This document shows positions 1-64,000 of a DNA stretch of 64,000 nt, one piece after another; position 1 is the stretch's first letter, and each line of letters begins with the position of its first letter. Source of the stretch: Neofamilia massiliensis (GTDB lineage: Bacteria > Bacillota > Clostridia > Tissierellales > Peptoniphilaceae). A program made the position numbers and the translations under genes. Location of the stretch: assembly GCF_001299475.1 (NCBI RefSeq), contig NZ_CYUJ01000003.1, forward strand, positions 624,409-688,408, given 5' to 3'. The notes under the pieces are model-generated. The model saw nothing but the letters and a program-made list of their open reading frames with translations. It had not been told where the DNA came from and made no database searches.

Positions 1-321
1 AGGAATACCATATTTATCAGCATCGTTTAATAAATTATTATCTATTTCTCCAAAATATCTACCTATTTTTATACATATTGCAGCTACTTTGTGTTCGTAT
101 GCACTCTTAATAAATTCAGACTTATACTTTTTCTCATTGATGAATGCATATCCTGCTGTTAAAACTATCTCATTTCCCTGAAACCAGCTTACTCCATCTG
201 GTGTTTCTAAGACTACAACATCTTTCGCTTTGTTTTTCAAGCCGTTCATACCCGCTACTAAATTGCAATCCCCAAAGCACTCATTTTCTAATAAATCCTT
301 TATTGTAATGTAATCTCTCAT
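1..321 (-). CDS. PucR-family transcriptional regulator, N-terminal part (runs off left edge)
   Basis: Only the first 107 codons are inside the window; the reading frame is open to base 1. The start ATG (319-321) follows an AAGAAAGGGAAA ribosome binding site. The visible part matches the N-terminal domain of PucR-type regulators of purine and amide catabolism: an opening like MRDYITIKDLL, then VVVLETPDGVSW and EIVLTAGYAF, the usual pattern of this domain. The C-terminal helix-turn-helix would lie outside. A decayed relative lies at 2121-2527 on the same strand, and catabolic genes follow upstream of it, so this protein probably regulates the racemase/amidase/permease genes. That role is inferred from position. 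Confidence 0.75.
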   Translation of the reverse strand, partial: MRDYITIKDLLENECFGDCNLVAGMNGLKNKAKDVVVLETPDGVSWFQGNEIVLTAGYAFINEKKYKSEFIKSAYEHKVAAICIKIGRYFGEIDNNLLNDADKYGIP

Positions 322-559
322 TTTTCCCTTTCTTATTTTATAAAAATTGTAGTAGTTTTATTAATATACTAAACAGTTATCTTGCTTTAAGTTTTAAGCC
401 TTTAAAGCTTGTTATTTTAAACTTCTAAGTTTAAATAGTAAATAAATTTTTAGAATGTTAAATTTTGTTTCTTTTTAAATACTTCTTTCCTATTTATTTC
501 TCTTGTCTTCTCTTATAATTAAAAAACTTCACCTAGTCTTATATTTTTACAATTTTTCT
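322..559. other. AT-rich gap with no recognisable gene
   Basis: About 240 bases of very AT-rich sequence between the PucR start and the IS200 remnant. No open frame, RNA gene or clear terminator is visible. It probably holds the promoter of the PucR gene, but no convincing -35/-10 pair was found. Confidence 0.5.
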
Positions 560-787
560 GCCTAAACTTTATAAGGTTTATGTGCTGGTATCTCTAACAA
601 AATATGGCTGTGGTCTATAAATAATTCTGCTTATGTTATTTTTGTCCCTTTATAGTCAGCAAGTCTCGTAAGATTTTTCCTATATCTGTTTTTTTCTTCC
701 ATAAATAATTTACCATCTATATTTTGGTGCAAATACTATATGATATTTTCAATTCCATTTTTTATGTGATAAACTATTATTATCCAC
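560..787 (-). pseudogene. Decayed IS200/IS605-family TnpA (Y1/HUH transposase) remnant
   Basis: Translated from a GTG at 787, the sequence reads MDNNSLSHKKWN, a stop, then KYHIVFAPKYR, which is the characteristic start of IS200-type TnpA. After several more stops and a frameshift, another frame gives FIDHSHILLEIP (near 590-625), the HUH metal-binding region (normally DHIHML). At least four in-frame stops and one frame change show it is dead. The C-terminal part with the catalytic Tyr is not recognisable. IS200 elements are mobilised as single strands by this enzyme, so this marks an old insertion in the catabolic locus. Confidence 0.8.
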
Positions 788-877
788 GTGGATAACCCCT
801 CTCATTTAATTAGATCGATAGATAAATCTATTTTAACATGATTGAAGTTTTTTTGCTTAAATCTAAAGTAATCATTC

Positions 878-930
878 ACCAACATAGGTTGGTAAACCCA
901 CAATGAAAATTACCCAGACATTGCCGTCTG
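878..930. repeat. Two small hairpins beside the IS200 remnant
   Basis: Two perfect inverted repeats lie close together: ACCAAC/GTTGGT with a 4-base loop at 878-893 and CAGAC/GTCTG with a 6-base loop at 915-930. IS200/IS605 ends and their recognition sites are small imperfect hairpins, so these may be remains of the element's end. That link is only inferred; no target tetranucleotide could be fixed. The rest of 788-1034 holds no gene. Confidence 0.3.
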
Positions 931-1034
931 AGCCACTTATTAGTCCTTGTTTTTCTTAATCAACACTATTTATTAAATAGACTAATTTAATATCATGTTC
1001 TATAGTCCAATTAAAGCTTTCCCTACTAAAATAA

Positions 1035-1697
1035 TTACTTTATATTATAGAATGAATTTCTTAGGCATACTGCATTTGCAAATACAGCCTCAGCATATAC
1101 ACAATCTACTACTGGAAGCCCAATCTCTTTTTCAATAATTGGAGCAAATCTCGTTGTAGACAAACCAGTACATGCGAAAACTAAAACTTCAGCACCTTTG
1201 TTTTTTAAATTTTCACAATGAGCTAGAACTTTATCTAGTCCATAGCTTTTCATAAGATCGGTAGTATTATTTATATTAGGTATAAAAGGTTCACCAATAA
1301 CATCTTTTCCTATATACTTTACATATGATTTTGGTAGGTTTCTTGTTATACCAACTATGCCTACTTTATTACCATAAATTTTACTAAGTAAAGCCGCACT
1401 TTCTCCTGCACCTATTATTGGTATACTCATTACATTTCTAAGTTCTTCTAAAGCTGGATCTCCTGCACAAGAAACTATTATTACATCTTTATTTGAAAAT
1501 TTGTTTTTAGCAAGATCAATAATTTTTGCTTTCGCTATTTCTTCTGTGTTATCATCATAAATTCCTTTTGGCTGGTCCTTAATCGCTAAAGATTCTACTT
1601 CCATGTTAGAAAAATTTTGTTCGATAATTCTACCATGAGAGTTAAGAATTTCATTATCTTCAGTTGACAATACTCTAATTAAACCAACTTCAAACAT
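1035..1697 (-). CDS. Asp/Glu/hydantoin racemase family protein
   Basis: A 220-residue protein starting at the ATG at 1695-1697, which has AGGAGG eight bases upstream; a GTG at 1706 would lie inside that ribosome binding site. The fold is that of the PLP-independent two-cysteine racemases: SCAGDP carries Cys77 and FACTGLS carries Cys176, the two residues expected to remove and return the alpha proton. IIGAGES and GIVGITRN match the phosphate/carboxylate-binding loops. Hydantoin racemases and aspartate/glutamate racemases both belong here. The nearby acetamidase/formamidase and amino acid permease favour a role on a carbamoyl- or amide-bearing amino acid. The exact substrate cannot be told. Confidence 0.75.
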   Translation of the reverse strand: MFEVGLIRVLSTEDNEILNSHGRIIEQNFSNMEVESLAIKDQPKGIYDDNTEEIAKAKIIDLAKNKFSNKDVIIVSCAGDPALEELRNVMSIPIIGAGESAALLSKIYGNKVGIVGITRNLPKSYVKYIGKDVIGEPFIPNINNTTDLMKSYGLDKVLAHCENLKNKGAEVLVFACTGLSTTRFAPIIEKEIGLPVVDCVYAEAVFANAVCLRNSFYNIK

Positions 1698-1709
1698 TAT
1701 GAACACCTC

Positions 1710-1994
1710 CTATTTTTCCTTTATAATCTCATCTACCTCTACTAACAAATCTTTATCGAACATCGTAGATGCTAATTTTAAATTTTCTTTAGTTACCCCA
1801 ATTACTATTACTTCCATATCTTCTTTAATTATGTAACTTAATATAGGTTCAAATGTATACTTAAAATCAATTTTATAGTAATATATATCAGAATTAAATG
1901 AATCTAAAAAAATTACTACAGTTATACCTAAAACAAAAGAAAAGATTAAAATGCAGAAATTCTCTTTCTTTTTTCTCTTTACTCTTCTTATATT
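1710..1994 (-). pseudogene. Unassigned frame with one membrane segment, no start codon
   Basis: An open frame of about 94 codons runs from a stop near 1997 to TAG at 1710-1712, directly at the ribosome binding site of the racemase gene. It reads as a basic stretch (RRVKRKKKENF), one hydrophobic segment (ILIFSFVLGITVVIFL) and an ordered tail ending VDEIIKEK. There is no ATG, GTG or TTG at the front, so the gene seems to have lost its 5' end or to be frameshifted. An upstream fragment in another frame (near 2015-2120, containing QGRYLLNN and MLGYYDST) may be part of the same lost gene. The family is not recognised. Confidence 0.4.
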
Positions 1995-2120
1995 TTATTA
2001 TATAAGAGGTTTTAGTTTTCATATATAGGCTTAATCATAGAATTTTTATTGGTTTTATATGTACTATCATAGTATCCTAACATACCTTTTGATTGAATTA
2101 ATGGCATAATCTGTCTACAA

Positions 2121-2527
2121 TTATTTAATAAGTATCTGCCTTGTAGTGTTTTCTATTCTATATAATTTATACTTCAAAATTTCGACATGTATATGAAGTT
2201 CCTTCGGTAATTTATATCTTATTAAATCATTTGTGATATACGTTGAAAAAGTTTTATGTAATTTTGAATTATAATCATAATAATATTTTTTATTATTTGT
2301 AAACTTGAATAAGATTTATTTCCCATTATAAGTTTCTATTAGATTCATAAATGCATATCTAACTGTCAAACTATTTCACTACCTTTAAGCTATACTGTAC
2401 CAGCTGGAGTTTCTAGTACAACTACATTTCTGGCCTTGTTATTTAATCCATCAAATCTAGTTATTATATTAGAGGCTCCTAAACACTTATTGTTTAATAA
2501 TTCTTGAATCGTAACAAAATCTTTCAT
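2121..2527 (-). pseudogene. Broken PucR-family regulator (second copy)
   Basis: The frame opens at an ATG at 2525-2527 with MKDFVTIQELLNN, then NKARNVVVLETPAG, closely like the intact gene at 1-321. An in-frame TAG follows where the intact copy has SWFQ, then a frameshift (TVRYAFMN matches TAGYAFIN of the other copy). Next, without the several hundred codons expected, comes a stretch resembling the C-terminal PucR helix-turn-helix: TFSTYITNDL, then KELHIHVEILKYKLYRIE, ending at TAA 2121-2123. So the gene has a stop, a frameshift and a large internal deletion. It is a clear pseudogene of the regulator. Confidence 0.75.
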
Positions 2528-2597
2528 GTTTTTCCTTTTAATTAATTTTATTTTCCGAAATTATCTCACATTATGTTAGAGTAGTGTATTAAATTTA

Positions 2598-2633
2598 AAA
2601 CACCCTCTTAAAAATATTTTTAAGAGGGTGTTT
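2598..2633. terminator. Perfect 36-bp palindrome, terminator after the amidase gene
   Basis: An 18+18 base perfect inverted repeat with core ACACCCTCTTAAAAA, 11 bases past the stop of the acetamidase gene. On the minus strand it is followed by TTTTAAATTT. It fits a rho-independent terminator for the permease-amidase operon and could act in both directions. Confidence 0.75.
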
Positions 2634-2644
2634 CTGTAAGTCAT

Positions 2645-3538
2645 CTAAAACAAATTTTCATTATTTATTACATACTTAGGACATTTTACTCTTAGTGTAA
2701 AAACTCCATTTACAACTTGAGAAATTTGAATGTCGCAAGTAGCACTTAGTAATCTATAAGCATCTTGAAAGTCTAAATTTAATTTCTCTTCCAATATTTC
2801 TACCATTTCTGCAACAGCTGTTTTAATAGCTTCATCTATCGTATCTCTAGTTGCTATTGTATATATACAATCATCTCTCTCAACTTTAGGCATATTTATC
2901 GTTCTATTTTTTATTAATTCAACTTTTAGTTTTACTCGTCCTGCAGTCTCTAGGCCAACTCCACTTAACTCTCCATCTCCCATACAAGCATGAAGATCTG
3001 CAACTGATAAGTTAGCTCCATCTTGAAATATAGGTAAATAAACTGTAGACCCTATAGTAATTATCTTGGTGTCCATATTTCCGCCATGATCACCTGGCTT
3101 TGCGCAGTGTATAGGATCATTTTTTGGAGATACACCTATAACTCCAATCATTGGTGTTAATGGTAGAATAATATTTTTAGAAAAATAGGCCTTATTGTCT
3201 TTAATCGGTATTATTTTTGTGTCAGCTTCTGAAATCTTATCACCTAATACTCCAAGTCCAGGAGAAGTTACCATAACACCGTGATTATCAAATTCAATAT
3301 CTAAAATTTCCACCTTTAAAATATCATTTGTAGTTGCACCTTCTATAGCTATAGGACCTACTGCAGCATCCATTATTGAAATATCAATGTTTGGCCTAAG
3401 ATCATGCTCTGTTTTTATTTGTCCACTATAACAGTCATCTGTTTCAACCCAAAAAGTTTCTCCATCTTTAACAAAATAAACAGGCTTATCATCAGGTGAA
3501 AAATGATAAATTACATTATTTTTACTTAAAATTTGCAT
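2645..3538 (-). CDS. Acetamidase/formamidase family amidohydrolase
   Basis: A 297-residue protein of the FmdA_AmdA family, which hydrolyses formamide, acetamide or related short amides to the acid and ammonia. The family core is plain: KPGDHGGNMDTK near residue 150, VYLPIFQDGANLSVADLHACMGDGE near 170-190 in two adjoining blocks, followed by SGVGLETAGRV. The length fits the short bacterial form. The start has GTGAGG eight bases upstream. It lies 14 bases after the permease gene on the same strand and ends at a strong terminator, so permease and amidase form one operon. The substrate is unknown; the neighbouring racemase suggests an amino acid amide or N-formyl compound. Confidence 0.85.
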   Translation of the reverse strand: MQILSKNNVIYHFSPDDKPVYFVKDGETFWVETDDCYSGQIKTEHDLRPNIDISIMDAAVGPIAIEGATTNDILKVEILDIEFDNHGVMVTSPGLGVLGDKISEADTKIIPIKDNKAYFSKNIILPLTPMIGVIGVSPKNDPIHCAKPGDHGGNMDTKIITIGSTVYLPIFQDGANLSVADLHACMGDGELSGVGLETAGRVKLKVELIKNRTINMPKVERDDCIYTIATRDTIDEAIKTAVAEMVEILEEKLNLDFQDAYRLLSATCDIQISQVVNGVFTLRVKCPKYVINNENLF

Positions 3539-3552
3539 AAATTTACCTCACT

Positions 3553-4773
3553 TTACCAGCCTACAGGAAGTAATCCTAGCATACTTAAGATTGCATATAT
3601 TGCTCCTGCACAAAATATTACTATTAATAAAATTTGCACAATATTACTAGCAATCCATCCACATGTCCATTCAGGTTCTTTATCACCATTTTTTCTAGCT
3701 CCTCTAATCATAAGTACAGGCACTATTGACATTATAATTCCACCAAATGTACCTGCTAAAAATATAGCATCAACAAAACTTACAGTGTTGGAATAAGCTA
3801 AATAAAATGATGGGACGACTATTATTGCTATAATTAAAATTCTAGTTTTTATATCACTGTCGTCTTTAAATTTAAATTTATCAATTATATTAGATACAAA
3901 ACTTCCTGCAACTGCCCAATAAGAAGTCATCATTGCAAAAAGCGCAAAAATATTCCCTATAAATAGGGCCCAATCTCCAAGTACTCTACCCCAAGCAATT
4001 GTTGCTACTTCTGTAACATTTTCTGGACCAGCTAAAGCCAAAACAGCAAGTGGAACAGCACTAAGCATTATAAAAGTTATAACCATACCTGTTATAATTG
4101 ACGGAGCTAGCTCTTTTGGTCTATCCTTTAAACCTCTAGCAAGTTCAGGTACAGAATACTGTGCGATGTAACAGAATAAAGCAACGTTAAAAACTGGTAC
4201 TGCATTTCTCCAACTAGTATAGATAACGTTATTAATTTCAGCTTTACCCGATAGGAATGACGCTAAAACTATCACGATAAGTAACACTATCATACCAAAA
4301 CTAACTACTTTTTCTCCAACACCTGTAGCTTTTAATCCTAAATAAACAACTATAACTGCTGGAATTGTAAATAAGATACTGCCTAAATGTAATGAAATAC
4401 CAAATAATTCATTTAATATCGCTCCGCTTCCAGCCGTATAGGAAATTAAACATCCTATTGCATTTGCAGCGACTGAAAAAAATATAGCCCATGAACCTAC
4501 TGATCCTACATATTTTTCTGCTAAACCTGGAAGTTGCATATTTTTTTCAGTTCTTAGTGTGGACTCAGCCACATACAACATTGAACAAGTTGTAAAGAAT
4601 CCGGCAATTATTAGCCACATTACTAATATTGGCCAACCAGCTAATCTAGCAGAATAAGCAAGTCCTAATACTCCAGCTCCTATATTAGCTCCTACTATAG
4701 TCATTGAAGCTTCCCAAAATGTTAGCTTATGCGTTTTTAACGCTTGAATATTTTCATTTCTTTTATTATCCAT
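3553..4773 (-). CDS. Amino acid permease, HAAAP (aromatic/hydroxy amino acid) type
   Basis: A 406-residue integral membrane protein with about 11 hydrophobic segments. The N-terminal motif IVGANIGAGVLGLAYSARLAG is the glycine-rich first helix seen in the Trp/Tyr and Ser/Thr permeases of the APC superfamily, and the length fits. The start ATG has AGGAGGGT eight bases upstream. It is the first gene of a two-gene operon with the acetamidase/formamidase. It probably imports the amide or amino acid that the downstream enzymes use. Family membership is fairly sure; the substrate is not. Confidence 0.8.
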   Translation of the reverse strand: MDNKRNENIQALKTHKLTFWEASMTIVGANIGAGVLGLAYSARLAGWPILVMWLIIAGFFTTCSMLYVAESTLRTEKNMQLPGLAEKYVGSVGSWAIFFSVAANAIGCLISYTAGSGAILNELFGISLHLGSILFTIPAVIVVYLGLKATGVGEKVVSFGMIVLLIVIVLASFLSGKAEINNVIYTSWRNAVPVFNVALFCYIAQYSVPELARGLKDRPKELAPSIITGMVITFIMLSAVPLAVLALAGPENVTEVATIAWGRVLGDWALFIGNIFALFAMMTSYWAVAGSFVSNIIDKFKFKDDSDIKTRILIIAIIVVPSFYLAYSNTVSFVDAIFLAGTFGGIIMSIVPVLMIRGARKNGDKEPEWTCGWIASNIVQILLIVIFCAGAIYAILSMLGLLPVGW

Positions 4774-5000
4774 TTTTAAACCCTCCTGAAAAATTTATAA
4801 TTTTTTTAATTATCAATTACAGAAACATTGGTATCACTCCCTAAAATCTAATATTTCAAATAAAGTTTTCTATTTTTAGTATATCAAATTTAAAAAGTTT
4901 TTAAAATGCTTTTTTAAAAATTGTCTTTGTTAAAAGTCACAAATATTTTACGTAATTTTTGCTTAATGTCATAATTCTTTTACAATTTCTTCTTTTGCTC

Positions 5001-5029
5001 TTGAATTTTATAAATAACTATGGTATTAT
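5001..5029 (+). promoter_or_regulatory. SigA-type promoter of tRNA-Cys
   Basis: TTGAAT (5001-5006), a 17-base spacer and TATTAT (5024-5029) lie 11 bases before the tRNA. Confidence 0.65.
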
Positions 5030-5040
5030 AAAGTTCCTGT

Positions 5041-5114
5041 GGTGGTATCGCCAAGTGGTAAGGCACAGGTCTGCAACACCTTTACCGCCAGTTCAAATCT
5101 GGCTACCACCTCCA
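5041..5114 (+). tRNA. tRNA-Cys (GCA), CCA encoded
   Basis: A 74-base cloverleaf. The acceptor stem is GGTGGTA (5041-5047) with TACCACC (5104-5110). The anticodon loop CTGCAAC gives anticodon GCA on an AGGT/ACCT stem. The T arm is GCCAG-TTCAAAT-CTGGC. The discriminator base is T and the 3' CCA is encoded. It stands alone with its own promoter and terminator. Confidence 0.95.
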
Positions 5115-5116
5115 TT

Positions 5117-5144
5117 AGCAGCTTGAAAGATAGCTGCTTTTTTT
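5117..5144 (+). terminator. Rho-independent terminator of tRNA-Cys
   Basis: AGCAGCT (5117-5123) pairs with AGCTGCT (5132-5138), followed by six T. Confidence 0.9.
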
Positions 5145-5166
5145 ATACAATAAATTAGGTGATTAA

Positions 5167-5814
5167 ATGATTAAGGGAATAATTTTAGATTTAGACGGCC
5201 TTATTTCAGATACAGAAAGGCTGCACATGAAAAGTTTTCAAAAGGCCTTTAGAGAAAAAGGCATGGAGATTTCTGACGACTTTTATAAAAAGCACTGGAT
5301 CCAAATTGGTTACGGAACTGAAGATGTTTTAAAAATCCTAGGATCAGACCTAGAAGCTGATGATATTAGGGCAATTAAAAATATTCACTATGAAGAATAT
5401 CTCCACTCTGACCTTCAGCCAATGCCTTACATTTATGACTTTGTCAAATATTTTTATGGCAGGGTTCCTATGGCAGTTGCATCTGCATCAAAGGGCTTTG
5501 ATGTTGAATTTATTTTAAAGGCCTTGGACCTAGACCAGTATATGGAATTTTTTCTAGCAGCTGATGACGTTAAAAAGAGAAAACCTGATCCAGAAGTTTG
5601 GCTGCTGGCTGCAAAAAAATTAGGCTTAAAGCCATCTGAATGTATAACTTTAGAAGATGCAGAAAAAGGTGTTATCGCTTCAGCCTTGGGAGGAATAAAA
5701 TGCATAGCCATTCCAACTCCTTATACAGCTGACAATGATTTTTCTAAGGCAACTTATATAGTAAAAAATCTTAAAGAGGCCATCCCAATAATTGATGACC
5801 TTATTAAAGCCTAG
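5167..5814 (+). CDS. HAD-superfamily phosphatase/phosphomutase, beta-phosphoglucomutase-like
   Basis: A 215-residue cytoplasmic HAD hydrolase. Motif I is LDLDGLISDTE (residues 6-16, nucleophile Asp8 and acid/base Asp10), motif II the Ser in VASAS, motif III the Lys in KRKPDPEVW, and motif IV LEDAEKG. An alpha-helical cap lies between motifs I and II, as in beta-phosphoglucomutase and the GS1-type phosphatases. Start ATG follows AGGTGATTAA. The gene is not obviously linked to its neighbours, although the thiamine riboswitch promoter begins within its last codons. The substrate is not predictable. Confidence 0.8.
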   Translation: MIKGIILDLDGLISDTERLHMKSFQKAFREKGMEISDDFYKKHWIQIGYGTEDVLKILGSDLEADDIRAIKNIHYEEYLHSDLQPMPYIYDFVKYFYGRVPMAVASASKGFDVEFILKALDLDQYMEFFLAADDVKKRKPDPEVWLLAAKKLGLKPSECITLEDAEKGVIASALGGIKCIAIPTPYTADNDFSKATYIVKNLKEAIPIIDDLIKA

Positions 5815-5817
5815 ACC

Positions 5818-5846
5818 TTGAAAAACTTTTTTATTAGGTCTATAAT
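5818..5846 (+). promoter_or_regulatory. Promoter of the TPP riboswitch-thiT unit
   Basis: TTGAAA (5818-5823), 17-base spacer, perfect TATAAT (5841-5846), some 20 bases before the riboswitch. A TAGACCT/AGGTCTA inverted repeat (5812-5842) that includes the stop codon of the HAD gene overlaps it. Confidence 0.75.
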
Positions 5847-5867
5847 AAATTTATAAATAAATATAGT

Positions 5868-5948
5868 CCAGGGGAGCAAGTGCTGAGAGGAGACTTTGGT
5901 CTCGACCCTTAGAAGCTGATGCGGATAATGCCGTCGGAGCGAAGTCAC
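5868..5948 (+). promoter_or_regulatory. TPP riboswitch (THI element)
   Basis: The two conserved arms of the thiamine pyrophosphate aptamer are present: GTGCTGAGAGGAGAC near 5880, then ACCCTTAGAAGCTGATG and GGATAATGCCGTCGGAGC. It lies between a strong promoter and a terminator ahead of a thiamine transporter gene. CAAGTGC at 5877-5883 in the aptamer is the exact complement of GCACTTG at 5970-5976 in the terminator, so without TPP the aptamer's 5' arm can act as antiterminator. Transcription should stop when TPP is plentiful. Confidence 0.95.
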
Positions 5949-5961
5949 TAATTTTTTTCTT

Positions 5962-5992
5962 AACTACTTGCACTTGTGCTGGTAGTTTTTTT
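5962..5992 (+). terminator. Riboswitch-controlled terminator before thiT
   Basis: AACTAC (5962-5967) pairs with GTAGTT (5982-5987), with an inner GCAC/GTGC stem, then a run of T. Its GCACTTG segment is complementary to the aptamer's CAAGTGC. Confidence 0.85.
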
Positions 5993-6015
5993 GTTTGCCT
6001 GGCAAGGAGGAAATA

Positions 6016-6546
6016 ATGAAAAATAATTCAACAAGAAAAATGGTAATGGCAGGACTAATGATTGCCCTATCAACAGTTTTATCTTATGTAAAAGTTTTTA
6101 GGATGCCTCAAGGCGGATCTATAACTGCAGGTGCCATGGTGCCAATAATTTTATTTGCAATACTTTACGGCCTTAAAGACGGATTTTTCGCAGCCTGTAT
6201 TTACGGAGTTATTCAATTTATGTTAGGCGGCTTTGTCCTTCATCCTGCATCAATTATTTTAGACTATGTTCTAGGATATGGAATGATGGGACTAGCAGGA
6301 ATCTTCCACACAGAGACTAAGGATTTAAAAAGAGCCTTACTTGGCGGTTTAGTCGGCGGATTTATGAGATTTGTAATGTTAGTACTATCAGGAGTTATAG
6401 TTTGGGGATCTTATGCCCCAGAAGGCATGAACGTCTGGAGATATTCAATAGGCTACAACGCAACTTATATGATTCCAGAAATAATTTTAACAGTAGTACT
6501 AATTGCCATTGTCTACAACAAGGTATTTGATACAGTAAACAAATAA
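6016..6546 (+). CDS. thiT: ThiT-type thiamine transporter (ECF S component)
   Basis: A 176-residue membrane protein with about six hydrophobic segments. It starts with MKNNSTRKMVMAGLMIALS and shows the ThiT-like loop with FRMPQGGSITAGAMVPI, where the thiamine-binding residues of this family lie. ThiT is the substrate-binding subunit that shares an ECF energizing module; the module is not in this window. The ATG at 6016 has AAGGAGG eight bases upstream; an ATG in frame at 5995 has no binding site. The TPP riboswitch directly upstream fits. A terminator follows. Confidence 0.9.
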   Translation: MKNNSTRKMVMAGLMIALSTVLSYVKVFRMPQGGSITAGAMVPIILFAILYGLKDGFFAACIYGVIQFMLGGFVLHPASIILDYVLGYGMMGLAGIFHTETKDLKRALLGGLVGGFMRFVMLVLSGVIVWGSYAPEGMNVWRYSIGYNATYMIPEIILTVVLIAIVYNKVFDTVNK

Positions 6547-6557
6547 GATCAAAAAAA

Positions 6558-6597
6558 TAAAGACTTAGGAGGTCAATTTCCTCTTAAGTCTTTTTTG
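6558..6597. terminator. Bidirectional terminator between thiT and the ArsC/Spx-like gene
   Basis: AGACTTAGGAGG pairs with CCTCTTAAGTCT around a short loop, with an A run before and a T run after, so it can end both converging transcripts. Confidence 0.85.
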
Positions 6598-6600
6598 TGT

Positions 6601-6951
6601 TTATTTTTCTTCTATCCAAGCAGCCCACGTCTTTTCATCTACTCCAACTGTAGCTCTTTGTTTATTTCTAACAATAGGCAGTTTTAAAAGCTGTTGGCTG
6701 TCTAAAAGTTTTTCAAATTTAGTTTCATCTGGAGAATACTTAATAAGTGCCAGGGCGTTTTTGTCCTTGGCCTTAGGGTCAATTATTTTGTCAAGATCTC
6801 CTAAAGCATTAACTACGCTAGTTAGCTCTCCCTTGGACATTGGTTTTTCTTTTATATTTATTACTTGAACTTTTATATTTCTCTCTTTAAAAAATCTCTC
6901 AGCCTTTTTTGTATCAAAAGACTTGGTCGATCCGAAAATTTGTATATTCAT
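6601..6951 (-). CDS. ArsC/Spx-fold protein lacking the catalytic cysteine
   Basis: A 116-residue thioredoxin-fold protein of the ArsC/Spx/YffB family. The start MNIQIFGSTKSFDTKKAERFF aligns with the family's active-site loop (normally with CDTCKKA), but both cysteines are replaced (Ser instead of Cys); the protein contains no Cys at all. Further family marks are an LPIVRNKQ block, like the cis-proline segment LPIVR of ArsC. Strong start: AAAGGAGG before the ATG. It lies ten bases behind the signal peptidase gene and is probably cotranscribed with it. Without a thiol it cannot be an arsenate reductase; a structural or regulatory role is possible. Confidence 0.75.
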   Translation of the reverse strand: MNIQIFGSTKSFDTKKAERFFKERNIKVQVINIKEKPMSKGELTSVVNALGDLDKIIDPKAKDKNALALIKYSPDETKFEKLLDSQQLLKLPIVRNKQRATVGVDEKTWAAWIEEK

Positions 6952-6961
6952 TGGGCCTCCT

Positions 6962-7504
6962 TTAGTGGATTGGTCCTATTTTATTGAAAGGATAGTATCT
7001 AAAAACTCCCCTGCCGTCAACAGTATTAATTGGAATTTCTCCAAAATACCTAGAGTCAATGGACTTGTTGACCTGCCTGTTGTCTCCAAGGACAAAGAGC
7101 TTGTCTTCGCCTACCTTCCAAGAACTTTCTTCTTGGATAAAGGTATAGATGCCATCTTCAATATAATACTCTTCTAATTTTTTTCCATTTACATAGACGT
7201 AGCCATCTTCGATTCTAACTTCGTCACCTTCAACTCCAATAACTCTTTTAATATATTCCTTGCTAGGTTCAATTGGAGATTGAAAAACAATTACATCTCC
7301 CCTAGCAGGATTCTTAAAAAAATACTGAATCTTTAATGTGATTAACCTGTCTCCATGTTCTAAGGTTGGGTTCATAGACGGTCCATCAATTTGTACAGTA
7401 TTAAAAATAAAGGTCTTAATAAAAAATGCCAAAACAATAGCAGAAACTAAAACCATTATCCAAGATCCAATTTCATGCATAAGATTAAATTCTTTTTTAT
7501 CCAT
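6962..7504 (-). CDS. lepB: Signal peptidase I
   Basis: A 180-residue type I signal peptidase that removes signal peptides from exported proteins at the outer face of the membrane. One N-terminal membrane segment (about residues 14-32) is followed by the Box B motif GPSMNPT with nucleophile Ser43, and Box D YIKRVIG with general base Lys86. GDNRQVNKSIDSR is Box E. The length is that of small Gram-positive SipS-type enzymes. Start ATG follows AGGTAAGTT. The sortase and its surface protein, which need signal peptidase, lie upstream of it. Confidence 0.95.
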   Translation of the reverse strand: MDKKEFNLMHEIGSWIMVLVSAIVLAFFIKTFIFNTVQIDGPSMNPTLEHGDRLITLKIQYFFKNPARGDVIVFQSPIEPSKEYIKRVIGVEGDEVRIEDGYVYVNGKKLEEYYIEDGIYTFIQEESSWKVGEDKLFVLGDNRQVNKSIDSRYFGEIPINTVDGRGVFRYYPFNKIGPIH

Positions 7505-7614
7505 AACTTACCTGTCTTTCAAAAATTTTTAACAACTTCTATTATACAACATAAATATTTATAATGTAAGGTGCAATTAGATTTTTGGCTAAGTGAGAGG
7601 AAATATGACGTGAT

Positions 7615-7833
7615 AAAGGGGACACACCTGAAGGAATGTCCCCGAAAGTGTGCAGGGGACTGTCCCTTTGGTCCTGTCCCCGGTAAAGCCACAAAGTTTT
7701 ATAAATGAGGAAACACCTGACGGCAGTCAGATTCTACCCAGTCGGTGATAACGTGAGAAAGGGGGACACATCTGAAGGAATATCCCCAAATATTAAACAA
7801 AAATAATAGGGTCAGTCCACAAGGGACAGACCC
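7615..7833. repeat. Cluster of interspersed GGGGAC/GTCCCC palindromic repeats
   Basis: Four hairpin units lie in a gene-free stretch: 7618-7643 and 7762-7787 (26 bases, GGGGACACA to TGTCCCC or TATCCCC, the two copies differing at two positions), 7655-7681 (27 bases, GGGGAC to GTCCCC) and 7809-7833 (GGGTC to GACCC). Between them, at 7722, sits GGCAGTCAGATTCTA, which recurs at 17518 and 18079. The last hairpin is just past the sortase stop and may end that transcript. No gene is visible in 7505-7843. The units look like REP elements or small MITEs. Confidence 0.75.
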
Positions 7834-7843
7834 ATACATAATC

Positions 7844-8626
7844 TTAATTTATTCTCTTTGCTGCAATAATAAATCTTCCGTCTTCTGTATGGTAGGAACA
7901 AGTTGAGAGAATTAAAATTTGTTCCCTGTCCCTTGGCCCTTCAGCTGCAATTAGAGAATTGGCTGTCAAATAATTTACTAAATCTTCGTAATCGTAATCT
8001 TCTAAGTCACCTGAATATTCATAGTAGGCCAGGTCGTTTTCAACTGGAACCTTGACCTTTAAACTTGCAAAGACTTCATAAGTTCTCTCTTCATTAATAG
8101 TCGTAAAAGAAAATCTCTTGTGGTCTTCAAAAAATTCTTGGTCCTTGTAGGAGTCAAGCTGAGAAAACATTGTGCCGTTAGACATATTGTGGGCATAAAT
8201 TATAAACATATCAGAATCCACGTCGCCGTTTACTCCAACAAAAGGAGTTCCACTTAAAGAATATTCTTTATCAAAGCCCCTTCTCATATAAAATCTAGGC
8301 TGGTCTTGCGTGATCATAACAGGATAGTCAATGGCAGTACCTTCAATTTTTAACCACCCGCAAAAATCAGGATTGGTCTCTTTAAGAACTTTATATTTTG
8401 TAAAGTCAGGTTTTGGATCTTCCTTAGTTTCTACTTCAACCTCTACTTTTATTGGTTTTGATTTCGGTTTATCTTTTGTGATCTCTACTGTCTGCCTTAG
8501 GTTTTCAAAGGCTTCTTCTTCTTTTATTCCCTTGTATCTAATGCTTATAAATTTTGATAGCGACCCAATAAGGCCAAGGGCAAATATTATTATTAAGACT
8601 TTTAGTAGTTTTGATTTTTTCTTCAT
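7844..8626 (-). CDS. srtB: Class B sortase
   Basis: A 260-residue membrane-bound transpeptidase that links surface proteins to the cell wall. It has an N-terminal membrane anchor (residues 8-24), a charged linker rich in Lys/Glu/Pro (50-75), and a class B catalytic domain: YAHNM with His146, LSTCSYH with Cys243, and Arg251 in EDGRFIIAAKR. GWLKIEGTAIDYPVM is typical of class B. It directly follows the 2008-residue LPXTG-type protein on the same strand, 50 bases behind a hairpin, so it is the likely anchoring enzyme for that protein. Start ATG has AGGAGA upstream. Confidence 0.9.
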   Translation of the reverse strand: MKKKSKLLKVLIIIFALGLIGSLSKFISIRYKGIKEEEAFENLRQTVEITKDKPKSKPIKVEVEVETKEDPKPDFTKYKVLKETNPDFCGWLKIEGTAIDYPVMITQDQPRFYMRRGFDKEYSLSGTPFVGVNGDVDSDMFIIYAHNMSNGTMFSQLDSYKDQEFFEDHKRFSFTTINEERTYEVFASLKVKVPVENDLAYYEYSGDLEDYDYEDLVNYLTANSLIAAEGPRDREQILILSTCSYHTEDGRFIIAAKRIN

Positions 8627-8641
8627 TATATCTCCTATGTA

Positions 8642-8670
8642 AATGAGAACTAGACTAGCTAGTTCTCATT
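8642..8670 (-). terminator. Hairpin between the surface protein and sortase genes
   Basis: An 11-base perfect stem, AATGAGAACTA with TAGTTCTCATT, loop seven bases. There is no long T run behind it, so it may only partly stop transcription and set the ratio of surface protein to sortase, or protect the upstream mRNA. Confidence 0.6.
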
Positions 8671-8675
8671 AAAAA

Positions 8676-11600
8676 TTATTCTTTTTCAAAATACTTTTTA
8701 AGTGCTACTAATAAGCCTGCTAAAGAGAAGCCTGATAAACCTAACCAAAGTCCTTGTTTTGTTTCGTCTCCAGTTTTTGGAATTAAATCTGAATCTCTAT
8801 AAGCTGAGTCTTCTCTAGTTTCTTCTGGACTGCTTACTTGATCATTTGTTTCTTCGTTTACAGGGTCTTTAGTTGGTTCTTCTCTTTCAGGTGTTCCTGG
8901 TTCAAATGGTTTTTCTTCACCTGGTTTACCTGGCTCTTCTGTACCTGGAGTTCCTGGTTCTTCATTTCCTGGAGTTATTGGCCTAATTGGATTAGGGCTC
9001 CAAGGTATTATTGGCCTATCATCTCCTGGTCTTGGATATTCAGGTCTGTCTGGTCTGTCAGGTCTTCCTGGTATCGGTGGATAATATGGATCTTCTGGAT
9101 CCTTTGGATCTGGTTTATCTACGCCGCCTGGATTTCCTGGATCTTTTGGATCTTCAGGATCAGTCGGATCTGTTGGATCTGTTGGATCTGTTGGATCTGT
9201 CGGATCTACTGGTGGGATTTCGCAGACATTCTTAGTTCCAACTTTTATAATCTTCTTAACTGGTTCCTTGATTATATTTTCTTCCCTAGAAACTTCCTTG
9301 CTGTTTTCAATATTTATAGTAGTTTCTTTCTTACCTAGTTCACCTTCTTGAACAACTTCAGTTTTGCCAGCTTCCATTTCTGGATCTTCTATAATTTCAA
9401 CTTCAAAAGGAATATCGCTTTTAACTTTTACTTCTCCCTCAGTCTTAGATCCATATTCTACAATCTTATTCTTAGGCTCAACTCTTTCTTCTTTGACTTC
9501 AAGTTTGCCAGTTTCCTTGTTAAAGGTAACGGTGTATTTTACATATCCTTCAGAGCCTTCTTCGATAACTTTTAATTCTCCAGGTTTTAGTTGTGGATTG
9601 TATCTATATTCTGTATCGTGACCAAGTTCAACTTCTCTTTCAACTGGCTTAACACCAATTCTAACTACCCTATCTTCCTTTTCTTCAATAGTTTCAATAG
9701 TTTTTGTTGGATCGCCAACTGGTTGGCTATCTTTAATTTCTTGTGTGATAGTAACTTTTTCCTTGCCTATTTTACCTTCTTGTTCAATTTCTTGGAAGCC
9801 AGCATCAAGGTTTTCGTCATAAATTATCTTAGTTTCAAAAGGAATTTCCCTTTCAATAGTTTCAGTAACTTCACCTTCAGTTGGTTTTTTACCTACTTTA
9901 ACAATTCTCTTAACTGGTTCCTTTGTTCTTACAGGGTCGCCTTCTTCTGATTTAACAACCTCTCCATTTTCTATAGTGTGAGTTACTGTCACTTCTTCTT
10001 CGCCAGGTTCTCCTTCTTGTACAACAACTGTTTTGCCTGGCTCCAAAGTTTCATCTACAATATATTCTATTTCAAATGGAATAGGCTTGGTCTTCTTAGT
10101 TTCGAAAGTTCCAGTAAAGTCATCATCACCAACTAAAATTATTGCTTTCTTAGGTTCTCTAGTTGTCTTAAATTCAGATATTTCTGTAACCTGAGAATTA
10201 ACTATAGTTATAGTTCTTTCCTTTAGACCATATTCACCTGTTTGTTGAACGCCATCAATTTCATCATACTTCCATTCGCCTTTTTTAAGTGAAGGGTCTT
10301 TTCTAACTTCTACTTCAAATGGAATAGTTTCTGTTTCATTGTATTGGCCAGTAGTATTAGAACCAACTTCAATAACTCTAGTTACTGGTTCTTTAGTTGT
10401 TTTATATTCTCCAACAACTAAGTCGCCTTTTTCACCGTTAGTATATTTTTGAGTAACAGTTCTTTCTTTAGAACCACTTTCACCTGGTGTAATTTCTTTT
10501 ATTTCATTTGGTGCAAGATTTGGATTGATTTTTACAATAGTATCAAATGGAATTACTTCCTTGTCAACATACTCAAATTCTCCAGTGAAATCTTCATCGC
10601 CAACTTCAATTATTTCTTTTATTGGCTCTTTGGTTCTTTCTGGACCTGTTGTTTTTGTAACCTTAGAGTTTTCTATGGTAATAGTATATTTTTCTTCTCC
10701 TGGCTCACCCTTTTGAACAACCTTGTGTTCGCCTTTTTTAAGTTTAGGGTTTACTATCACTTCAACTTCGTAAGGAATCTTGTTGGTGTATTCGTGAGTT
10801 CCTTCAGTTGGTTTTTTACCTACTTTAATAATTTTCTTAACTGGCTCTTTTGTAATCTTATAGTCTCCAACTTCGGTGTTTGTAACCTCACTATTTTCAA
10901 TTGTAATAGTTGTAGTTCTGGTTTTTTCTCCTGGAACACCTTCTTGGGTTACTTTTTGTTCGCCTGGGGCTAGGCTGTCATCAAATTGGATTTCAACTTC
11001 AAATGGAACTTCAGCTTTTTCTTCGATTGTGTGAGTTCCCTCAGTTTTTCCTGGACCAACTTTTACAATTCTCTTTTCTGGCTGTTTAGTAATTATTGGT
11101 GTACCTTCTTCTGACTTAGTAACTTCGCCATTTACGATAGTGTGAGTTACTGTAGTTTCTTCTTCACCAAGAGAGCCTTCTTGTTCTACTACTACTTGAC
11201 CTGGTTCTAATGAATTATCAACCTTATATTCTGTTTCAAATTCGATAGCCTTAGTTTTCTTAGTTTCAAGGGTTCCTGTGAAGTCTTTCTTACCAACTCT
11301 AATTACGGCATTCACTGGGTCTGTAGTTTCAACTTCTGGTTTTCCAACTATTTCAGAGTTTTTAATAGTCCAAGTTGTCTTTCTTGTTCCTTCAGTTCCA
11401 GGTACATCTATAACATATTCGCCTGATTTTAGATTTGGATCGTAAGAAATTTCATACTTAAACGGAATTTTTTCTTCGTGAACAACTTTACCTTCAGTGT
11501 TTGCGCCTACTTTAATAATTTTCTTTTGTGGTGCTTTTGTTTCAGTAAATTCTCCTACTTGAGTATTTATAACATTACCATCTTGGATTGTGATAGTTGT

Positions 11601-14600
11601 AGTTCTAGTTTTTTCTCCAGGTATTCCTTCTTGAGTTACTTTTTGTTCACCTGGTGCTAGGCTGTCGTCAAATTCTATTTCAACTTCATAAGGAACTTCA
11701 ACTTTTTCTTCAATCTTGTGTTCTCCGTCATTTGTGCCTTCACCAACGTGAATTAGACGTTCTTGAGGTTCTTCTAATATTTTTTCTGTTGTCTTACTTT
11801 CATCAATTTGAGAGTCTTTGATAACATAAGTTACTTCTTTAGAACCTAGCTTACCTTCAGTGATAACTTTGATTTCACCTTTTGCAAGCTTAGGATCTTT
11901 TTCTACCTTAGTCTCAAAAGGAATTTCTTGAGTTTTTGTATAAGTTCCATCTGTACCTGATGCAACAAATTGTACTTCTGTTTGTTTTGTTCCAGCCTCA
12001 ACAATATTGCCCTCTTCATCTTCTTCATAATAGTGGGCTGTTACTGGGACATTTAGTAGGGCACCGTCAATGGTCTTGCCTTCTTCAGCATTTGGTACTG
12101 TAGCTGTGACTGTGCCTGTCTTTTCATCTATAGTTACATTCCAAACGTTGCCCTTATCATCTGTGTAAGTTGGTGAATCAAGGGTAAACTTGCCTGGTCT
12201 TCTATTGTACCTATCTTCTTCGTTTAAGATAACATCTGAAGAAAGCTCATCTCCTTCTTTACCTGCTTTTGCATTGTAACGAGGAGTCATATTTGCCTTT
12301 TCTTCTATTACGAAATAGGCATTGACTTCTTCAGTTATATCTTCGCCTGGTTTTTGTTCATCTACATAATGAGCAATTACAGGTACTGTAAGCTTTTCTC
12401 CACCATCAAAGTCTTTTGGGGTAACTGGCTGAGCTGTAACTTGACCCGTTTTTTCATCAAGGGTTACAATCCATTTGTTTCCCTTATCATCAGTAGCTAT
12501 TTTGTTGCCTTCTTCATCAGTTTCTAGAGTGTCTGGAAGAGTAAATCTACTTGGTGGAATTCTCTTTCCATCTTCAGTCCATGTAGCTGGTGATGTTTGC
12601 TTATTGAAAGGGAAGTTAACTTGAGCATCATATTCTGGTTTTATATAGGTTGACTCTTGAACAACAAAATGGAACCAGTGAGTATCTGTAGATCCATTTG
12701 TATAGGTATATTTTACGGCTACAGCCACAAAGTCTCCTGCCTTGGCTGATGCTGGGGGAGTGATAGTAAATTTAGAAATATCATGTTCGTCAACATCTAT
12801 CTTCCATTGGTCTTCTGGTGCTTTGCCTTTATTTTCTTTTTCAATAAAATCTAGTATTAACTCTCCGGAAGCTTCTCCCCTGCTTTCTGCACCATTCATA
12901 TCTGCAGCTGACTTGTCAGTTTCACCAGGATTAGCTGGTGGTACAATTTTAACTTCAAAAGGCTCTTCTGGTTTTACAGCTGATGAAGTTACCTTTGTAG
13001 TATCATCACCGTTTCCATCTTCAAACCTTTGGTCATAGTACATAGTGTCGTCAAGGTTAATCTTGAATTCACCTACTATGTTGTAGTGGTCATAGCGAGG
13101 GATACCTTGTTTGTCTATTGTTACAGATTGGCCCTTGTGGTTGATGGTTTCAGTACCAGCACCTGTTTCCGTATATGTTCCATAATTATCTCCAGCAATC
13201 GATTCAAACTCCGCTTTAGTCCTTGGACGAGCAAAGAATTTTACATCCAAACTTTGAATGTTCTTGTATCCAGCTTTGCTAAAGATAGATTCTTCATTGA
13301 TTACAGTCTTGCCATTGGCGTCTTTCTTTAGAGCACCCTCTGGCATTTTAACTACAACCATATCATTTTTATCGATATAGGCTTCTGCACCTGGGACAAC
13401 TTCTCCTGATACCGGATGGTAGACTTGACCTACTAGTCTTTCTCTTGCATTGTCGTCAAGGTTTTCTACCTTTATGCCAGTTTCTATAATTTGACCTTGG
13501 ACAAATTCTTTTTTGTCATAATCTCCATTTAGGTATATGAGGTCAAGCATATCATTTTCATTTGGCCATGGATTAACTGTAAAGCTATATAAAGCATTAC
13601 TTCCTTGAGTAGCTCTCAGTCCATTAGGATTATCTTTTGTGTAGTTACCTTCCCAAACCATAGTTGTGTTTGTAATATCTTTATTGTTGATATGCTCTAA
13701 ATCTTCTATAGTATTAAGAGCACTCAAATTCATTTGGCGTCCGGCAGGAGTAATTTCAAGAACTGTATTAGCCTTATAATTAGGTGCTTTAAATCCATCT
13801 CCAAGACTGCCTTCTTCTGGTGATTTTGCAGAAATAGTTACAGGATCTAGTAAATTCTTCAAAAGACCAGAGTTACTAAACCCAAAACTAGTATAGGTTC
13901 TTTGACCTTTTTCTTTGTCAAATTCAATCTCAAAACCATATTTAGTTTTCGATTCAGCAGTTGCAGATGGTTCTAAGGTATTGTAGCGATAACCATCTAT
14001 AAACCTATCCATTTCAGTAGTAGGAGTATATCCGACATATGGACCATTTCCTCTTTCTATTTGGGTATCCTTATAGAATCCTACGTTTCTCTCATCTTTT
14101 AAATAGTTCGGATCAGTTGCCATTTGAGGTGCTTTTTGAATTCCAAAATTTGTATCTCCAAACATTTCTAATCCATTGGCTAATATGTTTGCTTTTTGTA
14201 GGTTAAAGCTACTAGTATTTAATCTTGGACTAGGTGTGCTAGTAGGTCTATTTATTCTAGGTCTGGATGCCATTGCCCTTCTTCTAGCTGAAGCTTGGGT
14301 TCTGTTTATTTCCTTGCTTTCCATTGAAGAATTTTTTGTTTCTTCTACTTCTTTTGCTTCTTTGATAATTGCTTCTTGGTTATTAATTATACTTGGTTGA
14401 CTTTCATAAGTCTTTTTAGCTTGAGCTGCTTCTGCTTCTCTATTAAAAATACTTATTTCTCTTTCTGAAGTTTTTTCAGCTTCTTCTCTTTGGTCGCTAG
14501 GGGTTTGGAATATGGATATGCTTTCTCGTTCTGTGCTTTCAACGATAGCAGTTGGTTCTGCCATGTTTGTTGCGTGAACTGGGCTTGCAGATCCTAGTAG

Positions 14601-14702
14601 TCCTACTCCTGCTACTAGTGATGCTCCTAATAGAATCTTTTTAATGTATTCATTAGAATAAGGAGCTCTTACTTTGATTTTTTCTTTTGGTATTTGGTTC
14701 AT
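8676..14702 (-). CDS. Very large LPXTG-type wall-anchored surface protein with about 12 G5 repeats
   Basis: A 2008-residue surface protein. ATG at 14702 has AGGAG seven bases upstream; an in-frame GTG 30 bases earlier would swallow that site. Order: signal peptide (about 1-44, ending near PVHA), a 50-120 linker rich in Ser/Glu/Ala, an N-terminal putative adhesin region (about 170-590), two or three Rib-like domains (about 650-915), some twelve tandem G5 domains of about 75 residues (about 920-1822), a Pro/Asp/Gly-rich spacer with DPTDPT repeats, sorting signal IPKTGDE, a hydrophobic segment and a KKYFEKE tail. G5 repeats bind zinc and build stalks in the biofilm proteins Aap and SasG. The neighbouring sortase should anchor it. 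One Cys, in VGTKNVCEIPP, is the only one seen. Confidence 0.92.
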   Translation of the reverse strand: MNQIPKEKIKVRAPYSNEYIKKILLGASLVAGVGLLGSASPVHATNMAEPTAIVESTERESISIFQTPSDQREEAEKTSEREISIFNREAEAAQAKKTYESQPSIINNQEAIIKEAKEVEETKNSSMESKEINRTQASARRRAMASRPRINRPTSTPSPRLNTSSFNLQKANILANGLEMFGDTNFGIQKAPQMATDPNYLKDERNVGFYKDTQIERGNGPYVGYTPTTEMDRFIDGYRYNTLEPSATAESKTKYGFEIEFDKEKGQRTYTSFGFSNSGLLKNLLDPVTISAKSPEEGSLGDGFKAPNYKANTVLEITPAGRQMNLSALNTIEDLEHINNKDITNTTMVWEGNYTKDNPNGLRATQGSNALYSFTVNPWPNENDMLDLIYLNGDYDKKEFVQGQIIETGIKVENLDDNARERLVGQVYHPVSGEVVPGAEAYIDKNDMVVVKMPEGALKKDANGKTVINEESIFSKAGYKNIQSLDVKFFARPRTKAEFESIAGDNYGTYTETGAGTETINHKGQSVTIDKQGIPRYDHYNIVGEFKINLDDTMYYDQRFEDGNGDDTTKVTSSAVKPEEPFEVKIVPPANPGETDKSAADMNGAESRGEASGELILDFIEKENKGKAPEDQWKIDVDEHDISKFTITPPASAKAGDFVAVAVKYTYTNGSTDTHWFHFVVQESTYIKPEYDAQVNFPFNKQTSPATWTEDGKRIPPSRFTLPDTLETDEEGNKIATDDKGNKWIVTLDEKTGQVTAQPVTPKDFDGGEKLTVPVIAHYVDEQKPGEDITEEVNAYFVIEEKANMTPRYNAKAGKEGDELSSDVILNEEDRYNRRPGKFTLDSPTYTDDKGNVWNVTIDEKTGTVTATVPNAEEGKTIDGALLNVPVTAHYYEEDEEGNIVEAGTKQTEVQFVASGTDGTYTKTQEIPFETKVEKDPKLAKGEIKVITEGKLGSKEVTYVIKDSQIDESKTTEKILEEPQERLIHVGEGTNDGEHKIEEKVEVPYEVEIEFDDSLAPGEQKVTQEGIPGEKTRTTTITIQDGNVINTQVGEFTETKAPQKKIIKVGANTEGKVVHEEKIPFKYEISYDPNLKSGEYVIDVPGTEGTRKTTWTIKNSEIVGKPEVETTDPVNAVIRVGKKDFTGTLETKKTKAIEFETEYKVDNSLEPGQVVVEQEGSLGEEETTVTHTIVNGEVTKSEEGTPIITKQPEKRIVKVGPGKTEGTHTIEEKAEVPFEVEIQFDDSLAPGEQKVTQEGVPGEKTRTTTITIENSEVTNTEVGDYKITKEPVKKIIKVGKKPTEGTHEYTNKIPYEVEVIVNPKLKKGEHKVVQKGEPGEEKYTITIENSKVTKTTGPERTKEPIKEIIEVGDEDFTGEFEYVDKEVIPFDTIVKINPNLAPNEIKEITPGESGSKERTVTQKYTNGEKGDLVVGEYKTTKEPVTRVIEVGSNTTGQYNETETIPFEVEVRKDPSLKKGEWKYDEIDGVQQTGEYGLKERTITIVNSQVTEISEFKTTREPKKAIILVGDDDFTGTFETKKTKPIPFEIEYIVDETLEPGKTVVVQEGEPGEEEVTVTHTIENGEVVKSEEGDPVRTKEPVKRIVKVGKKPTEGEVTETIEREIPFETKIIYDENLDAGFQEIEQEGKIGKEKVTITQEIKDSQPVGDPTKTIETIEEKEDRVVRIGVKPVEREVELGHDTEYRYNPQLKPGELKVIEEGSEGYVKYTVTFNKETGKLEVKEERVEPKNKIVEYGSKTEGEVKVKSDIPFEVEIIEDPEMEAGKTEVVQEGELGKKETTINIENSKEVSREENIIKEPVKKIIKVGTKNVCEIPPVDPTDPTDPTDPTDPTDPEDPKDPGNPGGVDKPDPKDPEDPYYPPIPGRPDRPDRPEYPRPGDDRPIIPWSPNPIRPITPGNEEPGTPGTEEPGKPGEEKPFEPGTPEREEPTKDPVNEETNDQVSSPEETREDSAYRDSDLIPKTGDETKQGLWLGLSGFSLAGLLVALKKYFEKE
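9157..9207 (-). repeat. 9-base tandem repeat encoding Asp-Pro-Thr units
   Basis: GGATCTGTT or GGATCTGTC (plus strand) repeats about five times inside the surface protein gene, giving a DPT-DPT spacer next to the wall. Copy number can change by slippage without breaking the frame. Confidence 0.75.
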
Positions 14703-14777
14703 TTTTTTACTCCTAACTTTTAAAGTTTTCACTTTATACTTATTATATTCCGTTTAATTATTGTATGCGTATTATAA

Positions 14778-14792
14778 CACTAATGATTCTAA
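14778..14792. promoter_or_regulatory. Possible PerR/Fur-type operator
   Basis: Read on the minus strand, TTAGAATCATTAGTG resembles the 7-1-7 Per box (TTATAATNATTATAA), matching about 11 of 14 positions. It lies in the 320-base gap between the divergent surface protein and PerR-like genes, nearer to the former. Weak evidence; AT-rich DNA gives such matches by chance. Confidence 0.3.
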
Positions 14793-14941
14793 TTATAAAG
14801 TTTTTTCTATTCTTTCATCAATTTTACACATTAGTGTTTGCAAGGTTTGTAAAGTTATCGTTTTTATTTTAGTCTTGGTTGTTTTATATATTTTTTACTT
14901 ACGTTTTTAATTTTATTTCTAAAGTGGGATTTGTCATCTTC

Positions 14942-14970
14942 TTGACAACTAATATTTATTCGCATATAAT
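14942..14970 (+). promoter_or_regulatory. Consensus SigA promoter of the PerR-like gene
   Basis: Perfect TTGACA (14942-14947), 17-base spacer, perfect TATAAT (14965-14970), 52 bases before the start codon. Confidence 0.85.
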
Positions 14971-15022
14971 ATAACAAATTACTTAGAACGATTTTAAATT
15001 TAAACTGATAGGAGGGAAATTA

Positions 15023-15454
15023 ATGACAAGTTTCGATACTTATGGAAAATTTTTAGAAGACAGGGACATTCGCCCTTCTTCTCAAAGAATTTTAATGTTA
15101 AAGTACTTAGAAGAAAATCACATTCATCCTACAGCAGATAAAATTTATATTGATTTATCAAAAAACCTGCCTACGATTTCTAAGGCAACTGTTTATAATA
15201 ATCTAAAGTTGTTTTTAAACAGGGGAATTATTAAGGAAATTAATTTTGATAATTCTGAAATCCACTACGATATGATTTTAGAAGACCATGCGCATTTTAT
15301 TTGTAAGGCCTGCGGAAAAATTGAGGACCTGGCTATTAGGGCTTTGGACCTTGATACATCAACACTTGCTGATTGTGCTGTTGATAGCAAGGATATTTAT
15401 TTAAAGGGCCTGTGTAAGGATTGTTTAGAGGAAGAAAAACTTAAAAAAAATTAG
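15023..15454 (+). CDS. perR: Fur-family regulator, PerR-like
   Basis: A 143-residue metal-dependent repressor. The N-terminal winged helix contains RPSSQRILMLKYLEE and ISKATVYNNLKLF (recognition helix). The C-terminal dimer domain has HAHFICKACGKI and GLCKDC, giving the structural zinc site of two CxxC pairs, and His/Asp residues for the regulatory metal. Overall it is closest to PerR, the peroxide sensor of Gram-positive bacteria; a general Fur or Zur role is not excluded. Start ATG follows AGGAGGGAAATTA. It has a consensus promoter and its own terminator, so it is monocistronic. Confidence 0.85.
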   Translation: MTSFDTYGKFLEDRDIRPSSQRILMLKYLEENHIHPTADKIYIDLSKNLPTISKATVYNNLKLFLNRGIIKEINFDNSEIHYDMILEDHAHFICKACGKIEDLAIRALDLDTSTLADCAVDSKDIYLKGLCKDCLEEEKLKKN

Positions 15455-15477
15455 AAGCCTAGGTGCTTCTTTTTTTT
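15453..15477 (+). terminator. Terminator of the PerR-like gene
   Basis: AGAAGC (15453-15458) pairs with GCTTCT (15465-15470), then seven T. The stem begins within the stop codon. Confidence 0.9.
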
Positions 15478-15502
15478 GGGAATTTTTTAAAGAGGATTTA
15501 CA

Positions 15503-16588
15503 ATGAAAAGAGATTTTAATAAGAAGGTTTTAATTGCAATGTCTGGTGGCGTTGATTCTTCTGTTGCTGCCCTTTTAATGGTAAAAGAAGGCTACGAAGT
15601 TGCTGGCGTCACCCTTAGACTTTTTGATAAAAAAGACGAATCTAATAAGGCCTGTGGAACAAGTAAGGACCAAGAAGATGCAAAAAAAGTTGCAGCAACC
15701 CTTGGCTTTCCCCACTATCTTTTAGACTATCGCGAAGATTTTGTGGACAAGGTTATAAATAAATTTGGAAAAATTTATGAAGAAGGCAGAACTCCAAATC
15801 CATGTGTTGAGTGCAACCGCTATATAAAATTTTCAAAGCTCATTGACCTAGCAGACGAACTTGGTTTTGATAAAATTGCAACTGGCCACTACGCAAGAAT
15901 TGAATACGATGAGACCAAGGACAGGTATCTTTTGAGAAAGTCAGCTGATCCTAGAAAGGACCAAACCTATGTCCTTTACAGCCTAAAACAAGACCAACTT
16001 AGTCGTGTTCTCTTTCCAATGGAAGGACTTAGTAAAGACGAGGCCAGAGACCTTGCAGAAGACGGCCACTTAGATGTCGCCCACAAAAAGGACTCGCAAG
16101 ATATTTGTTTTATTCCTGACGGCGACTACGAAAAGTTCTTAAGAGAAGAGCTTAATATAAATCCAGGTCCAGGAAAATTTGTAGACAAGGATGGAAAAAT
16201 TCTCGGCGACCACAAGGGCCACACCCACTACACCATTGGCCAAAGAAAGGGCCTAGGAATCGCCCTTGGAAAGCCTGCCTATGTTGTTGCCATTGATCCT
16301 AAGAAAAATTTAGTTGTTCTTGGAGAGGAATCAGACCTTTATTCTAGTGAAGCAATTGTATCTGATGTAAACTTTATCTACATGGAAAGTCTTGACGGTC
16401 CAATGGATGTCAAAGTAAAAACCAGATATTCCCAATCGGCAACTGACGCAGTTATTTCTCCTCTTGATGATGGCAGGGTAAAAATTTCCTTTAAAGAAAA
16501 AGTAAGAGCCATCACCCCAGGCCAGGCAGCAGTTTTCTATTTAGATGATTATGTTGTCGGCGGAGGGACTTTAGAGTCTGCAAAATAA
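15503..16588 (+). CDS. mnmA: tRNA-specific 2-thiouridylase MnmA
   Basis: A 361-residue enzyme that thiolates U34 of Lys, Glu and Gln tRNAs using ATP and a persulfide. The PP-loop SGGVDSS is at residues 14-20. The catalytic cysteines are in NPCVECN (about residue 100) and DICFIPDG (about 200). TGHYARIE and the KGLGIALGKP block of the central domain are standard. Length is normal. Start ATG has AGAGGATTTACA upstream. It is set off by terminators on both sides. A cysteine desulfurase, often adjacent, is not here. Confidence 0.97.
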   Translation: MKRDFNKKVLIAMSGGVDSSVAALLMVKEGYEVAGVTLRLFDKKDESNKACGTSKDQEDAKKVAATLGFPHYLLDYREDFVDKVINKFGKIYEEGRTPNPCVECNRYIKFSKLIDLADELGFDKIATGHYARIEYDETKDRYLLRKSADPRKDQTYVLYSLKQDQLSRVLFPMEGLSKDEARDLAEDGHLDVAHKKDSQDICFIPDGDYEKFLREELNINPGPGKFVDKDGKILGDHKGHTHYTIGQRKGLGIALGKPAYVVAIDPKKNLVVLGEESDLYSSEAIVSDVNFIYMESLDGPMDVKVKTRYSQSATDAVISPLDDGRVKISFKEKVRAITPGQAAVFYLDDYVVGGGTLESAK

Positions 16589-16600
16589 ATGTATTTGAAA

Positions 16601-16634
16601 AATGAGACGAAGTTAAGTATCGTCTCATTTTTTT
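16601..16634 (+). terminator. Terminator of mnmA
   Basis: AATGAGACGA pairs with TCGTCTCATT around a nine-base loop, followed by a T run. Confidence 0.9.
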
Positions 16635-16648
16635 GATATTAAAAAAAC

Positions 16649-16674
16649 GGGGACGTTCCTTTAGGTTCGTCCCC
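16649..16674. repeat. Single GGGGACG/CGTCCCC repeat unit
   Basis: A 26-base hairpin: seven-base stem with an inner CCT/AGG pair. It belongs to the interspersed family seen at 7.6, 18.1 and 27.8 kb and sits between mnmA and the fic promoter. Confidence 0.75.
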
Positions 16675-16693
16675 ATTAACAAAAATCTCCATC

Positions 16694-16723
16694 TTGCCCT
16701 TTCCTCTATTATTATATTATAAT
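16694..16723 (+). promoter_or_regulatory. Probable promoter of the Fic gene
   Basis: TTGCCC (16694-16699), 18-base spacer, TATAAT (16718-16723), 31 bases before the start codon. Confidence 0.55.
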
Positions 16724-16754
16724 AAATAAAAGACGAAAACAGCGAGGTGACTAA

Positions 16755-17318
16755 ATGAAAAAAGATGAAGAATTGTTAAGCAAAAAAAGATCAATTGAAC
16801 TTTGGGACAAAAATATAATCAATAACTTTGAAGTTGGAACATTTAAAGGACTTTGTGACATTCACGCCTATCTTTTCCAAGACATCTTTCCCTTTGCTGG
16901 CAAAATCCGAGATGTCAACCTAGCCAAGGGCAACTTTCGCTTTGCCCCAACCTTATTTTTAAAAGACAACTTGAGAATAATTGAAGCTATGCCAGAAGAA
17001 AACTTTGATCAAATTGTAGAAAAGTATGTTGAAATGAACATAGCCCATCCCTTTAGAGAAGGCAATGGCAGGGCAACTAGGTTGTGGTTGGACCAAATTT
17101 TAAAAGCCAGGCTTGGTCGATGTATTGACTGGGCGAAAGTAAATAAGTATGACTACCTGTCAGCAATGGAAAGGTCGCCTGTAAATTCTTTAGAGCTAAA
17201 GCATTTGTTAAAGGCTGCCTTGACAGATGAAATAAAATCTAGACAAGTTTACCTAAGAGGCATTCAACAATCTTACTATTATGAGTCTATGGAAGACTAC
17301 GATATTAATAACTTATAA
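16755..17318 (+). CDS. fic: Class III Fic-domain protein (AMP transferase type)
   Basis: A 187-residue Fic protein that probably transfers AMP from ATP to a target protein. The active-site motif HPFREGNGR is at residues 98-106 (catalytic His98). The C-terminus contains SYYYES (173-178), fitting the (S/T)xxxE(G/N) inhibitory motif that in class III Fic proteins such as NmFic sits after the catalytic core and blocks ATP; the last position is Ser rather than Gly or Asn. So it is probably self-inhibited, and no separate antitoxin gene is beside it. Start ATG follows GCGAGGTGACTAA. Monocistronic, flanked by terminators and repeats. Confidence 0.88.
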   Translation: MKKDEELLSKKRSIELWDKNIINNFEVGTFKGLCDIHAYLFQDIFPFAGKIRDVNLAKGNFRFAPTLFLKDNLRIIEAMPEENFDQIVEKYVEMNIAHPFREGNGRATRLWLDQILKARLGRCIDWAKVNKYDYLSAMERSPVNSLELKHLLKAALTDEIKSRQVYLRGIQQSYYYESMEDYDINNL

Positions 17319-17324
17319 AATTTA

Positions 17325-17351
17325 AACCAAGGATTTTGCCTTGGTTTTTTT
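17325..17351 (+). terminator. Terminator of the Fic gene
   Basis: AACCAAGG pairs with CCTTGGTT, then a run of T. Confidence 0.9.
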
Positions 17352-17517
17352 GTATTAAGGCTTCGCCAATTAAATAATTTGTTTCTGATCTTAGTTCTTT
17401 TTAGTAAATAAAAATATTTGAGCTAGCTCTGCTTCGCCAAATTCAAAAGTCATTGTGACGCTTAGTCTTTCTCATTGATTAAATGAGTTGCCACCTCAGG
17501 AGGAGACTAAGGGAGCT

Positions 17518-17618
17518 GGCAGTCAGATTCTAGCCAATCAGCCTTTCCTACGGTCGGCTTCTTGGGAATCTTTTGCATAAGACCTGTTAGCCAAATCAAA
17601 GATTTGGACTAGGGCTTT
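17518..17618 (+). repeat. Mosaic repeat block, copy A
   Basis: About 100 bases beginning GGCAGTCAGATTCTA and ending with a CCAAATC/GATTTGG palindrome followed by GGACTAGGGCTT. The same blocks in the same order, roughly 80 percent alike by eye, lie in reverse orientation at 27776-27886; its two ends recur separately at 18079 and 18187, and the first at 7722. It carries no gene. The flanks (17352-17517 and 17619-17786) hold three CTTCGCCA motifs and nothing coding. Confidence 0.75.
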
Positions 17619-17786
17619 AATTCTCCCTCATCGCCTCCTCCCGAGACCCTCCTCCCCTTTCACCCTAAACTGTTCCTGCGGAAGGCTGCTTCGCCATTGG
17701 CAATAGTTGTTTATGAAAAGAACTTAATTTCTTAACTTACGAGTTGTGGTCAATGTTTTTAATAAATCTAAATTAAGAAAAAATTC

Positions 17787-17951
17787 TCAATCAAATATCG
17801 CTTCCCACATTTCGTCGTAGGTGTAGACTTTTAGGTCTGGGTTTATTTGTACTTTAATTGTTTGTGGTTTTTCGTCTTTGATTTCAAGTGTTTTGTCCCT
17901 GCCTAGGTTTTCTAAGGCTTGGGGATTTACTATTATTGGTCCGTTTTTCAT
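17787..17951 (-). CDS. Small 54-residue protein of unknown function
   Basis: A complete small gene: ATG at 17951, AGGAGG five bases upstream, 54 codons, TGA at 17787. The protein begins MKNGPIIVNPQALENLGRDK and has a YTYDEMWEAIFD tail. It is mixed-charge, soluble, with no membrane segment and no cysteine. The strong ribosome binding site and normal codon use for this genome argue that it is real. It lies alone among repeats between the Fic gene and carbamate kinase; the size and tail recall small antitoxin or adaptor proteins, but no family is recognised. Confidence 0.6.
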   Translation of the reverse strand: MKNGPIIVNPQALENLGRDKTLEIKDEKPQTIKVQINPDLKVYTYDEMWEAIFD

Positions 17952-18060
17952 TTTCGCCTCCTAGTTTGTAGTCTTAGTTTACTGGAGGCTTGTTAGTTTT
18001 TCTTTGGGTCTTTGTTAAGATGAGGTTAAGTTTTTTTTGCAAGTGAATTATGTCAATTGA

Positions 18061-18297
18061 AAAGGGGACGCACATAAATGGCAGTCAGATTCTAGCCAAT
18101 CGACTCTCGCCTTGGTGTTAAGATGGTGAAGGGGGACAGACCACAAGGGTCAGTCCCCACGTTGTGTGGAGCGAAGGGAGAATTTTGGACTAGGGCTTCG
18201 AATGTCCCCGAAATTTTGAAAAACGTGGACACAGCTAAAGCAATGTCCCCTTTCCCTAAAGGAACGTCCCAAAAATTAAATGTCCCCTTTTCTCTAT
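18061..18297. repeat. Cluster of mosaic and palindromic repeats upstream of the carbamate kinase stop
   Basis: Contains GGCAGTCAGATTCTA (from 18079), a 27-base GGGGAC/GTCCCC hairpin (18132-18158), the GGACTAGGGCTTCG block ending in TGTCCCC (18187-18209), a 26-base GTGGAC/GTCCCC unit (18225-18250) and partial units to 18290. Apparent frames of 69 and 114 codons here come from the repeats, not from genes. Bases 17952-18060 hold nothing recognisable. Confidence 0.75.
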
Positions 18298-18304
18298 TCA
18301 ATTT

Positions 18305-19234
18305 TTATTTTTTTATTATTGTTCCTGTTTTGCCTTGGAGCCCGGCTGCTGCTTTTTCTAAGGATGTGATTAGGGCTTGTCTGCCTTCTTTAGTTTCTGC
18401 AAAGCTAATAGCAGCTTGGACTTTTGGTAGCATTGAGCCTGGAGCGAAGTGGCCTTCTTCTATATAGACCTTGGCTTGATCAATTGTAATTTCATCTAAC
18501 CATTTTTCGTTTTCCTCACCAAAATTTATGGCGACTTGGTCAACTGCTGTTAAAATTATTAAAGTATCAGCGTCTACAAGTTCTGCAATTTTTGCTGAGG
18601 TAAAGTCCTTGTCAATTACTGCTGGAACTCCTATGAGCCTGCCGTCTTCTTCTACAACTGGAATGCCTCCGCCGCCTCCTGCTACAACAATACAATCATT
18701 GTCGTAAAGGAGTTTTATGGCGGACTTTTCAACAATATCTACAGGTCTTGGTGATGGAACTACTCGCCTGTAGCCTCTGCCTGCATCTTCTTTAAAGACA
18801 AAACCGTCTTTTTCCATGGCCTTGGCTTCTTCTTCACTATAGAAGGACCCAATTGGTTTTGTTGGATTTTCAAAGGCTGGATCTTTTTTATCTACTAGAA
18901 CTTGGCTGACTATTGTTGCAACCATTTTTTCTAGTTTTCTATTTTTAAGTTCATTCTCTATGGCGTTTTGCAAATGGTAGCCAATGTATCCCTGGCTCAT
19001 TGCTCCACATTCTGGAAAGGGCATAGCTGGAGTTTTTGCTTCAGATTTTGCTGCTGTATCAAAGCTTAAGTTTATCATTCCAACTTGGGGGCCGTTGCCG
19101 TGGGATATTATTATTTTGTTGCCTGCTTCAACTAGGTCAACTATTGATTTTGCAGTTGTCTTTACTGCGTCTTTTTGCTCCTCCGGAGTTGAGCCTAAGG
19201 CGTTTCCTCCTAGGGCTAGTACAATTTTCTTCAT
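18305..19234 (-). CDS. arcC: Carbamate kinase
   Basis: A 309-residue amino acid kinase-fold enzyme that makes ATP from carbamoyl phosphate and ADP. Family marks: VLALGGNALG at the start, HGNGPQVG near residue 45, and the AGGGGGIPVV block near 210. Length is exactly that of catabolic ArcC. It ends the operon that starts with ornithine carbamoyltransferase at 26.3 kb, so the two together turn citrulline into ornithine, CO2, ammonia and ATP. Start has AGAGG upstream; it follows the TIGR00300 gene by 17 bases. Confidence 0.95.
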   Translation of the reverse strand: MKKIVLALGGNALGSTPEEQKDAVKTTAKSIVDLVEAGNKIIISHGNGPQVGMINLSFDTAAKSEAKTPAMPFPECGAMSQGYIGYHLQNAIENELKNRKLEKMVATIVSQVLVDKKDPAFENPTKPIGSFYSEEEAKAMEKDGFVFKEDAGRGYRRVVPSPRPVDIVEKSAIKLLYDNDCIVVAGGGGGIPVVEEDGRLIGVPAVIDKDFTSAKIAELVDADTLIILTAVDQVAINFGEENEKWLDEITIDQAKVYIEEGHFAPGSMLPKVQAAISFAETKEGRQALITSLEKAAAGLQGKTGTIIKK

Positions 19235-19251
19235 ATATTATTTTCCTCTTC

Positions 19252-20346
19252 TTATGAATTTAAGGCTCTGTCAACATTTCTAATAAAGTCTTGGGAGTTG
19301 GTTACCATTGTTACTGCAGTAACTGTTCCCCTGTCAGAAAGTTTGTTGACGGCAAATTCTTGGATGTCAATTGTGTACATATAAACTGGTCTTACTAGGC
19401 CATCAAATTCGTTGTAAGATGGAGTCATATTTCCTGTTGCTATTGTAAATAGTATTGCTGACATCATTATCATTGTCGATGTTTTTCTTGAGTGCTTTCT
19501 CATTTCGTTTTGGGCATCGTAGACGTTGTTATAGGTTTCTGGTAGCGAAAGTCTGTCTCTAATTGTGCCTCCCATTACTATTGGCACGTCCATTTCTATA
19601 CAGGCTTTTACAAAACCGTCTTTAACCATGCCAGATTCTACTAGGGCCTTAGTTGAGCCGTACTTTCTTGCTAGGTTTATTGTGGCATAAAGATTTCTAG
19701 TTGTGTTTTGTTCCTTATCAAAAACCTTTTGGCCCCAAGCTGTGTTAAAGATTCCCCTTTCAAGGTCAAAGGCTGCAGTTTCTGTTCCGCAAAAAATCGC
19801 TTGGACATAGCCTTCGCGAATTAATCTTTCTAGAGCCAATCTTGAATCCCTGTCTAAGGTAAGAGCTGCTCCAATAACTAAGGTTACATAACCATTGTTT
19901 GCTTTTTCGTGTTTTAAAACTTCGTATAAGTTGTCATAGTCAACTGAGTAGGCAGTTTCTCTAGACCTTCCTTCTCTAAAGGCAAAGGTGTTTGCTTCTT
20001 CCTCTTCTTCTAAGAAGCCTTTTGTCCAGACGAAAATCCCTTCTGATCCGTCTTCTGTTCTTCCAATGGCAACCTTGTCGCCTTTTTTTAGATTTCTAAA
20101 TTCAACTATGTCTACAGATTCTTCTCCTTCTTTGTCGTTTACTACACAAACTGTATCCATTCTAGACTGAGTTGCTAGGACCCACTTGCCGTTAATTTTA
20201 AAGTATTCTGGAAATACTGAAAGGGCGTGGTAGTTTCTTGGAGAAATTCCATCTTTTTCAACTACTTGAGTTGTAACATTTGGAGCTTTTTTTAAAAATT
20301 CTTCTTCAAAGTTTGGATGATGGTATTTTGGCATTTCAAATTTCAT
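19252..20346 (-). CDS. TIGR00300 (LOR/SDH-region) family protein, second of a tandem pair
   Basis: A 364-residue protein of the TIGR00300 family, the LOR/SDH-type conserved region. Archaeal members are ornithine cyclodeaminases (ornithine to proline and ammonia), and the same domain forms the C-terminal part of the cyanobacterial bifunctional arginine dihydrolase. Visible marks are the NYHALSVFPEYFKINGKW opening, the GYVTLVIGAALTLDRDSR block, and IVMGGTIRDRLSLPETY with MYTIDIQEFAVNKLSDRG near the end. It overlaps the upstream paralogue by one base (TAATG), indicating tight coupling, and precedes arcC. Ornithine cyclodeaminase is an inference from family and context. Confidence 0.75.
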   Translation of the reverse strand: MKFEMPKYHHPNFEEEFLKKAPNVTTQVVEKDGISPRNYHALSVFPEYFKINGKWVLATQSRMDTVCVVNDKEGEESVDIVEFRNLKKGDKVAIGRTEDGSEGIFVWTKGFLEEEEEANTFAFREGRSRETAYSVDYDNLYEVLKHEKANNGYVTLVIGAALTLDRDSRLALERLIREGYVQAIFCGTETAAFDLERGIFNTAWGQKVFDKEQNTTRNLYATINLARKYGSTKALVESGMVKDGFVKACIEMDVPIVMGGTIRDRLSLPETYNNVYDAQNEMRKHSRKTSTMIMMSAILFTIATGNMTPSYNEFDGLVRPVYMYTIDIQEFAVNKLSDRGTVTAVTMVTNSQDFIRNVDRALNS

Positions 20347-21509
20347 TATCTTATTTCTCCTTCCACTGAATTTTTCTTTGCTGGTATATATTCTTTTTCT
20401 TCAATTTTATTGGCTGCTTGAAGCTCATTATCTGCTACTTTAATTAAGGCTCTTTCACAGTTTACTACAAAGTCTTGGGCATTAGTTACTATTGGTGTAA
20501 AGGCCATATTTTCTCTGGCTGCTGCAATTTTGTTTACTACGTTTTCTGTTATGTCAACTGTGTACATATAAACTGGAGTAATCTTACCGTCTTCTCTCAC
20601 CCTATAACCTGAGGCCATATTGGCAACTGATGATGAGTGAAGCATGGTTGCAACTGTTATTATTAGTGTGGCCTTGTCTAAGTGTTCTTTAGTTGCTGTT
20701 AGACCCTTGTCTATGTCGCCATATACTTCTGGCAGCGGGCCGTCATCACGAACTGATCCACAAAGGACAAAAGGTACGTCCATGTCGTTTAGTGTTTTTA
20801 TAATTCCGTCTTTTACATGGCCGTCTGCAATAAACTTCTTTATTGAACCAGTAGCCCTAACTTCGTTTAAAAGGTCCAAGTGGTTGTAGTGGCCTAGAGG
20901 TACATTTTCTTGGGTGTAAATATTTTGACCAAGGGCAGTATTTAAAAATCCACCTTCAAGGTCGTGGGTACACATGGCATTGCCGCCAAGTAGGCAGTCA
21001 ATGTAGCCATTTTCTGCTAATTTGTTTAGCGAGTGTCTAGTGTCATAGTCAAAGACAACTGAAGGTCCAAGGACCCAAACTATATAGCCGCCGTTGTCTC
21101 TTTCGTATTCCATTAGGTCAAAAAGCTGGTCGTATTTTTCTGAAAATGATGATTCAACTGCACAGCCTTTTTCTGTATAGACAGATGCTGGAAAGCCTTC
21201 CTTGTAAAGTAAAATTCCCTGAGATCCATCTCTTTTTTGGCCAAGGACAACTTGGTCTCCAACTTCAAGGTCTCTAAATTCTTTTATTACAACTTCCCCA
21301 TCTTTTACAACTGCCAGGCAGTTAATTGAGTTGTGATCTGGTAGGTACCACTTGTCTCCCACCTTATAATATGTTGGCATGTGACTGGTTAGATAAAAAT
21401 CTTCTGGGGCCACTCCCTTAATTTCTACTGCCTCAGTTTTTACATTTGGCATAGTCATGTACTTTTCTTCTTTGAAGTCTGGTGCTTCAAATACAGGTAA
21501 TTTAAACAT
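20346..21509 (-). CDS. TIGR00300 (LOR/SDH-region) family protein, first of a tandem pair
   Basis: A 387-residue paralogue of the next gene; the two share the domain plan but are clearly diverged. Marks: DFYLTSHMPTYYKVGDKW, GGYIVWVLGPSVVFDYDTR, FVLCGSVRDDGPLPEVYGD and MYTVDITENVVNKIAAAR, each with a counterpart in the partner. It has a longer C-terminal tail ending in a charged stretch. Start ATG has AGGGGAGG upstream. The one-base overlap suggests equal synthesis and perhaps a two-subunit enzyme. Function is inferred as ornithine conversion, because ornithine is the product of the carbamoyltransferase in the same operon. Confidence 0.75.
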   Translation of the reverse strand: MFKLPVFEAPDFKEEKYMTMPNVKTEAVEIKGVAPEDFYLTSHMPTYYKVGDKWYLPDHNSINCLAVVKDGEVVIKEFRDLEVGDQVVLGQKRDGSQGILLYKEGFPASVYTEKGCAVESSFSEKYDQLFDLMEYERDNGGYIVWVLGPSVVFDYDTRHSLNKLAENGYIDCLLGGNAMCTHDLEGGFLNTALGQNIYTQENVPLGHYNHLDLLNEVRATGSIKKFIADGHVKDGIIKTLNDMDVPFVLCGSVRDDGPLPEVYGDIDKGLTATKEHLDKATLIITVATMLHSSSVANMASGYRVREDGKITPVYMYTVDITENVVNKIAAARENMAFTPIVTNAQDFVVNCERALIKVADNELQAANKIEEKEYIPAKKNSVEGEIR

Positions 21510-21523
21510 ATTTCCTCCCCTTT

Positions 21524-24034
21524 TTATTTTTTTATTACTTGAATTTTTTTATCAAAAGACCCGTGTACTTTTATCAAGTCTTCTGGTCCTGTTTCTATAG
21601 TTAAGATAGAAATTTCTGTTAGCAGGTCATCTTCTATAATTTTATTTAATGCTAGACCTGTAGTTTTTTCTGCCAAGGCTTGGGCCACTAAATAATCTTC
21701 TAGGTCCTTGTCGTAAGAAAATTCTATATAGGATTTTTTCAAAGACCCTTGGAGGTCTTTTAATTTTATTTGCACAAGCTTTCTTGCATTTTCTTCATTT
21801 AATTTGTCTATATAATAAATTAAGTCTAGACTGCGTAAAAAGTCTTTTGGCAAAAGCTCTTCTAATTTTTCTCTGGCTTTTTCTTCTTCTAGGTCTGTAC
21901 TTAGGCTGAAGATTAAAAAAGCATTTGAAAAGTCTGCGTCTCTACCCTTAGAATCTTTAATTTTTCCGTTTTTTATTATATTTATAATGGTAGAAAAAAT
22001 ATCCTTGTGGGCCTTGTCAATATTTTCAAAGGCTACAACTGAATAAGGATGGATCCTAATATTTTCGCAAAGGGCTCCTCCCATATCAAAACCAACATAG
22101 CCTGGCGGGGCTCCTAAAAGTTTTGTCAGCGCCGACTTGTCAGTAAATTCTCCCATATCCATTTTAATTAGAGATGCATCGCCGTCATAAATTTCTCTAG
22201 AAACTAGGTCAGAAAAATATGACTTGCCTCCTCCACTTGGGCCTAGAAGCAAAAATGATCCTAGAGGCTTATTCCCTTTAATGACTTTTGCCTTAGACCT
22301 AATAAAGGCATCAACTAGGCTATCAACTAGTGGATCCATGGCCACTAATTTTTCTTTTAAATCTTTTCGTAATTTTTCAAAGTAGTCTAAGTTGTAGGCA
22401 GTGGTCTTTTGGGGCATGCCTGAAAGAGTTTCAACTATTTCTCTAACTTGGTCAACTGTAACTTGGTTTGCGATTTTATAATAAGGTCCTTGGGTTTCAA
22501 GGTCTTTTATTTCCGCCTCTATAGATTTTTTCCCAAGAAGTAAATTGTCTAGTTTTTCATAGTCATCTGCGGCCTTGGCCTTAGCAATTTGTTTGTCTAT
22601 ATCTTCTAGGGCAATTTTTTCTTTTATTAAATCTTCCTGCCTGGTCTTTTCTTTTTTGTAAGCTGATAGTTTTTCTTGATAAAGCTTATTTTTTTCTTCG
22701 ATGGCCTGGTCTAAATCTTCAAGCCTGTAAGAAGATTTTCCTTCTTCAATTTTTATAAGAGCCTTTTCTGTTTCCAGCTGGGAAATTTGTCTCTTCAAAT
22801 CGTCAATTTCCTTAGGTGTCTGGTCAGCATACATTCTTAAAAGAGCCGCCGCCTCGTCAATTATGTCTACACAAACGTCTGGAAACTTCCTTTGAGGCAG
22901 GTATCTCTTTGCAAGTTTTACAGTTTCAACTAGGGCCTGGTCGGTGATTGTAACCTTGTGGTGGCTTTCGTATTTGGATTTTATCCCTCTGAGAATAGAA
23001 AGAGTCGTCTCCTCACTTGGCTCTTCAATTAAAATTTTTTGGAAGCGCCTGTCAAGGGCTGAATCTTTTTCAATGTATTTTTTATATTCGTCAATGGTTG
23101 TAGCCCCAATGGTTAAAATTTCTCCCCTAGCAAGCATGGGCTTTAAAATATTTGCCGTATCCATGGTCCCAGATGAAGACCCTGAACCAATAATGTTATG
23201 GATTTCATCTACAAAGAGAATGATTTTTCCATTAGAGTCTTTTATTATGTCTAGGACTTCTTGGAGTCTCTCTTCAAAGTCGCCCCTGTACTTGGCTCCT
23301 GCAACTAAGGCAGTCATATCTAGGGAAAAGACGATTTTGTTTTGTAAAAGGTCTGGCAGGTCTTTCTTTACAATTCTTTGAACCAAGCCTTCGACTATGG
23401 CAGTCTTTCCAACTCCTGCTTCGCCAATTAAAATTGGATTGTTCTTGAGCCTACGAGACAAAATTCTAATTAGGGAATTTAACTCTCTGTCCCTGCCAAT
23501 AACTGGATCGAGTTTTCCTTCTAAGGCTTCTTTTGTAAGATTTCTGCCGTACTTAGAAAGTTTAGAAAGCGAATCTTTTGAAACTCCTTCTATTAAATCT
23601 TTAGTGTAACGATCCATAAGGGCTTCTTCAAAGACTTCGTAGTTTAGGCCATACTTGCCTGCAATTTTACTGGCCTGGTCATCTCCCTTTAAAATCCCTA
23701 AGAGAATGTGGCTAGAAGAAACTTTTGAGGCGTACATGGTCCTAGAAATTTCCCCAGAACTTAAAATCATTTTTTGATAGGCCTTAGACAGATAAAGTTT
23801 AGTGACTCCCTTAGGCGACTTTAATTTTTTTATAGCCTGGTCAAGGTCGTCTTTAATTAGCTTTAGAGGCAGACCTAAGTCTAAAAGAATTTTAAAAACT
23901 TTAGTTCCTTCATCGTCTAAAATCGAATAGAGTATATGCAAATTTGTCAGTTCTAAATTTTCGTTTTTTATAGCCAGGTCTTGGCCTGTTTTTATAAGAA
24001 AAGCAGCTTCCTGGGTATAAGTTGTGGTATCCAT
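21524..24034 (-). CDS. ClpB-like AAA+ chaperone with degenerate second ATPase domain
   Basis: An 836-residue Hsp100 protein. Order: N domain (1-145), first AAA with Walker A GEAGVGKT (204-211) and Walker B LFVDEIH, a coiled-coil middle domain (about 400-530), and second AAA (about 545-830). The second AAA is unusual: Walker A is GPSGGGKS, Walker B reads [11 protein letters not shown] (near 668) where ClpB has FDEIEKAH, so the catalytic Glu is Asn, and the arginine-finger segment reads FLRSLDLI in place of FLNRLDE. The second ring is probably unable to hydrolyse ATP. It sits inside the ornithine operon between the transporter and the TIGR00300 pair, 9 and 14 bases from its neighbours. Its client is unknown. 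Confidence 0.88.
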
Positions 24035-24043
24035 AATCCTCCT

Positions 24044-25198
24044 TTAGGCTAGAAGTAAATAGATAAAGTGGGCAGCAACTCCTCCACAAAATCCACCAAT
24101 GGTGTGAGATAAAATTGCCTTGCCTGTCATTTCTTTGGTGTCAAGGGCATCCATCATTGCAATATGAGTCGAAAGATAACCTGACCAACACATACAAATT
24201 GAAGTAAAAACTGCAATGTCATTGCCAAGGGCCTTGCCAGATTTTACCATTTCAGAAACTACAGCTATGGCTGCTCCTGATGAGCCAAGGGCAGTTATAG
24301 GAACGGCAATGGCCTCAGCTGATGTAAAACCAAAAAGTGGTTTGATTATAAAAGAAATTTTTTCACCAAGCAGGGGCAAAAGGGCAACACCTTGGTTGGC
24401 AGAACCGTCATAGAGGCCGTTAGCTCCATGGCCATTAGTTAGCATAATAACCAAAGTACAAATTAAAAGTACACCTGGAATAATTGAAAGGCCCATGTCT
24501 ACTCCAACCTTACCTCCGTCTAAAAGCGATTGGATAAACCTAGAGCCGTAAGATCCTTCTCTAACCTTTCTCTTGCCCTCTGGAATAATATCCCCTTCTG
24601 TCACTTCAACCATTTCAAGTTCGCCATAATAGGCCTTGGTAGAAAGTAACATCAGTCTAACTGAAACAATTGAGCCGACAATGGCACCAAGTAAACCAAC
24701 TAAGGCTGCCTTCGGCGCATCAGCTAGGGGTAGGCCAACCATAGTTGTACAGACAATAAGTCCCATGCCAAAGGAAGTTCCAAGGTTAGTTAAAGCTGGC
24801 AATTGATACTTTTTAAAATACCTTCTAAAGTTTGAGTCGTGGGCCAGGGCTAAAATCGATGGGTTGTCTGACATAAAACAATTTAAAATTCCCAGAGACG
24901 CAGCCCCTGGCAGGTCGTAAATCGGCTTCATAACAACAGAAAGTCCCTTGTTAATAAAGGCGATAACTCCAAATTCTGAAAAAAGTCCTGAAATCCCACC
25001 AGCAATTACACAAACTGCCATTAAATAAAAGCAGACGTCCATTAAAAGTTTGTAGGCAGTTAACATAATGGTGTTTATCATATTAGATCCGCCCATAACA
25101 GATCCCATATAAATAAAAAATCCTAAAAACAAGGCCAGAAAAATAAAAACTTCTAGGCCAACTTCGTTTTTGTAAAAAACTTTTTCTTTCCTATCCAT
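24044..25198 (-). CDS. GATE/nucleoside-recognition domain membrane protein (YjiH type), putative transporter
   Basis: A 384-residue protein with about ten hydrophobic segments, showing the two nucleoside-recognition (GATE) repeats: PGAASLGILNCFMSDNPS in the first half and FTSAEAIAVPITALGSSGAA in the second. Family members are membrane proteins of mostly unproven transport function. The position between ornithine carbamoyltransferase and the TIGR00300 genes suggests import or exchange of citrulline, ornithine or a related amino acid; that is inference. ATG at 25198 is preferred because AGAGG lies six bases upstream; the ATG two codons earlier touches that site. Confidence 0.75.
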   Translation of the reverse strand: MDRKEKVFYKNEVGLEVFIFLALFLGFFIYMGSVMGGSNMINTIMLTAYKLLMDVCFYLMAVCVIAGGISGLFSEFGVIAFINKGLSVVMKPIYDLPGAASLGILNCFMSDNPSILALAHDSNFRRYFKKYQLPALTNLGTSFGMGLIVCTTMVGLPLADAPKAALVGLLGAIVGSIVSVRLMLLSTKAYYGELEMVEVTEGDIIPEGKRKVREGSYGSRFIQSLLDGGKVGVDMGLSIIPGVLLICTLVIMLTNGHGANGLYDGSANQGVALLPLLGEKISFIIKPLFGFTSAEAIAVPITALGSSGAAIAVVSEMVKSGKALGNDIAVFTSICMCWSGYLSTHIAMMDALDTKEMTGKAILSHTIGGFCGGVAAHFIYLLLA

Positions 25199-25296
25199 AA
25201 GCATCCTCTTTTTAAGTAAAAATTTTTAAAATTAAATTATCAAACAATTTAAAAGAAAGCCTGGCAGATCCAAGCAAACTTTTAAAGTTCCTATGT

Positions 25297-25325
25297 AAAA
25301 GGCCGACAAAATTATCTATCGGCCT
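25297..25325 (-). terminator. Hairpin between argF and the transporter gene
   Basis: GGCCGA (25301-25306) pairs with TCGGCC (25319-25324); on the minus strand four T follow. In the 140-base gap behind argF it may be a partial terminator that makes argF more abundant than the genes downstream. Confidence 0.65.
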
Positions 25326-25338
25326 AAAATTATTTATC

Positions 25339-26331
25339 TTAGAATAAGGTTGCATACATAACAGCTTTAATTGTATGCATTCTGTTTTCAGCCTCATCAA
25401 AAACCTTAGATTGTTTTGATTCAAAAACTTCGTCAGTAACTTCAAGACCAACTAGGCCAAATTCTTTGGCAATATCTTGGCCAACTGTAGTCTTGTCATC
25501 GTGGAAAGATGGTAGACAGTGTAGGAAAATAGCTTGTTCATCAGCTTTTTTCATTACGTCGGCGTTAACTTGGTAGTCCTTTAGAAGTTTAATTCTTTCA
25601 GCCCAAATTTCTTTTGGTTCGCCCATTGAAACCCAAATATCAGTGTAGATAACATTGGCGCCTGTAACAGCTTCAGAAACCTTGTCAGTAACTTTTACAG
25701 TTGAGAAGTTTTCTTTGGAAATTTCTGTGGCGATTTTTACAATTTCTTCGTCAGTTTGTAACTCTTTTGGAGCACAAGCTGTGTAGTTAACTCCCATTTT
25801 TGCACAGGCAACCATTAGAGAGTTGGCCATATTATTTCTAGCATCGCCCATGTAAACAAAGTTTAGGCCCTTTAAATAACCAAAATGTTCTTCAATAGTT
25901 AAAAGGTCAGCTAGCATTTGAGTTGGATGCCATTCATCAGTAAGGCCATTCCAAACTGGAACGCCAGCGTATTCAGCTAGTTCTTCAACAGTTGTTTGTT
26001 TAAAGCCCCTGTATTCAATTCCATCAAACATTCTGCCTAGAACTCTAGCAGTGTCTGCAATTGATTCCTTGTGGCCCATTTGAGAACCAGTTGGGTCTAG
26101 ATAAGTAACTCCCATACCTAGGTCCTTGGCGCCAACTTCAAAGGCACATCTAGTTCTAGTTGAAGTCTTTTCAAAAATTAGAGCAACGTTTTTTCCTTCT
26201 AGGTATCTGTGTGGAACTCCTGCTCTTTTCATGTCCTTAAAGTTTTTAGATAGATCTAGTAGGTATCTAATTTCTTCGCTAGAAAAATCTAGTAGCTTTA
26301 AAAAATGTTTTCCTCTTAAATTTAAACTCAT
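25339..26331 (-). CDS. argF: Ornithine carbamoyltransferase
   Basis: A 330-residue enzyme for ornithine + carbamoyl phosphate to citrulline, or the reverse in catabolism. Carbamoyl phosphate site STRTR at residues 57-61, HPTQ near 137, and ornithine site HCLPSFHD near 270. Length is normal. Start has AAAGGAG upstream. It leads the operon that ends with carbamate kinase and has a divergent AraC regulator, which points to the catabolic direction (an arcB-like role). No arginine deiminase gene is in the window, so citrulline may be taken up directly or made elsewhere. Confidence 0.95.
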
Positions 26332-26521
26332 TGTCTTCGTCTCCTTTATAATTATTTAACATGTACAATTACTATAATCTTAACATAAACCTTTTCCCAA
26401 CAAGGGACAAAATCGAGTGAAAATTTTGTATTTAATGGATTTAAGCTTTAACTTTCAAAATTTTTTTCATATAATATTATATGAAGAAAGATTAGATCTA
26501 GAAATTTAGAAAGGCAAAATT

Positions 26522-27763
26522 ATGGCTTTAAAACAAGTTGAAATTCAAAATCCCTACAAGGCCAAGGTCAGCGAAAGAGACCTAATAACCTTAGACCTAC
26601 AAACAGATTTTTCTCCAACTAGGCCCCTACTTCACAAGGAGTCTAGGTTTTTATATGTCCTTTCTGGCCAGGCAAAAATTAAAATCCAAAATAAAATCTA
26701 CACCATGGAAGAAGGCGATCTACTTGCCCTTAATCCTTGGCAGATTTCAGAAATAATTGAAGTCGATGACCACATTAGCTATTATCTACTGATTTACAAG
26801 TACGAACTATTTAACTATCAAATTAAAAATCACATAAACCTAAATAGCGAAGACTTTCCTTTTTTAGAAACCCTTTATAGGATCAACAAGGTCCAAGTTC
26901 CTCAGTCCTTGAGATCTGAGATTTTAAATATCTTCCAAAGTCTTAGAGATGAAGTTGGCCTTTGTTCCTTAGATGTAAACTTAAGCAAGAAAAATTATTC
27001 TGACATCTTTGTCTTTGCAAAAATATCAGAGCTTCTAGTTTATTTTTTAAGACTTTCTGAAAGGTCTGAAGAAGAGTTTGAAGAAGACGAATTTTTTAGC
27101 GAGCAGATTTTATCTTATATGTTTTTAAATTTAAAAGAGGACTTGTCACTTGCTAGGCTGTCAAAGATTTTTTATATGTCTGAATCGGCAATTTCAACTT
27201 ATATAAAATCTCTAACTGGCATGGGCTTTTATGAGCTGATCCAGTCTATGAAGATTTTAAAAATCGAATTTCTCCTAGTCTACACCAACTTGACTTTAGA
27301 AGAAATTGCTTCACTATTAAACTTTACAGACGGAGCCCAAGTGTCCAAGGTCTTTCAAACCCACACAGGGGTTCAGGCCAACAAGTTTCGCAAGGCCAAC
27401 CAGGCCTACACAAAGTTTTTAAATACAAAATTGGACCAAAGGGCAGTAAAAATTTTAGAATACATTTACGACAACTACGAAGGTGATTTGGACATCCTAG
27501 AAGTGTCAGAACTTTTTGATACCAGTCCTCAAAATATAAACAAGATTTTAAAATACTATGTAGAAGAAAACTTCTCTAGCCTGCTTTCAACTCTAAGAAT
27601 AAAAAAAGCCTGCCAACTACTAACAGACACAGACATTCCTGTTGGTGAAATCGCCCTGCGAGTAGGCTTTAACAACCAGAAAACTTTCCTGCGAAACTTC
27701 CAAAGACAGACCACAATGACCCCGTCAGACTTTAGAAGCTTCGCCAAGGGTAAGGAAAAATAA
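26522..27763 (+). CDS. AraC-family regulator with two AraC-type DNA-binding domains
   Basis: A 413-residue regulator divergent from argF. The N-terminal part (about 1-110) is a cupin sensor with GQAKIKIQNKIYTMEEGD. A first AraC helix-turn-helix pair covers about 200-295 (LSLARLSKIFYMSES and LTLEEIASLLNFTDGAQVSK) and a second about 318-410 (LDILEVSELFDTSPQNINK and IPVGEIALRVGFNNQKTFLR, ending MTPSDFRSF). AraC proteins normally have one such pair. RBS AAAGG, ATG at 26522. It probably controls the argF-to-arcC operon in response to an amino acid. The 190-base gap between the two starts would hold the operators. Confidence 0.85.
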   Translation: MALKQVEIQNPYKAKVSERDLITLDLQTDFSPTRPLLHKESRFLYVLSGQAKIKIQNKIYTMEEGDLLALNPWQISEIIEVDDHISYYLLIYKYELFNYQIKNHINLNSEDFPFLETLYRINKVQVPQSLRSEILNIFQSLRDEVGLCSLDVNLSKKNYSDIFVFAKISELLVYFLRLSERSEEEFEEDEFFSEQILSYMFLNLKEDLSLARLSKIFYMSESAISTYIKSLTGMGFYELIQSMKILKIEFLLVYTNLTLEEIASLLNFTDGAQVSKVFQTHTGVQANKFRKANQAYTKFLNTKLDQRAVKILEYIYDNYEGDLDILEVSELFDTSPQNINKILKYYVEENFSSLLSTLRIKKACQLLTDTDIPVGEIALRVGFNNQKTFLRNFQRQTTMTPSDFRSFAKGKEK

Positions 27764-27775
27764 ATTTTTTGTTCA

Positions 27776-27970
27776 GGGGACATTCGAAGCCCTAGTCCAA
27801 ATCTCTGATTTGGTTACAGGTCTCGTGCCAAGAATTCCCAAGAGACCGACCGAAAGGGAAGGTCGATTGGTTAGAATTCGACGGCCTATTCAGGTGTGTC
27901 CCCCTTGCAGTTAAGTCGGGGACAGGCCACAAGGGACAGTCCCCTTACGTTTTAGCTGTGTCCCCCTTTG
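27776..27970 (-). repeat. Mosaic repeat block, copy B, with palindromic units
   Basis: Bases 27776-27886 are the reverse-oriented copy of the block at 17518-17618: TGTCCCC and the GACTAGGGCTT motif, the CCAAATC/GATTTGG palindrome, a CTTGGGAATTC segment and the CCAATC end. Next come a 27-base GGGGAC/GTCCCC hairpin (27918-27944) and further GTGTCCCCC ends. No gene. Confidence 0.75.
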
Positions 27971-27981
27971 CAACAAATCAA

Positions 27982-28019
27982 AAAAACCAAGACTGGCATT
28001 TTCGCTAATCTTGGTTTTT
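27982..28019. terminator. Bidirectional terminator between the AraC gene and mobB
   Basis: AAAAACCAAGA (27982-27992) pairs with TCTTGGTTTTT (28009-28019); A and T runs at the two sides serve the two converging genes. Confidence 0.85.
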
Positions 28020-28810
28020 TATTTGTATGAAATTTTTATTTCTCTTGGAAAGTTTTCTAGGTCCATTTTCACTAGGGCCTTCCTTATTTTTTCTTCTGTC
28101 TCTTCATCGCCATCAAAAGCAATTTTTGGATAGGCTCTTAGACAAGCCTTATAAGTTTCTTCTCCTTGGGCAATTTTTTCTGCCAGGTCCTTGCAAGTCA
28201 GTCCACACATTTTGCAGCCCTTATAGTCTTTAAAGGCAAGAGCTGGGTAGACTTTTTCTTCTACTAGGTCTGCTAGTTTTTCTATGTCATCAAAAGTTTT
28301 AAAGGCCTTAAGGCCCTTGTAGTCTTCTATCTCATCTGCAATTTTTCCAGATATGGCAAAGGTGGTCTTTTTTAGTCTCTTGTCTAAGTTTTCAAGACTT
28401 GACCCTGTTGTGATTTTTGGAAGATCATAGGCCCTGCCACCTTCTACAATTAAAAAGTCATAGTCGTAGCTGTCAATAAGGTCAGCAAGTTCTAGTCTCT
28501 CAGGATAAATTAAAGCTGTTTCTCCCTTGGACCAGGCTGTTACAACTTTTGCTCCAGCCCTTCTGTGCTTAAAGGTGTTTTTCCCTTCAGTGTCTATGGT
28601 AAAACCAAATTCTGGATGGTGGTGGTTTCCGTCACAGGCTCCTGTTAAATGACCTTGACAGCCTCTGCCACAGCCAATTGATTTTACTGTTCCAACTGTA
28701 TAGTCTCTTTTTGTCAATTCTTTTGTAAGCTCAACTACTAAAGTTGTCTTGCCAGACTTAGAAACTCCTGTTACAGAAAAGGCCTTCATGTGTTTATTTT
28801 TTTGTCTCAT
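28019..28810 (-). CDS. mobB: MobB, molybdopterin-guanine dinucleotide biosynthesis protein, with a Cys-rich C-terminal extension
   Basis: A 263-residue P-loop protein. Residues 9-22 carry GVSKSGKTTLV, the GTP-binding loop of MobB, and FLIVEGGRA near residue 140 matches the family. The usual MobB has about 170 residues; here there is an added domain with CKMCGLTCKDLA and a further Cys in YKACLRAYP (about 200-230), a CxxCxxxC plus C pattern suited to an iron-sulfur cluster. Start ATG at 28810 has AAGGAG upstream and overlaps tatC by 17 bases. MobB helps MobA attach GMP to the pterin; mobA is not in the window. It closes the ydh-tat operon. Confidence 0.85.
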   Translation of the reverse strand: MRQKNKHMKAFSVTGVSKSGKTTLVVELTKELTKRDYTVGTVKSIGCGRGCQGHLTGACDGNHHHPEFGFTIDTEGKNTFKHRRAGAKVVTAWSKGETALIYPERLELADLIDSYDYDFLIVEGGRAYDLPKITTGSSLENLDKRLKKTTFAISGKIADEIEDYKGLKAFKTFDDIEKLADLVEEKVYPALAFKDYKGCKMCGLTCKDLAEKIAQGEETYKACLRAYPKIAFDGDEETEEKIRKALVKMDLENFPREIKISYK

Positions 28811-29543
28811 CTACTAACTCCTTGTCTGCTTCTCTAAGTTTTTCCTTGTAGGTCTTTGTTGAAATAAAGGCTGACAGTTTTAAAAGGCCAACCATTGGCA
28901 GGCCTATTAGGCACTGGGAAATTACATCTGGTGGCGTAATAATTGCTGCCAAAATAAAAATCAAAATAATTAAGTGCTTGTCATAGCTAGTAAAAAAGCT
29001 TGGTGTCAAAATCCCTAGCTTGGTGCCAATGTAGGCAAAGGATGGAATATTAAAAACCACGCCCATAGCTAACATCAAGGTCAAGATAAAGGATATATAA
29101 GATTTTACAGAAATCATCGGCGCAACTTGGTCAATGGCAATTCTGGTAAAAAATTGTAGGGATATTGGCACAACAACCTTGTAGGCAAAAATCACTCCTA
29201 CAAGAAAAAATCCAAAGCCTAGACCTAAAGCTATTTTTACCATTTTCTTTTCATTGTCATAAAGGCCCTTGGCTACAAAGGCCCAAAGATGGTAGATAGT
29301 CAGTGGCAAGCAGATTCCAATTGCTAGAACTAGGGCTATGTGAATGTAGACGTTCATAATTTCTGACGGTTCTACAAAAATCAGGTGCATCTTAGGATTT
29401 AATTCCATAAGCTTTTCTAGGATCTTTCCTGAGCGTGAAAATGCCAGTAGCATCACAATTAAATGAGCTACTGACACTATAGTAAGTCTTTTTCTTAATT
29501 CGTCTAAGTGGCCAATGATTGGCATGTCTTTATCTGAATTCAA
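28794..29543 (-). CDS. tatC: Sec-independent translocase subunit TatC
   Basis: A 249-residue integral membrane protein with six hydrophobic segments. The start MNSDKDMPIIGHLDELRKRL is the TatC cytoplasmic N-terminus (HLxELRxRL), and FVEPSE in the first periplasmic loop is the conserved FxxPxE signal that binds twin-arginine signal peptides. A TTG start (29543) has AGAGG eight bases upstream. It lies 17 bases behind tatA and downstream of ydhY, whose product has a twin-arginine signal, so the translocon is in an operon with its probable client. Confidence 0.95.
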   Translation of the reverse strand: MNSDKDMPIIGHLDELRKRLTIVSVAHLIVMLLAFSRSGKILEKLMELNPKMHLIFVEPSEIMNVYIHIALVLAIGICLPLTIYHLWAFVAKGLYDNEKKMVKIALGLGFGFFLVGVIFAYKVVVPISLQFFTRIAIDQVAPMISVKSYISFILTLMLAMGVVFNIPSFAYIGTKLGILTPSFFTSYDKHLIILIFILAAIITPPDVISQCLIGLPMVGLLKLSAFISTKTYKEKLREADKELVDETKK

Positions 29544-29560
29544 AAATCTAACCTCTAGTC

Positions 29561-29794
29561 TTATTTGTCATTGTTTTGAGCTTGGTCAATTTTTTCTGAA
29601 ACCTGACCATCAGTTTTTTCTTCTTTTGTTATGGCTGGTTGGTTTAAAGTTTCTTCTAGGTCTTCTTGGCCTTTTTTAAATTCCTTGACTGCTTGGCCCA
29701 TTGACTTTGCAAGCTCTGGTAATTTTTTTGGTCCAAATACTATTAAGACTATTACTAGTATTATGGCTAATTCGCCTATTCCTAATCTTCCCAT
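29561..29794 (-). CDS. tatA: Sec-independent translocase subunit TatA
   Basis: A 77-residue protein: one N-terminal membrane helix (GIGELAIILVIVLIVFGP), the FGPKKLPEL hinge, an amphipathic helix to about residue 45 and an acidic tail, as in TatA. RBS GAAGGA before the ATG. There is no tatB, normal for Gram-positive bacteria where TatA and TatC suffice. Confidence 0.95.
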   Translation of the reverse strand: MGRLGIGELAIILVIVLIVFGPKKLPELAKSMGQAVKEFKKGQEDLEETLNQPAITKEEKTDGQVSEKIDQAQNNDK

Positions 29795-29818
29795 TTATCT
29801 TCCTTCTTTCTATAAAAA

Positions 29819-30553
29819 TTATTGGTACTCTTTACTTTCAACTTCTAAATATTCACAAAGACTTTTTGCATACTTCTCGCTCATTTCATCTGTGGAATAA
29901 ATACACTTGCCGCCGTTTGAAGCCTCAACTACTTTTATGTCTTGGTAGTTTTCGTCTGCTTCCATGGCCTTTAAGGCTCTTTCAATTTCTTCTTCCTTAT
30001 AGGAATAAGGAGGCTCATAAAGGGCAGTAAATTGTAAGGGCCTTGGATAAATTTTACAATCTCTTCTGGCCCTAGTTGCTATTGCCTTGTTAATATCTTT
30101 CTCTTCTAATATTACAGCAGTGTCTGCATATTGTCCAGTCCACAAGAGAATATCATAATAGTAAACATCCTTGGCAGTTTCTATTAGATCAAGATTGTCA
30201 AGGTCTTCATAATCGTCAATGTTTGTAAGAATCTCTTCAACTTCTTCTGACCTTAAGCCTTGAGGAGGATTTTTTATAAGATCAGATTTTTTTCCAAGCT
30301 TTTCTTTTAAATTTTTTCCTCTTATATATTCGTATAGGATTTCTGCCTGAGACCTTTCTCTTTCGTATTCTTTTGCCACCTTGTCCATAGCAGTTTCAAA
30401 GGCTGCTATTGTTTTTAAATCTAAGTTGTGCATTAGCTCAGCTGCTTCCTTCTCATCAAGGTCTGTATTTTCTTCTATATATTTTTTTATTTCAGCTTCC
30501 TCTTCAGCTCTGGTCTGAGGAAGATTTTTTTCTTGGTCAAAATTTTTTGTCAC
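29819..30553 (-). CDS. YdhW-like protein of the YdhYVW redox cluster
   Basis: A 244-residue soluble protein starting at a GTG (AGGTG five bases upstream). It has an acidic, helical N-terminal half, a DVYYYDILLW segment near residue 130, and a C-terminal part with YPRPLQFTALYEPPYSYKEEE. It was named from its place: in E. coli ydhY-ydhV-ydhW stand in the same order with partners of the same sizes. There is no signal peptide, cofactor motif or membrane segment. An assembly or cofactor-insertion role for the YdhV enzyme is plausible but untested. The N-terminal half could be a separate domain. Confidence 0.6.
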   Translation of the reverse strand: MTKNFDQEKNLPQTRAEEEAEIKKYIEENTDLDEKEAAELMHNLDLKTIAAFETAMDKVAKEYERERSQAEILYEYIRGKNLKEKLGKKSDLIKNPPQGLRSEEVEEILTNIDDYEDLDNLDLIETAKDVYYYDILLWTGQYADTAVILEEKDINKAIATRARRDCKIYPRPLQFTALYEPPYSYKEEEIERALKAMEADENYQDIKVVEASNGGKCIYSTDEMSEKYAKSLCEYLEVESKEYQ

Positions 30554-30572
30554 TTAATCACCTAAAAATTTA

Positions 30573-30591
30573 GCGGGCACATTTGGCCCGC
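30573..30591 (-). other. Intra-operon hairpin between ydhV and ydhW
   Basis: GCGGGC/GCCCGC stem with a seven-base loop directly behind the ydhV stop. The T run is weak (ATTTTTA, some bases on), so partial termination or protection of the ydhV mRNA is likely. Confidence 0.5.
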
Positions 30592-30600
30592 CTATATTTC

Positions 30601-32703
30601 TTATGCTGGTAGCAGATTTTTTGAAGCTAAATCGTCAGCAACATCTCCTAGGCCAAACTTTTCTAAAGTCGCCCTAGTTGGTGCTCCTGTAACTTCGTCC
30701 CAGCCCATTTCTCTGTAAATCATAGTTAGAGCTGTTTGCATATCTGCCCTGTCCATTTTAATAGTTCCTTCTTCAAAGGCCTTAAAGTCAGGATCCATAT
30801 CATAAACCCAATCGTTAAAGGCATCGTGTTCATTTCTCATATCAACTGTGTTTAGACCTAAAACTGTTGTAGCCCTAAGAAGTTGCAAACCTCTTTCTGC
30901 TGCAAAGTCTAAGTCTTCCATTGACCATTCGTCTCCAGTAATGGCTGTCATATATTGGGCTTCTACTGTAAGGTCACCCTTGTAGCCTCTTTCTGGAAGT
31001 GGAGATAAAGTCATTGGCCATACCCAGTTACAAAGAGTAAAGGAGTCGTGTAGCCACTGACGAACAACACCGAATTTTGCAAATTTTGCCTTAGACTCGT
31101 TCATTGGAGTGTAGTTTTTAACCTTGTCTAAACATCCCTTGCCAAAGTAGCCTTCAATTATTGGATTAAGTACGTCATAAGGAAGGCCTGATCCCCAAAT
31201 ATTTACAATTGTGTGAGTCATACAGTCTCTGTTGTAGAAAATATTTGTTAGGGCTCCAACTTGGGCAGCACATTCGTTGCCGTGGTGTTTGGACCAACCA
31301 AGAGGTGAAATTACTGAAACTTCTTTGGCGTTTAGGTAGTCGTCTCCTAAGATGTCCTTGTATCTTTCGTTTACAAAGTAGGCGCCTTCACCTAGGTGGG
31401 CAATTTCTCCACGCTTTTCTGCTATTCTAGTTTGAATGTCTCTAATAAAGCCTGGGTCTCCTGCTTCATATAGGTCCCATCTTAGGTCGTCGTATTCTTC
31501 TTTTGGTAAAATTTGTTCCAAAATATTGTGGTCTATAAAATATTTAATTGTGTTTGGAAGTTCTCCGTAGTTTTCCCAAAGTCCAAGCTCGTCAGCAGTT
31601 GTTAAGGCTGCGTAATTGGCTAAGAAAGTTCCGTCTCCTTCTTCCATATAGTCCTTTGGTTTATTTAAAATTTTTGCGTATTCAAAGTTAGGCATACAGG
31701 TGTTAGCGCCAACTGGTAGGTAGCCTTCTTCTTCCATAAATGGAACTTCAACTACTCCGTAGCACCTAACTGGACAAGATGTACATCCGCCCATTTTTAC
31801 TGTATATTTTTCTGAAACCGGTCCAAAGTCCTTGTAGGCCTTTTGGCACCTGTAACCAAATTTATTTAATTCCCCTGGAGGTGCATCTCCTGTATCAACT
31901 GGGCCGCCGTCAGCTGCTCCCCAAGTTAGGCCTGGTCTTCCTGTCCAACGAGAGTTAGGATCGTGGTATTCTGCCCAAGGTCTTTCTGTTGATGGAACAA
32001 CGTGATTGTTGTTAGATCCCATTAGGTCTTTCATTACATAGTTATTTAGTTCTAAAATCTTTTTGCCATCGGCGACTTTTACTCCACCTGTTCCATAAAT
32101 TGAAATGGCCTTTAAGTTTTTAGAACCCATAACTGCGCCAGTTCCTCCACCACCTGAGTGGGCTGTTGCATTTAGCATACAAGATAGGTTGACTAGATTT
32201 TCTCCAGCTACTCCTATGGCAGTTGTGTTGTATTCCTTGCCGATTTTATCTGCTATACGTTTGGTTGTTTCCCTAGTCGATTGGCCCCAAAGGTCTGAGG
32301 CGTCTTCTATAGAAACTTCGTCGTCTCTTATTTTTATAAAGACTGGCTTGTCAGCTTTTCCTTCTACAATTATTGTGTCATAGCCAGCCATTTTCATCAT
32401 GTAGGCCATTTCTCCACCCATGTGGGCGTGGATAATGTTGTGGCCCTTGGTAAATGTAGAAAGTGAAGTGATTGTAATTCTACCTGAACATGGAGCTGAG
32501 GTACCTGTGTTTGGTCCAACTGAATAAATTAATTTGTTGGCTTCGTCATAAGGTTTTGTGCCTACTGGAACTTCTTCATACATTATTCTAGTTCCTACTC
32601 CAGCTCCTCCTATATAGTCTTTGTATTTTAAAGAATCTTCAACTGTAGATTCTCCTGTTGTTAGGTTTATCCTAAGTTGTTTGCCTGTAAATCCTAAAGT
32701 CAT
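30601..32703 (-). CDS. ydhV: Aldehyde ferredoxin oxidoreductase-family pterin enzyme, YdhV-like
   Basis: A 700-residue enzyme, the same length as E. coli YdhV. AOR-family enzymes hold tungsten or molybdenum on two pterins plus one [4Fe-4S] cluster. Visible marks: YKDYIGGAGVGTRIMYEE near the start, the pterin-binding NTGTSAPCSGR and AHMGGEMAYMMKMAGYD, GAVMGSKNLKAI, and the cluster ligands GGCTSCPVRCYGV (about 305) with a later Cys in NRDCMTH. There is no signal peptide. It sits between the exported ferredoxin gene and ydhW, and upstream of a full cofactor block, so its metal cofactor is supplied locally. The aldehyde or other substrate is unknown. Confidence 0.88.
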   Translation of the reverse strand: MTLGFTGKQLRINLTTGESTVEDSLKYKDYIGGAGVGTRIMYEEVPVGTKPYDEANKLIYSVGPNTGTSAPCSGRITITSLSTFTKGHNIIHAHMGGEMAYMMKMAGYDTIIVEGKADKPVFIKIRDDEVSIEDASDLWGQSTRETTKRIADKIGKEYNTTAIGVAGENLVNLSCMLNATAHSGGGGTGAVMGSKNLKAISIYGTGGVKVADGKKILELNNYVMKDLMGSNNNHVVPSTERPWAEYHDPNSRWTGRPGLTWGAADGGPVDTGDAPPGELNKFGYRCQKAYKDFGPVSEKYTVKMGGCTSCPVRCYGVVEVPFMEEEGYLPVGANTCMPNFEYAKILNKPKDYMEEGDGTFLANYAALTTADELGLWENYGELPNTIKYFIDHNILEQILPKEEYDDLRWDLYEAGDPGFIRDIQTRIAEKRGEIAHLGEGAYFVNERYKDILGDDYLNAKEVSVISPLGWSKHHGNECAAQVGALTNIFYNRDCMTHTIVNIWGSGLPYDVLNPIIEGYFGKGCLDKVKNYTPMNESKAKFAKFGVVRQWLHDSFTLCNWVWPMTLSPLPERGYKGDLTVEAQYMTAITGDEWSMEDLDFAAERGLQLLRATTVLGLNTVDMRNEHDAFNDWVYDMDPDFKAFEEGTIKMDRADMQTALTMIYREMGWDEVTGAPTRATLEKFGLGDVADDLASKNLLPA

Positions 32704-32713
32704 AAAATCCTCC

Positions 32714-33367
32714 TTACTTGCTTTCAGCTAGGGCAGTTGCTACATCTTCCCACTTAACCATTTCAATGGCGCCAGTAATGCAGCCTTTTACACAGGCTCC
32801 ACAGTTAACGCACTTAGTTGAAACATTTTCTTCTGGATCAATTTTTGGTAGATGCCATGGGCAGGCCTTTGTACAAGCGCCACAAGCAATACATTTTTCC
32901 TTGTCAATTAATCTTGTTCCAGTTTTTTCGTCTGCATAAATTGCATCAACTGGACAGGCGTTTCCGCACCAAGGATTTGCACATTGCTTACAAGTAACTG
33001 GTTCCCATCTAAAGTTTCCAATGACTCCTGGATTATGTAGGTAATCATCATTTAGCTCTTCACCAAAGTAATAATTATCTCTTAGGTTTAATCTAGCGAT
33101 AAATGGTTGAATTCTATTTCCGTCGTTTTGTAGGTTACAATTCATTTCGCACCTGTGACAGCCAACGCACTTGTCTTTGTTAACAACAAGTAAGCCTGTT
33201 GGTGTTGCCCAGGAAAAGATTTTGCCGTTTTTAATTTGTTTTTCTTCACAACCAATTAGGTTTAAAAGTGAAGCAGAAACAGCAAGACCTGCAAGTCCCT
33301 TTCCAGAGATTTGTAAAAATTGTCTACGTGTATATTTCTTATCAAATAATTTTTTATTTTCTGACAT
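32714..33367 (-). CDS. ydhY: Exported 4Fe-4S ferredoxin-like protein, YdhY-like, with twin-arginine signal
   Basis: A 217-residue iron-sulfur protein. The N-terminus has TRRQFLQISGKGLAGLAVS, a twin-arginine signal, ending LIGCEE, which could be a lipobox. Four cysteine groups follow: CVGCHRCEMNC, CKQC with CGNACP, CIACGACTKACP and CVNCGACVKGC, enough for four [4Fe-4S] clusters. Similar subunits pass electrons from molybdo-enzymes. First gene of the ydh-tat-mob operon, with a promoter upstream. If exported, it would face a cytoplasmic YdhV across the membrane, which is puzzling, unless the pair is exported together. Confidence 0.88.
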   Translation of the reverse strand: MSENKKLFDKKYTRRQFLQISGKGLAGLAVSASLLNLIGCEEKQIKNGKIFSWATPTGLLVVNKDKCVGCHRCEMNCNLQNDGNRIQPFIARLNLRDNYYFGEELNDDYLHNPGVIGNFRWEPVTCKQCANPWCGNACPVDAIYADEKTGTRLIDKEKCIACGACTKACPWHLPKIDPEENVSTKCVNCGACVKGCITGAIEMVKWEDVATALAESK

Positions 33368-33401
33368 ATTTTTCCCCTCTTATTAGTTTCTTATAAATAT
33401 T

Positions 33402-33430
33402 ATACTAGTGGAAATAAAAGTCCTTGTCAA
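33402..33430 (-). promoter_or_regulatory. Promoter of the ydhY operon
   Basis: On the minus strand, TTGACA (33425-33430), 17-base spacer, TAGTAT (33402-33407); an overlapping TATAAT lies three bases further. Confidence 0.6.
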
Positions 33431-33437
33431 TAAAAAA

Positions 33438-33477
33438 ACAAAAAAAGAACAAAAGTCTTTATAGAGCTTTTGTCCTT
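33438..33477 (-). terminator. Terminator of the molybdenum cofactor operon
   Basis: Read on the minus strand, AAGGACAAAAG pairs with CTTTTGTTCTT, followed by T. It separates mog from the ydhY promoter. Confidence 0.85.
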
Positions 33478-33489
33478 TAAAAATTTTAT

Positions 33490-34005
33490 TTATTTGTTTT
33501 CATTTGCACAATCTGCTGGTCCACCTGTGAGCATATCTAAGCCGTGAATAAGTGAATCAGAAATTGCCTCCAAGTTTTCTTTTATGGCCTTTGGTGAGCC
33601 TGGAAAATTTATTATTAGGCTAGACTTTCTAAGTCCTGCTTGGGCTCTTGATAGGCAGGCCCTGTTAGTAATCTTTGCTGAATAGGCCCTCATCATTTCA
33701 GGGATGCCTGGAGCAAGTCTGTCACAAACTTCTATTGTCGCTTCAGGTGTTACATCTCTTTTAGAAAAACCTGTGCCTCCAGTTGTTACAACAAGAGCTA
33801 TGTCTTCTCTGTCTGTAATTTCTATTAAAGCATCTTTAATTCGATAGACTTCATCTGGAACTAGGCCTTTGGCAACAACTTCAAAACCTAGGTCTTCTAG
33901 TAGGTCTTTTAAAAGCGGACCGCCAAGGTCTTCTCTAACTCCTGCATAAGACCTGTCTGATACTGTAAGGACTGCTGCCTTGTAGCCGTTTAATTTTTTT
34001 GTCAT
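33490..34005 (-). CDS. mog: Molybdopterin adenylyltransferase, MogA/MoaB family
   Basis: A 171-residue protein that adenylates molybdopterin before metal insertion. The MoCF fold is marked by LTVSDRSYAG, VTTGGTGFSKRDVTPEA and the NFPGSPKA loop. Start overlaps the upstream gene as TAATG; its ribosome site lies in the last codons of that gene (GGAGGACTTTTA). It is the last gene of the modABC-moe-moa-mog run, directly before the terminator. Confidence 0.93.
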   Translation of the reverse strand: MTKKLNGYKAAVLTVSDRSYAGVREDLGGPLLKDLLEDLGFEVVAKGLVPDEVYRIKDALIEITDREDIALVVTTGGTGFSKRDVTPEATIEVCDRLAPGIPEMMRAYSAKITNRACLSRAQAGLRKSSLIINFPGSPKAIKENLEAISDSLIHGLDMLTGGPADCANENK

Positions 34006-34982
34006 TATAAAAGTCCTCCTTCTCCCATTTTTATAAAGTCTTCTCTCTTTAATTTTATTTTTGCAAAAATTCTTGGCAGAGCAAAGTCAAAGGAAGTTAT
34101 AGGTGCGTGCATAGTCGCTCCAGGAACTCCGATTAAAATCTTTCCATCTAAGTCGCCAATTGTCAGCATATTTCCTGGTTGAACTGGAAGACCTTGGATA
34201 ATCATCCTTGCCCCAGAATTTTTTATTGCTGTTGGTGTTAGGTCATCTGGGTCTACACTCATGCCTCCTGTAAAAATAATTAAGTCTGCATCTTTAGAGA
34301 GATAAAAGTCTAAGGCTTCTTTAATTTTTTGAAGATCATCTGGACATTTTCTTACATCAATAATATCTGCATCAAAGCTTGCAAGTTTATTTCTTAAAAC
34401 TCCTTCAAACCTATCTTCGATTCTGCCAGTGTAGACTTCGTCGCCAGTTATAATTATGCCCACCCTTAAGTGCTGGTAGGGATGTACTTGAAAAATTGGA
34501 AAATATTTTTCTGCAAGGTTTTTGGCTTTTTCAACTTGGTCCCTGCTAGTCCAAAGGGGAACAATTCTGGCCCCACAAAGCTTGTCGCCTTTTTTTACTG
34601 GAGAGAAATTTTTTAAAGTCGCCAAAGTGTAATCGCCAATTAAATTCATCTGGTAAAGGCCTTGGCTGTTTAATTCTAAGACTCCATCACAGTCAGCTAT
34701 AAGTGAGATCTTTCCCTCTGAAACTTCTGATGTAGAAATATTTTTTCCCTTTAGCAGGTCTTTAATTTCTAAAACTGCGTCTTCTTCGTGAACTTGGTCT
34801 TTATCTAGGCTTCCTACATAGACATGGTCCTTGCCTAGGTCCTTAAGGACTTCAACGTCTTCTTCTTTGATTATGTGATTTCTCTTAAAGACAACTCCCT
34901 TAAAACCTGATTCTAGAATTCCTGTTATGTCGTGAAGAAGTGGTTTTCCAATTGCTTCTTCTGTTTTTATTTTCTTTATCAT
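34005..34982 (-). CDS. MoeA/CinA-like molybdopterin-binding protein
   Basis: A 325-residue protein with a C-terminal MoCF-type domain: IIITGDEVYTGR, IIFTGGMSVDPDDLTPTAIK and LPVQPGNMLTIGD, with PGATMHAP. The N-terminal 150 residues are not the full MoeA domain set, so it is the shorter molybdopterin-binding type often found next to AOR or xanthine-dehydrogenase-type enzymes. A true MoeA is encoded at 36859-38094, so this may handle a different pterin form, metal or a sulfur step. It overlaps mog by one base and follows the MOSC gene by seven bases. Confidence 0.8.
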   Translation of the reverse strand: MIKKIKTEEAIGKPLLHDITGILESGFKGVVFKRNHIIKEEDVEVLKDLGKDHVYVGSLDKDQVHEEDAVLEIKDLLKGKNISTSEVSEGKISLIADCDGVLELNSQGLYQMNLIGDYTLATLKNFSPVKKGDKLCGARIVPLWTSRDQVEKAKNLAEKYFPIFQVHPYQHLRVGIIITGDEVYTGRIEDRFEGVLRNKLASFDADIIDVRKCPDDLQKIKEALDFYLSKDADLIIFTGGMSVDPDDLTPTAIKNSGARMIIQGLPVQPGNMLTIGDLDGKILIGVPGATMHAPITSFDFALPRIFAKIKLKREDFIKMGEGGLL

Positions 34983-34989
34983 TTCTTAC

Positions 34990-35418
34990 CTACTTTAAAA
35001 TTTCTATTGGGTCACCTGGATAAATTTTTCCTTCTTTAATTACTATGGCAAAAATTCCCTCTCTAGGCATAACACAGTCGCCAGTTATTTTTCTAATTTC
35101 ACATCCATGGTGACATTCTTTGCCAATTTGAGTAACTTCAACTTCTGTTTGGCCAATTTTTAATCTAGTTCCTATAGGAAGTTCATAAAGGCAAAGGCCT
35201 TCAGTCATAATATTTTCTGCAAAGTCTCCAGAGTCTAAGTCTGGCAATTCTTTTTTCATTTTTTCTAAAGATTCAATGCCTAGTAGAGAAATTTGCCTGT
35301 GCCAGTTGCCTGCGTGGGCGTCTCCAACAATGCCGTGGTCTTTTTTTATTTCAACAAAAGGAACCTTGTGTTTTCTTGTCCCCTTTTTTTCACTTATACA
35401 AACTGAAACTACTTTCAT
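34990..35418 (-). CDS. MOSC-domain protein
   Basis: A 142-residue MOSC domain, the fold that handles sulfur on the molybdenum cofactor in MOCO sulfurases and YiiM/mARC proteins. Marks: GIVGDAHAGNWHRQISLL, the conserved Cys in GKECHHGCEI (about residue 100), and MPREGIFA. Stand-alone MOSC proteins are common in Moco operons of anaerobes. It overlaps moaC by four bases (ATGA-type), with AGGGAGG upstream. Confidence 0.9.
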   Translation of the reverse strand: MKVVSVCISEKKGTRKHKVPFVEIKKDHGIVGDAHAGNWHRQISLLGIESLEKMKKELPDLDSGDFAENIMTEGLCLYELPIGTRLKIGQTEVEVTQIGKECHHGCEIRKITGDCVMPREGIFAIVIKEGKIYPGDPIEILK

Positions 35419-35900
35419 GCGTCCTCCCTTTTATAGTCTCCTGACTTGCCGCCAGTTTTTTCTAATAATTTTATATCTGTTATAACAATATCTCTTTGAA
35501 CAGCCTTGCACATGTCATAAATTGTTAGAGCTGCTGTTGCAACTGCAGTCAAGGCTTCCATTTCAACTCCAGTTTCGCCTAGGACCTTTGTCGTAGCAAT
35601 AATTTCAATTTCATATTTTTTATCATCTAGAACAAAGTCGATGTCTGCACCAGTTATAGATATTGGATGGCACATGGGAATTAGGTCTGGAGTTTTTTTT
35701 GCTCCCATTATTCCAGCTACCTGACTAACTGCTAAAACGTCTCCCTTTTTTATGCCCTGGTTAACAAGTAACCTATAAGTTTCTTCATTTAATAGTACCT
35801 TGGCTGAGGCCTTGGCGCTTCTTTGAGTCTTGTCTTTATTAGACACGTCAACCATTTTGGCCCTGCCACTTTCATTTAAGTGGGTTAGATTTTTTTCCAT
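35415..35900 (-). CDS. moaC: Cyclic pyranopterin monophosphate synthase MoaC
   Basis: A 161-residue enzyme for the second half of cyclic pyranopterin formation. Marks: MVDVSNKDKTQRSA near the start, LIPMCHPISITGADI, and the ETGVEMEALTAVATAALTIYDMCKA active-site block. Full length. Start has AGGAGG upstream. It is placed beside moaA, its partner reaction. The MPT synthase genes moaD and moaE are not in the window. Confidence 0.97.
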   Translation of the reverse strand: MEKNLTHLNESGRAKMVDVSNKDKTQRSAKASAKVLLNEETYRLLVNQGIKKGDVLAVSQVAGIMGAKKTPDLIPMCHPISITGADIDFVLDDKKYEIEIIATTKVLGETGVEMEALTAVATAALTIYDMCKAVQRDIVITDIKLLEKTGGKSGDYKREDA

Positions 35901-35902
35901 CC

Positions 35903-36844
35903 TTAACCTCCTATGGTGTTCATAAATCTTTTTGTGTCAGTTGTCCCGTCAACTAAGTGGTGGCTTTTGTCCTTGTCATATATTCCTTCCTTTAAGGCAG
36001 CTAGTAGGTCATCTCCATCTAGGCCCTTTAATGAAATTTCTCTATTTGAATGGAGACAAGGCTTAAGTTTGCCATCTGCTGTTAGTCTAATCCTATTACA
36101 GTCCTGGCAGAAGCAAGATGAAATTGGAGAAATTAGGCCGACAGTTCCCTTATGTCCTGGCATTTTATAAACTTTTGCCACTCCATCTGTCTTTACTTCT
36201 TCCAAGTCTGGAAGTTTTTCTAAAACTATATTATTAGAAACAAAGTTTTTTTGGTCCCAATTAATAGTCTGACCCATTTTCATAAGTTCAATAAAGCGAA
36301 CTTGAATATCATGGTCTTTAGTGTAGTCCACTAATTTTTCAATGTCATCTATATTAAAACCGCCAATGAGAACGGCATTTATCTTAACCTTAAATCCAAG
36401 ACTTATGGCCTCATCTATTGCTGCTAAAGTCTGCTTTAGATCGCCGCCTCTACTTATCTTTTTAAATTTTTCTGGATCTAGGGTGTCTAGGGAAAAGTTG
36501 ACTCTTCCTACTCCAGCGTCTTTTAAGGCCTTGGCATAGTCTTTGAAAAGAGCTCCATTTGTAGTCAGACAAATTTCTTCAATGCCTGGTATTTTAGAAA
36601 TCTTTTCGCACAAGGACACGATTCCCTTTCTAACTAGGGGCTCGCCTCCTGTCAGTCTAATTTTTTTTATGCCTAAGGTTGCTGCTGCTCTAACGATTTT
36701 TTCAACTTCTTCTAGAGAAATTATGTCGTCGTGGCTGCACTTTTCTATGCCATCTGCTGGCATGCAGTAGAGACATCGAAAGTTACACCTGTCTGTTAGG
36801 GAAATTCTCATATAGGAAATTTCTCTTTTGTATCTATCTTTCAT
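35903..36844 (-). CDS. moaA: GTP 3',8-cyclase MoaA
   Basis: A 313-residue radical SAM enzyme that rearranges GTP in the first Moco step. N-terminal cluster CNFRCLYC (about 18-25), SAM motif TGGEPL, C-terminal second cluster CFCQDCNRIRLT with Cys in LKPCLHS, and the C-terminal Gly-Gly tail (NTIGG) that is essential in this family. Two bases separate it from moaC. Start with GGTGAATTAATTA. Confidence 0.97.
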   Translation of the reverse strand: MKDRYKREISYMRISLTDRCNFRCLYCMPADGIEKCSHDDIISLEEVEKIVRAAATLGIKKIRLTGGEPLVRKGIVSLCEKISKIPGIEEICLTTNGALFKDYAKALKDAGVGRVNFSLDTLDPEKFKKISRGGDLKQTLAAIDEAISLGFKVKINAVLIGGFNIDDIEKLVDYTKDHDIQVRFIELMKMGQTINWDQKNFVSNNIVLEKLPDLEEVKTDGVAKVYKMPGHKGTVGLISPISSCFCQDCNRIRLTADGKLKPCLHSNREISLKGLDGDDLLAALKEGIYDKDKSHHLVDGTTDTKRFMNTIGG

Positions 36845-36858
36845 TAATTAATTCACCG

Positions 36859-38094
36859 CTAACTAAATAAATTTTCTAAGTCATATACTTTAATAAGCTT
36901 TCCTGCGTCTAAGTAGTTTACTCCTGGAGGAATTTCTCCAAAGACCTTAGAGCCAACAAAGGAAGATAAAATTCCATTGCCTTGGCTTGAGTCCTCTACA
37001 AAATAAACCTTGCCATCTTCATATTCTAAAGATCCTCTTAAAAGCCTAAGCCTTGGATTTTCCTTGTCAAAGGGCTTTTTTAAAAGGGCTTGAAAAGATG
37101 GGCTATAAATTTCTTTCCTGCCTAGGGTCTTTTTTAAAAATGGCAGGCAGACTCTAAAGAGGCCGAGGATTGCTGCACCTGGATTGCCAGACAAGTTAAT
37201 AACTGCCTTGTTATTAAGTTTTGAAACAACTAGAGACCCTCCTGGCTTCATGGCAGTTTTTGTAAAGAGAACCTTTCCGCCTAAATTTTTAACAGCCCTG
37301 GCTCCATAGTCGTAGTCGCCAACTGAGGCTCCACCTGTTGTTATTAAAAGGTCGCAAGTCTCATTGGCTATCTTTGTAAGTCTCATAATTTCTTCAAGGC
37401 CATCTTCTACTAAACCATAGTCTTCTACTACAAAGCCTAGATTTTCAAATATCGACAAGAAGGTCAAGTGGTTAGAGTCGTATATTTCTCCTGGCTCTAA
37501 GTCCTGACCTAACTCTTTTAATTCTGATCCTGTTAGGAAAAATCCTAATTTCGGTTTTTTATAAACTTTGATTTTTTCTATGCCCTGGCTAGCTAAAAGT
37601 CCAAGAGATGGACTGTCAAGATTACTTCCCCTTTCTAAAAGTAAACTATTTTTCTTAATATCCTCTCCCTGTTTAACTACATTAGAGTTTGCCTTTAGCT
37701 CCTCTTTTATAAAAACTTGATTTTCTGTAAAGTCAGTTTTTTCAAATTTTATTGTAGTGTTGGCTCCCTTAGGTAGAGGACCGCCAGTTAAAATTTTTGC
37801 TGCTTGAAAGATTCCAAGATCTTTCTTTGGAAAAGATCCTGCAGGAATTTCTTCTGTAATTTCAAATCTTATTGGATTTTCTTCGCTGGCGCCTTTAGTA
37901 TCTTCTCCCCTTAGGGCGTAGCCGTCAAAGGGCGACTTGTCAAAGGAAGGCACGTCAATTTTTGCATATAGGTCCTCAGCTAAAATCCTTTTAAAGGCCT
38001 GGCTTGTCTCTATTTCTTCATATTTATATTCTATATTAAAGTCTAAAAGTTTTTTGGCTCCTTGGTCAGGAGTAATTTGGTCCTTATAATTCAT
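36859..38094 (-). CDS. moeA: Molybdopterin molybdenumtransferase MoeA
   Basis: A 411-residue enzyme that inserts molybdate (or tungstate) into adenylated molybdopterin. Domain order is complete: FDKSPFDGYALRGED near residue 55, ILTGGPLPKGANTTIKFE, FLTGSELKE, LLITTGGASVGDYDY and KPGGSLVV with LSGNPGAA. RBS AAGGAGGGC. Lies between modC and moaA, with 14-17 base gaps, all in one operon. Confidence 0.96.
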   Translation of the reverse strand: MNYKDQITPDQGAKKLLDFNIEYKYEEIETSQAFKRILAEDLYAKIDVPSFDKSPFDGYALRGEDTKGASEENPIRFEITEEIPAGSFPKKDLGIFQAAKILTGGPLPKGANTTIKFEKTDFTENQVFIKEELKANSNVVKQGEDIKKNSLLLERGSNLDSPSLGLLASQGIEKIKVYKKPKLGFFLTGSELKELGQDLEPGEIYDSNHLTFLSIFENLGFVVEDYGLVEDGLEEIMRLTKIANETCDLLITTGGASVGDYDYGARAVKNLGGKVLFTKTAMKPGGSLVVSKLNNKAVINLSGNPGAAILGLFRVCLPFLKKTLGRKEIYSPSFQALLKKPFDKENPRLRLLRGSLEYEDGKVYFVEDSSQGNGILSSFVGSKVFGEIPPGVNYLDAGKLIKVYDLENLFS

Positions 38095-38111
38095 TTGCCC
38101 TCCTTAGGGTT

Positions 38112-39161
38112 TTAAGTATTTAATAGCATTATTTTTTCTGGTCTAATTTTAACATATAAATTTTCTTCGGTCTTTAAGGCTGCCCATTTTTCTTTGGCCA
38201 GGGAAATTCTAATTTTCCCAAACTTAGAAGAGTTTTTCGGACTGTGTACTATAACAACTGACTCAAAGACGTCATCTATTTCCATATATTTTTCTATTTT
38301 AAAAGAGTTTTCTTCTTGGCTTGTAATGATTTCTAAGCTGTGAGACCTTATGCCTAAAATATCTTGGTCTTTTAAATCTTTCACTTTTAAGTCTATTCCC
38401 CAGTCGCTGGCATAAACTAAGTCGTCTCCAATTTTTTCTATGTGAGAATAATTTTTGCAACCAGATATTAAGGCAGCTGCTAGGGTCTTTGGCCTGGCAA
38501 ATAAGTCTAGGGTAGACATTTTTTCTTCTGACTTGCCGTCTTTTATTACAGATATGCTGTCGCAAAGTCTGTAAACCTCGTCTCGAGAGTGGGAAACTAA
38601 AATTGCAGGTAGCTTGTGCTTTGTAATTATTTCCTTTAGTGAAATTTCTATTTGCCATCTTAAAAAGTCATCTAAGGCTGAAAGAGGTTCGTCTAAAAGT
38701 AAAATCTCTGGTTTGTTTACAATAATTCTCGCAAGGGCTGCCCTTTGTCTTTGTCCGCCAGAAAGTTCGTAAATGTAATGATCCTTGTGGTTTACTAGGT
38801 CAAATTCTTTTAAGATATTTTCTGCCAATAAATCTTTCTCTTCTTTAGATATTTTTTCCCTAATGCCAACTAAGACATTTTCTTTCAAGGTCATATTGGG
38901 AAAGAGGGCGTAGTCTTGGAAGAGGTAGCCAACTTTTCTATCTTGGGGCCTTAAGTTAATGTTTTTTTCGCTGTCAAATAAGACCCTGCCATTTAAAACA
39001 ATGCGACCAGAATCTGGTTTGACTAGGCCTGCTATACATTTTAGGGTCAGTGACTTGCCTGAACCTGAGGCTCCAAGGAGGCCGAGAATTTCATTTGCTG
39101 ATTTAAAATCTACATCTAAGCTAAAGCCTGGAAATTCTTTTTTTATTTTAACTTCTATCAT
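38112..39161 (-). CDS. modC: Molybdate ABC transporter ATP-binding protein ModC
   Basis: A 349-residue ATPase. Walker A GASGSGKS (about 33-40), Q loop in YLFQDYALFP, signature LSGGQRQRAALARI, Walker B ILLLDEPLSALD, and His switch VSHSRDE. The C-terminal 120 residues look like the MOP/TOBE regulatory part but are divergent. Overlaps modB by one base (TAATG). Third gene of modABC. Confidence 0.95.
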   Translation of the reverse strand: MIEVKIKKEFPGFSLDVDFKSANEILGLLGASGSGKSLTLKCIAGLVKPDSGRIVLNGRVLFDSEKNINLRPQDRKVGYLFQDYALFPNMTLKENVLVGIREKISKEEKDLLAENILKEFDLVNHKDHYIYELSGGQRQRAALARIIVNKPEILLLDEPLSALDDFLRWQIEISLKEIITKHKLPAILVSHSRDEVYRLCDSISVIKDGKSEEKMSTLDLFARPKTLAAALISGCKNYSHIEKIGDDLVYASDWGIDLKVKDLKDQDILGIRSHSLEIITSQEENSFKIEKYMEIDDVFESVVIVHSPKNSSKFGKIRISLAKEKWAALKTEENLYVKIRPEKIMLLNT

Positions 39162-39850
39162 TATAGGTCCTCAAGACTTTCTTTTTTTAGCTTAGTCTGG
39201 TTTTTGTTTTCTAAAATATTTATAGTTAGTAAAACTAAAAGGGAAATAAAGACATTTATTAAAACCCAAAGGTAGGCCTCAACGTCATTGCCTGTTCGCC
39301 ACAATTGATAAACTGTTGTTGAAATTGTAGCTGTCTTCTTTGGAGTATAACCTGCAACCATTGAAGTCGCCCCGTATTCTCCAAGGGCCCTAGCAAAGGC
39401 CAAAACTAAACCTGCTAGGATCCCCGACTTGGAATTTGGTAAATACAGTTTCCAAAAAATCCAAGTGTTGGACTTGCCTAGGGTTTGGGCTGCGTATTTT
39501 AAATTTTCGTCAAAGGCTTCAAAGGCCCCTCTGGCAGTTCTATACATAAGGGGAAAGGTAACTAAAACTGTTGCAAAAATTGCCGAATACCATTTCATTA
39601 CAAGACTTATGCCAAAGGCCTTGTCTACAAGGGCTCCTAAAGATGAATTTGGTCCTAAAGTTTTTAAAATAAAAAATCCAATTACTGTCGGTGGCAAAAC
39701 TAAAGGCAGGGTCAAAAAAACATCAAGGACCCCCTTAAGGGTCCTAGGAAGTTTCTTTATTTCGTAGGCAAAGAAAATGCCTAGGAAAAATGTTATTATA
39801 GATGAAATTATAGCTATTCTCAGTGAATTGTAGAGGGGAAAAAGGTCCAT
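39161..39850 (-). CDS. modB: Molybdate ABC transporter permease ModB
   Basis: A 229-residue membrane protein with five or six hydrophobic segments. The cytoplasmic EAA loop is AAQTLGKSNTWIFWKLYLPNS, and LARALGEYGATSMVAGY is typical of molybdate/tungstate permeases. RBS AGGAGAAC. Follows modA by 23 bases. Confidence 0.95.
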   Translation of the reverse strand: MDLFPLYNSLRIAIISSIITFFLGIFFAYEIKKLPRTLKGVLDVFLTLPLVLPPTVIGFFILKTLGPNSSLGALVDKAFGISLVMKWYSAIFATVLVTFPLMYRTARGAFEAFDENLKYAAQTLGKSNTWIFWKLYLPNSKSGILAGLVLAFARALGEYGATSMVAGYTPKKTATISTTVYQLWRTGNDVEAYLWVLINVFISLLVLLTINILENKNQTKLKKESLEDL

Positions 39851-39873
39851 AAGTTCTCCTATAAGTAAATTTT

Positions 39874-40725
39874 TTATTTTGCTGGACTAAAGCCAACTGC
39901 TTCAAATATTTCCATGGCTTCTGGTCCTTGGAAGTAGGCTAAAAGTTTTCTTGCTTCTTCTAGGTTTTCGCTTTCTTTTAAAAGGGCTGCAGGATAGATG
40001 ACTGGAGTGTCTAAGTGGCTGCCGTCTTCTTCATAAACTACATCAAGGCCTGCAGAGTAGGCGTCAGTTTTGTAAATAATACCACAGTCAACTACTCCTT
40101 CAACGATCCAAGTAGTAACTTCTTTTACATTTGATCCAAAAGTGATCTTTTCTTGGATGGCATCCCAAGAGCCAAGCTTTCTTAAAATTTCTTCTGAGTA
40201 TTGGCCTACTGGAACGTCAGAATTTCCTAGGGCAAGAGTATCCACTCTGTCAGAATTTAAATCTTCAAAAGTTTTAATGTCCTTGGTAGATCCCTTTGGC
40301 ACAACTAGACAGACCTTGTTTTCTAAAAGGTCGATTCTAGATTCTGAGTCAACTACTTTGTCTGTCGATTCAGGATTTTTTTCTGGGTCTAAGGCGTTCA
40401 TTTGCTTTTGGGAAGCTGAAATAAAAATGTCAGCATAGGCGCCTTCTTCAATTTGAGTCTTTAAAGTTCCAGATGAGTCAAAGGTATAAATTATTTCCAA
40501 GTCTGGATTTTCTTCTTCATAGGCAGCCTTAATTTCTTCTAAGGATTCTGTTAAAGATGCTGCTGCAAAAACATAAAGTTCTTTTTTGCCTCCACTTGTT
40601 TGTTCATTTGTAGTTTCAGCATTTTTCATTGCTGCTTTCTCACTTGTTTGTTTGTCCTCATTCTTACATGCAACCAGTCCAAAGATTAAAGTAAAAGCTA
40701 AGACCGCCAAGAAAAATTTTTTCAT
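39874..40725 (-). CDS. modA: Molybdate/tungstate-binding lipoprotein ModA
   Basis: A 283-residue substrate-binding lipoprotein. ATG at 40725 has GGAG 11 bases upstream and begins a signal peptide ending in the lipobox GLVACK. The frame is open 59 codons further to 40902, but that part is the structured leader and not protein. Mature marks: ELYVFAAASLTESLEEI, FDSSGTLKTQIE, ADIFISASQKQMNAL and DCGIIYKTDAYSAG, all in the ModA pattern. Selectivity for Mo over W cannot be read here. Regulation is through the leader at 40742-40905. Confidence 0.93.
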   Translation of the reverse strand: MKKFFLAVLAFTLIFGLVACKNEDKQTSEKAAMKNAETTNEQTSGGKKELYVFAAASLTESLEEIKAAYEEENPDLEIIYTFDSSGTLKTQIEEGAYADIFISASQKQMNALDPEKNPESTDKVVDSESRIDLLENKVCLVVPKGSTKDIKTFEDLNSDRVDTLALGNSDVPVGQYSEEILRKLGSWDAIQEKITFGSNVKEVTTWIVEGVVDCGIIYKTDAYSAGLDVVYEEDGSHLDTPVIYPAALLKESENLEEARKLLAYFQGPEAMEIFEAVGFSPAK

Positions 40726-40741
40726 ATTTTTTTCTCCAAAT

Positions 40742-40771
40742 AAAAAAAGTTGTTTTGGACAACAAAACAAC
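40742..40771 (-). terminator. Attenuator terminator in the modA leader
   Basis: On the minus strand GTTGTTTT pairs with AAAACAAC (plus-strand 40749-40756 and 40764-40771), followed by seven T, 17 bases before the modA start. It lies behind the structured leader, as expected for a transcription-terminating riboswitch. Confidence 0.85.
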
Positions 40772-40788
40772 AAGTAAATCTTATTTAT

Positions 40789-40905
40789 GTCGTCCTTTTC
40801 AAATACGGAAGGCCAGTCGATTTCTCTTCTGACCCTGAAAACTCCAAAGAGTTTTGGCAAAAACTTCATAGTTGCCCTTAGAAAATTTTTGCTCGGATTC
40901 ATATT
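40789..40905 (-). promoter_or_regulatory. Candidate molybdenum/tungsten cofactor riboswitch (moaA-motif-like)
   Basis: About 115 bases of leader RNA between promoter and terminator. It begins with TCCGAGC, continues with a GGGCAAC/GTTTTTGCC helix, a perfect AAAACTC/GAGTTTT hairpin, and ends with ATCGACTGGCCTTCCG and GGACGACA. The placement upstream of modABC-moe-moa, the CCGAGC and GGCCUUCCG-type segments and the arm-and-hairpin plan recall the Moco RNA motif (Rfam RF01055), but the consensus could not be checked here. A Tuco variant is possible. That it is a metal or cofactor-sensing leader is much firmer than the exact class. Confidence 0.6.
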
Positions 40906-40914
40906 TACTCTTAA

Positions 40915-40943
40915 ATATTAGCATAAATAAGTCTATATAGCAA
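40915..40943 (-). promoter_or_regulatory. Promoter of the modA leader
   Basis: On the minus strand TTGCTA (40938-40943), 17-base spacer, TAATAT (40915-40920), just ahead of the structured leader. Confidence 0.65.
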
Positions 40944-40950
40944 TTGCAAT

Positions 40951-41706
40951 TTAAAGGTCCCAGCCCTCATTTAATCTGTTCATCCACTGGTAGACGTCAA
41001 TTCCATAAACATCTTTTAAGTTTTCCCTAGTCATTACGTCTTCAATGTCTCCATAAGAAAATACTTTTCCTTCTTTTAATAATAGAGCCTTGGTCCCAAA
41101 CATTCTCGCCAGCCTCAAATCGTGGACAACAGAAATTACTGCCCTGCCTGATTCCTGCCTCCATTTATCAACTAAAGAAAAAATCGTCTCTTGGTAGGAC
41201 AGGTCTAGGTGGTTGGTTGGCTCATCTAAAATCATTAGCCTTGGGTCTTGGACTAAAAGTTGGGCTAGAAAAACTCTTTGGAGCTCTCCACCTGATAGGC
41301 TAAGAACTGACCGATCTTTTAAAGAAGAAATACCAGTTAGGTCTAAGGCTTTTTCAATTTTGTCGTCCTCATCGTCAGTCTTTTTTGAAAAAAATCCCCT
41401 GTCCCTAGAATAAGATCCTAGGCTGACAACATCTTTAACTGCAAAGGCATAAGAGATGTAGTGGTTTTGCATAAGGACTCCTAGGTTTTTTGCCCTAGTT
41501 TTTGCTGGCAGGTCTTTTAGGTCTGTGCCTTTAAAATAAATTTGGCCGCTATAAGATAAACTTTGGGCAATGGCATTGGTTATTGTAGTTTTTCCTGCGC
41601 CATTTGGGCCAATAATCATTAGCCAGTCTCCTTCTTCTACAGTAAAAGAAACTTGGTCCAATATTTTTTTTGTAAAAATAACACTAAGGTCTTTGACTTC
41701 TAACAT
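40951..41706 (-). CDS. btuD: Cobalamin ABC transporter ATP-binding protein BtuD
   Basis: A 251-residue ATPase of the FecE/BtuD type. Walker A GPNGAGKT (about 34-41), Q loop VLMQNHY, signature LSGGELQRVFLAQLL, Walker B LMILDEPTNHLD. Last gene of btuF-btuC-btuD and overlaps btuC by one base. Iron-siderophore ATPases look alike; the B12 assignment rests on the cobalamin riboswitch in front of the operon. Confidence 0.88.
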   Translation of the reverse strand: MLEVKDLSVIFTKKILDQVSFTVEEGDWLMIIGPNGAGKTTITNAIAQSLSYSGQIYFKGTDLKDLPAKTRAKNLGVLMQNHYISYAFAVKDVVSLGSYSRDRGFFSKKTDDEDDKIEKALDLTGISSLKDRSVLSLSGGELQRVFLAQLLVQDPRLMILDEPTNHLDLSYQETIFSLVDKWRQESGRAVISVVHDLRLARMFGTKALLLKEGKVFSYGDIEDVMTRENLKDVYGIDVYQWMNRLNEGWDL

Positions 41707-42722
41707 TAGCTTACCTTCCTCATAGAAAAATATATATTTACAAAGAGAATTGATCCAACAAAAGATGTAATTACTCCAATAGGCAGTTCAATTGGAGCTA
41801 AAACAACTCTGGCTAAAAGGTCTGCGTACATTAAAAAAATTCCTCCAGCCAAAGTAGTTGCAAGTAGTAGTTTTTTGTGACTAGGGCCAACTAACTTTCT
41901 CATTATGTGGGGAATAATTAAGCCTACAAAACCAATTGAGCCAGCAAAGGCAACTGCCACTCCAATTATTGCAGAGACGCTTATCATAATTGAAAGTTTT
42001 ACTTTTTTTACATCAACTCCAATGTGGGCTGCGTTTTTTTCACTAATGGCAAAGGCATCAAGCTCTCTAGATTTAGAATAAATTCTAAGGCCAAAAATTA
42101 TAAGGACTATAAAAATAACCAAAGCTCCCTTATAGGTTGACCCAGCAAGGGACCCCATTGACCAAGATGTTATTGCCTCTAGCTTGTGAGATGAAAATAC
42201 AATAATAAAAGACTGGATGGAGCTTATAAACATTGAATAAATTACTCCCAAAAGGATTATTGTATTTGTTGATAGGCCGTAGTCTAACTTATAGGACAGA
42301 GTTAAAATAATTAAAATTGATAAAAAGGAAAATATCATTGCCATAACTACTGGGCCGCCAAAGGGAATAAAGGGGATGCTTATGTCTAAGGCAATTGCTA
42401 AAACTGCTCCTAGGCCTGCCCCTGCAGAAACTCCTAGGGTTCCTCCTTCAGCAAGAGGATTTCGCAGTAGTCCTTGCATGGCAGCTCCAGCTAAGGCCAA
42501 ACAAGATCCAACTAGGCAGGCATTTAAAACTCTTGGAAACCTAACTGCCAAAATTATAGACCCATTGGCTGACTTTATTGGAGCCTTTAAAACTTGGCCC
42601 TTTAAAATGCTATAAATTTCTCTTAGAGGAATAGAGACACTACCTATACTTAGGCAGACAAAAATACTTAGGACAAGGCCTAGGACTAAGATAATAAAAT
42701 ATTTTTTTCTTCCTCTGTTCAT
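41706..42722 (-). CDS. btuC: Cobalamin ABC transporter permease BtuC
   Basis: A 338-residue FecCD-family permease with about ten membrane segments. Marks: the LVGSCLALAGAAMQGLLRNPLAEGGTLG stretch (in two adjoining blocks), GVSAGAGLGAV, and VAFAGSIGFVGLIIPHIMR, the coupling helix region. RBS AGGGGAG. Placed between the ATPase and binding protein genes. Confidence 0.9.
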   Translation of the reverse strand: MNRGRKKYFIILVLGLVLSIFVCLSIGSVSIPLREIYSILKGQVLKAPIKSANGSIILAVRFPRVLNACLVGSCLALAGAAMQGLLRNPLAEGGTLGVSAGAGLGAVLAIALDISIPFIPFGGPVVMAMIFSFLSILIILTLSYKLDYGLSTNTIILLGVIYSMFISSIQSFIIVFSSHKLEAITSWSMGSLAGSTYKGALVIFIVLIIFGLRIYSKSRELDAFAISEKNAAHIGVDVKKVKLSIMISVSAIIGVAVAFAGSIGFVGLIIPHIMRKLVGPSHKKLLLATTLAGGIFLMYADLLARVVLAPIELPIGVITSFVGSILFVNIYFSMRKVS

Positions 42723-42758
42723 TTTTTTCTCCCCTTTTTATTATATGTAAAATTTTAA

Positions 42759-42780
42759 GATGCCAGCGGTAGCCAGCATC
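42759..42780 (-). other. Hairpin between btuF and btuC
   Basis: GATGC/GCATC stem extended by four further pairs, two of them G-U on the minus strand. There is no good T run. It probably adjusts mRNA stability so that the binding protein is made in excess. Confidence 0.45.
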
Positions 42781-42792
42781 CTAAAGTTGTTT

Positions 42793-43770
42793 TTATTTAT
42801 TTACAAAATCGTTTAAAGCCTCTGCCCCTTGAACAAGTCTTACGGATGGTCTAGAAAGTTCATTGTCAACTAGATTTAGAATTTTTCCTTCTTTAACTGC
42901 AGTGATTCCTTCCCAGCCAGGTCTAGCCATAATTTCTTCAACAGGACTTGGACCTTCCATTGATCCCATAGTAATTGTCACAATGTAGTCTGGGTTTCTA
43001 GCTATAACTTCTTCTTCTGAAACTTCAGACCAGCCTTCAACGTCAGCAAAAATATTTTCTAGGCCGACAATTTGTGCAATTTCATCCATAAAGGTATGGG
43101 CTCCTGCAGACCACAATCCATACTCAAGTGGAGAAACTTCAAAATAAATTTTCTTGCCAGCAAGGTTTTCTTTGTTAGTTTCTATTGCTTTAAAAGAATC
43201 TTTCATATCTTGGATAACTTTAGCTGCATCGTCTTCCTTGCCCATAACCTTGCCAATTAATTCAAGGGCCTGATAAACTTCTTCAATTGTTCCAGCATTG
43301 GTTATGACAACATTAACACCTGCGTCAGATAGAGCCTTAATTTGTTCTTCGCTTTGGGCCATGTCTGCCATTAAAACTAAGTCTGGTTCTAAGGCAATAA
43401 TTTCTTCAGCATTTAAGTCGCTGCCAGATGCAACAACTGGTAGAGATAGGATTTCTTCTGGATTATCAACATAAGTTCCAATTCCAACTAGGCTGTCAAC
43501 TGCTCCAATGGCGTTTAGGTTTTCAGCATCTGATGGAGTAATAGCAACAACTTTTTCTGGAGTCTTTTCAAAAGAAACTTCCCTGCCTGTCATATCGACA
43601 ACATTAAAGGCGGCGCCATCTACTCTTTCTTCTTCGTTTTCTTTTACTTCTTCAGTGCTTTGGGCTGGTGCCTTTGCTTCCTTGTTCTCTGCTGGTTTTT
43701 CACATCCTACTACTAGGCCAAGACTTAAAGTTAAAACTAAAAGTAAGGCTAGTATTCTAAATTTTTTCAT
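42793..43770 (-). CDS. btuF: Cobalamin-binding lipoprotein BtuF-like
   Basis: A 325-residue lipoprotein: signal peptide with lipobox GLVVGCEK, a Glu/Ala-rich linker, then a periplasmic-binding domain of the helical-backbone (BtuF/FhuD) type: VVDMTGREVSFEKTPEKVV, GIGTYVDNPEEIL, LEPDLVLMAD, and SRPSVRLVQGAEAL. Start is ATG at 43770 with AGGAGGAAATTT; an ATG five codons earlier overlaps that site. Cobalamin as substrate is inferred from the riboswitch. Confidence 0.88.
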   Translation of the reverse strand: MKKFRILALLLVLTLSLGLVVGCEKPAENKEAKAPAQSTEEVKENEEERVDGAAFNVVDMTGREVSFEKTPEKVVAITPSDAENLNAIGAVDSLVGIGTYVDNPEEILSLPVVASGSDLNAEEIIALEPDLVLMADMAQSEEQIKALSDAGVNVVITNAGTIEEVYQALELIGKVMGKEDDAAKVIQDMKDSFKAIETNKENLAGKKIYFEVSPLEYGLWSAGAHTFMDEIAQIVGLENIFADVEGWSEVSEEEVIARNPDYIVTITMGSMEGPSPVEEIMARPGWEGITAVKEGKILNLVDNELSRPSVRLVQGAEALNDFVNK

Positions 43771-43857
43771 AAATTTCCTCCTCATTATTTACAAAAATTG
43801 TATTTATAAAAATTTTAAGAAAAGTTTTATTTCTCTTAAAAGTTTTACCCAAGTTAT

Positions 43858-43896
43858 TAAAAAATAAAAGCCCCTAGTGGGTGGCTAAGGACTTTT
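43858..43896 (-). terminator. Second terminator-like hairpin upstream of btuF
   Basis: On the minus strand AAAAGTCCTTAG pairs with CTAGGGGCTTTT (some G-U), followed by a T run, about 90 bases before btuF. It is additional to the riboswitch's own terminator. Confidence 0.65.
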
Positions 43897-44045
43897 ACTC
43901 TATACGCTTTAGGTCGCATCCAGAATTTGATTAGAGAGGGCTCTGGAGATAAAGTATTATGATTATATAATCTCTAGAGATTAGGAGAAACACTAAAGAT
44001 TAAATTTTGACCCTTGGCGCTATCGTTTAATTATCTCTTGGTAAT
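43897..44045 (-). ncRNA. Structured leader segment of unknown type between the cobalamin riboswitch and btuF
   Basis: About 150 bases lying between two terminators. On the minus strand it contains CTCTAGAG with flanking GATTATATAATC palindromes and a CCAGA/TCTGG hairpin (near 43920-43945), then GCGACCTAAAGCG leading into the second terminator. It is not a recognised riboswitch. It may be a second ligand sensor in tandem or a small RNA released from the leader. A possible 20-codon frame from an ATG near 43916 has no ribosome site and reads through the terminator stem, so it is not called. Confidence 0.35.
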
Positions 44046-44073
44046 AAAAAATGCTCTCACCTAAAGTAAGAGC
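44046..44073 (-). terminator. Terminator of the cobalamin riboswitch
   Basis: On the minus strand GCTCTTAC pairs with GTGAGAGC (one G-U), followed by six T. Confidence 0.85.
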
Positions 44074-44084
44074 AAAAACACAAA

Positions 44085-44270
44085 TAAATGTTTGTCTCAT
44101 ACCCAGGAGAATATCCGCATGTACAGGTCTCCCGACTTAGCTTCATCCTCCAGACGCCTTCCCACAAACTTGCAGTGGCTTTTGTCCTTTGTCCGCATCA
44201 CGGTTACTGGGATAGTTTAAGATTTTAACTTAATTCCCTTCGCTTTCGCTTCAGCACTAGGTGCATACAC
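44085..44270 (-). promoter_or_regulatory. Cobalamin riboswitch
   Basis: On the minus strand the adenosylcobalamin-type aptamer is complete: GCACCTAGTGC at the 5' arm, GAAGGGAA, CCGTGATGCGGAC, AAAAGCCACTG (B12 core), GGGAAGG, GGAGGATGAAGCTAAG, and the B12-box tail GGGAGACCTGTACATGCGG with ATTCTCCTGGGTATGAGAC. A terminator follows at once. It controls btuFCD by early termination when cobalamin is bound. Confidence 0.95.
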
Positions 44271-44290
44271 ACGTTTTATTAAACAAGTAG

Positions 44291-44319
44291 AATATAGCAC
44301 AAGTCTATTAAAATTACAA
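44291..44319 (-). promoter_or_regulatory. Promoter of the cobalamin riboswitch-btu unit
   Basis: On the minus strand TTGTAA (44314-44319), 17-base spacer, TATATT (44291-44296), about 20 bases before the aptamer. Confidence 0.65.
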
Positions 44320-44483
44320 GCACTTTTAAAAATTTTTAAAAATTTTACCTTTGATGAATTTTTTATTTTGCTTTTGCTTTTAATCCCAACTAGTTCTTTA
44401 AAGAAAAGGTTTTTAATGGTATAATACATAATATAAAATTTAATGAGTTGAGTTTTATAATAATTTTAAAAAGGAGGTTGATT

Positions 44484-45467
44484 ATGAGTTTCGTTAACGA
44501 CACTTTTACTAAACAAAAAATGATGAGAACTGTTTTAAAGGCCTTAGTTTTAGTACTTATTTGTTCTGTTTATTTTAATGGCCTAAGGGTTTTACTTTTA
44601 ACAGCCGTTAATATAATCTTTGCCTTTTTAACTGAATATCTATTTGAAACTAAAATCAACAAGAAGAAAAAGGTTTCTGAAGCCTTATTGGTAACTGCCA
44701 TTTTATACACAATGACACTACCTGTTTCTCTTCCTCTTTGGATGAGTATTGTAGGTATAGTCTTTGGAGTATTTTTTGGCAAAATGGTTTTTGGTGGTTT
44801 TGGAAAAAATGTTTTTAACCCAGCTATTGTTGGCAGGTGTTTTATTTACATTAACTTCCCAGAGCCTTTAACTATTCACTGGAACCTAGTTCCAAGTCTT
44901 TCAGACTTTCCAGGAGGCTTTGCAAAATGGATTTTCCCAAGTATTGACACAGTTTCTACTGCAACTCCAATGCTTGCCTTTAGAAACGAAGGAATCCTTC
45001 CTAATATTAAAGACCTATTAATAGGAAATGTTCCTGGAGTTATTGGCGAATCTGCAAAAATTGTAATTCTTCTTTGTGCAATTTATCTAATTTGGAAAAA
45101 AGTTGCTTCATGGGAAATTATGGCAGGTTGTGCCCTTGGTTTTACTGGACTAACTTTAATCTTTAATCTAATGGGAGTTGAATCTGTTCCAAATCCTATA
45201 ATCGGCATGCTTACAGGTGGCTTTATCTTAGGTGCAGTTTTTATGGCAACAGACCCAATTTCTGCAGCGAAAACAGTCCCTGGCAAGTGGTTGTACGGAA
45301 TTATTATTGGTGTGGTAACTGTAATTATTAGAGGCTTTGCCCTTTTCTCTGGTGGTGTAATGTTTGCTATTTTAATTGGCAATACCTTTGCTCCAATAAT
45401 TGACTATACTGTTAGGAAGACCCAGAAAAAGAAAAAGTCCAAAGAAAAAGAGGTGGCTAAGGCATGA
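44484..45467 (+). CDS. nqrB: Na+-translocating NADH:quinone reductase subunit B
   Basis: A 327-residue membrane protein (RnfD/NqrB family) with about nine helices. FMN is attached to a Thr in VSTATPML, the family's covalent flavin site; the GGFGKNVFNPAIVGR block and MATDPISAAKT are also typical. ATG at 44484 has AAGGAGG eight bases upstream; the frame is open 12 codons earlier but with no site. It is the first gene of the five-gene operon. No nqrA precedes it: the next gene upstream is the divergent btu unit. Confidence 0.93.
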   Translation: MSFVNDTFTKQKMMRTVLKALVLVLICSVYFNGLRVLLLTAVNIIFAFLTEYLFETKINKKKKVSEALLVTAILYTMTLPVSLPLWMSIVGIVFGVFFGKMVFGGFGKNVFNPAIVGRCFIYINFPEPLTIHWNLVPSLSDFPGGFAKWIFPSIDTVSTATPMLAFRNEGILPNIKDLLIGNVPGVIGESAKIVILLCAIYLIWKKVASWEIMAGCALGFTGLTLIFNLMGVESVPNPIIGMLTGGFILGAVFMATDPISAAKTVPGKWLYGIIIGVVTVIIRGFALFSGGVMFAILIGNTFAPIIDYTVRKTQKKKKSKEKEVAKA

Positions 45468-46066
45468 AAAACAAATCACTAGCTTATCCAATTATTTTTA
45501 TGACTTTATTAACTGTCATTACAGTTTTTATCCTAGCATTTTTAAACCAAACTACTCTGGCCAAGGTTGAAGAAAACCAAAACCTAGAACTTAGAAGAAA
45601 GATTCTCTACGTCTTTGACATGTATGAAGAAGGAAAAACTTCTGACGACGAAGTCAACAAACTTTTTGAAGACCATGTTGTAGAATCTGACTGGAATTAT
45701 GCTAAGCTTTTTACCCTTATGGATGGGTCTAGCGAAAAAGCCTATGCTGTTCCATTTTCTGGCCCAGGTCTTTGGGGATCAATTACAGGCTATATTGGTG
45801 TAGATGCAAATATGAACGAAGTTACTGGTGTAGAATTTATTTCTCAAAACGAAACTCCTGGTCTTGGTGGAAGAATTTCTGAAGCTCCTTATAAGGAACA
45901 ATACAGAAATGTAGATATTTCCAATGCCACTGACAAGTACATTATTAATAGACCAGCACCTGGCGGAAATATTGATGCCATAGCTGGTGCTACTCAAACT
46001 TCTACCTTTGTTCAAAATATGATCAACGAAGATTTAAAGGCCTTCGACCAAGGAGGTAATAAATAA
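45464..46066 (+). CDS. nqrC: Na+-translocating NADH:quinone reductase subunit C
   Basis: A 200-residue protein with one N-terminal membrane helix and an outside FMN-binding domain. The covalent flavin motif is AGATQTS (about residue 182), and the GLWGSITGYIGVD and NETPGLGGRI blocks are family marks. It overlaps nqrB by four bases (ATGA). RnfG is the close relative; the set with NqrF shows this is Nqr. Confidence 0.93.
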   Translation: MKNKSLAYPIIFMTLLTVITVFILAFLNQTTLAKVEENQNLELRRKILYVFDMYEEGKTSDDEVNKLFEDHVVESDWNYAKLFTLMDGSSEKAYAVPFSGPGLWGSITGYIGVDANMNEVTGVEFISQNETPGLGGRISEAPYKEQYRNVDISNATDKYIINRPAPGGNIDAIAGATQTSTFVQNMINEDLKAFDQGGNK

Positions 46067-46680
46067 TGGCTAAGACAAAATATAAAAAAATTGTTAGAGC
46101 TGGACTAATAGAAGACAACCCAATAATTTTCCAAGTTATAGGGATTTGTTCTACTCTAGCTGTTACAAACTTAATGATGAACTCCCTAATTATGGGACTG
46201 GCCCTAGCTTTAGTGACTGGTTTTTCATCTTTGACTATTTCTGCTTTGAGAGATAAAACTCCTGGCCATATTAGAATGATGGTTCAGGTACTGATAATTT
46301 CATTTTATGTAATCCTAGTAGATATTTTCTTAAAGGCCTACATGCCAGATATGTCTAAGGCCCTTGGACCTTATGTTGGACTTATTATTACCAACTGTAT
46401 TATCATGGGAAGAGCTGAAGCCTTTGCTATAGCAAACAAACCTCTACCATCTTTTGTAGACGGTGTTGCTTCAGGTCTTGGATATACTATGGTCCTATTA
46501 GTTATTTCATTTATTAGAGAAATTCTTGGCTTTGGTTCTGTATTTGGAATTCAAATTTTGCCAGAGTCTTTTACAGCTTGGACCCTAATGATAATGCCTC
46601 CAGGAGCTTTCTTTATCCTAGCGGTTATTATGTGGTGGGCCAATGCAAAAGTTAACAAAACTGAGGAGGCGAAAAGATAA
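46066..46680 (+). CDS. nqrD: Na+-translocating NADH:quinone reductase subunit D
   Basis: A 204-residue membrane protein with six helices of the NqrD/RnfE family. Marks: LIEDNPIIFQVIGICSTLAV and the ITNCIIMGRAEAFA loop, whose Cys helps bind the [2Fe-2S] site shared with NqrE. Overlaps nqrC by one base (TAATG). Confidence 0.95.
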   Translation: MAKTKYKKIVRAGLIEDNPIIFQVIGICSTLAVTNLMMNSLIMGLALALVTGFSSLTISALRDKTPGHIRMMVQVLIISFYVILVDIFLKAYMPDMSKALGPYVGLIITNCIIMGRAEAFAIANKPLPSFVDGVASGLGYTMVLLVISFIREILGFGSVFGIQILPESFTAWTLMIMPPGAFFILAVIMWWANAKVNKTEEAKR

Positions 46681-47270
46681 TGGTAGATGTTCATCCTTTA
46701 GTAATATTTTTTGCTTCAATTTTTACTTCTAATATGATCTTCTCAAACTTTTTGGGAATGTGTTCTTATATAGCAGTTTCTAAGGAAATTGAAACAGCAA
46801 CTGGACTTGGAATAGCAGTAACCTTTGTACTTACTATTACAACAATTTTAAACTACATTGTTTACCACTATGTCCTAGTCCCATTTGGCCTTGACTATTT
46901 GAGATTTATTGTTTTCATCTTAGTCATTGCCGCCTTTGTACAATTATTGGAAATGTTTTTAGAAAGATATGTAGAAAATCTTTACTATGCCCTAGGTATC
47001 TTCCTACCACTTATTACTGTAAACTGTGCAATCCTTGGGGTTTCACTATTTATGGTAATTAGAAACTACAACTTTATTCAAACAGCCCTATTTGGACTTG
47101 GTTCTGGCCTTGGTTGGCTCCTTGCTATAGTTTCAATGGCTGGCATTCGTTCAAGAATAAATGAAGATGCCCTACCTAAAGGCCTAGGAGGTCCTGCTAT
47201 CACCTTAATTATTACAGGTATTATGGCCATGGCCTTTATAGGATTTTCTGGTATAGTTCAAATATCATAA
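46680..47270 (+). CDS. nqrE: Na+-translocating NADH:quinone reductase subunit E
   Basis: A 196-residue membrane protein with six helices (NqrE/RnfA). Marks: SNMIFSNFLGMCSYIAVSK and LPLITVNCAILGVSLF; the two Cys-bearing half-helices (GMCSY and VNCAI) complete the intramembrane iron-sulfur site with NqrD. One-base overlap with nqrD. Confidence 0.95.
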   Translation: MVDVHPLVIFFASIFTSNMIFSNFLGMCSYIAVSKEIETATGLGIAVTFVLTITTILNYIVYHYVLVPFGLDYLRFIVFILVIAAFVQLLEMFLERYVENLYYALGIFLPLITVNCAILGVSLFMVIRNYNFIQTALFGLGSGLGWLLAIVSMAGIRSRINEDALPKGLGGPAITLIITGIMAMAFIGFSGIVQIS

Positions 47271-47279
47271 GGAGGAGAC

Positions 47280-48398
47280 ATGGCTATAATTTTACAGACA
47301 GTTCTCATCCTAGGAATAATTTCAGCAGTCCTTGCCTTAGCTTTGTCACTAGCTGACAAGTACATTGCTGACTATGGAGAAGTTGAACTAAAAATAAATG
47401 ACGAAGAACCAATGGTAGTTGCAGGAGGAAATTCTCTTTTATCTACTCTTAGAGACAATAAAATTTTCATTCCTTCAGCCTGTGGTGGTAAGGGATCTTG
47501 TGGTTATTGCAAGTGCCAAGTCCTTGAAGGAGGCGGCCCAGTCCTTGCAACAGAACTTCCTTGGCTATCAAAGGAAGAAGTAGAGTCTAACACAAGACTT
47601 TCCTGCCAGGTTAAAGTTAAACAAGATATTAAAATCCAAATTCCAGAAGAATTATTTAATGTTAGAGAATATGATGTTACAGTAGAATCAATTGAAGATG
47701 TAACAGATAAAATTAAAAAGATTAGATGGAAACTTCCTGAAGGTGAATCAATTACCTTTAAACCAGGCCAATATATACAAATAAAGGCCCCAGAATATGA
47801 CGGTGGAGATGACTTTGATGGTTCAGATGAAGAAGTCTTTAGAGCCTATTCAATAGCCTCATCAGCTGGCGATCACGGATATGTCGAAAACTTTATCGGC
47901 TATACAAAAGGTATTTGCTCCACTTACGTTCACAAGATTATGAAAGAAGGAGACATTGTAAATATGAACGGTCCTTATGGAGACTTTTACTATAAGGAAG
48001 ATGACGGCGGCCCAATCCTATTAATTGGTGCAGGAACTGGTATGGCTCCCCTACTTTCAATTCTCTACCATCTAAGAGACAACAACATAGATAGAAAAGT
48101 TAGAATGTTTTTTGGAGCCAGAACTCCAGACGACCTTTTTGTCTTAGATGAAATGAAAAAGTTTGAAGAAGAACTTCCAGACTTTAAATTTATGCCAACT
48201 CTATCTAGAACAACTCCAGAAATGAATTGGACAGGAGATACTGGAAGAGTAACAGATTCTATAGACAAGTATGTAGAAGACGGCGGCGGCAACTGGACAG
48301 CCTACCTATGCGGCTCTCCAAAAATGATCGACTCAATAATCGAACATTTAACAGCCAAAGGAGTTACAGAAGATAGAATTTATTACGACGCATTTTAA
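47280..48398 (+). CDS. nqrF: Na+-translocating NADH:quinone reductase subunit F
   Basis: A 372-residue electron-entry subunit. One N-terminal helix anchors it; the [2Fe-2S] domain has CGGKGSCGYCKC (about 67-78) with a later Cys in RLSCQVK; then the FAD domain with RAYSIAS, and the NADH domain with GAGTGMAPLLS and AYLCGSPKM. RBS AAGGAGGAG. It distinguishes the set from Rnf, which would have RnfB and RnfC. A strong terminator follows. Confidence 0.95.
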   Translation: MAIILQTVLILGIISAVLALALSLADKYIADYGEVELKINDEEPMVVAGGNSLLSTLRDNKIFIPSACGGKGSCGYCKCQVLEGGGPVLATELPWLSKEEVESNTRLSCQVKVKQDIKIQIPEELFNVREYDVTVESIEDVTDKIKKIRWKLPEGESITFKPGQYIQIKAPEYDGGDDFDGSDEEVFRAYSIASSAGDHGYVENFIGYTKGICSTYVHKIMKEGDIVNMNGPYGDFYYKEDDGGPILLIGAGTGMAPLLSILYHLRDNNIDRKVRMFFGARTPDDLFVLDEMKKFEEELPDFKFMPTLSRTTPEMNWTGDTGRVTDSIDKYVEDGGGNWTAYLCGSPKMIDSIIEHLTAKGVTEDRIYYDAF

Positions 48399-48407
48399 AT
48401 AATTTTT

Positions 48408-48441
48408 AAACCCAAGCTAGAGTTTTTAGCTTGGGTTTTTT
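48408..48441 (+). terminator. Terminator of the nqr operon
   Basis: AAACCCAAGCT pairs with AGCTTGGGTTT, loop nine bases, then T. Confidence 0.92.
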
Positions 48442-48604
48442 ATGTCTTCTATATAAGTCTTAAATTTTTGTTTAAAAATTTTTGTCTTAATATTAAGCCG
48501 AGTATCTGGTTCCTATATTTTATGTTTATGTGGGTCTTTAAAGCATATCAGCTTTGTCTTATTCTAAATACAGAAAACAAAAATTACTTATCGGAGGTTT
48601 GAAA

Positions 48605-49444
48605 ATGGATTTTGAAAAATTAAAAGGCGGAGTAATCATGGATGTTACTAATCCTGAACAAGCAAAAATTGCTGAAGAAGCTGGTGCAGTTGCAGTAATG
48701 GCCCTTGAAAGAATTCCTGCAGACATTAGGGCTGCTGGTGGAGTTTCTAGAATGAGTGACCCAAAAATGATTAAGGAAATTATTGAAACTGTAGATGTTC
48801 CAGTTATGGCCAAGGTTAGAATCGGCCACTTTGTTGAAGCCCAAATTTTACAAGCAATTGATGTTGACTGTATAGATGAATCAGAAGTTCTATCTCCTGC
48901 TGACAATGTCTACCACATTGACAAGGCTGACTTTGAAGTTCCATTTGTTTGCGGAGCTAGAAACTTAGGTGAAGCCCTTAGAAGAATCCAAGAAGGGGCC
49001 AAGATGATTAGGACCAAAGGCGAAGCGGGAACAGGAGACGTTGTTCAAGCTGTATCTCACATGAGAGCCATCCAAGAAGAAATTAGATACGTTGCCTCTT
49101 TGAGAAAAGATGAGCTTTATAATATAGCCAAAGAGTTTCAAGTACCATACGATCTTGTCTTATATGTTCACGAAAATCAAAAACTTCCTGTGCCAAACTT
49201 TTCAGCAGGTGGAGTAGCAACTCCAGCAGACGCAGCCTTAATGATGCAATTAGGAGCAGACGGAGTCTTTGTTGGCTCTGGAATTTTCAAATCTGGAGAT
49301 CCAAAAAAACGTGCAGAAGCTATTGTTAAAGCTGTTCAAAACTACGACAAGCCAGAAGTCCTAGCTGAGGTTTCAGAAGACCTAGGGGAAGCAATGGTTG
49401 GCCTAAACGAAGACGAAATCGAAGTTATAATGAGCGAAAGATAA
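48605..49444 (+). CDS. pdxS: Pyridoxal 5'-phosphate synthase subunit PdxS
   Basis: A 279-residue barrel enzyme that builds PLP from ribose 5-phosphate, glyceraldehyde 3-phosphate and ammonia. Marks: [20 protein letters not shown], the catalytic Lys in [23 protein letters not shown], and the second Lys in [14 protein letters not shown] at 48605 has CGGAGG upstream; an in-frame ATG 17 codons earlier lacks a site. The glutaminase partner pdxT, usually directly downstream, is absent; a terminator follows instead. Confidence 0.96.
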
Positions 49445-49467
49445 AAAACACATATTTCTTATCTCAC

Positions 49468-49503
49468 AAAAAAGCTAGGACCAAAAAAAATCCTAGCTTT
49501 TTT
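49468..49503. terminator. Bidirectional terminator between pdxS and degV
   Basis: AAAAAAGCTAGGA pairs with TCCTAGCTTTTTT around a ten-base A-rich loop; it serves both converging genes. Confidence 0.92.
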
Positions 49504-49513
49504 CTTTGCTTAT

Positions 49514-50371
49514 TTAATTTTCTTCCTTTACTAAACCAGCAAGAGCAAAAACTCCTGGTCCTGCGTGGCTGGAAATTAATGGGCCAGCCTCAGTCCAATT
49601 GAAATCATCTACATTAAATACCTTTAAGGCATCTTCAATAAATTTCTCTTCTCTTTTTGTTAGTCCAAAAGACTGTAAAAGTTCAATACTTGTTAAGTCA
49701 ATATTTTCGCCTGCAAAAAATTCTTCAAGAGTTGAAATAAGTGCCTTTCTAAAAGACCCTCTAAACTTTTTACTGGCTACAAGCCTTCCTGAATCTATGG
49801 TTAAAAGTGGAAATATTTTAAACAAAATTGCTCCCAGGTACTGGCTGTTTGAAAGTCTGCCTCCTGCCTTTAAAAATTCCAGACTTTGGGGAATGGCAAA
49901 AAGTCTAATGCGTTTTTTTAACTCTTCGCCGTAGGCCAAGATTTCTTCTACATCAATTTGTCCCTTGGCTTTAATATACTCTGCTAATTTTTTTATAAGA
50001 AGACCTGTTCCAATAGATACTAGGCCTGAGTCTAAAATATAAATATCGTCAAAGTCTTTCGCTGCTATTTCTGCCGACTTGTATGAAACTGACAAGTCCT
50101 TAGATATAGAAACGTAGACAATGGGATCTGAACTTTCCCTTCTGATTTCTTCAAAGACCTGGTGAAAGTCATAAGGGTTTGCTCCAGATGTTTGGGCCAA
50201 AACTTTATTTTCTTTGTAATAGTTTATAATATCCTCACCATTTAAATTTTTATCAGAGTAACTTTGGGCTCCCATATTTATGTGCATGTTTACAAGTTTA
50301 ATTTGAAATTTTTCTATTTGCTCTTGGGACAGGTCTGCCCCAGTGTCTGCTAGTAAAATAATATTTTTCAT
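49514..50371 (-). CDS. DegV-family fatty acid-binding protein
   Basis: A 285-residue cytoplasmic protein of the DegV family, which binds one fatty acid and in FakB proteins presents it to the kinase FakA for phosphorylation. Marks: LLADTGADLSQEQ, the QTSGANPYDF loop, YVSISKDLSVSYKSAE, LKAGGRLSN and the SSHAGPGVFAL end where the fatty-acid carboxyl is held. No fakA is near. With the oleate hydratase at 53.9 kb it hints at use of host fatty acids. Confidence 0.9.
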   Translation of the reverse strand: MKNIILLADTGADLSQEQIEKFQIKLVNMHINMGAQSYSDKNLNGEDIINYYKENKVLAQTSGANPYDFHQVFEEIRRESSDPIVYVSISKDLSVSYKSAEIAAKDFDDIYILDSGLVSIGTGLLIKKLAEYIKAKGQIDVEEILAYGEELKKRIRLFAIPQSLEFLKAGGRLSNSQYLGAILFKIFPLLTIDSGRLVASKKFRGSFRKALISTLEEFFAGENIDLTSIELLQSFGLTKREEKFIEDALKVFNVDDFNWTEAGPLISSHAGPGVFALAGLVKEEN

Positions 50372-50456
50372 TTAGATAAAACCTTCTTTCTCTAAAAGTA
50401 TACTTCTATTTTATTTTATCCTAGCATAAGAAACTGATATTGTAAAGTCTTTTATA

Positions 50457-50585
50457 TCATTTATTATTCTTAAAGTTTGTTATGTTCTTTGCTGAAAAAT
50501 CTTTTACACTTGCTAACATGGTCTCCAACTTTTTGAAGTCCTCTAAAAGTCCTAGCTTTTTTATTTTGTTATTTAATTTTAGCAA
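50457..50585 (-). CDS. Possible 42-residue protein behind the VWA gene
   Basis: A frame from a TTG at 50585 to TGA at 50457. The end of the VWA gene (GGAAAG) stands about ten bases before the TTG and could be the ribosome site. The product is basic and helical, with a heptad-like LLEDFKKLETMLASVKDF stretch. No match is recognised. It could be a small partner of the AAA/VWA pair or just an open frame; the TTG start and short length make it weak. Confidence 0.3.
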   Translation of the reverse strand: MLKLNNKIKKLGLLEDFKKLETMLASVKDFSAKNITNFKNNK

Positions 50586-50592
50586 GTATTAT

Positions 50593-52377
50593 TTACTTTC
50601 CTAGAAATATTGACTCTAAGTTTTCTTTAACAATTTTTATTAGCTCTTCTGTTAGGCTTTCAATACTTTCTCCTAAAATTATACCATGAGAGTATTTAAA
50701 GCCATCATTCCAGATATAGTTAAAGGTCTTTGTATCTAAGCTATTTATTGGACCAATTTGTAGGGCATAAATTTCCACCTTGTCTTTTAAAAACTCTTTT
50801 ACTATGTCCCTAGTTGCTCCAGGAAAAGTAGAGGCTCCGTCAGTTATTTCAAAAATAATTTTATAGGTCTTTTTTGCTTTAATTTCTACTTTCTCTCTAG
50901 GACTTATGTTTTTATAAATCTCCCTAAGACAAGCTCCATCGTCAGTGGTTCCAGAAGATCCGTCTACTTTTGTAACTGATGATATTATCTTACTTAGTTT
51001 TAAATTGCCTGTATCTGTAAAGTCTTTAACCTTATAAAAGTCTCTTCCAAAAAACCAAGTTTCTGTTAAAAGTACAATTTTTTCATTGGTCTTTTGGCTA
51101 GATCCTTGTAAATAATCATTAAAGTCTTCTAATGACAATAAAATTGCTGCTAAGGTTTTTCTCATAGCCTCAATTTTTTCCTCATCCATTGAGCCAGAAT
51201 TGTCTATTAAGAAAGAAATTTCAATTTTTTCTGGTAGAAAATTGTTTTTACTTTCAAGAAAATACCTGTTAAATATTTTTAAGTCCTTGTAGGCTCCCTT
51301 TTTTTCGGCTTCTAAAAAATCTGGATAAGAATAAATTAAATCATTTACATTTAAGTCTCCTTTAGCCTGCTTGTCCTTTTCTACTTGAACTTCTTTTTTT
51401 GCAGACCCAAGAAGTTTTTTCCAAAATTCTTTCAAAGCCCTTCTTTGGCCACTAATTTTATTTTCATAAAAAGAAAATAAGTATATATCTTCTCTACTTA
51501 TAGCAAAATCTTCAAGTTTTTTTATTTCTGCTTCCCTTTGTGATAGGACTTGAGGCTTTTCTTCTTTTAGGATTTCCCTTAGCCTTTCTTCTACATCTGC
51601 TCTAGACGATTCTAACTTATTTTCTCTTTGGTCTTCATTCCCATCTTCAAAAATTTTTTCTCCACTAGAAGATTCTTGGCTGCTATTCATAGAGTCAATT
51701 TCTTTTAACCAAAGTTTTTTAAAGTTTGGATAAATGAAGGCCTTTATAAGTGGATCTCTTTCTATAATTCCCTGGTTGTCGTTAATTTGTCTTAGGAGGT
51801 TGTCATATAAAAATTCATAAATAGACTTGCCCATTATTTCCTGACCAAATTTCTTTTCAATGTCTCTTTTTAAGCCTTCGTCATTAAAATATAAAGTCCA
51901 AAGTAAAAAGCTTTGACTAAAGGCTTGGTGGTCTAAAGATGAAAAAATTCTTTTTGGATTCTTTTCTTTTTTCATATAAGTGATAATTTTTTCTTTTTCT
52001 TCTTGATCTCTATAAAATGGGCAGGTTTCTAAAACTTTTAAATAGGCACTATAACAATCAATTTCAAATAAAAAATCTAATATTTCCTTTTCTACATAGG
52101 ATCTTATAAAATTTTTGTCAATAGTCGTTGAATCTTCTACTAGGTCTTCTAACTTTTTTTGTAGATAGTAAGAAACTTGGTCTATTTCATCTTTAAAAGA
52201 TAGCCTTCTCTTTAAATATAAATCTGCATTTTTCTTCCAATCTGGGTATAGGGCTAATTCATAATATATATGCCACAAAATTTCACTATTAGAAAGATCC
52301 TTTTCTAAAAAACTTGCCAGTGGCAAATATAAAATACCTTCCTTTGGATTAAAAACAAACTTTTCTAAATAATTCAT
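50593..52377 (-). CDS. VWA-domain protein, partner of a MoxR-type ATPase
   Basis: A 594-residue cytoplasmic protein. The N-terminal 390 residues are helical with no recognised domain; the C-terminal von Willebrand A domain has the MIDAS motif FLIDNSGSMDEEK (about 392-404), the Thr in SSGTTDDGA and FEITDGAS. This plan (helical front, VWA end) is that of ViaA/CoxE-type partners of MoxR ATPases. It overlaps the AAA gene by 29 bases. Such pairs help insert metals or assemble complexes (RavA-ViaA, CbbQO, CobST). The target here is unknown. Confidence 0.85.
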   Translation of the reverse strand: MNYLEKFVFNPKEGILYLPLASFLEKDLSNSEILWHIYYELALYPDWKKNADLYLKRRLSFKDEIDQVSYYLQKKLEDLVEDSTTIDKNFIRSYVEKEILDFLFEIDCYSAYLKVLETCPFYRDQEEKEKIITYMKKEKNPKRIFSSLDHQAFSQSFLLWTLYFNDEGLKRDIEKKFGQEIMGKSIYEFLYDNLLRQINDNQGIIERDPLIKAFIYPNFKKLWLKEIDSMNSSQESSSGEKIFEDGNEDQRENKLESSRADVEERLREILKEEKPQVLSQREAEIKKLEDFAISREDIYLFSFYENKISGQRRALKEFWKKLLGSAKKEVQVEKDKQAKGDLNVNDLIYSYPDFLEAEKKGAYKDLKIFNRYFLESKNNFLPEKIEISFLIDNSGSMDEEKIEAMRKTLAAILLSLEDFNDYLQGSSQKTNEKIVLLTETWFFGRDFYKVKDFTDTGNLKLSKIISSVTKVDGSSGTTDDGACLREIYKNISPREKVEIKAKKTYKIIFEITDGASTFPGATRDIVKEFLKDKVEIYALQIGPINSLDTKTFNYIWNDGFKYSHGIILGESIESLTEELIKIVKENLESIFLGK

Positions 52378-53770
52378 TTTTTTCAGGATTTGTTTGATTT
52401 TTTAGTGAGCCTAGGGTGGATTGGTTGACATAATTATACTCTATAGTTAAAAATCTAGACTTAAAGGCTGGGTTTAGGTCTTGGGTTCCTTCATAACTTA
52501 CAGAATCTGTTGAAAGGTTTCCTGTTCCAATAAGTCCAAAACCTTTTTTTATTTTCACAGGTCCAAGTCCAGTTACATAGGCCATTGAGCCAACTTTACT
52601 TTGGAGAATATCGTTAAGACCTATGAGATTTTCCATGGCAATGGTGTTAAGCTCATCAATAATAACAGTTCTGCCGTTTTTTACTGCCAACAATATTTCC
52701 TTTTCGATTTTCTTTACAACTGTTCCATAGGTTGAGTTTCTAGCTATAAAAATTTCTGAAATACTGTCCCAAAGTTTAGATTTTATTAGGTTTTCTTTTT
52801 CATATGGAAGGTTCTTAAAGTCTTTTTCGTGACTTCTTAGCCAGGTTAAATATTGGTCCACAACTTTGTCTACAAGGTCTATGTCACTTTCTTTTGAATT
52901 TGCTTTTTCTAAAGACAGAGTCTTTTCAACAAACATATCTTCATAGGTCAAATTGTAAGAGCCTGATATAAAGTAGGGATATATTTTTTCAAGATCTTTT
53001 TCACTGCCTCTAGCTAGGGCTTCTTTGTAATAGGTCCTTTTTTCTTTGTTAAGTTGAGCAAATTTTTCTATGGCTTCAGCTTCACTTATATTTTGATTTT
53101 TTAAAAACCACTTGTTCATTTCTAGCTCTAGGTCATCTTGGATAATATTTTCTATAGAAAACTCCATTGCTGCCTCTCTAGCCAGCTGAGTTTTTCCACT
53201 ACCTAGGTGGCCAACAAGATATACTGGAGTTCCAGCCTTTAAAGATTCTATAATTTTTTTCTTAGCTTCAAGGACATAAGAAATGTCAACTAAGTTATTG
53301 CTATTTGAATTTTCTATGTCTCTTAGTAACTGTCTTTGATAATAAAATTCCCAAGCATCAGGAGAACTTGTTATTAGTTCTTTTAGGTTTTTATTATATT
53401 CATTAATTCTTTCTATCCTAGCCCTAGTTTGAAAGCTGCTTCCATAAAAATTACTAGCATAAAGATTTTGATTTTCTTTTCTTTCAACTGTTAGGAAAAA
53501 TTTTTCGTAGGCAATTAAGTTTTCCAATTCTTCAATGGCTTTTTTCTGATAACTTTTATTTAAAGTTAGGTAGTCTTTATATTTTTTTAATAAGTCATTT
53601 TCGCTAAAAGACCTGTCTACATCTTCTTCTATTCTAAAGTTTTTGAAAAATTCGCCTAGGCTAGTTGAACTTTTATCTGACGTCGCTTTTGCCTCTTTGC
53701 GCAAGGCATCTTCATAGAGATTTTGAATTTCTCTAAGGCTAGGTATAGAATCTATATTTTTATTTTTCAT
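52349..53770 (-). CDS. MoxR/CbbQ-like AAA ATPase
   Basis: A 473-residue AAA_5-type ATPase. After about 185 helical residues of unknown domain comes Walker A GHLGSGKT (about 192-199), then a large insertion, Walker B VIIDELNT (about 370), sensor 1 LIGTGNLS and the arginine finger region NPAFKSRFLTIEY. RBS GGAG 12 bases before ATG. It overlaps the VWA gene, so the two are coupled. The long insertion between Walker A and B (normally about 60 residues) is unusual. Confidence 0.85.
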   Translation of the reverse strand: MKNKNIDSIPSLREIQNLYEDALRKEAKATSDKSSTSLGEFFKNFRIEEDVDRSFSENDLLKKYKDYLTLNKSYQKKAIEELENLIAYEKFFLTVERKENQNLYASNFYGSSFQTRARIERINEYNKNLKELITSSPDAWEFYYQRQLLRDIENSNSNNLVDISYVLEAKKKIIESLKAGTPVYLVGHLGSGKTQLAREAAMEFSIENIIQDDLELEMNKWFLKNQNISEAEAIEKFAQLNKEKRTYYKEALARGSEKDLEKIYPYFISGSYNLTYEDMFVEKTLSLEKANSKESDIDLVDKVVDQYLTWLRSHEKDFKNLPYEKENLIKSKLWDSISEIFIARNSTYGTVVKKIEKEILLAVKNGRTVIIDELNTIAMENLIGLNDILQSKVGSMAYVTGLGPVKIKKGFGLIGTGNLSTDSVSYEGTQDLNPAFKSRFLTIEYNYVNQSTLGSLKNQTNPEKNELFRKVCF

Positions 53771-53800
53771 ATTTATGCCATGCTCCTTTGTTTTTGATGT

Positions 53801-53831
53801 AAAAAAGGGACGATAACAAGCTCGCCCCTTT
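53801..53831 (-). terminator. Terminator of the oleate hydratase gene
   Basis: On the minus strand AAAGGGGCGA pairs with TCGTCCCTTT (one G-U), followed by T. Confidence 0.85.
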
Positions 53832-53852
53832 GTATTTTTAAGATAATAATCT

Positions 53853-55646
53853 TTAGATCAAATTAAAGTCCTTTAGCATTTCTTCTATATCTGTTCCCCT
53901 AATAAGTTTTCCAACCTTCATTTTTTGTAGTGGTGTAAGTGGAAGATCAGGCTTTTCTCCATCTGATAGGGCTACCATGGCATTTAATAAATACCTAAGG
54001 TCGTATCTAGATGCAAAAACTTCTGGAACAGCTTTTTCAACTCCACATAGGACATAAACTGCTTCCATAGCTGTTCTACCAGAATATTCAGTAGTAAATA
54101 CTGTATCTCTACCTGGTTTGTCAAGAGTTTCAGCAAATTGGCCTAAGAAAGCAAAGTTTACTCCACCTTTAGGAACAACAAATGGTCTATCTCCAGCCTT
54201 TCTTGGCATAAATTGAGAAGTAATATAAGGCATCATAACTGGAACAGCAGTACAAGTTTCAGCAAGTGCATCAATTTCATTTACTGGAACGCCAATGTGG
54301 TAAAGCCATTCTTTAGTAATTTCCTTACCAGTACAATCTCTCATTTTCTTCTTTATATAGTCGCCTTCAACGTCAGTAAATAATCCATAAACCCAAACTG
54401 CTACATCATCTTCAGGTTGGTCTGGATATTGACCTTGTCTATTAATAGTCCAAGACATTAACCAAGATGAGTCAACACAAGTAACAATACCACCAGTTAC
54501 AGTCTTTCCACCATAAGGGCTTCTCTTAGTAATTTTTTCAATATACTTAGGAATAGAATCATCGTGGCAGGTTACTGTACAAGATTCCCAATTTGTTTTT
54601 TCAACATCAGTGCAGAAAACTTCTGGACGACCAAAGTCATCAGATTTTTTTGCAATATTTTTCCACATTTCCCAGCAACCTGTTTGTTCATCACTAAGTT
54701 CAGCAGGAGTATTATCATCTCCGTAGCTAGAATTTTCTGTCATAGAACCGTTAGTAATAAAGACAAGGTCATTTTCGCTAAGGTCTATAGACTTGTCGTT
54801 GCCATTTTTGTCTTCAGCTATAATCTTAGTAGCAACTTTTCTATTTTCAGAAATATCAAAATCAACATCAGTTACCTTAGTATTATATTGGAATTTACAT
54901 CCGTAGTCTTCAAGATATTTTACCATTGGTCTTACAATAGAATTGTATTGGTCATATCTAGTAAATCTTAAAGCAGATAAGTTAGTTAAACCTCCAACAT
55001 GGTGGATAAAACGGTTTAAATATAATTTCATTTCCAAGGCTGAGTGCCAATTTTCAAAGGCAAACATAGATCTCCAATAAGTCCAAAAGTCTGAATTTAA
55101 AACTCCATCAGAGAAAATATCTTCAATTGCCTTGTCTTCAAGGTCCTCATCACTAGTCATACATAAAGTAGCAATTTCTTTAACTTGGCTTTGAGTTAAG
55201 TTAAATTTTCCATCGTCATAGCGATTACCTTGTTTGTGGGTAATACGACAGTTACTGAAGTTTGGATCATCGTAGTTAGTATAGAAATAATCATCTAATA
55301 CACTCATTTCTGGGTTTTCTAAACTTGGAATTGAGCTCCAAATGTCCCAAAGACATTCAAAGTGGGCACCAGTTTCTCTACCACCACGGGCAACATAACC
55401 TCTAGTATCCATATATTCTCCATCAAGAGATCCGCCTGGAATATCCATTTGCTCTAAGAAGGTAATTTTCTTACCGTCCATGTGAGCATCTCTAATTAGA
55501 AAACAAGCTGCAGTTAAAGATGCAATACCAGTTCCAACTAAGTAGGCAGATTTTTCTTCAATTCCCTTAGGCTTTCTAGCCTTTACTAGTCTTTGAAAAT
55601 CTCCATTAGTAAGTTTTAGTCTTTCATCATAAGTTTTAAGTTCCAT
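53853..55646 (-). CDS. ohyA: Oleate hydratase (myosin-cross-reactive antigen family)
   Basis: A 597-residue FAD protein that adds water to oleate or linoleate to give 10-hydroxy fatty acids. The Rossmann motif is AYLVGTGIASLTAACFL (residues 34-50), with the FLEQMDIPGGSLDG flavin block, the MDTRGYVARGGRE active-site segment, VFITNGSMTENSS and YITSQFMPRKAGDRP. Full family length; cytoplasmic or membrane-surface. RBS AAGGAGG. The TetR gene 100 bases upstream on the same strand is the likely regulator. The enzyme detoxifies host unsaturated fatty acids. Confidence 0.96.
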   Translation of the reverse strand: MELKTYDERLKLTNGDFQRLVKARKPKGIEEKSAYLVGTGIASLTAACFLIRDAHMDGKKITFLEQMDIPGGSLDGEYMDTRGYVARGGRETGAHFECLWDIWSSIPSLENPEMSVLDDYFYTNYDDPNFSNCRITHKQGNRYDDGKFNLTQSQVKEIATLCMTSDEDLEDKAIEDIFSDGVLNSDFWTYWRSMFAFENWHSALEMKLYLNRFIHHVGGLTNLSALRFTRYDQYNSIVRPMVKYLEDYGCKFQYNTKVTDVDFDISENRKVATKIIAEDKNGNDKSIDLSENDLVFITNGSMTENSSYGDDNTPAELSDEQTGCWEMWKNIAKKSDDFGRPEVFCTDVEKTNWESCTVTCHDDSIPKYIEKITKRSPYGGKTVTGGIVTCVDSSWLMSWTINRQGQYPDQPEDDVAVWVYGLFTDVEGDYIKKKMRDCTGKEITKEWLYHIGVPVNEIDALAETCTAVPVMMPYITSQFMPRKAGDRPFVVPKGGVNFAFLGQFAETLDKPGRDTVFTTEYSGRTAMEAVYVLCGVEKAVPEVFASRYDLRYLLNAMVALSDGEKPDLPLTPLQKMKVGKLIRGTDIEEMLKDFNLI

Positions 55647-55747
55647 AATTTCCTCCTTAAATAATTCAATCTTTATTCTTTACACTTTTAATTAAATCAC
55701 TTATCTGACAAAGATTCATCTACCAAAAGAGGACTTGTGGGTAAAGT

Positions 55748-56338
55748 TTACTCAATATTTAAATTTTGGGTAAAATCTTTTAAGTCTTCACTTCTCTTTA
55801 GAGAAAGTAAAATATTTCCATCCATTAACTTGCCAATCCTATTAGTAAGCGCTACTGGATCAGTTTTCATTCCACTTGCAACCCATTGGATTAGGGAGCT
55901 GCTTAAAGCGCATTGGTAAAAATAAGCTATTAATTTAATGTCTATGTCCTTGGCCTTTGTTTCTTTAGCAACAAGACTTACGTACTTGTTCATAATTTCT
56001 CCAGCAATAGAGAAAACATATTTTTCAACATCAGCCTTGTAGTCTGATTCATACATGTGTTTTATAGCTTTTTTATTATCTAAAATAAACTTGGCCGCTA
56101 AAATAAAACTATCTTCCCAAGAAAGAGTTTCATTAAACTCTTCAATTACTACAGCTAATTCCTCTTCAAAAATTTCCTTGACTAATTCAGTTAGATTTTC
56201 GTAGTGATAATAGAAAGTTTTTCTTTCGATTTGACACTTCTTAGCTAGTTCAGTAACTGTAACACTGTGGATAGGTTTTTTGTTTAAAAGATTTATAAAT
56301 TCCTTGCGAATAAGGTCCTTAGTATAATTTTGTGACAT
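55748..56338 (-). CDS. TetR-family regulator
   Basis: A 196-residue regulator. The N-terminal helix-turn-helix is IHSVTVTELAKKCQIERKTFYYHYENL, in the usual two-part TetR form (residues 22-48), with the YYHY end of the recognition helix. The rest is a helical ligand-binding domain. It stands upstream of ohyA on the same strand, so it may sense fatty acids and control ohyA; no operator palindrome was found in the 100-base gap. RBS GTGGTGG. Confidence 0.85.
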   Translation of the reverse strand: MSQNYTKDLIRKEFINLLNKKPIHSVTVTELAKKCQIERKTFYYHYENLTELVKEIFEEELAVVIEEFNETLSWEDSFILAAKFILDNKKAIKHMYESDYKADVEKYVFSIAGEIMNKYVSLVAKETKAKDIDIKLIAYFYQCALSSSLIQWVASGMKTDPVALTNRIGKLMDGNILLSLKRSEDLKDFTQNLNIE

Positions 56339-56487
56339 AAGTCCACCACTTTCATAATAAAAATTTATATGTATAATATACCCTCAAAAATCAAGAACTT
56401 AAATCATAAGTATTAAAATAATCAAATTAAGGGTTTTATTAGCTCTATAAGTTCTAAACCTTTACTAAAAACAAAAATTTTTTCAAC

Positions 56488-56516
56488 AAAAAAGCACCTA
56501 GTTAATTCTAGGTGCC
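56488..56516 (-). terminator. Terminator of the Fe-alcohol dehydrogenase gene
   Basis: GCACCTAG (56494-56501) pairs with CTAGGTGC (56508-56515); on the minus strand six T follow. Confidence 0.9.
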
Positions 56517-56530
56517 AAAAATTTTTTTAA

Positions 56531-57709
56531 TTAGAAGTCTAAATCTTTGCCTTCGTAAACATATTCAAATAATTTTTTCATTGTTGCAACATCAATTGAC
56601 CTTGGGTTTGATCCTGTACATGCATCGGCAACTGCATTTGTTGCTATGGCATCGATCTTTTCTTTGAATTCGTCTTCTTTAATTCCAAAGTCTCTTAGGT
56701 TGTTTTTAATATCGAACTTAGCGTTTAAGCCTCTGATCATTTTAATTAGTTCGTTGGCGATTTCTTCGTCAGTTCCACTTAGGCCAAGGTTCTTACCAAT
56801 TTCGCCGTATCTCTTTAGGGCAGTTTCATCTTTCATATTGTATTGGATTACATATGGAAGGTACATGGCGTTTGCATAGCCGTGGATAATGTGGCCAGTT
56901 GAGAAAACTGCGCCAGTCTTGTGGGCCATTGAGTGAACAATTCCTAGTAGGGCGTTAGAGAAAGCTTGGCCTGCTAGACATTGGGCATAGTGCATTTGTT
57001 CTCTGGCTTCAAGGTCGCCGTTATAAGATTTTTCTAGATATTCAAAGACCATTTGGATGGCGTGAATTGCTAGTGGATCTGTGAAAGGACTGTTGGCAGT
57101 TGAAACATAGGATTCAAAGGCGTGAGTCAAAGCGTCCATTCCTGTATAGGCAATTAAGTTCTTAGGCATAGTTTCTACAAGAGCTGGGTCAAGGATGGCT
57201 ATGTCTGGAGTAATGTTAAAGTCAGCTATTGGGTATTTAATGCCCTTTTCGTAGTCAGTAATAACTGAGAAGGCTGTTACTTCTGTAGCTGTTCCTGATG
57301 TTGATGAAATAGCTACAAACTTTGCCTTGTTTCTAAGTTTTGGAAGACCAAATGGAACAACCATTTCTTCAAAGGTTATTTCTGGATATTCATATTTAAT
57401 CCACATAGCCTTAGCTGCGTCTATTGGAGATCCACCACCCATGGCTACTATCCAGTCTGGTTTGAATTCTTGCATTTTCTTTGCGCCAGCCATAACTGTT
57501 TCTACAGATGGGTCTGGTTCAACATTTTCAAATAATTCTACTTCCATGCCAGCTTCTTTTAGGTTAGCAACAACCTTGTCTAAGAAGCCAAATTTTTTCA
57601 TAGAGCCTCCACCTACTACTACAATGGCTTTTTCACCATGAAGGTCCTTTAGTGCATCTAAGGCACCTGGTCCGTAATAAGTATCTCTAGGTAATGTGTA
57701 TCTTTTCAT
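56531..57709 (-). CDS. Iron-containing alcohol dehydrogenase
   Basis: A 392-residue group III dehydrogenase. NAD-binding VGGGSMKKFG near residue 33, MGGGSPIDAAKAM near 97, SSTSGTATE near 148; metal ligands in DALTHAFESY, HSMAHKTGAVFSTGHIIHG (His residues around 260-280). It could act on butanol, ethanol or another alcohol/aldehyde. RBS AAGGAGG. Monocistronic, with its own terminator. Confidence 0.93.
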   Translation of the reverse strand: MKRYTLPRDTYYGPGALDALKDLHGEKAIVVVGGGSMKKFGFLDKVVANLKEAGMEVELFENVEPDPSVETVMAGAKKMQEFKPDWIVAMGGGSPIDAAKAMWIKYEYPEITFEEMVVPFGLPKLRNKAKFVAISSTSGTATEVTAFSVITDYEKGIKYPIADFNITPDIAILDPALVETMPKNLIAYTGMDALTHAFESYVSTANSPFTDPLAIHAIQMVFEYLEKSYNGDLEAREQMHYAQCLAGQAFSNALLGIVHSMAHKTGAVFSTGHIIHGYANAMYLPYVIQYNMKDETALKRYGEIGKNLGLSGTDEEIANELIKMIRGLNAKFDIKNNLRDFGIKEDEFKEKIDAIATNAVADACTGSNPRSIDVATMKKLFEYVYEGKDLDF

Positions 57710-57837
57710 AATGTTTTTCCTCCTTGTGTAATAACATTACTATCTAACAATTACATTATACCCCGAAATCGTTAAAAATAACACTATCTCTTTAATTTAT
57801 TTTTAATTTTCTACTTAAGCTTAAGTAGTTTTGCCTC

Positions 57838-58299
57838 CTATTCTAATTTTTCGTCACAAGATGAACAATAGGCTACATAAATAGAATTGGCTTTGCCACA
57901 GGCTTTACACCTTGTCATTTGCTCTTGATCAAGATTTTTATCTGAAAATGCTGTCTGCATCTTTTCTTCAATTAAATTTTTGTCAATACTAGGTCTTTGG
58001 CTTTTATTAAAATTATCTGGGTCGATTTTTATTTCTTTTAACTGCCTTTGAAGCTCTGATATTTTTTTAAATTTTCTTTTAAAGTCGTCAAAGGAATAGG
58101 CTACGTCCATTTTATAAAGTTCATAAGAAAGAACTCCAATTTCTCTAAATTCTATTTCAAGTTGGTCTTCAAGTTTTTTTATTTCTTTTTTTTGCTGGCA
58201 GTAGTCAGACATTTCGCTTACTTGGGTCATAACTATATCCCTGCCTTGGTTAAGCGTTTTATAAAGTTCATTTACTATTAGGTCTATATCTTTTTTCAT
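57838..58299 (-). CDS. Coiled-coil protein with C-terminal zinc ribbon
   Basis: A 153-residue protein: a long helical, charged region (about 1-110, with heptads) and a C-terminal zinc ribbon with CKACGKANSIYVAYCSSCDEKLE in two overlapping parts, i.e. CxxC-x10-CxxC. No membrane segment. Such proteins are common and uncharacterised in Firmicutes. RBS AGAGGGG. No operon partner. Confidence 0.75.
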   Translation of the reverse strand: MKKDIDLIVNELYKTLNQGRDIVMTQVSEMSDYCQQKKEIKKLEDQLEIEFREIGVLSYELYKMDVAYSFDDFKRKFKKISELQRQLKEIKIDPDNFNKSQRPSIDKNLIEEKMQTAFSDKNLDQEQMTRCKACGKANSIYVAYCSSCDEKLE

Positions 58300-58422
58300 A
58301 CTAAGTCCCCTCTCTACCTGTCTATTTAATTTATACCCTAAATTTGTTATTTATTTTTTCTTTTAGGGTATTATTTAAGTATCAAGGACAAACACTGTCC
58401 AAAAAAATTTTAGGAGGATCAA

Positions 58423-58659
58423 ATGAAAGAATTAAAATTATATTATATGGAAGGCTGTCCATTTTGTAAAAAAGTTAGAAAGTTTATCGAAAAAAATCCT
58501 GAGCTTAAGGTTGAAGAACTTGATATAGCTGACGAAAAAAACCACAAGGACTTACTTGAAATCGGTGGCCAAGACCAAGTCCCAATGCTTACAATTGACG
58601 GCAAACCAATGTACGAATCTGGAGACATTGTAAAATTTTTAAAGGACCAATTAGCATAA
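58423..58659 (+). CDS. Glutaredoxin-like protein
   Basis: A 78-residue thioredoxin-fold protein with the active site CPFC (residues 12-15 in YYMEGCPFCKKVRKF), the cis-Pro loop DQVPMLTIDG and GDIVKFL. RBS TAGGAGGATCAA. It probably reduces disulfides or mixed thiols in this anaerobe. Directly coupled to the phosphodiesterase gene. Confidence 0.9.
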   Translation: MKELKLYYMEGCPFCKKVRKFIEKNPELKVEELDIADEKNHKDLLEIGGQDQVPMLTIDGKPMYESGDIVKFLKDQLA

Positions 58660-59205
58660 GTGAAAATAGGATTCTTATCAGACACCCACGGCAATCTTAA
58701 GTGGACCATGGAAGCTCTTGACTATCTTTCTGACTGTGACAAGATCTTGCATTTAGGAGATGTCCTTGCTCATGGACCTAGAAATGCCCTTACAGAAGAA
58801 TACAATCCAAAGGACCTGGCAGAAATTTTAAAATCCAGAAAAAACATTTCCTACATTAGAGGCAATTGTGATGCCGATGTAGATGAAATGGTTATGGACA
58901 AAGATATTTCAAAGTCTAGCGACTTTTTATCTTGGGGAGATTTAAAGATTTTTGCAACTCACGGCTATTTAGAATCAGAAAATTCTAGATTTTATAAGGC
59001 TCTAGAACTTGGAGCCAATGTTATTGTAACAGGTCACACTCACATAAAGGTTTTAGAAGAAAAAGATGGTATGGTTATTTTAAATCCAGGATCTACAACT
59101 CTACCAAAAGATGGGTCTAAGTCCATTGCCACTTATGAAAATAAAACTTTTAAGCTAATTGATTTAGAAAGTAAAAAAGTTCTTAAAGAATTGAAAATCG
59201 ATTAA
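58660..59205 (+). CDS. yfcE: YfcE/MJ0936-type metallophosphodiesterase
   Basis: A 181-residue calcineurin-fold phosphodiesterase. Metal motifs: GFLSDTHGN (Asp8, His10), LHLGDVLAHG, YIRGNCDAD, ATHGYL and VTGHTHIK. GTG start at 58660, directly after the glutaredoxin stop, with weak AAAGGACC upstream, so it depends on translational coupling. YfcE hydrolyses phosphodiesters in vitro; the physiological substrate is unknown. Confidence 0.9.
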   Translation: MKIGFLSDTHGNLKWTMEALDYLSDCDKILHLGDVLAHGPRNALTEEYNPKDLAEILKSRKNISYIRGNCDADVDEMVMDKDISKSSDFLSWGDLKIFATHGYLESENSRFYKALELGANVIVTGHTHIKVLEEKDGMVILNPGSTTLPKDGSKSIATYENKTFKLIDLESKKVLKELKID

Positions 59206-59209
59206 ATAT

Positions 59210-59240
59210 CTAGACCTTGGCTTCCAGGGTCTAGTTTTTT
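59210..59240 (+). terminator. Terminator of the grx-yfcE unit
   Basis: CTAGACC pairs with GGTCTAG, with an inner TGG/CCA pair, then six T. Confidence 0.9.
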
Positions 59241-59250
59241 ATTTAAAACA

Positions 59251-59276
59251 AAAAAAAGAACACCTCAAGGTGCTCT
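59251..59276 (-). terminator. Terminator of the MarR gene
   Basis: On the minus strand AGAGCACCT pairs with AGGTGTTCT (one G-U), followed by a T run. Confidence 0.85.
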
Positions 59277-59297
59277 CTTTTTTAAGTACTAACTTAC

Positions 59298-59735
59298 TTA
59301 TTTTAATAAGTCATCTGCAGTAGGAAGGTGGTCATAAACAGCCTTTAATACTTCCTCTGTCTTTTTAATGTCTTCAGGAGACATAGTTTTTTCTAAAGTG
59401 TCTAAAATATCTGCCAAGTATTTGTTTTTGCTTTGTGAAAACTTGTCATATTTTTTAGTTACATTTAGATAGAAAACTCTCTTGTCTTCTTTAGATTGAG
59501 TTTTTGTAATGTATCCCTTGTCTTCAAGATTCGAAATCTTGTAGGCTGCGTTTGGTTGGGATATTTTCATAAAACTAGCAACGTCTCTTACTGTAGGTTT
59601 CTTTAGGCCATTAATAACTTCTAGGCAGAAGGATTCAGAAACAGTTAAACTGTCTTCTTTGTTTTCTCCCATATTTAATGTTCTGTAGAAGTCTAATTTA
59701 AACCTATTGTAAACCTTTAAAAATTGTTTTTTCAT
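59298..59735 (-). CDS. MarR-family regulator
   Basis: A 145-residue winged-helix regulator. The helix-turn-helix is PTVRDVASFMKISQPNAAYK, followed by NLEDKGYITKTQSKEDKR (wing). N- and C-terminal helices form the dimer interface. RBS AGGAGAAAG. Monocistronic; the target is unknown, possibly itself or a transporter elsewhere. Confidence 0.88.
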   Translation of the reverse strand: MKKQFLKVYNRFKLDFYRTLNMGENKEDSLTVSESFCLEVINGLKKPTVRDVASFMKISQPNAAYKISNLEDKGYITKTQSKEDKRVFYLNVTKKYDKFSQSKNKYLADILDTLEKTMSPEDIKKTEEVLKAVYDHLPTADDLLK

Positions 59736-59879
59736 AAGTATATCTTTCTCCTAAAAATATTTTTATATTATTTTACAATTCTATTTTAACATATAAAACA
59801 GATTTTTTTAATAAAAACTTGGTGAAATATTGTTTTCTTTATATCTAATAATAATATAAGAAGATTTATTAGACATTTC

Positions 59880-60296
59880 TTATTTATTGTCTTCCTCTCC
59901 ATTGGTTTCCAAAGCTATAATTGCTACAGCCTTGTTGTGGTCTAAGACGAGTTTATCAGCAAGGCCATTAACTAAAACTAGGCCCCTGCCTGAAGATAGC
60001 ATTTGTTCTGGATAGTAGTCATTTTCTAAATCATAAACTATGCCAGCTCCTTCGTCTCTAACCTTTATTGTCAAATAGCCTTCTTCTATGTTTATATTTA
60101 AATAGACAGACCTATCTTGTGCAAGTTTGTTGCCATGGAGGGCACCATTAATAATCAGCTCGTTGACAATTAGTTTTACATCAAAGAGCTTATCTGCATC
60201 TAAAATATACCTGTGTAGTTCTCTCATTCGACAATCTACAAAGTCTCTAATTATATTTATGTCGCTTCTTACACATCCATTAAAATAGTATTCCAT
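59880..60296 (-). CDS. RsbW-like histidine kinase-fold ATPase (anti-sigma/serine kinase type)
   Basis: A 138-residue HATPase_c_2 protein. N box KLIVNELIINGALHGN (about 41-56), G1 box VRDEGAGI, G2 box SSGRGLVLVNGLADK. This is the minimal fold of RsbW/SpoIIAB kinases. No anti-anti-sigma (STAS) partner, sigma factor or PP2C phosphatase gene lies nearby. Start ATG follows AAGGTGAG. Confidence 0.8.
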   Translation of the reverse strand: MEYYFNGCVRSDINIIRDFVDCRMRELHRYILDADKLFDVKLIVNELIINGALHGNKLAQDRSVYLNINIEEGYLTIKVRDEGAGIVYDLENDYYPEQMLSSGRGLVLVNGLADKLVLDHNKAVAIIALETNGEEDNK

Positions 60297-60480
60297 CTAC
60301 TACAACTCACCTTAATTTTTTCTATTTCCTTGTAGGTTTATTGTTAATTTCTTGTTAACTTCTACATTAGTAAATTTACCCTTTTAAATTTTTTTAAATC
60401 AGAAAAATATCTATTAACTAAGTTTTTAACAGGATTTAATGGGTAAATAAGTATTGAGAAATATTATAGGAGGTAAAATT

Positions 60481-60639
60481 ATGAAATATGTATGTGACGC
60501 TTGTGGCTATGTATATGATCCAGAATTTGGTGATCCAGATACTGATATAGCTATCGGAACTGCTTTTGAAGATATTCCAGATGATTGGGTATGCCCAATT
60601 TGTGGCGTTGGCAAAGATCAATTTAGCCCAATGGAATAA
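60481..60639 (+). CDS. Rubredoxin (first copy)
   Basis: A 52-residue rubredoxin with [10 protein letters not shown] (residues 5-14) and [13 protein letters not shown], the four-Cys iron site. ATG at 60481 has AGGAGG eight bases upstream. It passes single electrons, in anaerobes often to superoxide reductase, rubrerythrin or oxygen reductase; none is in the window. Confidence 0.95.
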
Positions 60640-60711
60640 TTTAAAATTTCTGCTTATTAAATTTACTTTTAGGGTAATTTATAAGTACAATAACTATTAG
60701 GAGGTATATTT

Positions 60712-60873
60712 ATGCAAAAATATGTATGTGACGCTTGTGGATGGATTTATGATCCTGAAGTTGGAGCTCCAGAATATGATTTAGAACCAGGTGTAGCATT
60801 TGAAGATCTTCCAGAAGATTTCGAATGTCCACTATGTGGTGTTGGTAAGGATTCTTTCTCACCACTAGACTAA
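60712..60873 (+). CDS. Rubredoxin (second copy)
   Basis: A 53-residue rubredoxin 72 bases behind the first. It starts [18 protein letters not shown] and has [21 protein letters not shown] precedes the ATG. The copies share their iron sites but differ in the middle (for example [17 protein letters not shown]), so their potential or partner may differ. Followed by a terminator. Confidence 0.95.
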
Positions 60874-60893
60874 TTGTATAAATTAACTATTAA

Positions 60894-60922
60894 GCCTGTA
60901 GGTTTAAACCTGCAGGTTTTTT
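60894..60922 (+). terminator. Terminator of the rubredoxin genes
   Basis: CCTGTAGGTTT pairs with AAACCTGCAGG (one G-U), then a T run. Confidence 0.88.
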
Positions 60923-60945
60923 CTTTTAAATTTTTTCTTTTAAGC

Positions 60946-60971
60946 AAAAAAAGAAGGCCTCAGCCCTCTTT
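60946..60971 (-). terminator. Terminator of the VanW gene
   Basis: On the minus strand AAAGAGGGC pairs with GCCTTCTTT (one G-U), then T. It begins at the stop codon. Confidence 0.8.
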
Positions 60972-62327
60972 TTAATCTAAATCTTCTGAACTTGTTTCAA
61001 CAATTTTTGTTCCATTTTCTATAATTGTATTTCTAGCAGGATATGTTGACCTATAAAATTTATCTTTTTCTAAAAATTCTCCATTTTTTTCTTTGACCTT
61101 GTAGGATTGATAAATTGATCCATCATAGCCTTTTTGGCTAACTTCTCTTAGGCCTTGGTCTAAGTTGGGATTGTCTCTACTTATAGTTTCACTTTTTATA
61201 TCTTCAACTTTCTCTACAATTAAAGACACGTCATAGTCTTTTACATCAGTGTCACCAATTATTGTAAATCTAATTTTCTTGTCGTCAGCTTCTGCCCCTA
61301 TATAAATTGGAAAATCAAAGGGATTAGAAATTTTTAAATCTAAATATCCAATGGCTATAGCTGCATCTGTTCCCCTTGGTACATAGTTTACAGGTCTTGA
61401 ATGGTTTCTTCTTTCGTCAATAGAAAGATCTGCTTTGACTGCTGCGTTATAAAGGGTTGTTGAAACCTGGCAAATTCCTCCACCAACTCCTGTGTCGAAG
61501 TTTCCTTCATTTATAACTGTTGCAGGGAAAAATCCTGCTTCTTCAGATATTTCTCCGATTACCTTGTTAAAGGAAATTTGTTCCTTGGGTTTTATAATTA
61601 AGCCGTTTAAAATTTCTGCTGCCTTCTTTATATTCTTTTTTCTATTTAAAACGCTAGAAGAATAATCTGTTTCAAATGTTCCAATTGGACCCTTTAAGTG
61701 GTCAAAGGCACTGGCGTAAAGATTGGCAGGTTTTTTATCTACAACAATTTTTACATCCTCTCCTGTTTCTAGAGACTTATAAATTAGGTCCTTGGTTTTC
61801 TTATTGTCTACATTTAGGCCATCAATTGCTTCAACAACTTGTTTTTTGCCATTGACTACAGAAAAATTTGCATCTACTGCTGGCCTTGAAATCATATTAT
61901 TTAAGTCGCCAATAACCTTATCTATTTCTGCTTCAGAAAAACTTCCCTCTAACTCAAAGTTTATTGGATTTGAGCTTAGTTTTGTAACTTGAACAAATCT
62001 ATCTCCTGGGCTTCCTTCTCTTGCATACTTGTAGGCCTGTAAAACTCCATAGCCGTAATCAATTTTATAACCTAGTTCGCTATAAGGATACTCAAACTTG
62101 TAGTCTTCATATGTCAGCACTAGTTTTTTGTCTGGAATCTTTCCCTCTTTAACAACCTTTTTCATAGCTTCTGTAAGGGTTAAGTTTGAAACATCTATGC
62201 CGTCTACAGAAATCCCCCTATAAATTGTGTCTACATTGACAACATTGTTATAGGTTCCATAGCTAATGCCTACAAAAATTCCAAGAACTAATAATATAAT
62301 TAAAAGGCCGAAGATTAGTTTCTTCAT
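60972..62327 (-). CDS. VanW-family protein with G5-like domain
   Basis: A 451-residue exported protein: one N-terminal membrane segment (about 4-22), a peptidoglycan-binding-4-type region (about 25-215), the VanW domain (about 215-365; GPIGTFETDYSS, GGGICQVSTTLYNAAVKAD, ERRNHSRPVNYVPRGTDAA) and a C-terminal G5-type stretch ending PARNTIIENG. VanW is named from a vancomycin cluster, but most family members are ordinary wall proteins of Firmicutes with unknown job. RBS ATGAGGTGA. Probably the first gene of no operon: it follows nth by 11 bases on the same strand. Confidence 0.85.
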   Translation of the reverse strand: MKKLIFGLLIILLVLGIFVGISYGTYNNVVNVDTIYRGISVDGIDVSNLTLTEAMKKVVKEGKIPDKKLVLTYEDYKFEYPYSELGYKIDYGYGVLQAYKYAREGSPGDRFVQVTKLSSNPINFELEGSFSEAEIDKVIGDLNNMISRPAVDANFSVVNGKKQVVEAIDGLNVDNKKTKDLIYKSLETGEDVKIVVDKKPANLYASAFDHLKGPIGTFETDYSSSVLNRKKNIKKAAEILNGLIIKPKEQISFNKVIGEISEEAGFFPATVINEGNFDTGVGGGICQVSTTLYNAAVKADLSIDERRNHSRPVNYVPRGTDAAIAIGYLDLKISNPFDFPIYIGAEADDKKIRFTIIGDTDVKDYDVSLIVEKVEDIKSETISRDNPNLDQGLREVSQKGYDGSIYQSYKVKEKNGEFLEKDKFYRSTYPARNTIIENGTKIVETSSEDLD

Positions 62328-62338
62328 TTTTCACCTCA

Positions 62339-62983
62339 TTAAACTTGAACTAATTTTTTATACTCTAAACAGAAAGATCTAATTGGACAATTTTGGCACT
62401 GAGGATTTCTGGCCTTGCAAGTTCTTCTTCCGTGGAAGATAAAAATGTGATGGGCCTTGGTCCAAAAGTTCCTATCAATTCTCTCCATTAATTTTTCTTC
62501 AGTATCTTCAACATTTTTTTCATCTACAATTCCTATTCTATTAGTTACCCTAAAAACATGGGTATCAACTGCAATGGCAGGTACTCCAAAACAAGTAGAA
62601 ACTACAACATTGGCAGTTTTCTTGCCAACTCCAGGTAGGGTTATTAATTCTTCAATAGTTTTAGGAACCTCAGACTTATAGTTGTCAACTAAAAGCTGGC
62701 AGGTTTTTAAAATGTTAGATGCCTTGGTGTTATAAAAACCACAAGGGCGAATAATTTCACTAAGACGACCAAAGCCTAAGGCTAAAATATCTTCAGGTCC
62801 TTGGGCCAATTTAAAAAGGTCCTTAGTAACCATATTTACCCTAACGTCAGTACACTGGGCAGATAAAATTGTGGCTATTAACATTTCAAAGGGACTTGTA
62901 TGGTCCAGCTCTGGCCTAGCATCAGGATAGGTCTTATTTAAAATATCTAATACTTCTTTTAACTCTTCATCAGTAATTAACAT
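62339..62983 (-). CDS. nth: Endonuclease III
   Basis: A 214-residue DNA glycosylase/AP lyase that removes oxidised pyrimidines. Helix-hairpin-helix LPGVGKKTANVV (Lys nucleophile near residue 117), catalytic Asp in VDTHVFRV, and the [4Fe-4S] site CKARNPQCQNCPIRSFC. Standard length. Overlaps the DUF503 gene by 14 bases. Confidence 0.96.
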   Translation of the reverse strand: MLITDEELKEVLDILNKTYPDARPELDHTSPFEMLIATILSAQCTDVRVNMVTKDLFKLAQGPEDILALGFGRLSEIIRPCGFYNTKASNILKTCQLLVDNYKSEVPKTIEELITLPGVGKKTANVVVSTCFGVPAIAVDTHVFRVTNRIGIVDEKNVEDTEEKLMERIDRNFWTKAHHIFIFHGRRTCKARNPQCQNCPIRSFCLEYKKLVQV

Positions 62984-63263
62984 TTATAATTTCTCTTTCT
63001 AAATTTATAATCTCAAATCTATAATCGTCATCTAAAAATTTTATTAGCTGGTCTAATCTTTCTTCTAAGTGGCTGTACGAATTTGAAACACAAGAAAAAC
63101 CAAGGCTTCCTAAATTTATCATATCTAAATTTTCAACTTCAGCACAAGAAAAGTTATAAATTTTTGAAACCTTGTCAAAGGTGGACTTAATAATTCTCCT
63201 CTTGTCTTTTAAGTTAAAGGCCTCATAGATTTTTATCTGGACTTCTAAAACACCTACATACAT
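62970..63263 (-). CDS. DUF503 family protein (YlxP-like)
   Basis: A 97-residue cytoplasmic protein of the DUF503 family. Marks: GVLEVQIKIYEAFNLKDKR and NFSCAEVENLD in the YlxP pattern. Start at ATG 63263, with AAGGGG upstream; a TTG seven codons earlier would overlap queG more. YlxP in Bacillus lies near rbfA; here it is between queG and nth. Function unknown. Confidence 0.85.
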   Translation of the reverse strand: MYVGVLEVQIKIYEAFNLKDKRRIIKSTFDKVSKIYNFSCAEVENLDMINLGSLGFSCVSNSYSHLEERLDQLIKFLDDDYRFEIINLEREIINVNY

Positions 63264-63267
63264 AAAA

Positions 63268-64000
63268 TCAGCCCCTTGAAGCAAGTATTTTTATATTTCT
63301 CTCAATAACTTTTTTCCCTGACCAGGCAAAGGCAAAGTCCTTGTATTTTTTCTTAAAGGCCTTGTTAGAAAGGCTGGCAAGGTCAAGATCGTCAAAACTT
63401 AAAAATTTCGGCTTAAAGTCTGCGTGAACATCTGATAAAATTCCCCTGTTCTTTGGACAGACTTCCTGGCAGACATCGCAGCCATAGGCGTAGGTCAAGT
63501 TATTTAAATAAGGACTGGCATCTTTTTTCTGGGACAAATAGGACAGGCATTTAGAAAAGTCTACCCTGTAGTCGCCAAGAATTGCCCCAGTTGGGCAGGC
63601 TTCTTTACATAAATTACAAGATCCACAAGAACTTAAATCAATTTCAGCTTCGTAAATAAATTTACTTGCTGGTATTGAAGTAAAAAGCAGGCCTAGAAAA
63701 AAATAAGACCCTAAGTCCTTGTTTATTATAAGGGAATTTTTCCCATAGTGGCCAAAGCCTCCAAGACGGGCTAGTTCTTTTTCATAAAAGCCACCGCTGT
63801 CAACTTGGATATAAGATGAAAACTCAAAAGTCTCTTTTAAAATCTCTTTAAGTTCTTGAATTTTTTCTCTTAAGACCAAATGATAGTCTCTACCTCTAGC
63901 GTAGGATGAAATTTTATAGGCTCCGTCAAAATCACAAGGCCAATAATAGGACATGCCTAAGACAAAAATACTCTTAACACTCTCTAGCCTTGTCCAAGGA
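63268..64000 (-). CDS. queG: Epoxyqueuosine reductase QueG, 5' end outside the window
   Basis: At least 244 codons; the frame is open through base 64000 (PWTRLESVKSIFVLGMSYYWP reads through), so the start lies to the right. QueG reduces epoxyqueuosine to queuosine in tRNA using cobalamin and two [4Fe-4S] clusters. Cluster motifs: CGSCNLCKEACPTGAI and CGCDVCQEVCP-like (read YGCDVCQEVCPKN). RLGGFGHYGKNSLII binds cobalamin. Its need for cobalamin fits the btu operon. Four bases separate it from the DUF503 gene. Confidence 0.92.
   Translation of the reverse strand, partial: PWTRLESVKSIFVLGMSYYWPCDFDGAYKISSYARGRDYHLVLREKIQELKEILKETFEFSSYIQVDSGGFYEKELARLGGFGHYGKNSLIINKDLGSYFFLGLLFTSIPASKFIYEAEIDLSSCGSCNLCKEACPTGAILGDYRVDFSKCLSYLSQKKDASPYLNNLTYAYGCDVCQEVCPKNRGILSDVHADFKPKFLSFDDLDLASLSNKAFKKKYKDFAFAWSGKKVIERNIKILASRG

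Follow-up and report, generated by a model that had tools for sequence, protein, structure and literature searches.

A ydhYVW Cassette of the Class V WOR Type Beside Tat and Molybdenum Cofactor Genes in Neofamilia massiliensis: Predicted Export as a Folded Pair

Results

Gene Content and Transcription Units

The window analyzed is a 64,000-nucleotide stretch of the Neofamilia massiliensis genome, and positions are counted from its first letter; papers are cited by PMC number. All of the genes named in a preliminary description of the block were found, on the minus strand and in the order stated there, but its span needed correction: the genes lie at 28019–40725, with modA beginning at 40725 and not at 40943. 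They likely form two minus-strand transcription units. The first is a riboswitch-led modABC-moeA-moaA-moaC-MOSC-moeA-like-mog run that ends in a terminator-like hairpin, and the second, following it, is ydhY-ydhV-ydhW-tatA-tatC-mobB.

Upstream of modA, a Moco (molybdenum/tungsten) riboswitch aptamer (RF01055; 40778–40910, minus strand) was matched over the full model at 70.3 bits (covariance cut-off 36). The stem between P2 and P4, which we take to be P3, is intact in the alignment. The aptamer is followed by a terminator-like hairpin and U-run (40749–40771, minus strand), found by a pattern scan in the gap to modA and a possible expression platform; that scan gave 28 sites in the region versus 12.9 expected, and the hairpin is weak on folding (z only −1.1, with 22 of 200 shuffles equally good), a point against the explanation preferred below. 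The molybdate-binding lipoprotein gene modA (39874–40725) scored 152 bits with TIGR01256 (cut-off 62.5) on a longer frame to 40902, its start being reassigned to the ATG at 40725. It precedes the permease gene modB (39161–39850; TIGR02141, 203 bits, cut-off 182.6) and the ATPase gene modC (38112–39161; PF00005, 118 bits), the latter named by position as its TIGR02142 score of 199 bits is below the cut-off of 285. MoeA (36859–38094) exceeds the cut-offs for MoeA_N, MoCF, and MoeA_C (126, 78, and 47 bits) and is under cut-off with the specific NCBIfam models. Next are moaA, encoding GTP 3',8-cyclase (35903–36844; TIGR02666, 359 bits, cut-off 284), moaC, encoding cPMP synthase (35415–35900; TIGR00581, 202 bits, cut-off 141.5), and, overlapping moaC by 4 bp, a gene for a small MOSC protein (34990–35418; PF03473, 48.5 bits, cut-off 22.7). 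The gene previously called MoeA-like (34005–34982) is present, but its molybdopterin-binding match (PF00994, 85.5 bits) is restricted to a C-terminal MoCF domain, residues 175–304. The unit closes with mog/moaB, of the molybdopterin adenylyltransferase type (33490–34005; PF00994, 104.8 bits, cut-off 26.6; 146.5 bits with the specific model NF006932, under its cut-off of 158), and the hairpin at 33425–33490 (minus strand; −15.2 kcal/mol, z −3.9, none of 200 shuffles equal), which is absent from the list of the terminator scan, a scan that requires more G-C pairs.

A promoter-like site for ydhY, TTGACA-17-TAGTAT (33402–33430, minus strand), is a consensus match only, from a scan that found 35 such sites versus 27.1 expected. 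The second unit then comprises ydhY (32714–33367; NF007382, 249 bits, cut-off 213), ydhV, encoding an AOR-family pterin enzyme (30601–32703; NF007354, 988 bits, cut-off 868), ydhW (29819–30553), tatA (29561–29794; TIGR01411, 75.4 bits, cut-off 53.9), tatC (28794–29543; TIGR00945, 166.8 bits, cut-off 132.7), and mobB (28019–28810; TIGR00176, 76.4 bits, cut-off 76.2), whose product has an FeS-like C-terminal stretch scoring 21.2 bits with PF04060, under the cut-off of 23.

YdhV, YdhY, and YdhW

YdhV is the curated YdhV equivalog, the NF007354 match spanning residues 2–700, and this group was published in 2026 as the Class V WORs (PMC13328260); our own YdhV tree holds YdhV-type proteins only, those of E. 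coli and Cetobacterium somerae included. The block is thus a further example of an enzyme group, and of a gene pattern, already published, the pattern for another gut bacterium. The group had gone unnamed in the preliminary description. Class V WORs are without known substrate or activity (PMC13328260). Cys307, Cys310, Cys314, Cys558, and Cys336 were invariant in all 25 aligned sequences; Cys336 of E. coli YdhV is reported as an additional metal ligand of the YdhV clade (PMC12096430), and by clade comparison the Cys336 present here is a predicted metal ligand as well. A TGA codon in ydhV of a congener (G098) was considered as selenocysteine and rejected: it falls on Ser61, TCA in the window, and that metagenome assembly is incomplete.

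In Class V WORs, the WorS subunit (YdhY) has a Tat signal and/or a transmembrane segment (PMC13328260), and motif reading found such a signal here. The RR motif claimed earlier for YdhY was confirmed as TRRQFL; it is followed by a hydrophobic stretch and a newly seen lipobox, LIGC (Cys40), and YdhY is a predicted lipoprotein. Sixteen more cysteines beyond Cys40 form four 4Fe-4S motifs.

YdhW fails the NF007411 cut-off (140.3 versus 203 bits) and is 32% identical to E. coli YdhW by alignment. Its structural model (pLDDT 94) contains two winged-helix-like repeats, and it is predicted to be an acidic tandem winged-helix protein; the pI is 4.2–5.5 in 42 of 42 rows of YdhW proteins. A Pfam scan, the TorD family included, gave no match, and a PDB sequence search only one, at E 0.13. 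In a structure search nothing reached E 0.001; all hits were of the general winged-helix kind, at best Z 7.3, and the listed rows contained no TorD-like chain. YdhW probably acts in the cytoplasm as an assembly factor. A role as a DNA-binding regulator is disfavored by the acidic repeats and low pI, which are weak evidence and not proof.

Export of YdhV

Reading the sequence by eye revealed no signal peptide on YdhV, as had been noted before, when two options were offered: that the YdhY clusters lie outside and are reached by some path not visible, or that YdhV leaves with YdhY in a folded complex. The distribution of RR signals favors the second. Our sample was 82 loci (the best 80 of 247 relatives, plus E. 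coli and C. somerae), with many close enterobacterial strains and several loci that end at contig ends. Each of the 79 readable operons has exactly one RR signal, carried by YdhY in 45 and by YdhX in 34, and none has both or neither; the count omits two cut loci (L014 and L049) and one without YdhY (L071), which have no readable YdhY signal. YdhY bears the RR in 45/46 readable non-enterobacterial loci versus 0/33 from Enterobacterales, the split being taken from record titles. Because this placement is a single switch on the YdhV tree, the 79/79 pattern weighs as one event.

It might be that YdhV remains cytoplasmic and gives its electrons to ferredoxin, while YdhY is exported alone to serve another partner. 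The lack of a visible signal peptide is in keeping with this; cytoplasmic YdhV has been predicted for two actinobacteria, Gordonibacter pamelaeae and an Eggerthella, in PMC4257093, which is a point against complex export, and when the C. somerae subunits were co-expressed, L was identified after purification and S was not (PMC13328260). We nevertheless regard a cytoplasmic YdhV as improbable, since ydhY lies 10 bp ahead of ydhV and immediately upstream of it in 81 of the 82 loci (the remaining one is cut), an exported YdhY could not be wired to a cytoplasmic YdhV, and complex export would lead one to expect a single RR in each operon.

A membrane partner like YdhU was found neither in the window nor beside ydhYVW in other Firmicutes loci, and this counts against the explanation preferred below. 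Electron transfer through a neighboring flavin subunit is mentioned for gut Clostridia (PMC13328260); no FMN-binding gene was seen by eye among 13 neighbor genes of seven related loci, and a Pfam scan of four of those 13 gave no FMN-binding match. FMN_bind was matched four times in the N. massiliensis genome: by the RnfG-like gene that lies in the window, by a gene of a second Rnf-like set, and by two small proteins, of which one is a predicted lipoprotein.

Conservation of the Block and a Second Molybdoenzyme

The synteny check proposed earlier found both runs together, in full order, in congener G098 (its loci L013 and L101 stem from one contig and count as one instance). The gene order exceeds chance, because it is repeated in full there and in parts in other families: Dielma, Cetobacterium, and Clostridium polynesiense also combine a Mo/W transporter with ydh, tat, and Moco genes, and Anaerocolumna has a combination of the latter three.

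The overall interpretation of the preliminary description is only partly supported, as its "self-contained module" does not hold. The Mo/Tat block occurs without ydhYVW in congener G097, where a ydhW remnant is a fossil of the cassette, and in G060, a genome of another genus. N. massiliensis itself has a second RR-lipoprotein molybdoenzyme, PhsA-like, elsewhere in its genome, together with MobA and a TorD-like chaperone. Finally, neither MoaE (PF02391) nor MoaD/ThiS (PF02597) was found in this genome with searches whose controls were positive in 11/14 and 13/14, respectively, leaving a gap in the cofactor pathway by known rules. That Tat is dedicated to YdhY can be rejected, given the second RR enzyme and the retention of Tat genes without ydhYVW in two relatives. 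Instead, the Mo/Tat block would be a platform shared by both enzymes, on which ydhYVW is seated as a cassette.

On a stricter reading, the PhsA-like enzyme would be the owner of tatAC, mobB, and the Moco unit, which would adjoin ydhYVW only incidentally. It draws on G097 and G060, both of which keep the block and an RR PhsA-like enzyme in the absence of ydhYVW, on the TorD-like gene and mobA immediately ahead of modA in G060, and on the TatC tree, where the TatC proteins of four genomes form one family clade. (The frame of the G060 PhsA-like enzyme is interrupted by one stop.) TatC is present in these 4 of 130 family genomes, and two of them are the only ones with YdhV above cut-off. Incidental contact seems quite unlikely to us, however: tatA or tatC lies beside ydhYVW in 39 of 48 non-enterobacterial loci, including Clostridia and Cetobacterium, versus 0 of 34 Enterobacterales stretches (best 80 of 247 relatives plus two), and G098 (64% complete) has the block with ydhYVW, yet its sole PF00384 match resembles, by eye, a cytoplasmic formate dehydrogenase. 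The shared platform remains our preferred reading, and the ydhW fossil of G097 and the TatC tree also count in favor of the explanation given below.

Molybdenum or Tungsten

The metal would be molybdenum rather than tungsten. The intact P3 stem is the subtype feature that accompanies Moco rather than Tuco genes (PMC2408646). ModABC can also transport tungstate (PMC13328260), which would fit a tungsten enzyme, but we consider tungsten rather unlikely for YdhV: the riboswitch is of the P3 type, modABC sits inside the unit that it leads, TupA had no match in the N. massiliensis genome in a scan run without a positive control, and E. coli YdhV prefers Mo (PMC13328260).

The Small MOSC Protein

The distribution of the small MOSC protein singles it out as a candidate for the MoaE gap, one already published as an open point for acetogens (PMC5039349). 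Among 293 genomes of the class, MOSC is confined to those with MoaC (67/67, two of the matches being partial: G250, and G399, which has a stop and E 2e-4); it is fused to or adjoins moaC, and in four MOSC-less genomes a MoaE-like gene takes the place beside moaC. In draft genomes, a location on another contig is no proof of distance, and Fisher statistics on the counts reported here take no account of shared ancestry. Cys102, Cys106, and Cys115 are near-invariant (37 of 38 rows, a set in which the copy from the window is itself counted and some loci of one genome overlap). A PDB sequence search gave no match at E 0.01. The three-Cys MOSC protein could thus substitute for the missing Clostridia MPT synthase, replacing MoaD/MoaE as sulfur carrier in the conversion of cPMP to MPT, a tentative candidacy that we hold to be possible but doubtful.

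We lean toward a more conventional role, Moco handling or substrate detoxification of the YiiM/YcbX type, with MPT made through an unseen divergent MoaE or a cysteine desulfurase. YcbX and YiiM are MOSC proteins of a Moco-enzyme family (PMC6147048), a cysteine desulfurase has been proposed (PMC5039349), and MOSC is also present in 9 of 13 genomes that have MoaC and a MoaE-like gene. In addition, MoaE-like matches in the class are weak (the best 40.6 bits versus 131.7 for E. coli MoaE with the same model), so more divergent ones could escape the search. As exceptions in these counts, G171 and G216 have MoaC but lack both MOSC and MoaE, and G173 and G370 lack MoaC but each give a MoaE-like match, one of the two under cut-off. 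Against a conventional role stand the strict limitation to MoaC genomes, the fusion or adjacency to moaC, and the exchange with MoaE-like genes within the moa cluster.

Discussion

Our explanation, which as a whole we judge probable, is that ydhY-ydhV-ydhW encodes a predicted oxidoreductase of the Class V WOR type, probably respiratory, acting outside the membrane. Molybdate would enter via ModABC, and the riboswitch-controlled unit would build the cofactor, probably Mo-bis-MPT without a nucleotide; E. coli YdhV carries bis-Mo-MPT (PMC9103625). While still in the cytoplasm, YdhV would be loaded with a 4Fe-4S cluster as well as the cofactor and then dock on YdhY, the folded pair crossing through TatA-TatC on the one RR signal of YdhY and becoming tethered to the outer face by a lipid at Cys40. 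The one-signal pattern offers a direct and simple test of Class V WOR export. If the candidacy of MOSC were true, it would supply cofactor to the PhsA-like enzyme as well as to the exported YdhV, and the answer bears on how much of one anaerobe class makes Mo and W cofactors.

Among known systems, the class II benzoyl-CoA reductase BamB is matched by YdhV as an AOR-family protein. BamB is a CoA enzyme in a multi-subunit complex, which is cytoplasmic, whereas YdhV here is predicted to be exported. As our alignment with BamB ends before Cys336, the Cys metal ligand that this closely related clade has in common with YdhV rests on PMC12096430. In hitchhiker Tat export, one RR subunit likewise carries a signal-less partner, as in hydrogenases and formate dehydrogenases (PMC10924467) and PaoABC (PMC4273604); unlike in these named systems, we infer it for the Ydh proteins. 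Compared with E. coli ydhYVWXUT, the order of ydhYVW is the same and YdhV is 54% identical, but ydhX, ydhU, and ydhT are lacking here, the RR is on YdhY instead of YdhX, and Tat genes are linked. The Mo operon of Dielma fastidiosa (AOR + MOSC), described as horizontal transfer of Mo use, likewise has ydhYVW near moeA-like, moeA, moaC, moaA, MOSC, mog, modABC, and tatAC, although its tatAC is divergent and the gene order differs (PMC6147048). C. somerae CsWOR41LSW (Class V WOR, clade 41) has ydhYVW-fdhD-tatA-tatC-moeA, with TatAE-TatC, FdhD, MoeA, and TupABC (PMC13328260). The block here differs in having ModABC and a Moco riboswitch rather than TupABC, a lipobox on YdhY, no fdhD, mobB, and moaC, mog, MOSC, and MoCF genes in the run. 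It shares with C. somerae the YdhV, YdhY, and YdhW homologues (YdhV 51% identical), the Tat signal on the small subunit (PMC13328260), tatA and tatC downstream, and adjoining Moco genes and an oxyanion transporter.

Organization of the block

Profile searches and frame reading confirmed that the block in the preliminary description is real, with its named genes on the minus strand in two units. The first is headed by a molybdenum cofactor (Moco) riboswitch (40910-40778, 70.3 bits), followed by a weak terminator-like hairpin (40771-40749, z -1.1) and then by modA (ATG start at 40725), modB, modC, moeA, moaA, moaC, a small MOSC gene, a MoCF gene (earlier called MoeA-like) and mog; intergenic spacings are -4 to +23 bp, and the unit closes at a strong hairpin and U-run (33490-33425, z -3.9, 0/200 shuffles as good). 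A promoter-like consensus match on the same strand, TTGACA-17-TAGTAT, lies 5' of ydhY, which begins the second unit of ydhY, ydhV, ydhW, tatA, tatC and mobB. Within the 47-bp ydhV/ydhW gap is a GC-rich, terminator-like hairpin (30572-30592; seven pairs, six of them GC), possibly a processing or attenuation signal. A BtuF/BtuC/BtuD-like ABC importer (40951-43785, minus strand) adjoins the block and has a cobalamin riboswitch 5' of it (44105-44285, minus strand, 73.4 bits); on the other side, a 413-residue AraC-type regulator (26522-27763, plus strand) is convergent to mobB. Judged by eye, an AraC-like frame also flanks the block in the congener G097 (L100 6096-7352), and C. somerae has an annotated AraC regulator close to its ydh genes (L003 5684-6928).

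Distribution and probable loss of the ydhYVW cassette

YdhV exceeded its cut-off in 2/130 family genomes and TatC was found in 4/130; among the matches listed, all three genus members have tatC. The full block recurs in the congener G098, whereas G097 and G060, a member of another genus, keep it without ydhYVW; the G097 and G098 assemblies are drafts, 73% and 64% complete, respectively. Two findings make loss of the cassette in G097 the most likely history: its mog-tatA gap retains a 52-bp piece matching ydhW at 86.5% identity (E 2e-10), and in the TatC tree its protein and that of the window are sisters (support 100/100). In the YdhV tree, the window protein clusters with those of a Faecalibacterium MAG and Epulopiscium (SH-aLRT 98) and not with Tissierellaceae such as Gudongella, a placement that fits horizontal arrival.

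The contig that holds the block also encodes, ~143 kb away, a second molybdoenzyme with a twin-arginine (RR) signal and lipobox, closest to PhsA (334 bits, cut-off 694) and accompanied by a DmsB-like protein, a TorD-like chaperone and MobA. A PhsA-like enzyme with an RR is also found in G097 and G060, and in the latter the associated TorD-like and mobA genes are directly 5' of modA. The G060 PhsA-like frame (L104, G060:C125 ~22110) has one stop near its 3' part, reflecting either error or decay. The block had been proposed to be a self-contained module, and its repetition in full in G098 agrees with that; however, because it persists without ydhYVW in G097 and G060, and the N. massiliensis genome encodes a second RR-bearing molybdoenzyme, the Mo/Tat genes are probably a shared platform.

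Cofactor synthesis and the MOSC protein

Neither MoaE nor MoaD/ThiS was found by profile search in the N. massiliensis genome, listed as 100% complete, yet it has two pterin enzymes. Among 293 class genomes, each of at least 95% completeness, 73 had MoaC, 15 matched the MoaE model (14 of them above its cut-off) and 13 had both; the best MoaE match scored 40.6 bits, versus 131.7 for E. coli MoaE. The window MOSC protein was matched in 67/293, every one of which has MoaC, and three of its cysteines are present in 37/38 aligned rows. The distance to moaC is at most 300 bp in 36 of the 67 genomes and at most 5 kb in 51; in seven genomes, the open frames holding the MoaC and MOSC matches are equally long (301-314 residues), which marks them as fusions. 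MOSC occurs in 58/60 genomes with MoaC but no MoaE, versus 9/13 with both (Fisher p 0.008, ancestry ignored). The four MOSC-less genomes of the latter group belong to four families, and each has its MoaE-like gene at 0.6-3.1 kb from moaC; in the nine MOSC-bearing ones, the distance exceeds 0.7 Mb (four) or the gene is on another contig (five; p 0.0014, ancestry again ignored). One of the four, G253, has its MoaE-like domain fused to Mog. At L145 (3538-4434, minus strand), in a genome without MOSC, such a fusion, of Mog to a divergent MoaE-like domain, lies beside a YqeC/XdhC protein. Two aligned MoaE-like examples lack the C-terminal tail but keep the residues matching the important R39 and K119 of E. 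coli. From distribution only, we infer that MOSC may replace molybdopterin (MPT) synthase. The MoaE gap in acetogens is already in print, with a cysteine desulfurase proposed instead (PMC5039349, in part). No proposal of MOSC as a substitute appears among the literature matches listed, which comprise abstract openings and portions of PMC1779556, PMC6147048, PMC2408646 and PMC5039349, subscription journals being outside their scope.

Molybdenum or tungsten

The aligned riboswitch has a hairpin between P2 and P4, which we take to be P3. According to the accessible text of PMC2408646, P3-bearing RNAs are found only with MPT or Moco genes, and those lacking P3 accompany tungsten cofactor genes in 17/19 organisms. 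Because the riboswitch is of the P3 type, modABC is in the unit, and a profile search (run with no positive control) gave no TupA match in the genome, molybdenum is favored as the metal of the window YdhV, but we make no firm call since the C. somerae enzyme prefers tungsten (PMC13328260, in part).

Proposed export of the enzyme

YdhY carries an RR motif and a lipobox (Cys40), and among six-frame open stretches of at least 60 residues in the window it is the sole [STN]RRxF[LIVM] match within ~35 residues of a Met; no signal was seen on reading the YdhV sequence. We compared 82 ydh loci (the best 80 of 247 relatives, plus E. coli and C. somerae), to which the following counts refer. In 81/82, ydhY is directly 5' of ydhV. 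Exactly one RR per operon was found in 79/79 with a readable YdhY signal, on YdhY in 45 and YdhX in 34 and never on both or neither, although the exchange between carriers is a single switch on the YdhV tree, which cautions against over-reading this figure. The YdhX carriers are Enterobacterales and one Telmatospirillum; their YdhY proteins retain a lipobox and an otherwise intact signal, with the second Arg replaced by Leu in 33/33 readable Enterobacterales (e.g., L002 7852-8478) and by Gln in Telmatospirillum. The lipobox is present in 30/46 non-enterobacterial and 33/33 enterobacterial YdhY, and tatA or tatC in 39/48 non-enterobacterial and 0/34 enterobacterial stretches. E. coli YdhX is listed among predicted Tat substrates in the part of PMC7549933 consulted. 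Since there is one RR per operon while YdhV has no visible signal, the simplest account is that YdhV would cross the membrane as a folded complex with its RR-bearing partner, tempered by the lack of any report of an isolated Ydh complex in the portions of literature consulted. In a clostridial MAG, ~1.3 kb downstream of ydhYVW-tatAC, a small protein carries a molybdopterin-binding domain of the sulfite-oxidase type (L024 6593-7090, plus strand; PF00174, 29.2 bits, cut-off 24).

YdhW, a clear but distant homologue, scored below the cut-off of its own model (140 versus 203 bits). Its AlphaFold2 model (pLDDT 94, 42 sequences in the alignment) has two winged-helix-like repeats, 67-142 and 150-226; by eye and on the model, the protein (29819-30553) resembles an internal duplication of one such unit. 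The best structural matches were to unrelated winged-helix proteins (Z 7.3), and Foldseek gave none at E 0.001. YdhW is acidic in 42/42 proteins, and our guess is a putative protein-binding assembly factor.

As to electron partners, the genome has two Rnf-like sets, possibly two low-potential routes to the membrane: RnfD- and RnfG-like genes from 44448 onward (plus strand) and a second set outside the window (L140, G000:C2 ~816600). The genome also encodes a predicted lipoprotein of 123 residues that contains an FMN-binding domain (L142 1360-1731, plus strand, 52.6 bits) and is a possible outside electron carrier.

Relation to Class V WOR

YdhV and YdhY both pass their curated models (988 versus 868 and 249 versus 213 bits), and YdhV shares 54% identity with its E. 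coli counterpart and 51% with that of C. somerae. Cys307, 310, 314 and 558 are invariant in 25/25 aligned YdhV, as is Cys336, an added metal ligand that YdhV shares, among AOR/WOR proteins, with class II benzoyl-CoA reductases alone (PMC12096430, in part). The G098 ydhV (L013, incomplete metagenome assembly) has an in-frame TGA at codon 61, where the window has TCA (Ser61), explained either by an error in sequencing or by a nonsense mutation of recent date. The available sections of PMC13328260 define this YdhV group as Class V WOR and give no activity known for it; the window ydhYVW is thus a further example of the group. The same sections report the C. somerae large subunit as inactive with 46 aldehydes, and aldehyde oxidation is therefore not a safe guess. 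The published C. somerae order, tupABC 5' and then ydhYVW, fdhD, tatA, tatC and moeA (PMC13328260), has a gene set that we also observed directly in its locus, L003; as in the window, ydhYVW is accompanied there by tatA, tatC, moeA and an oxyanion transporter.
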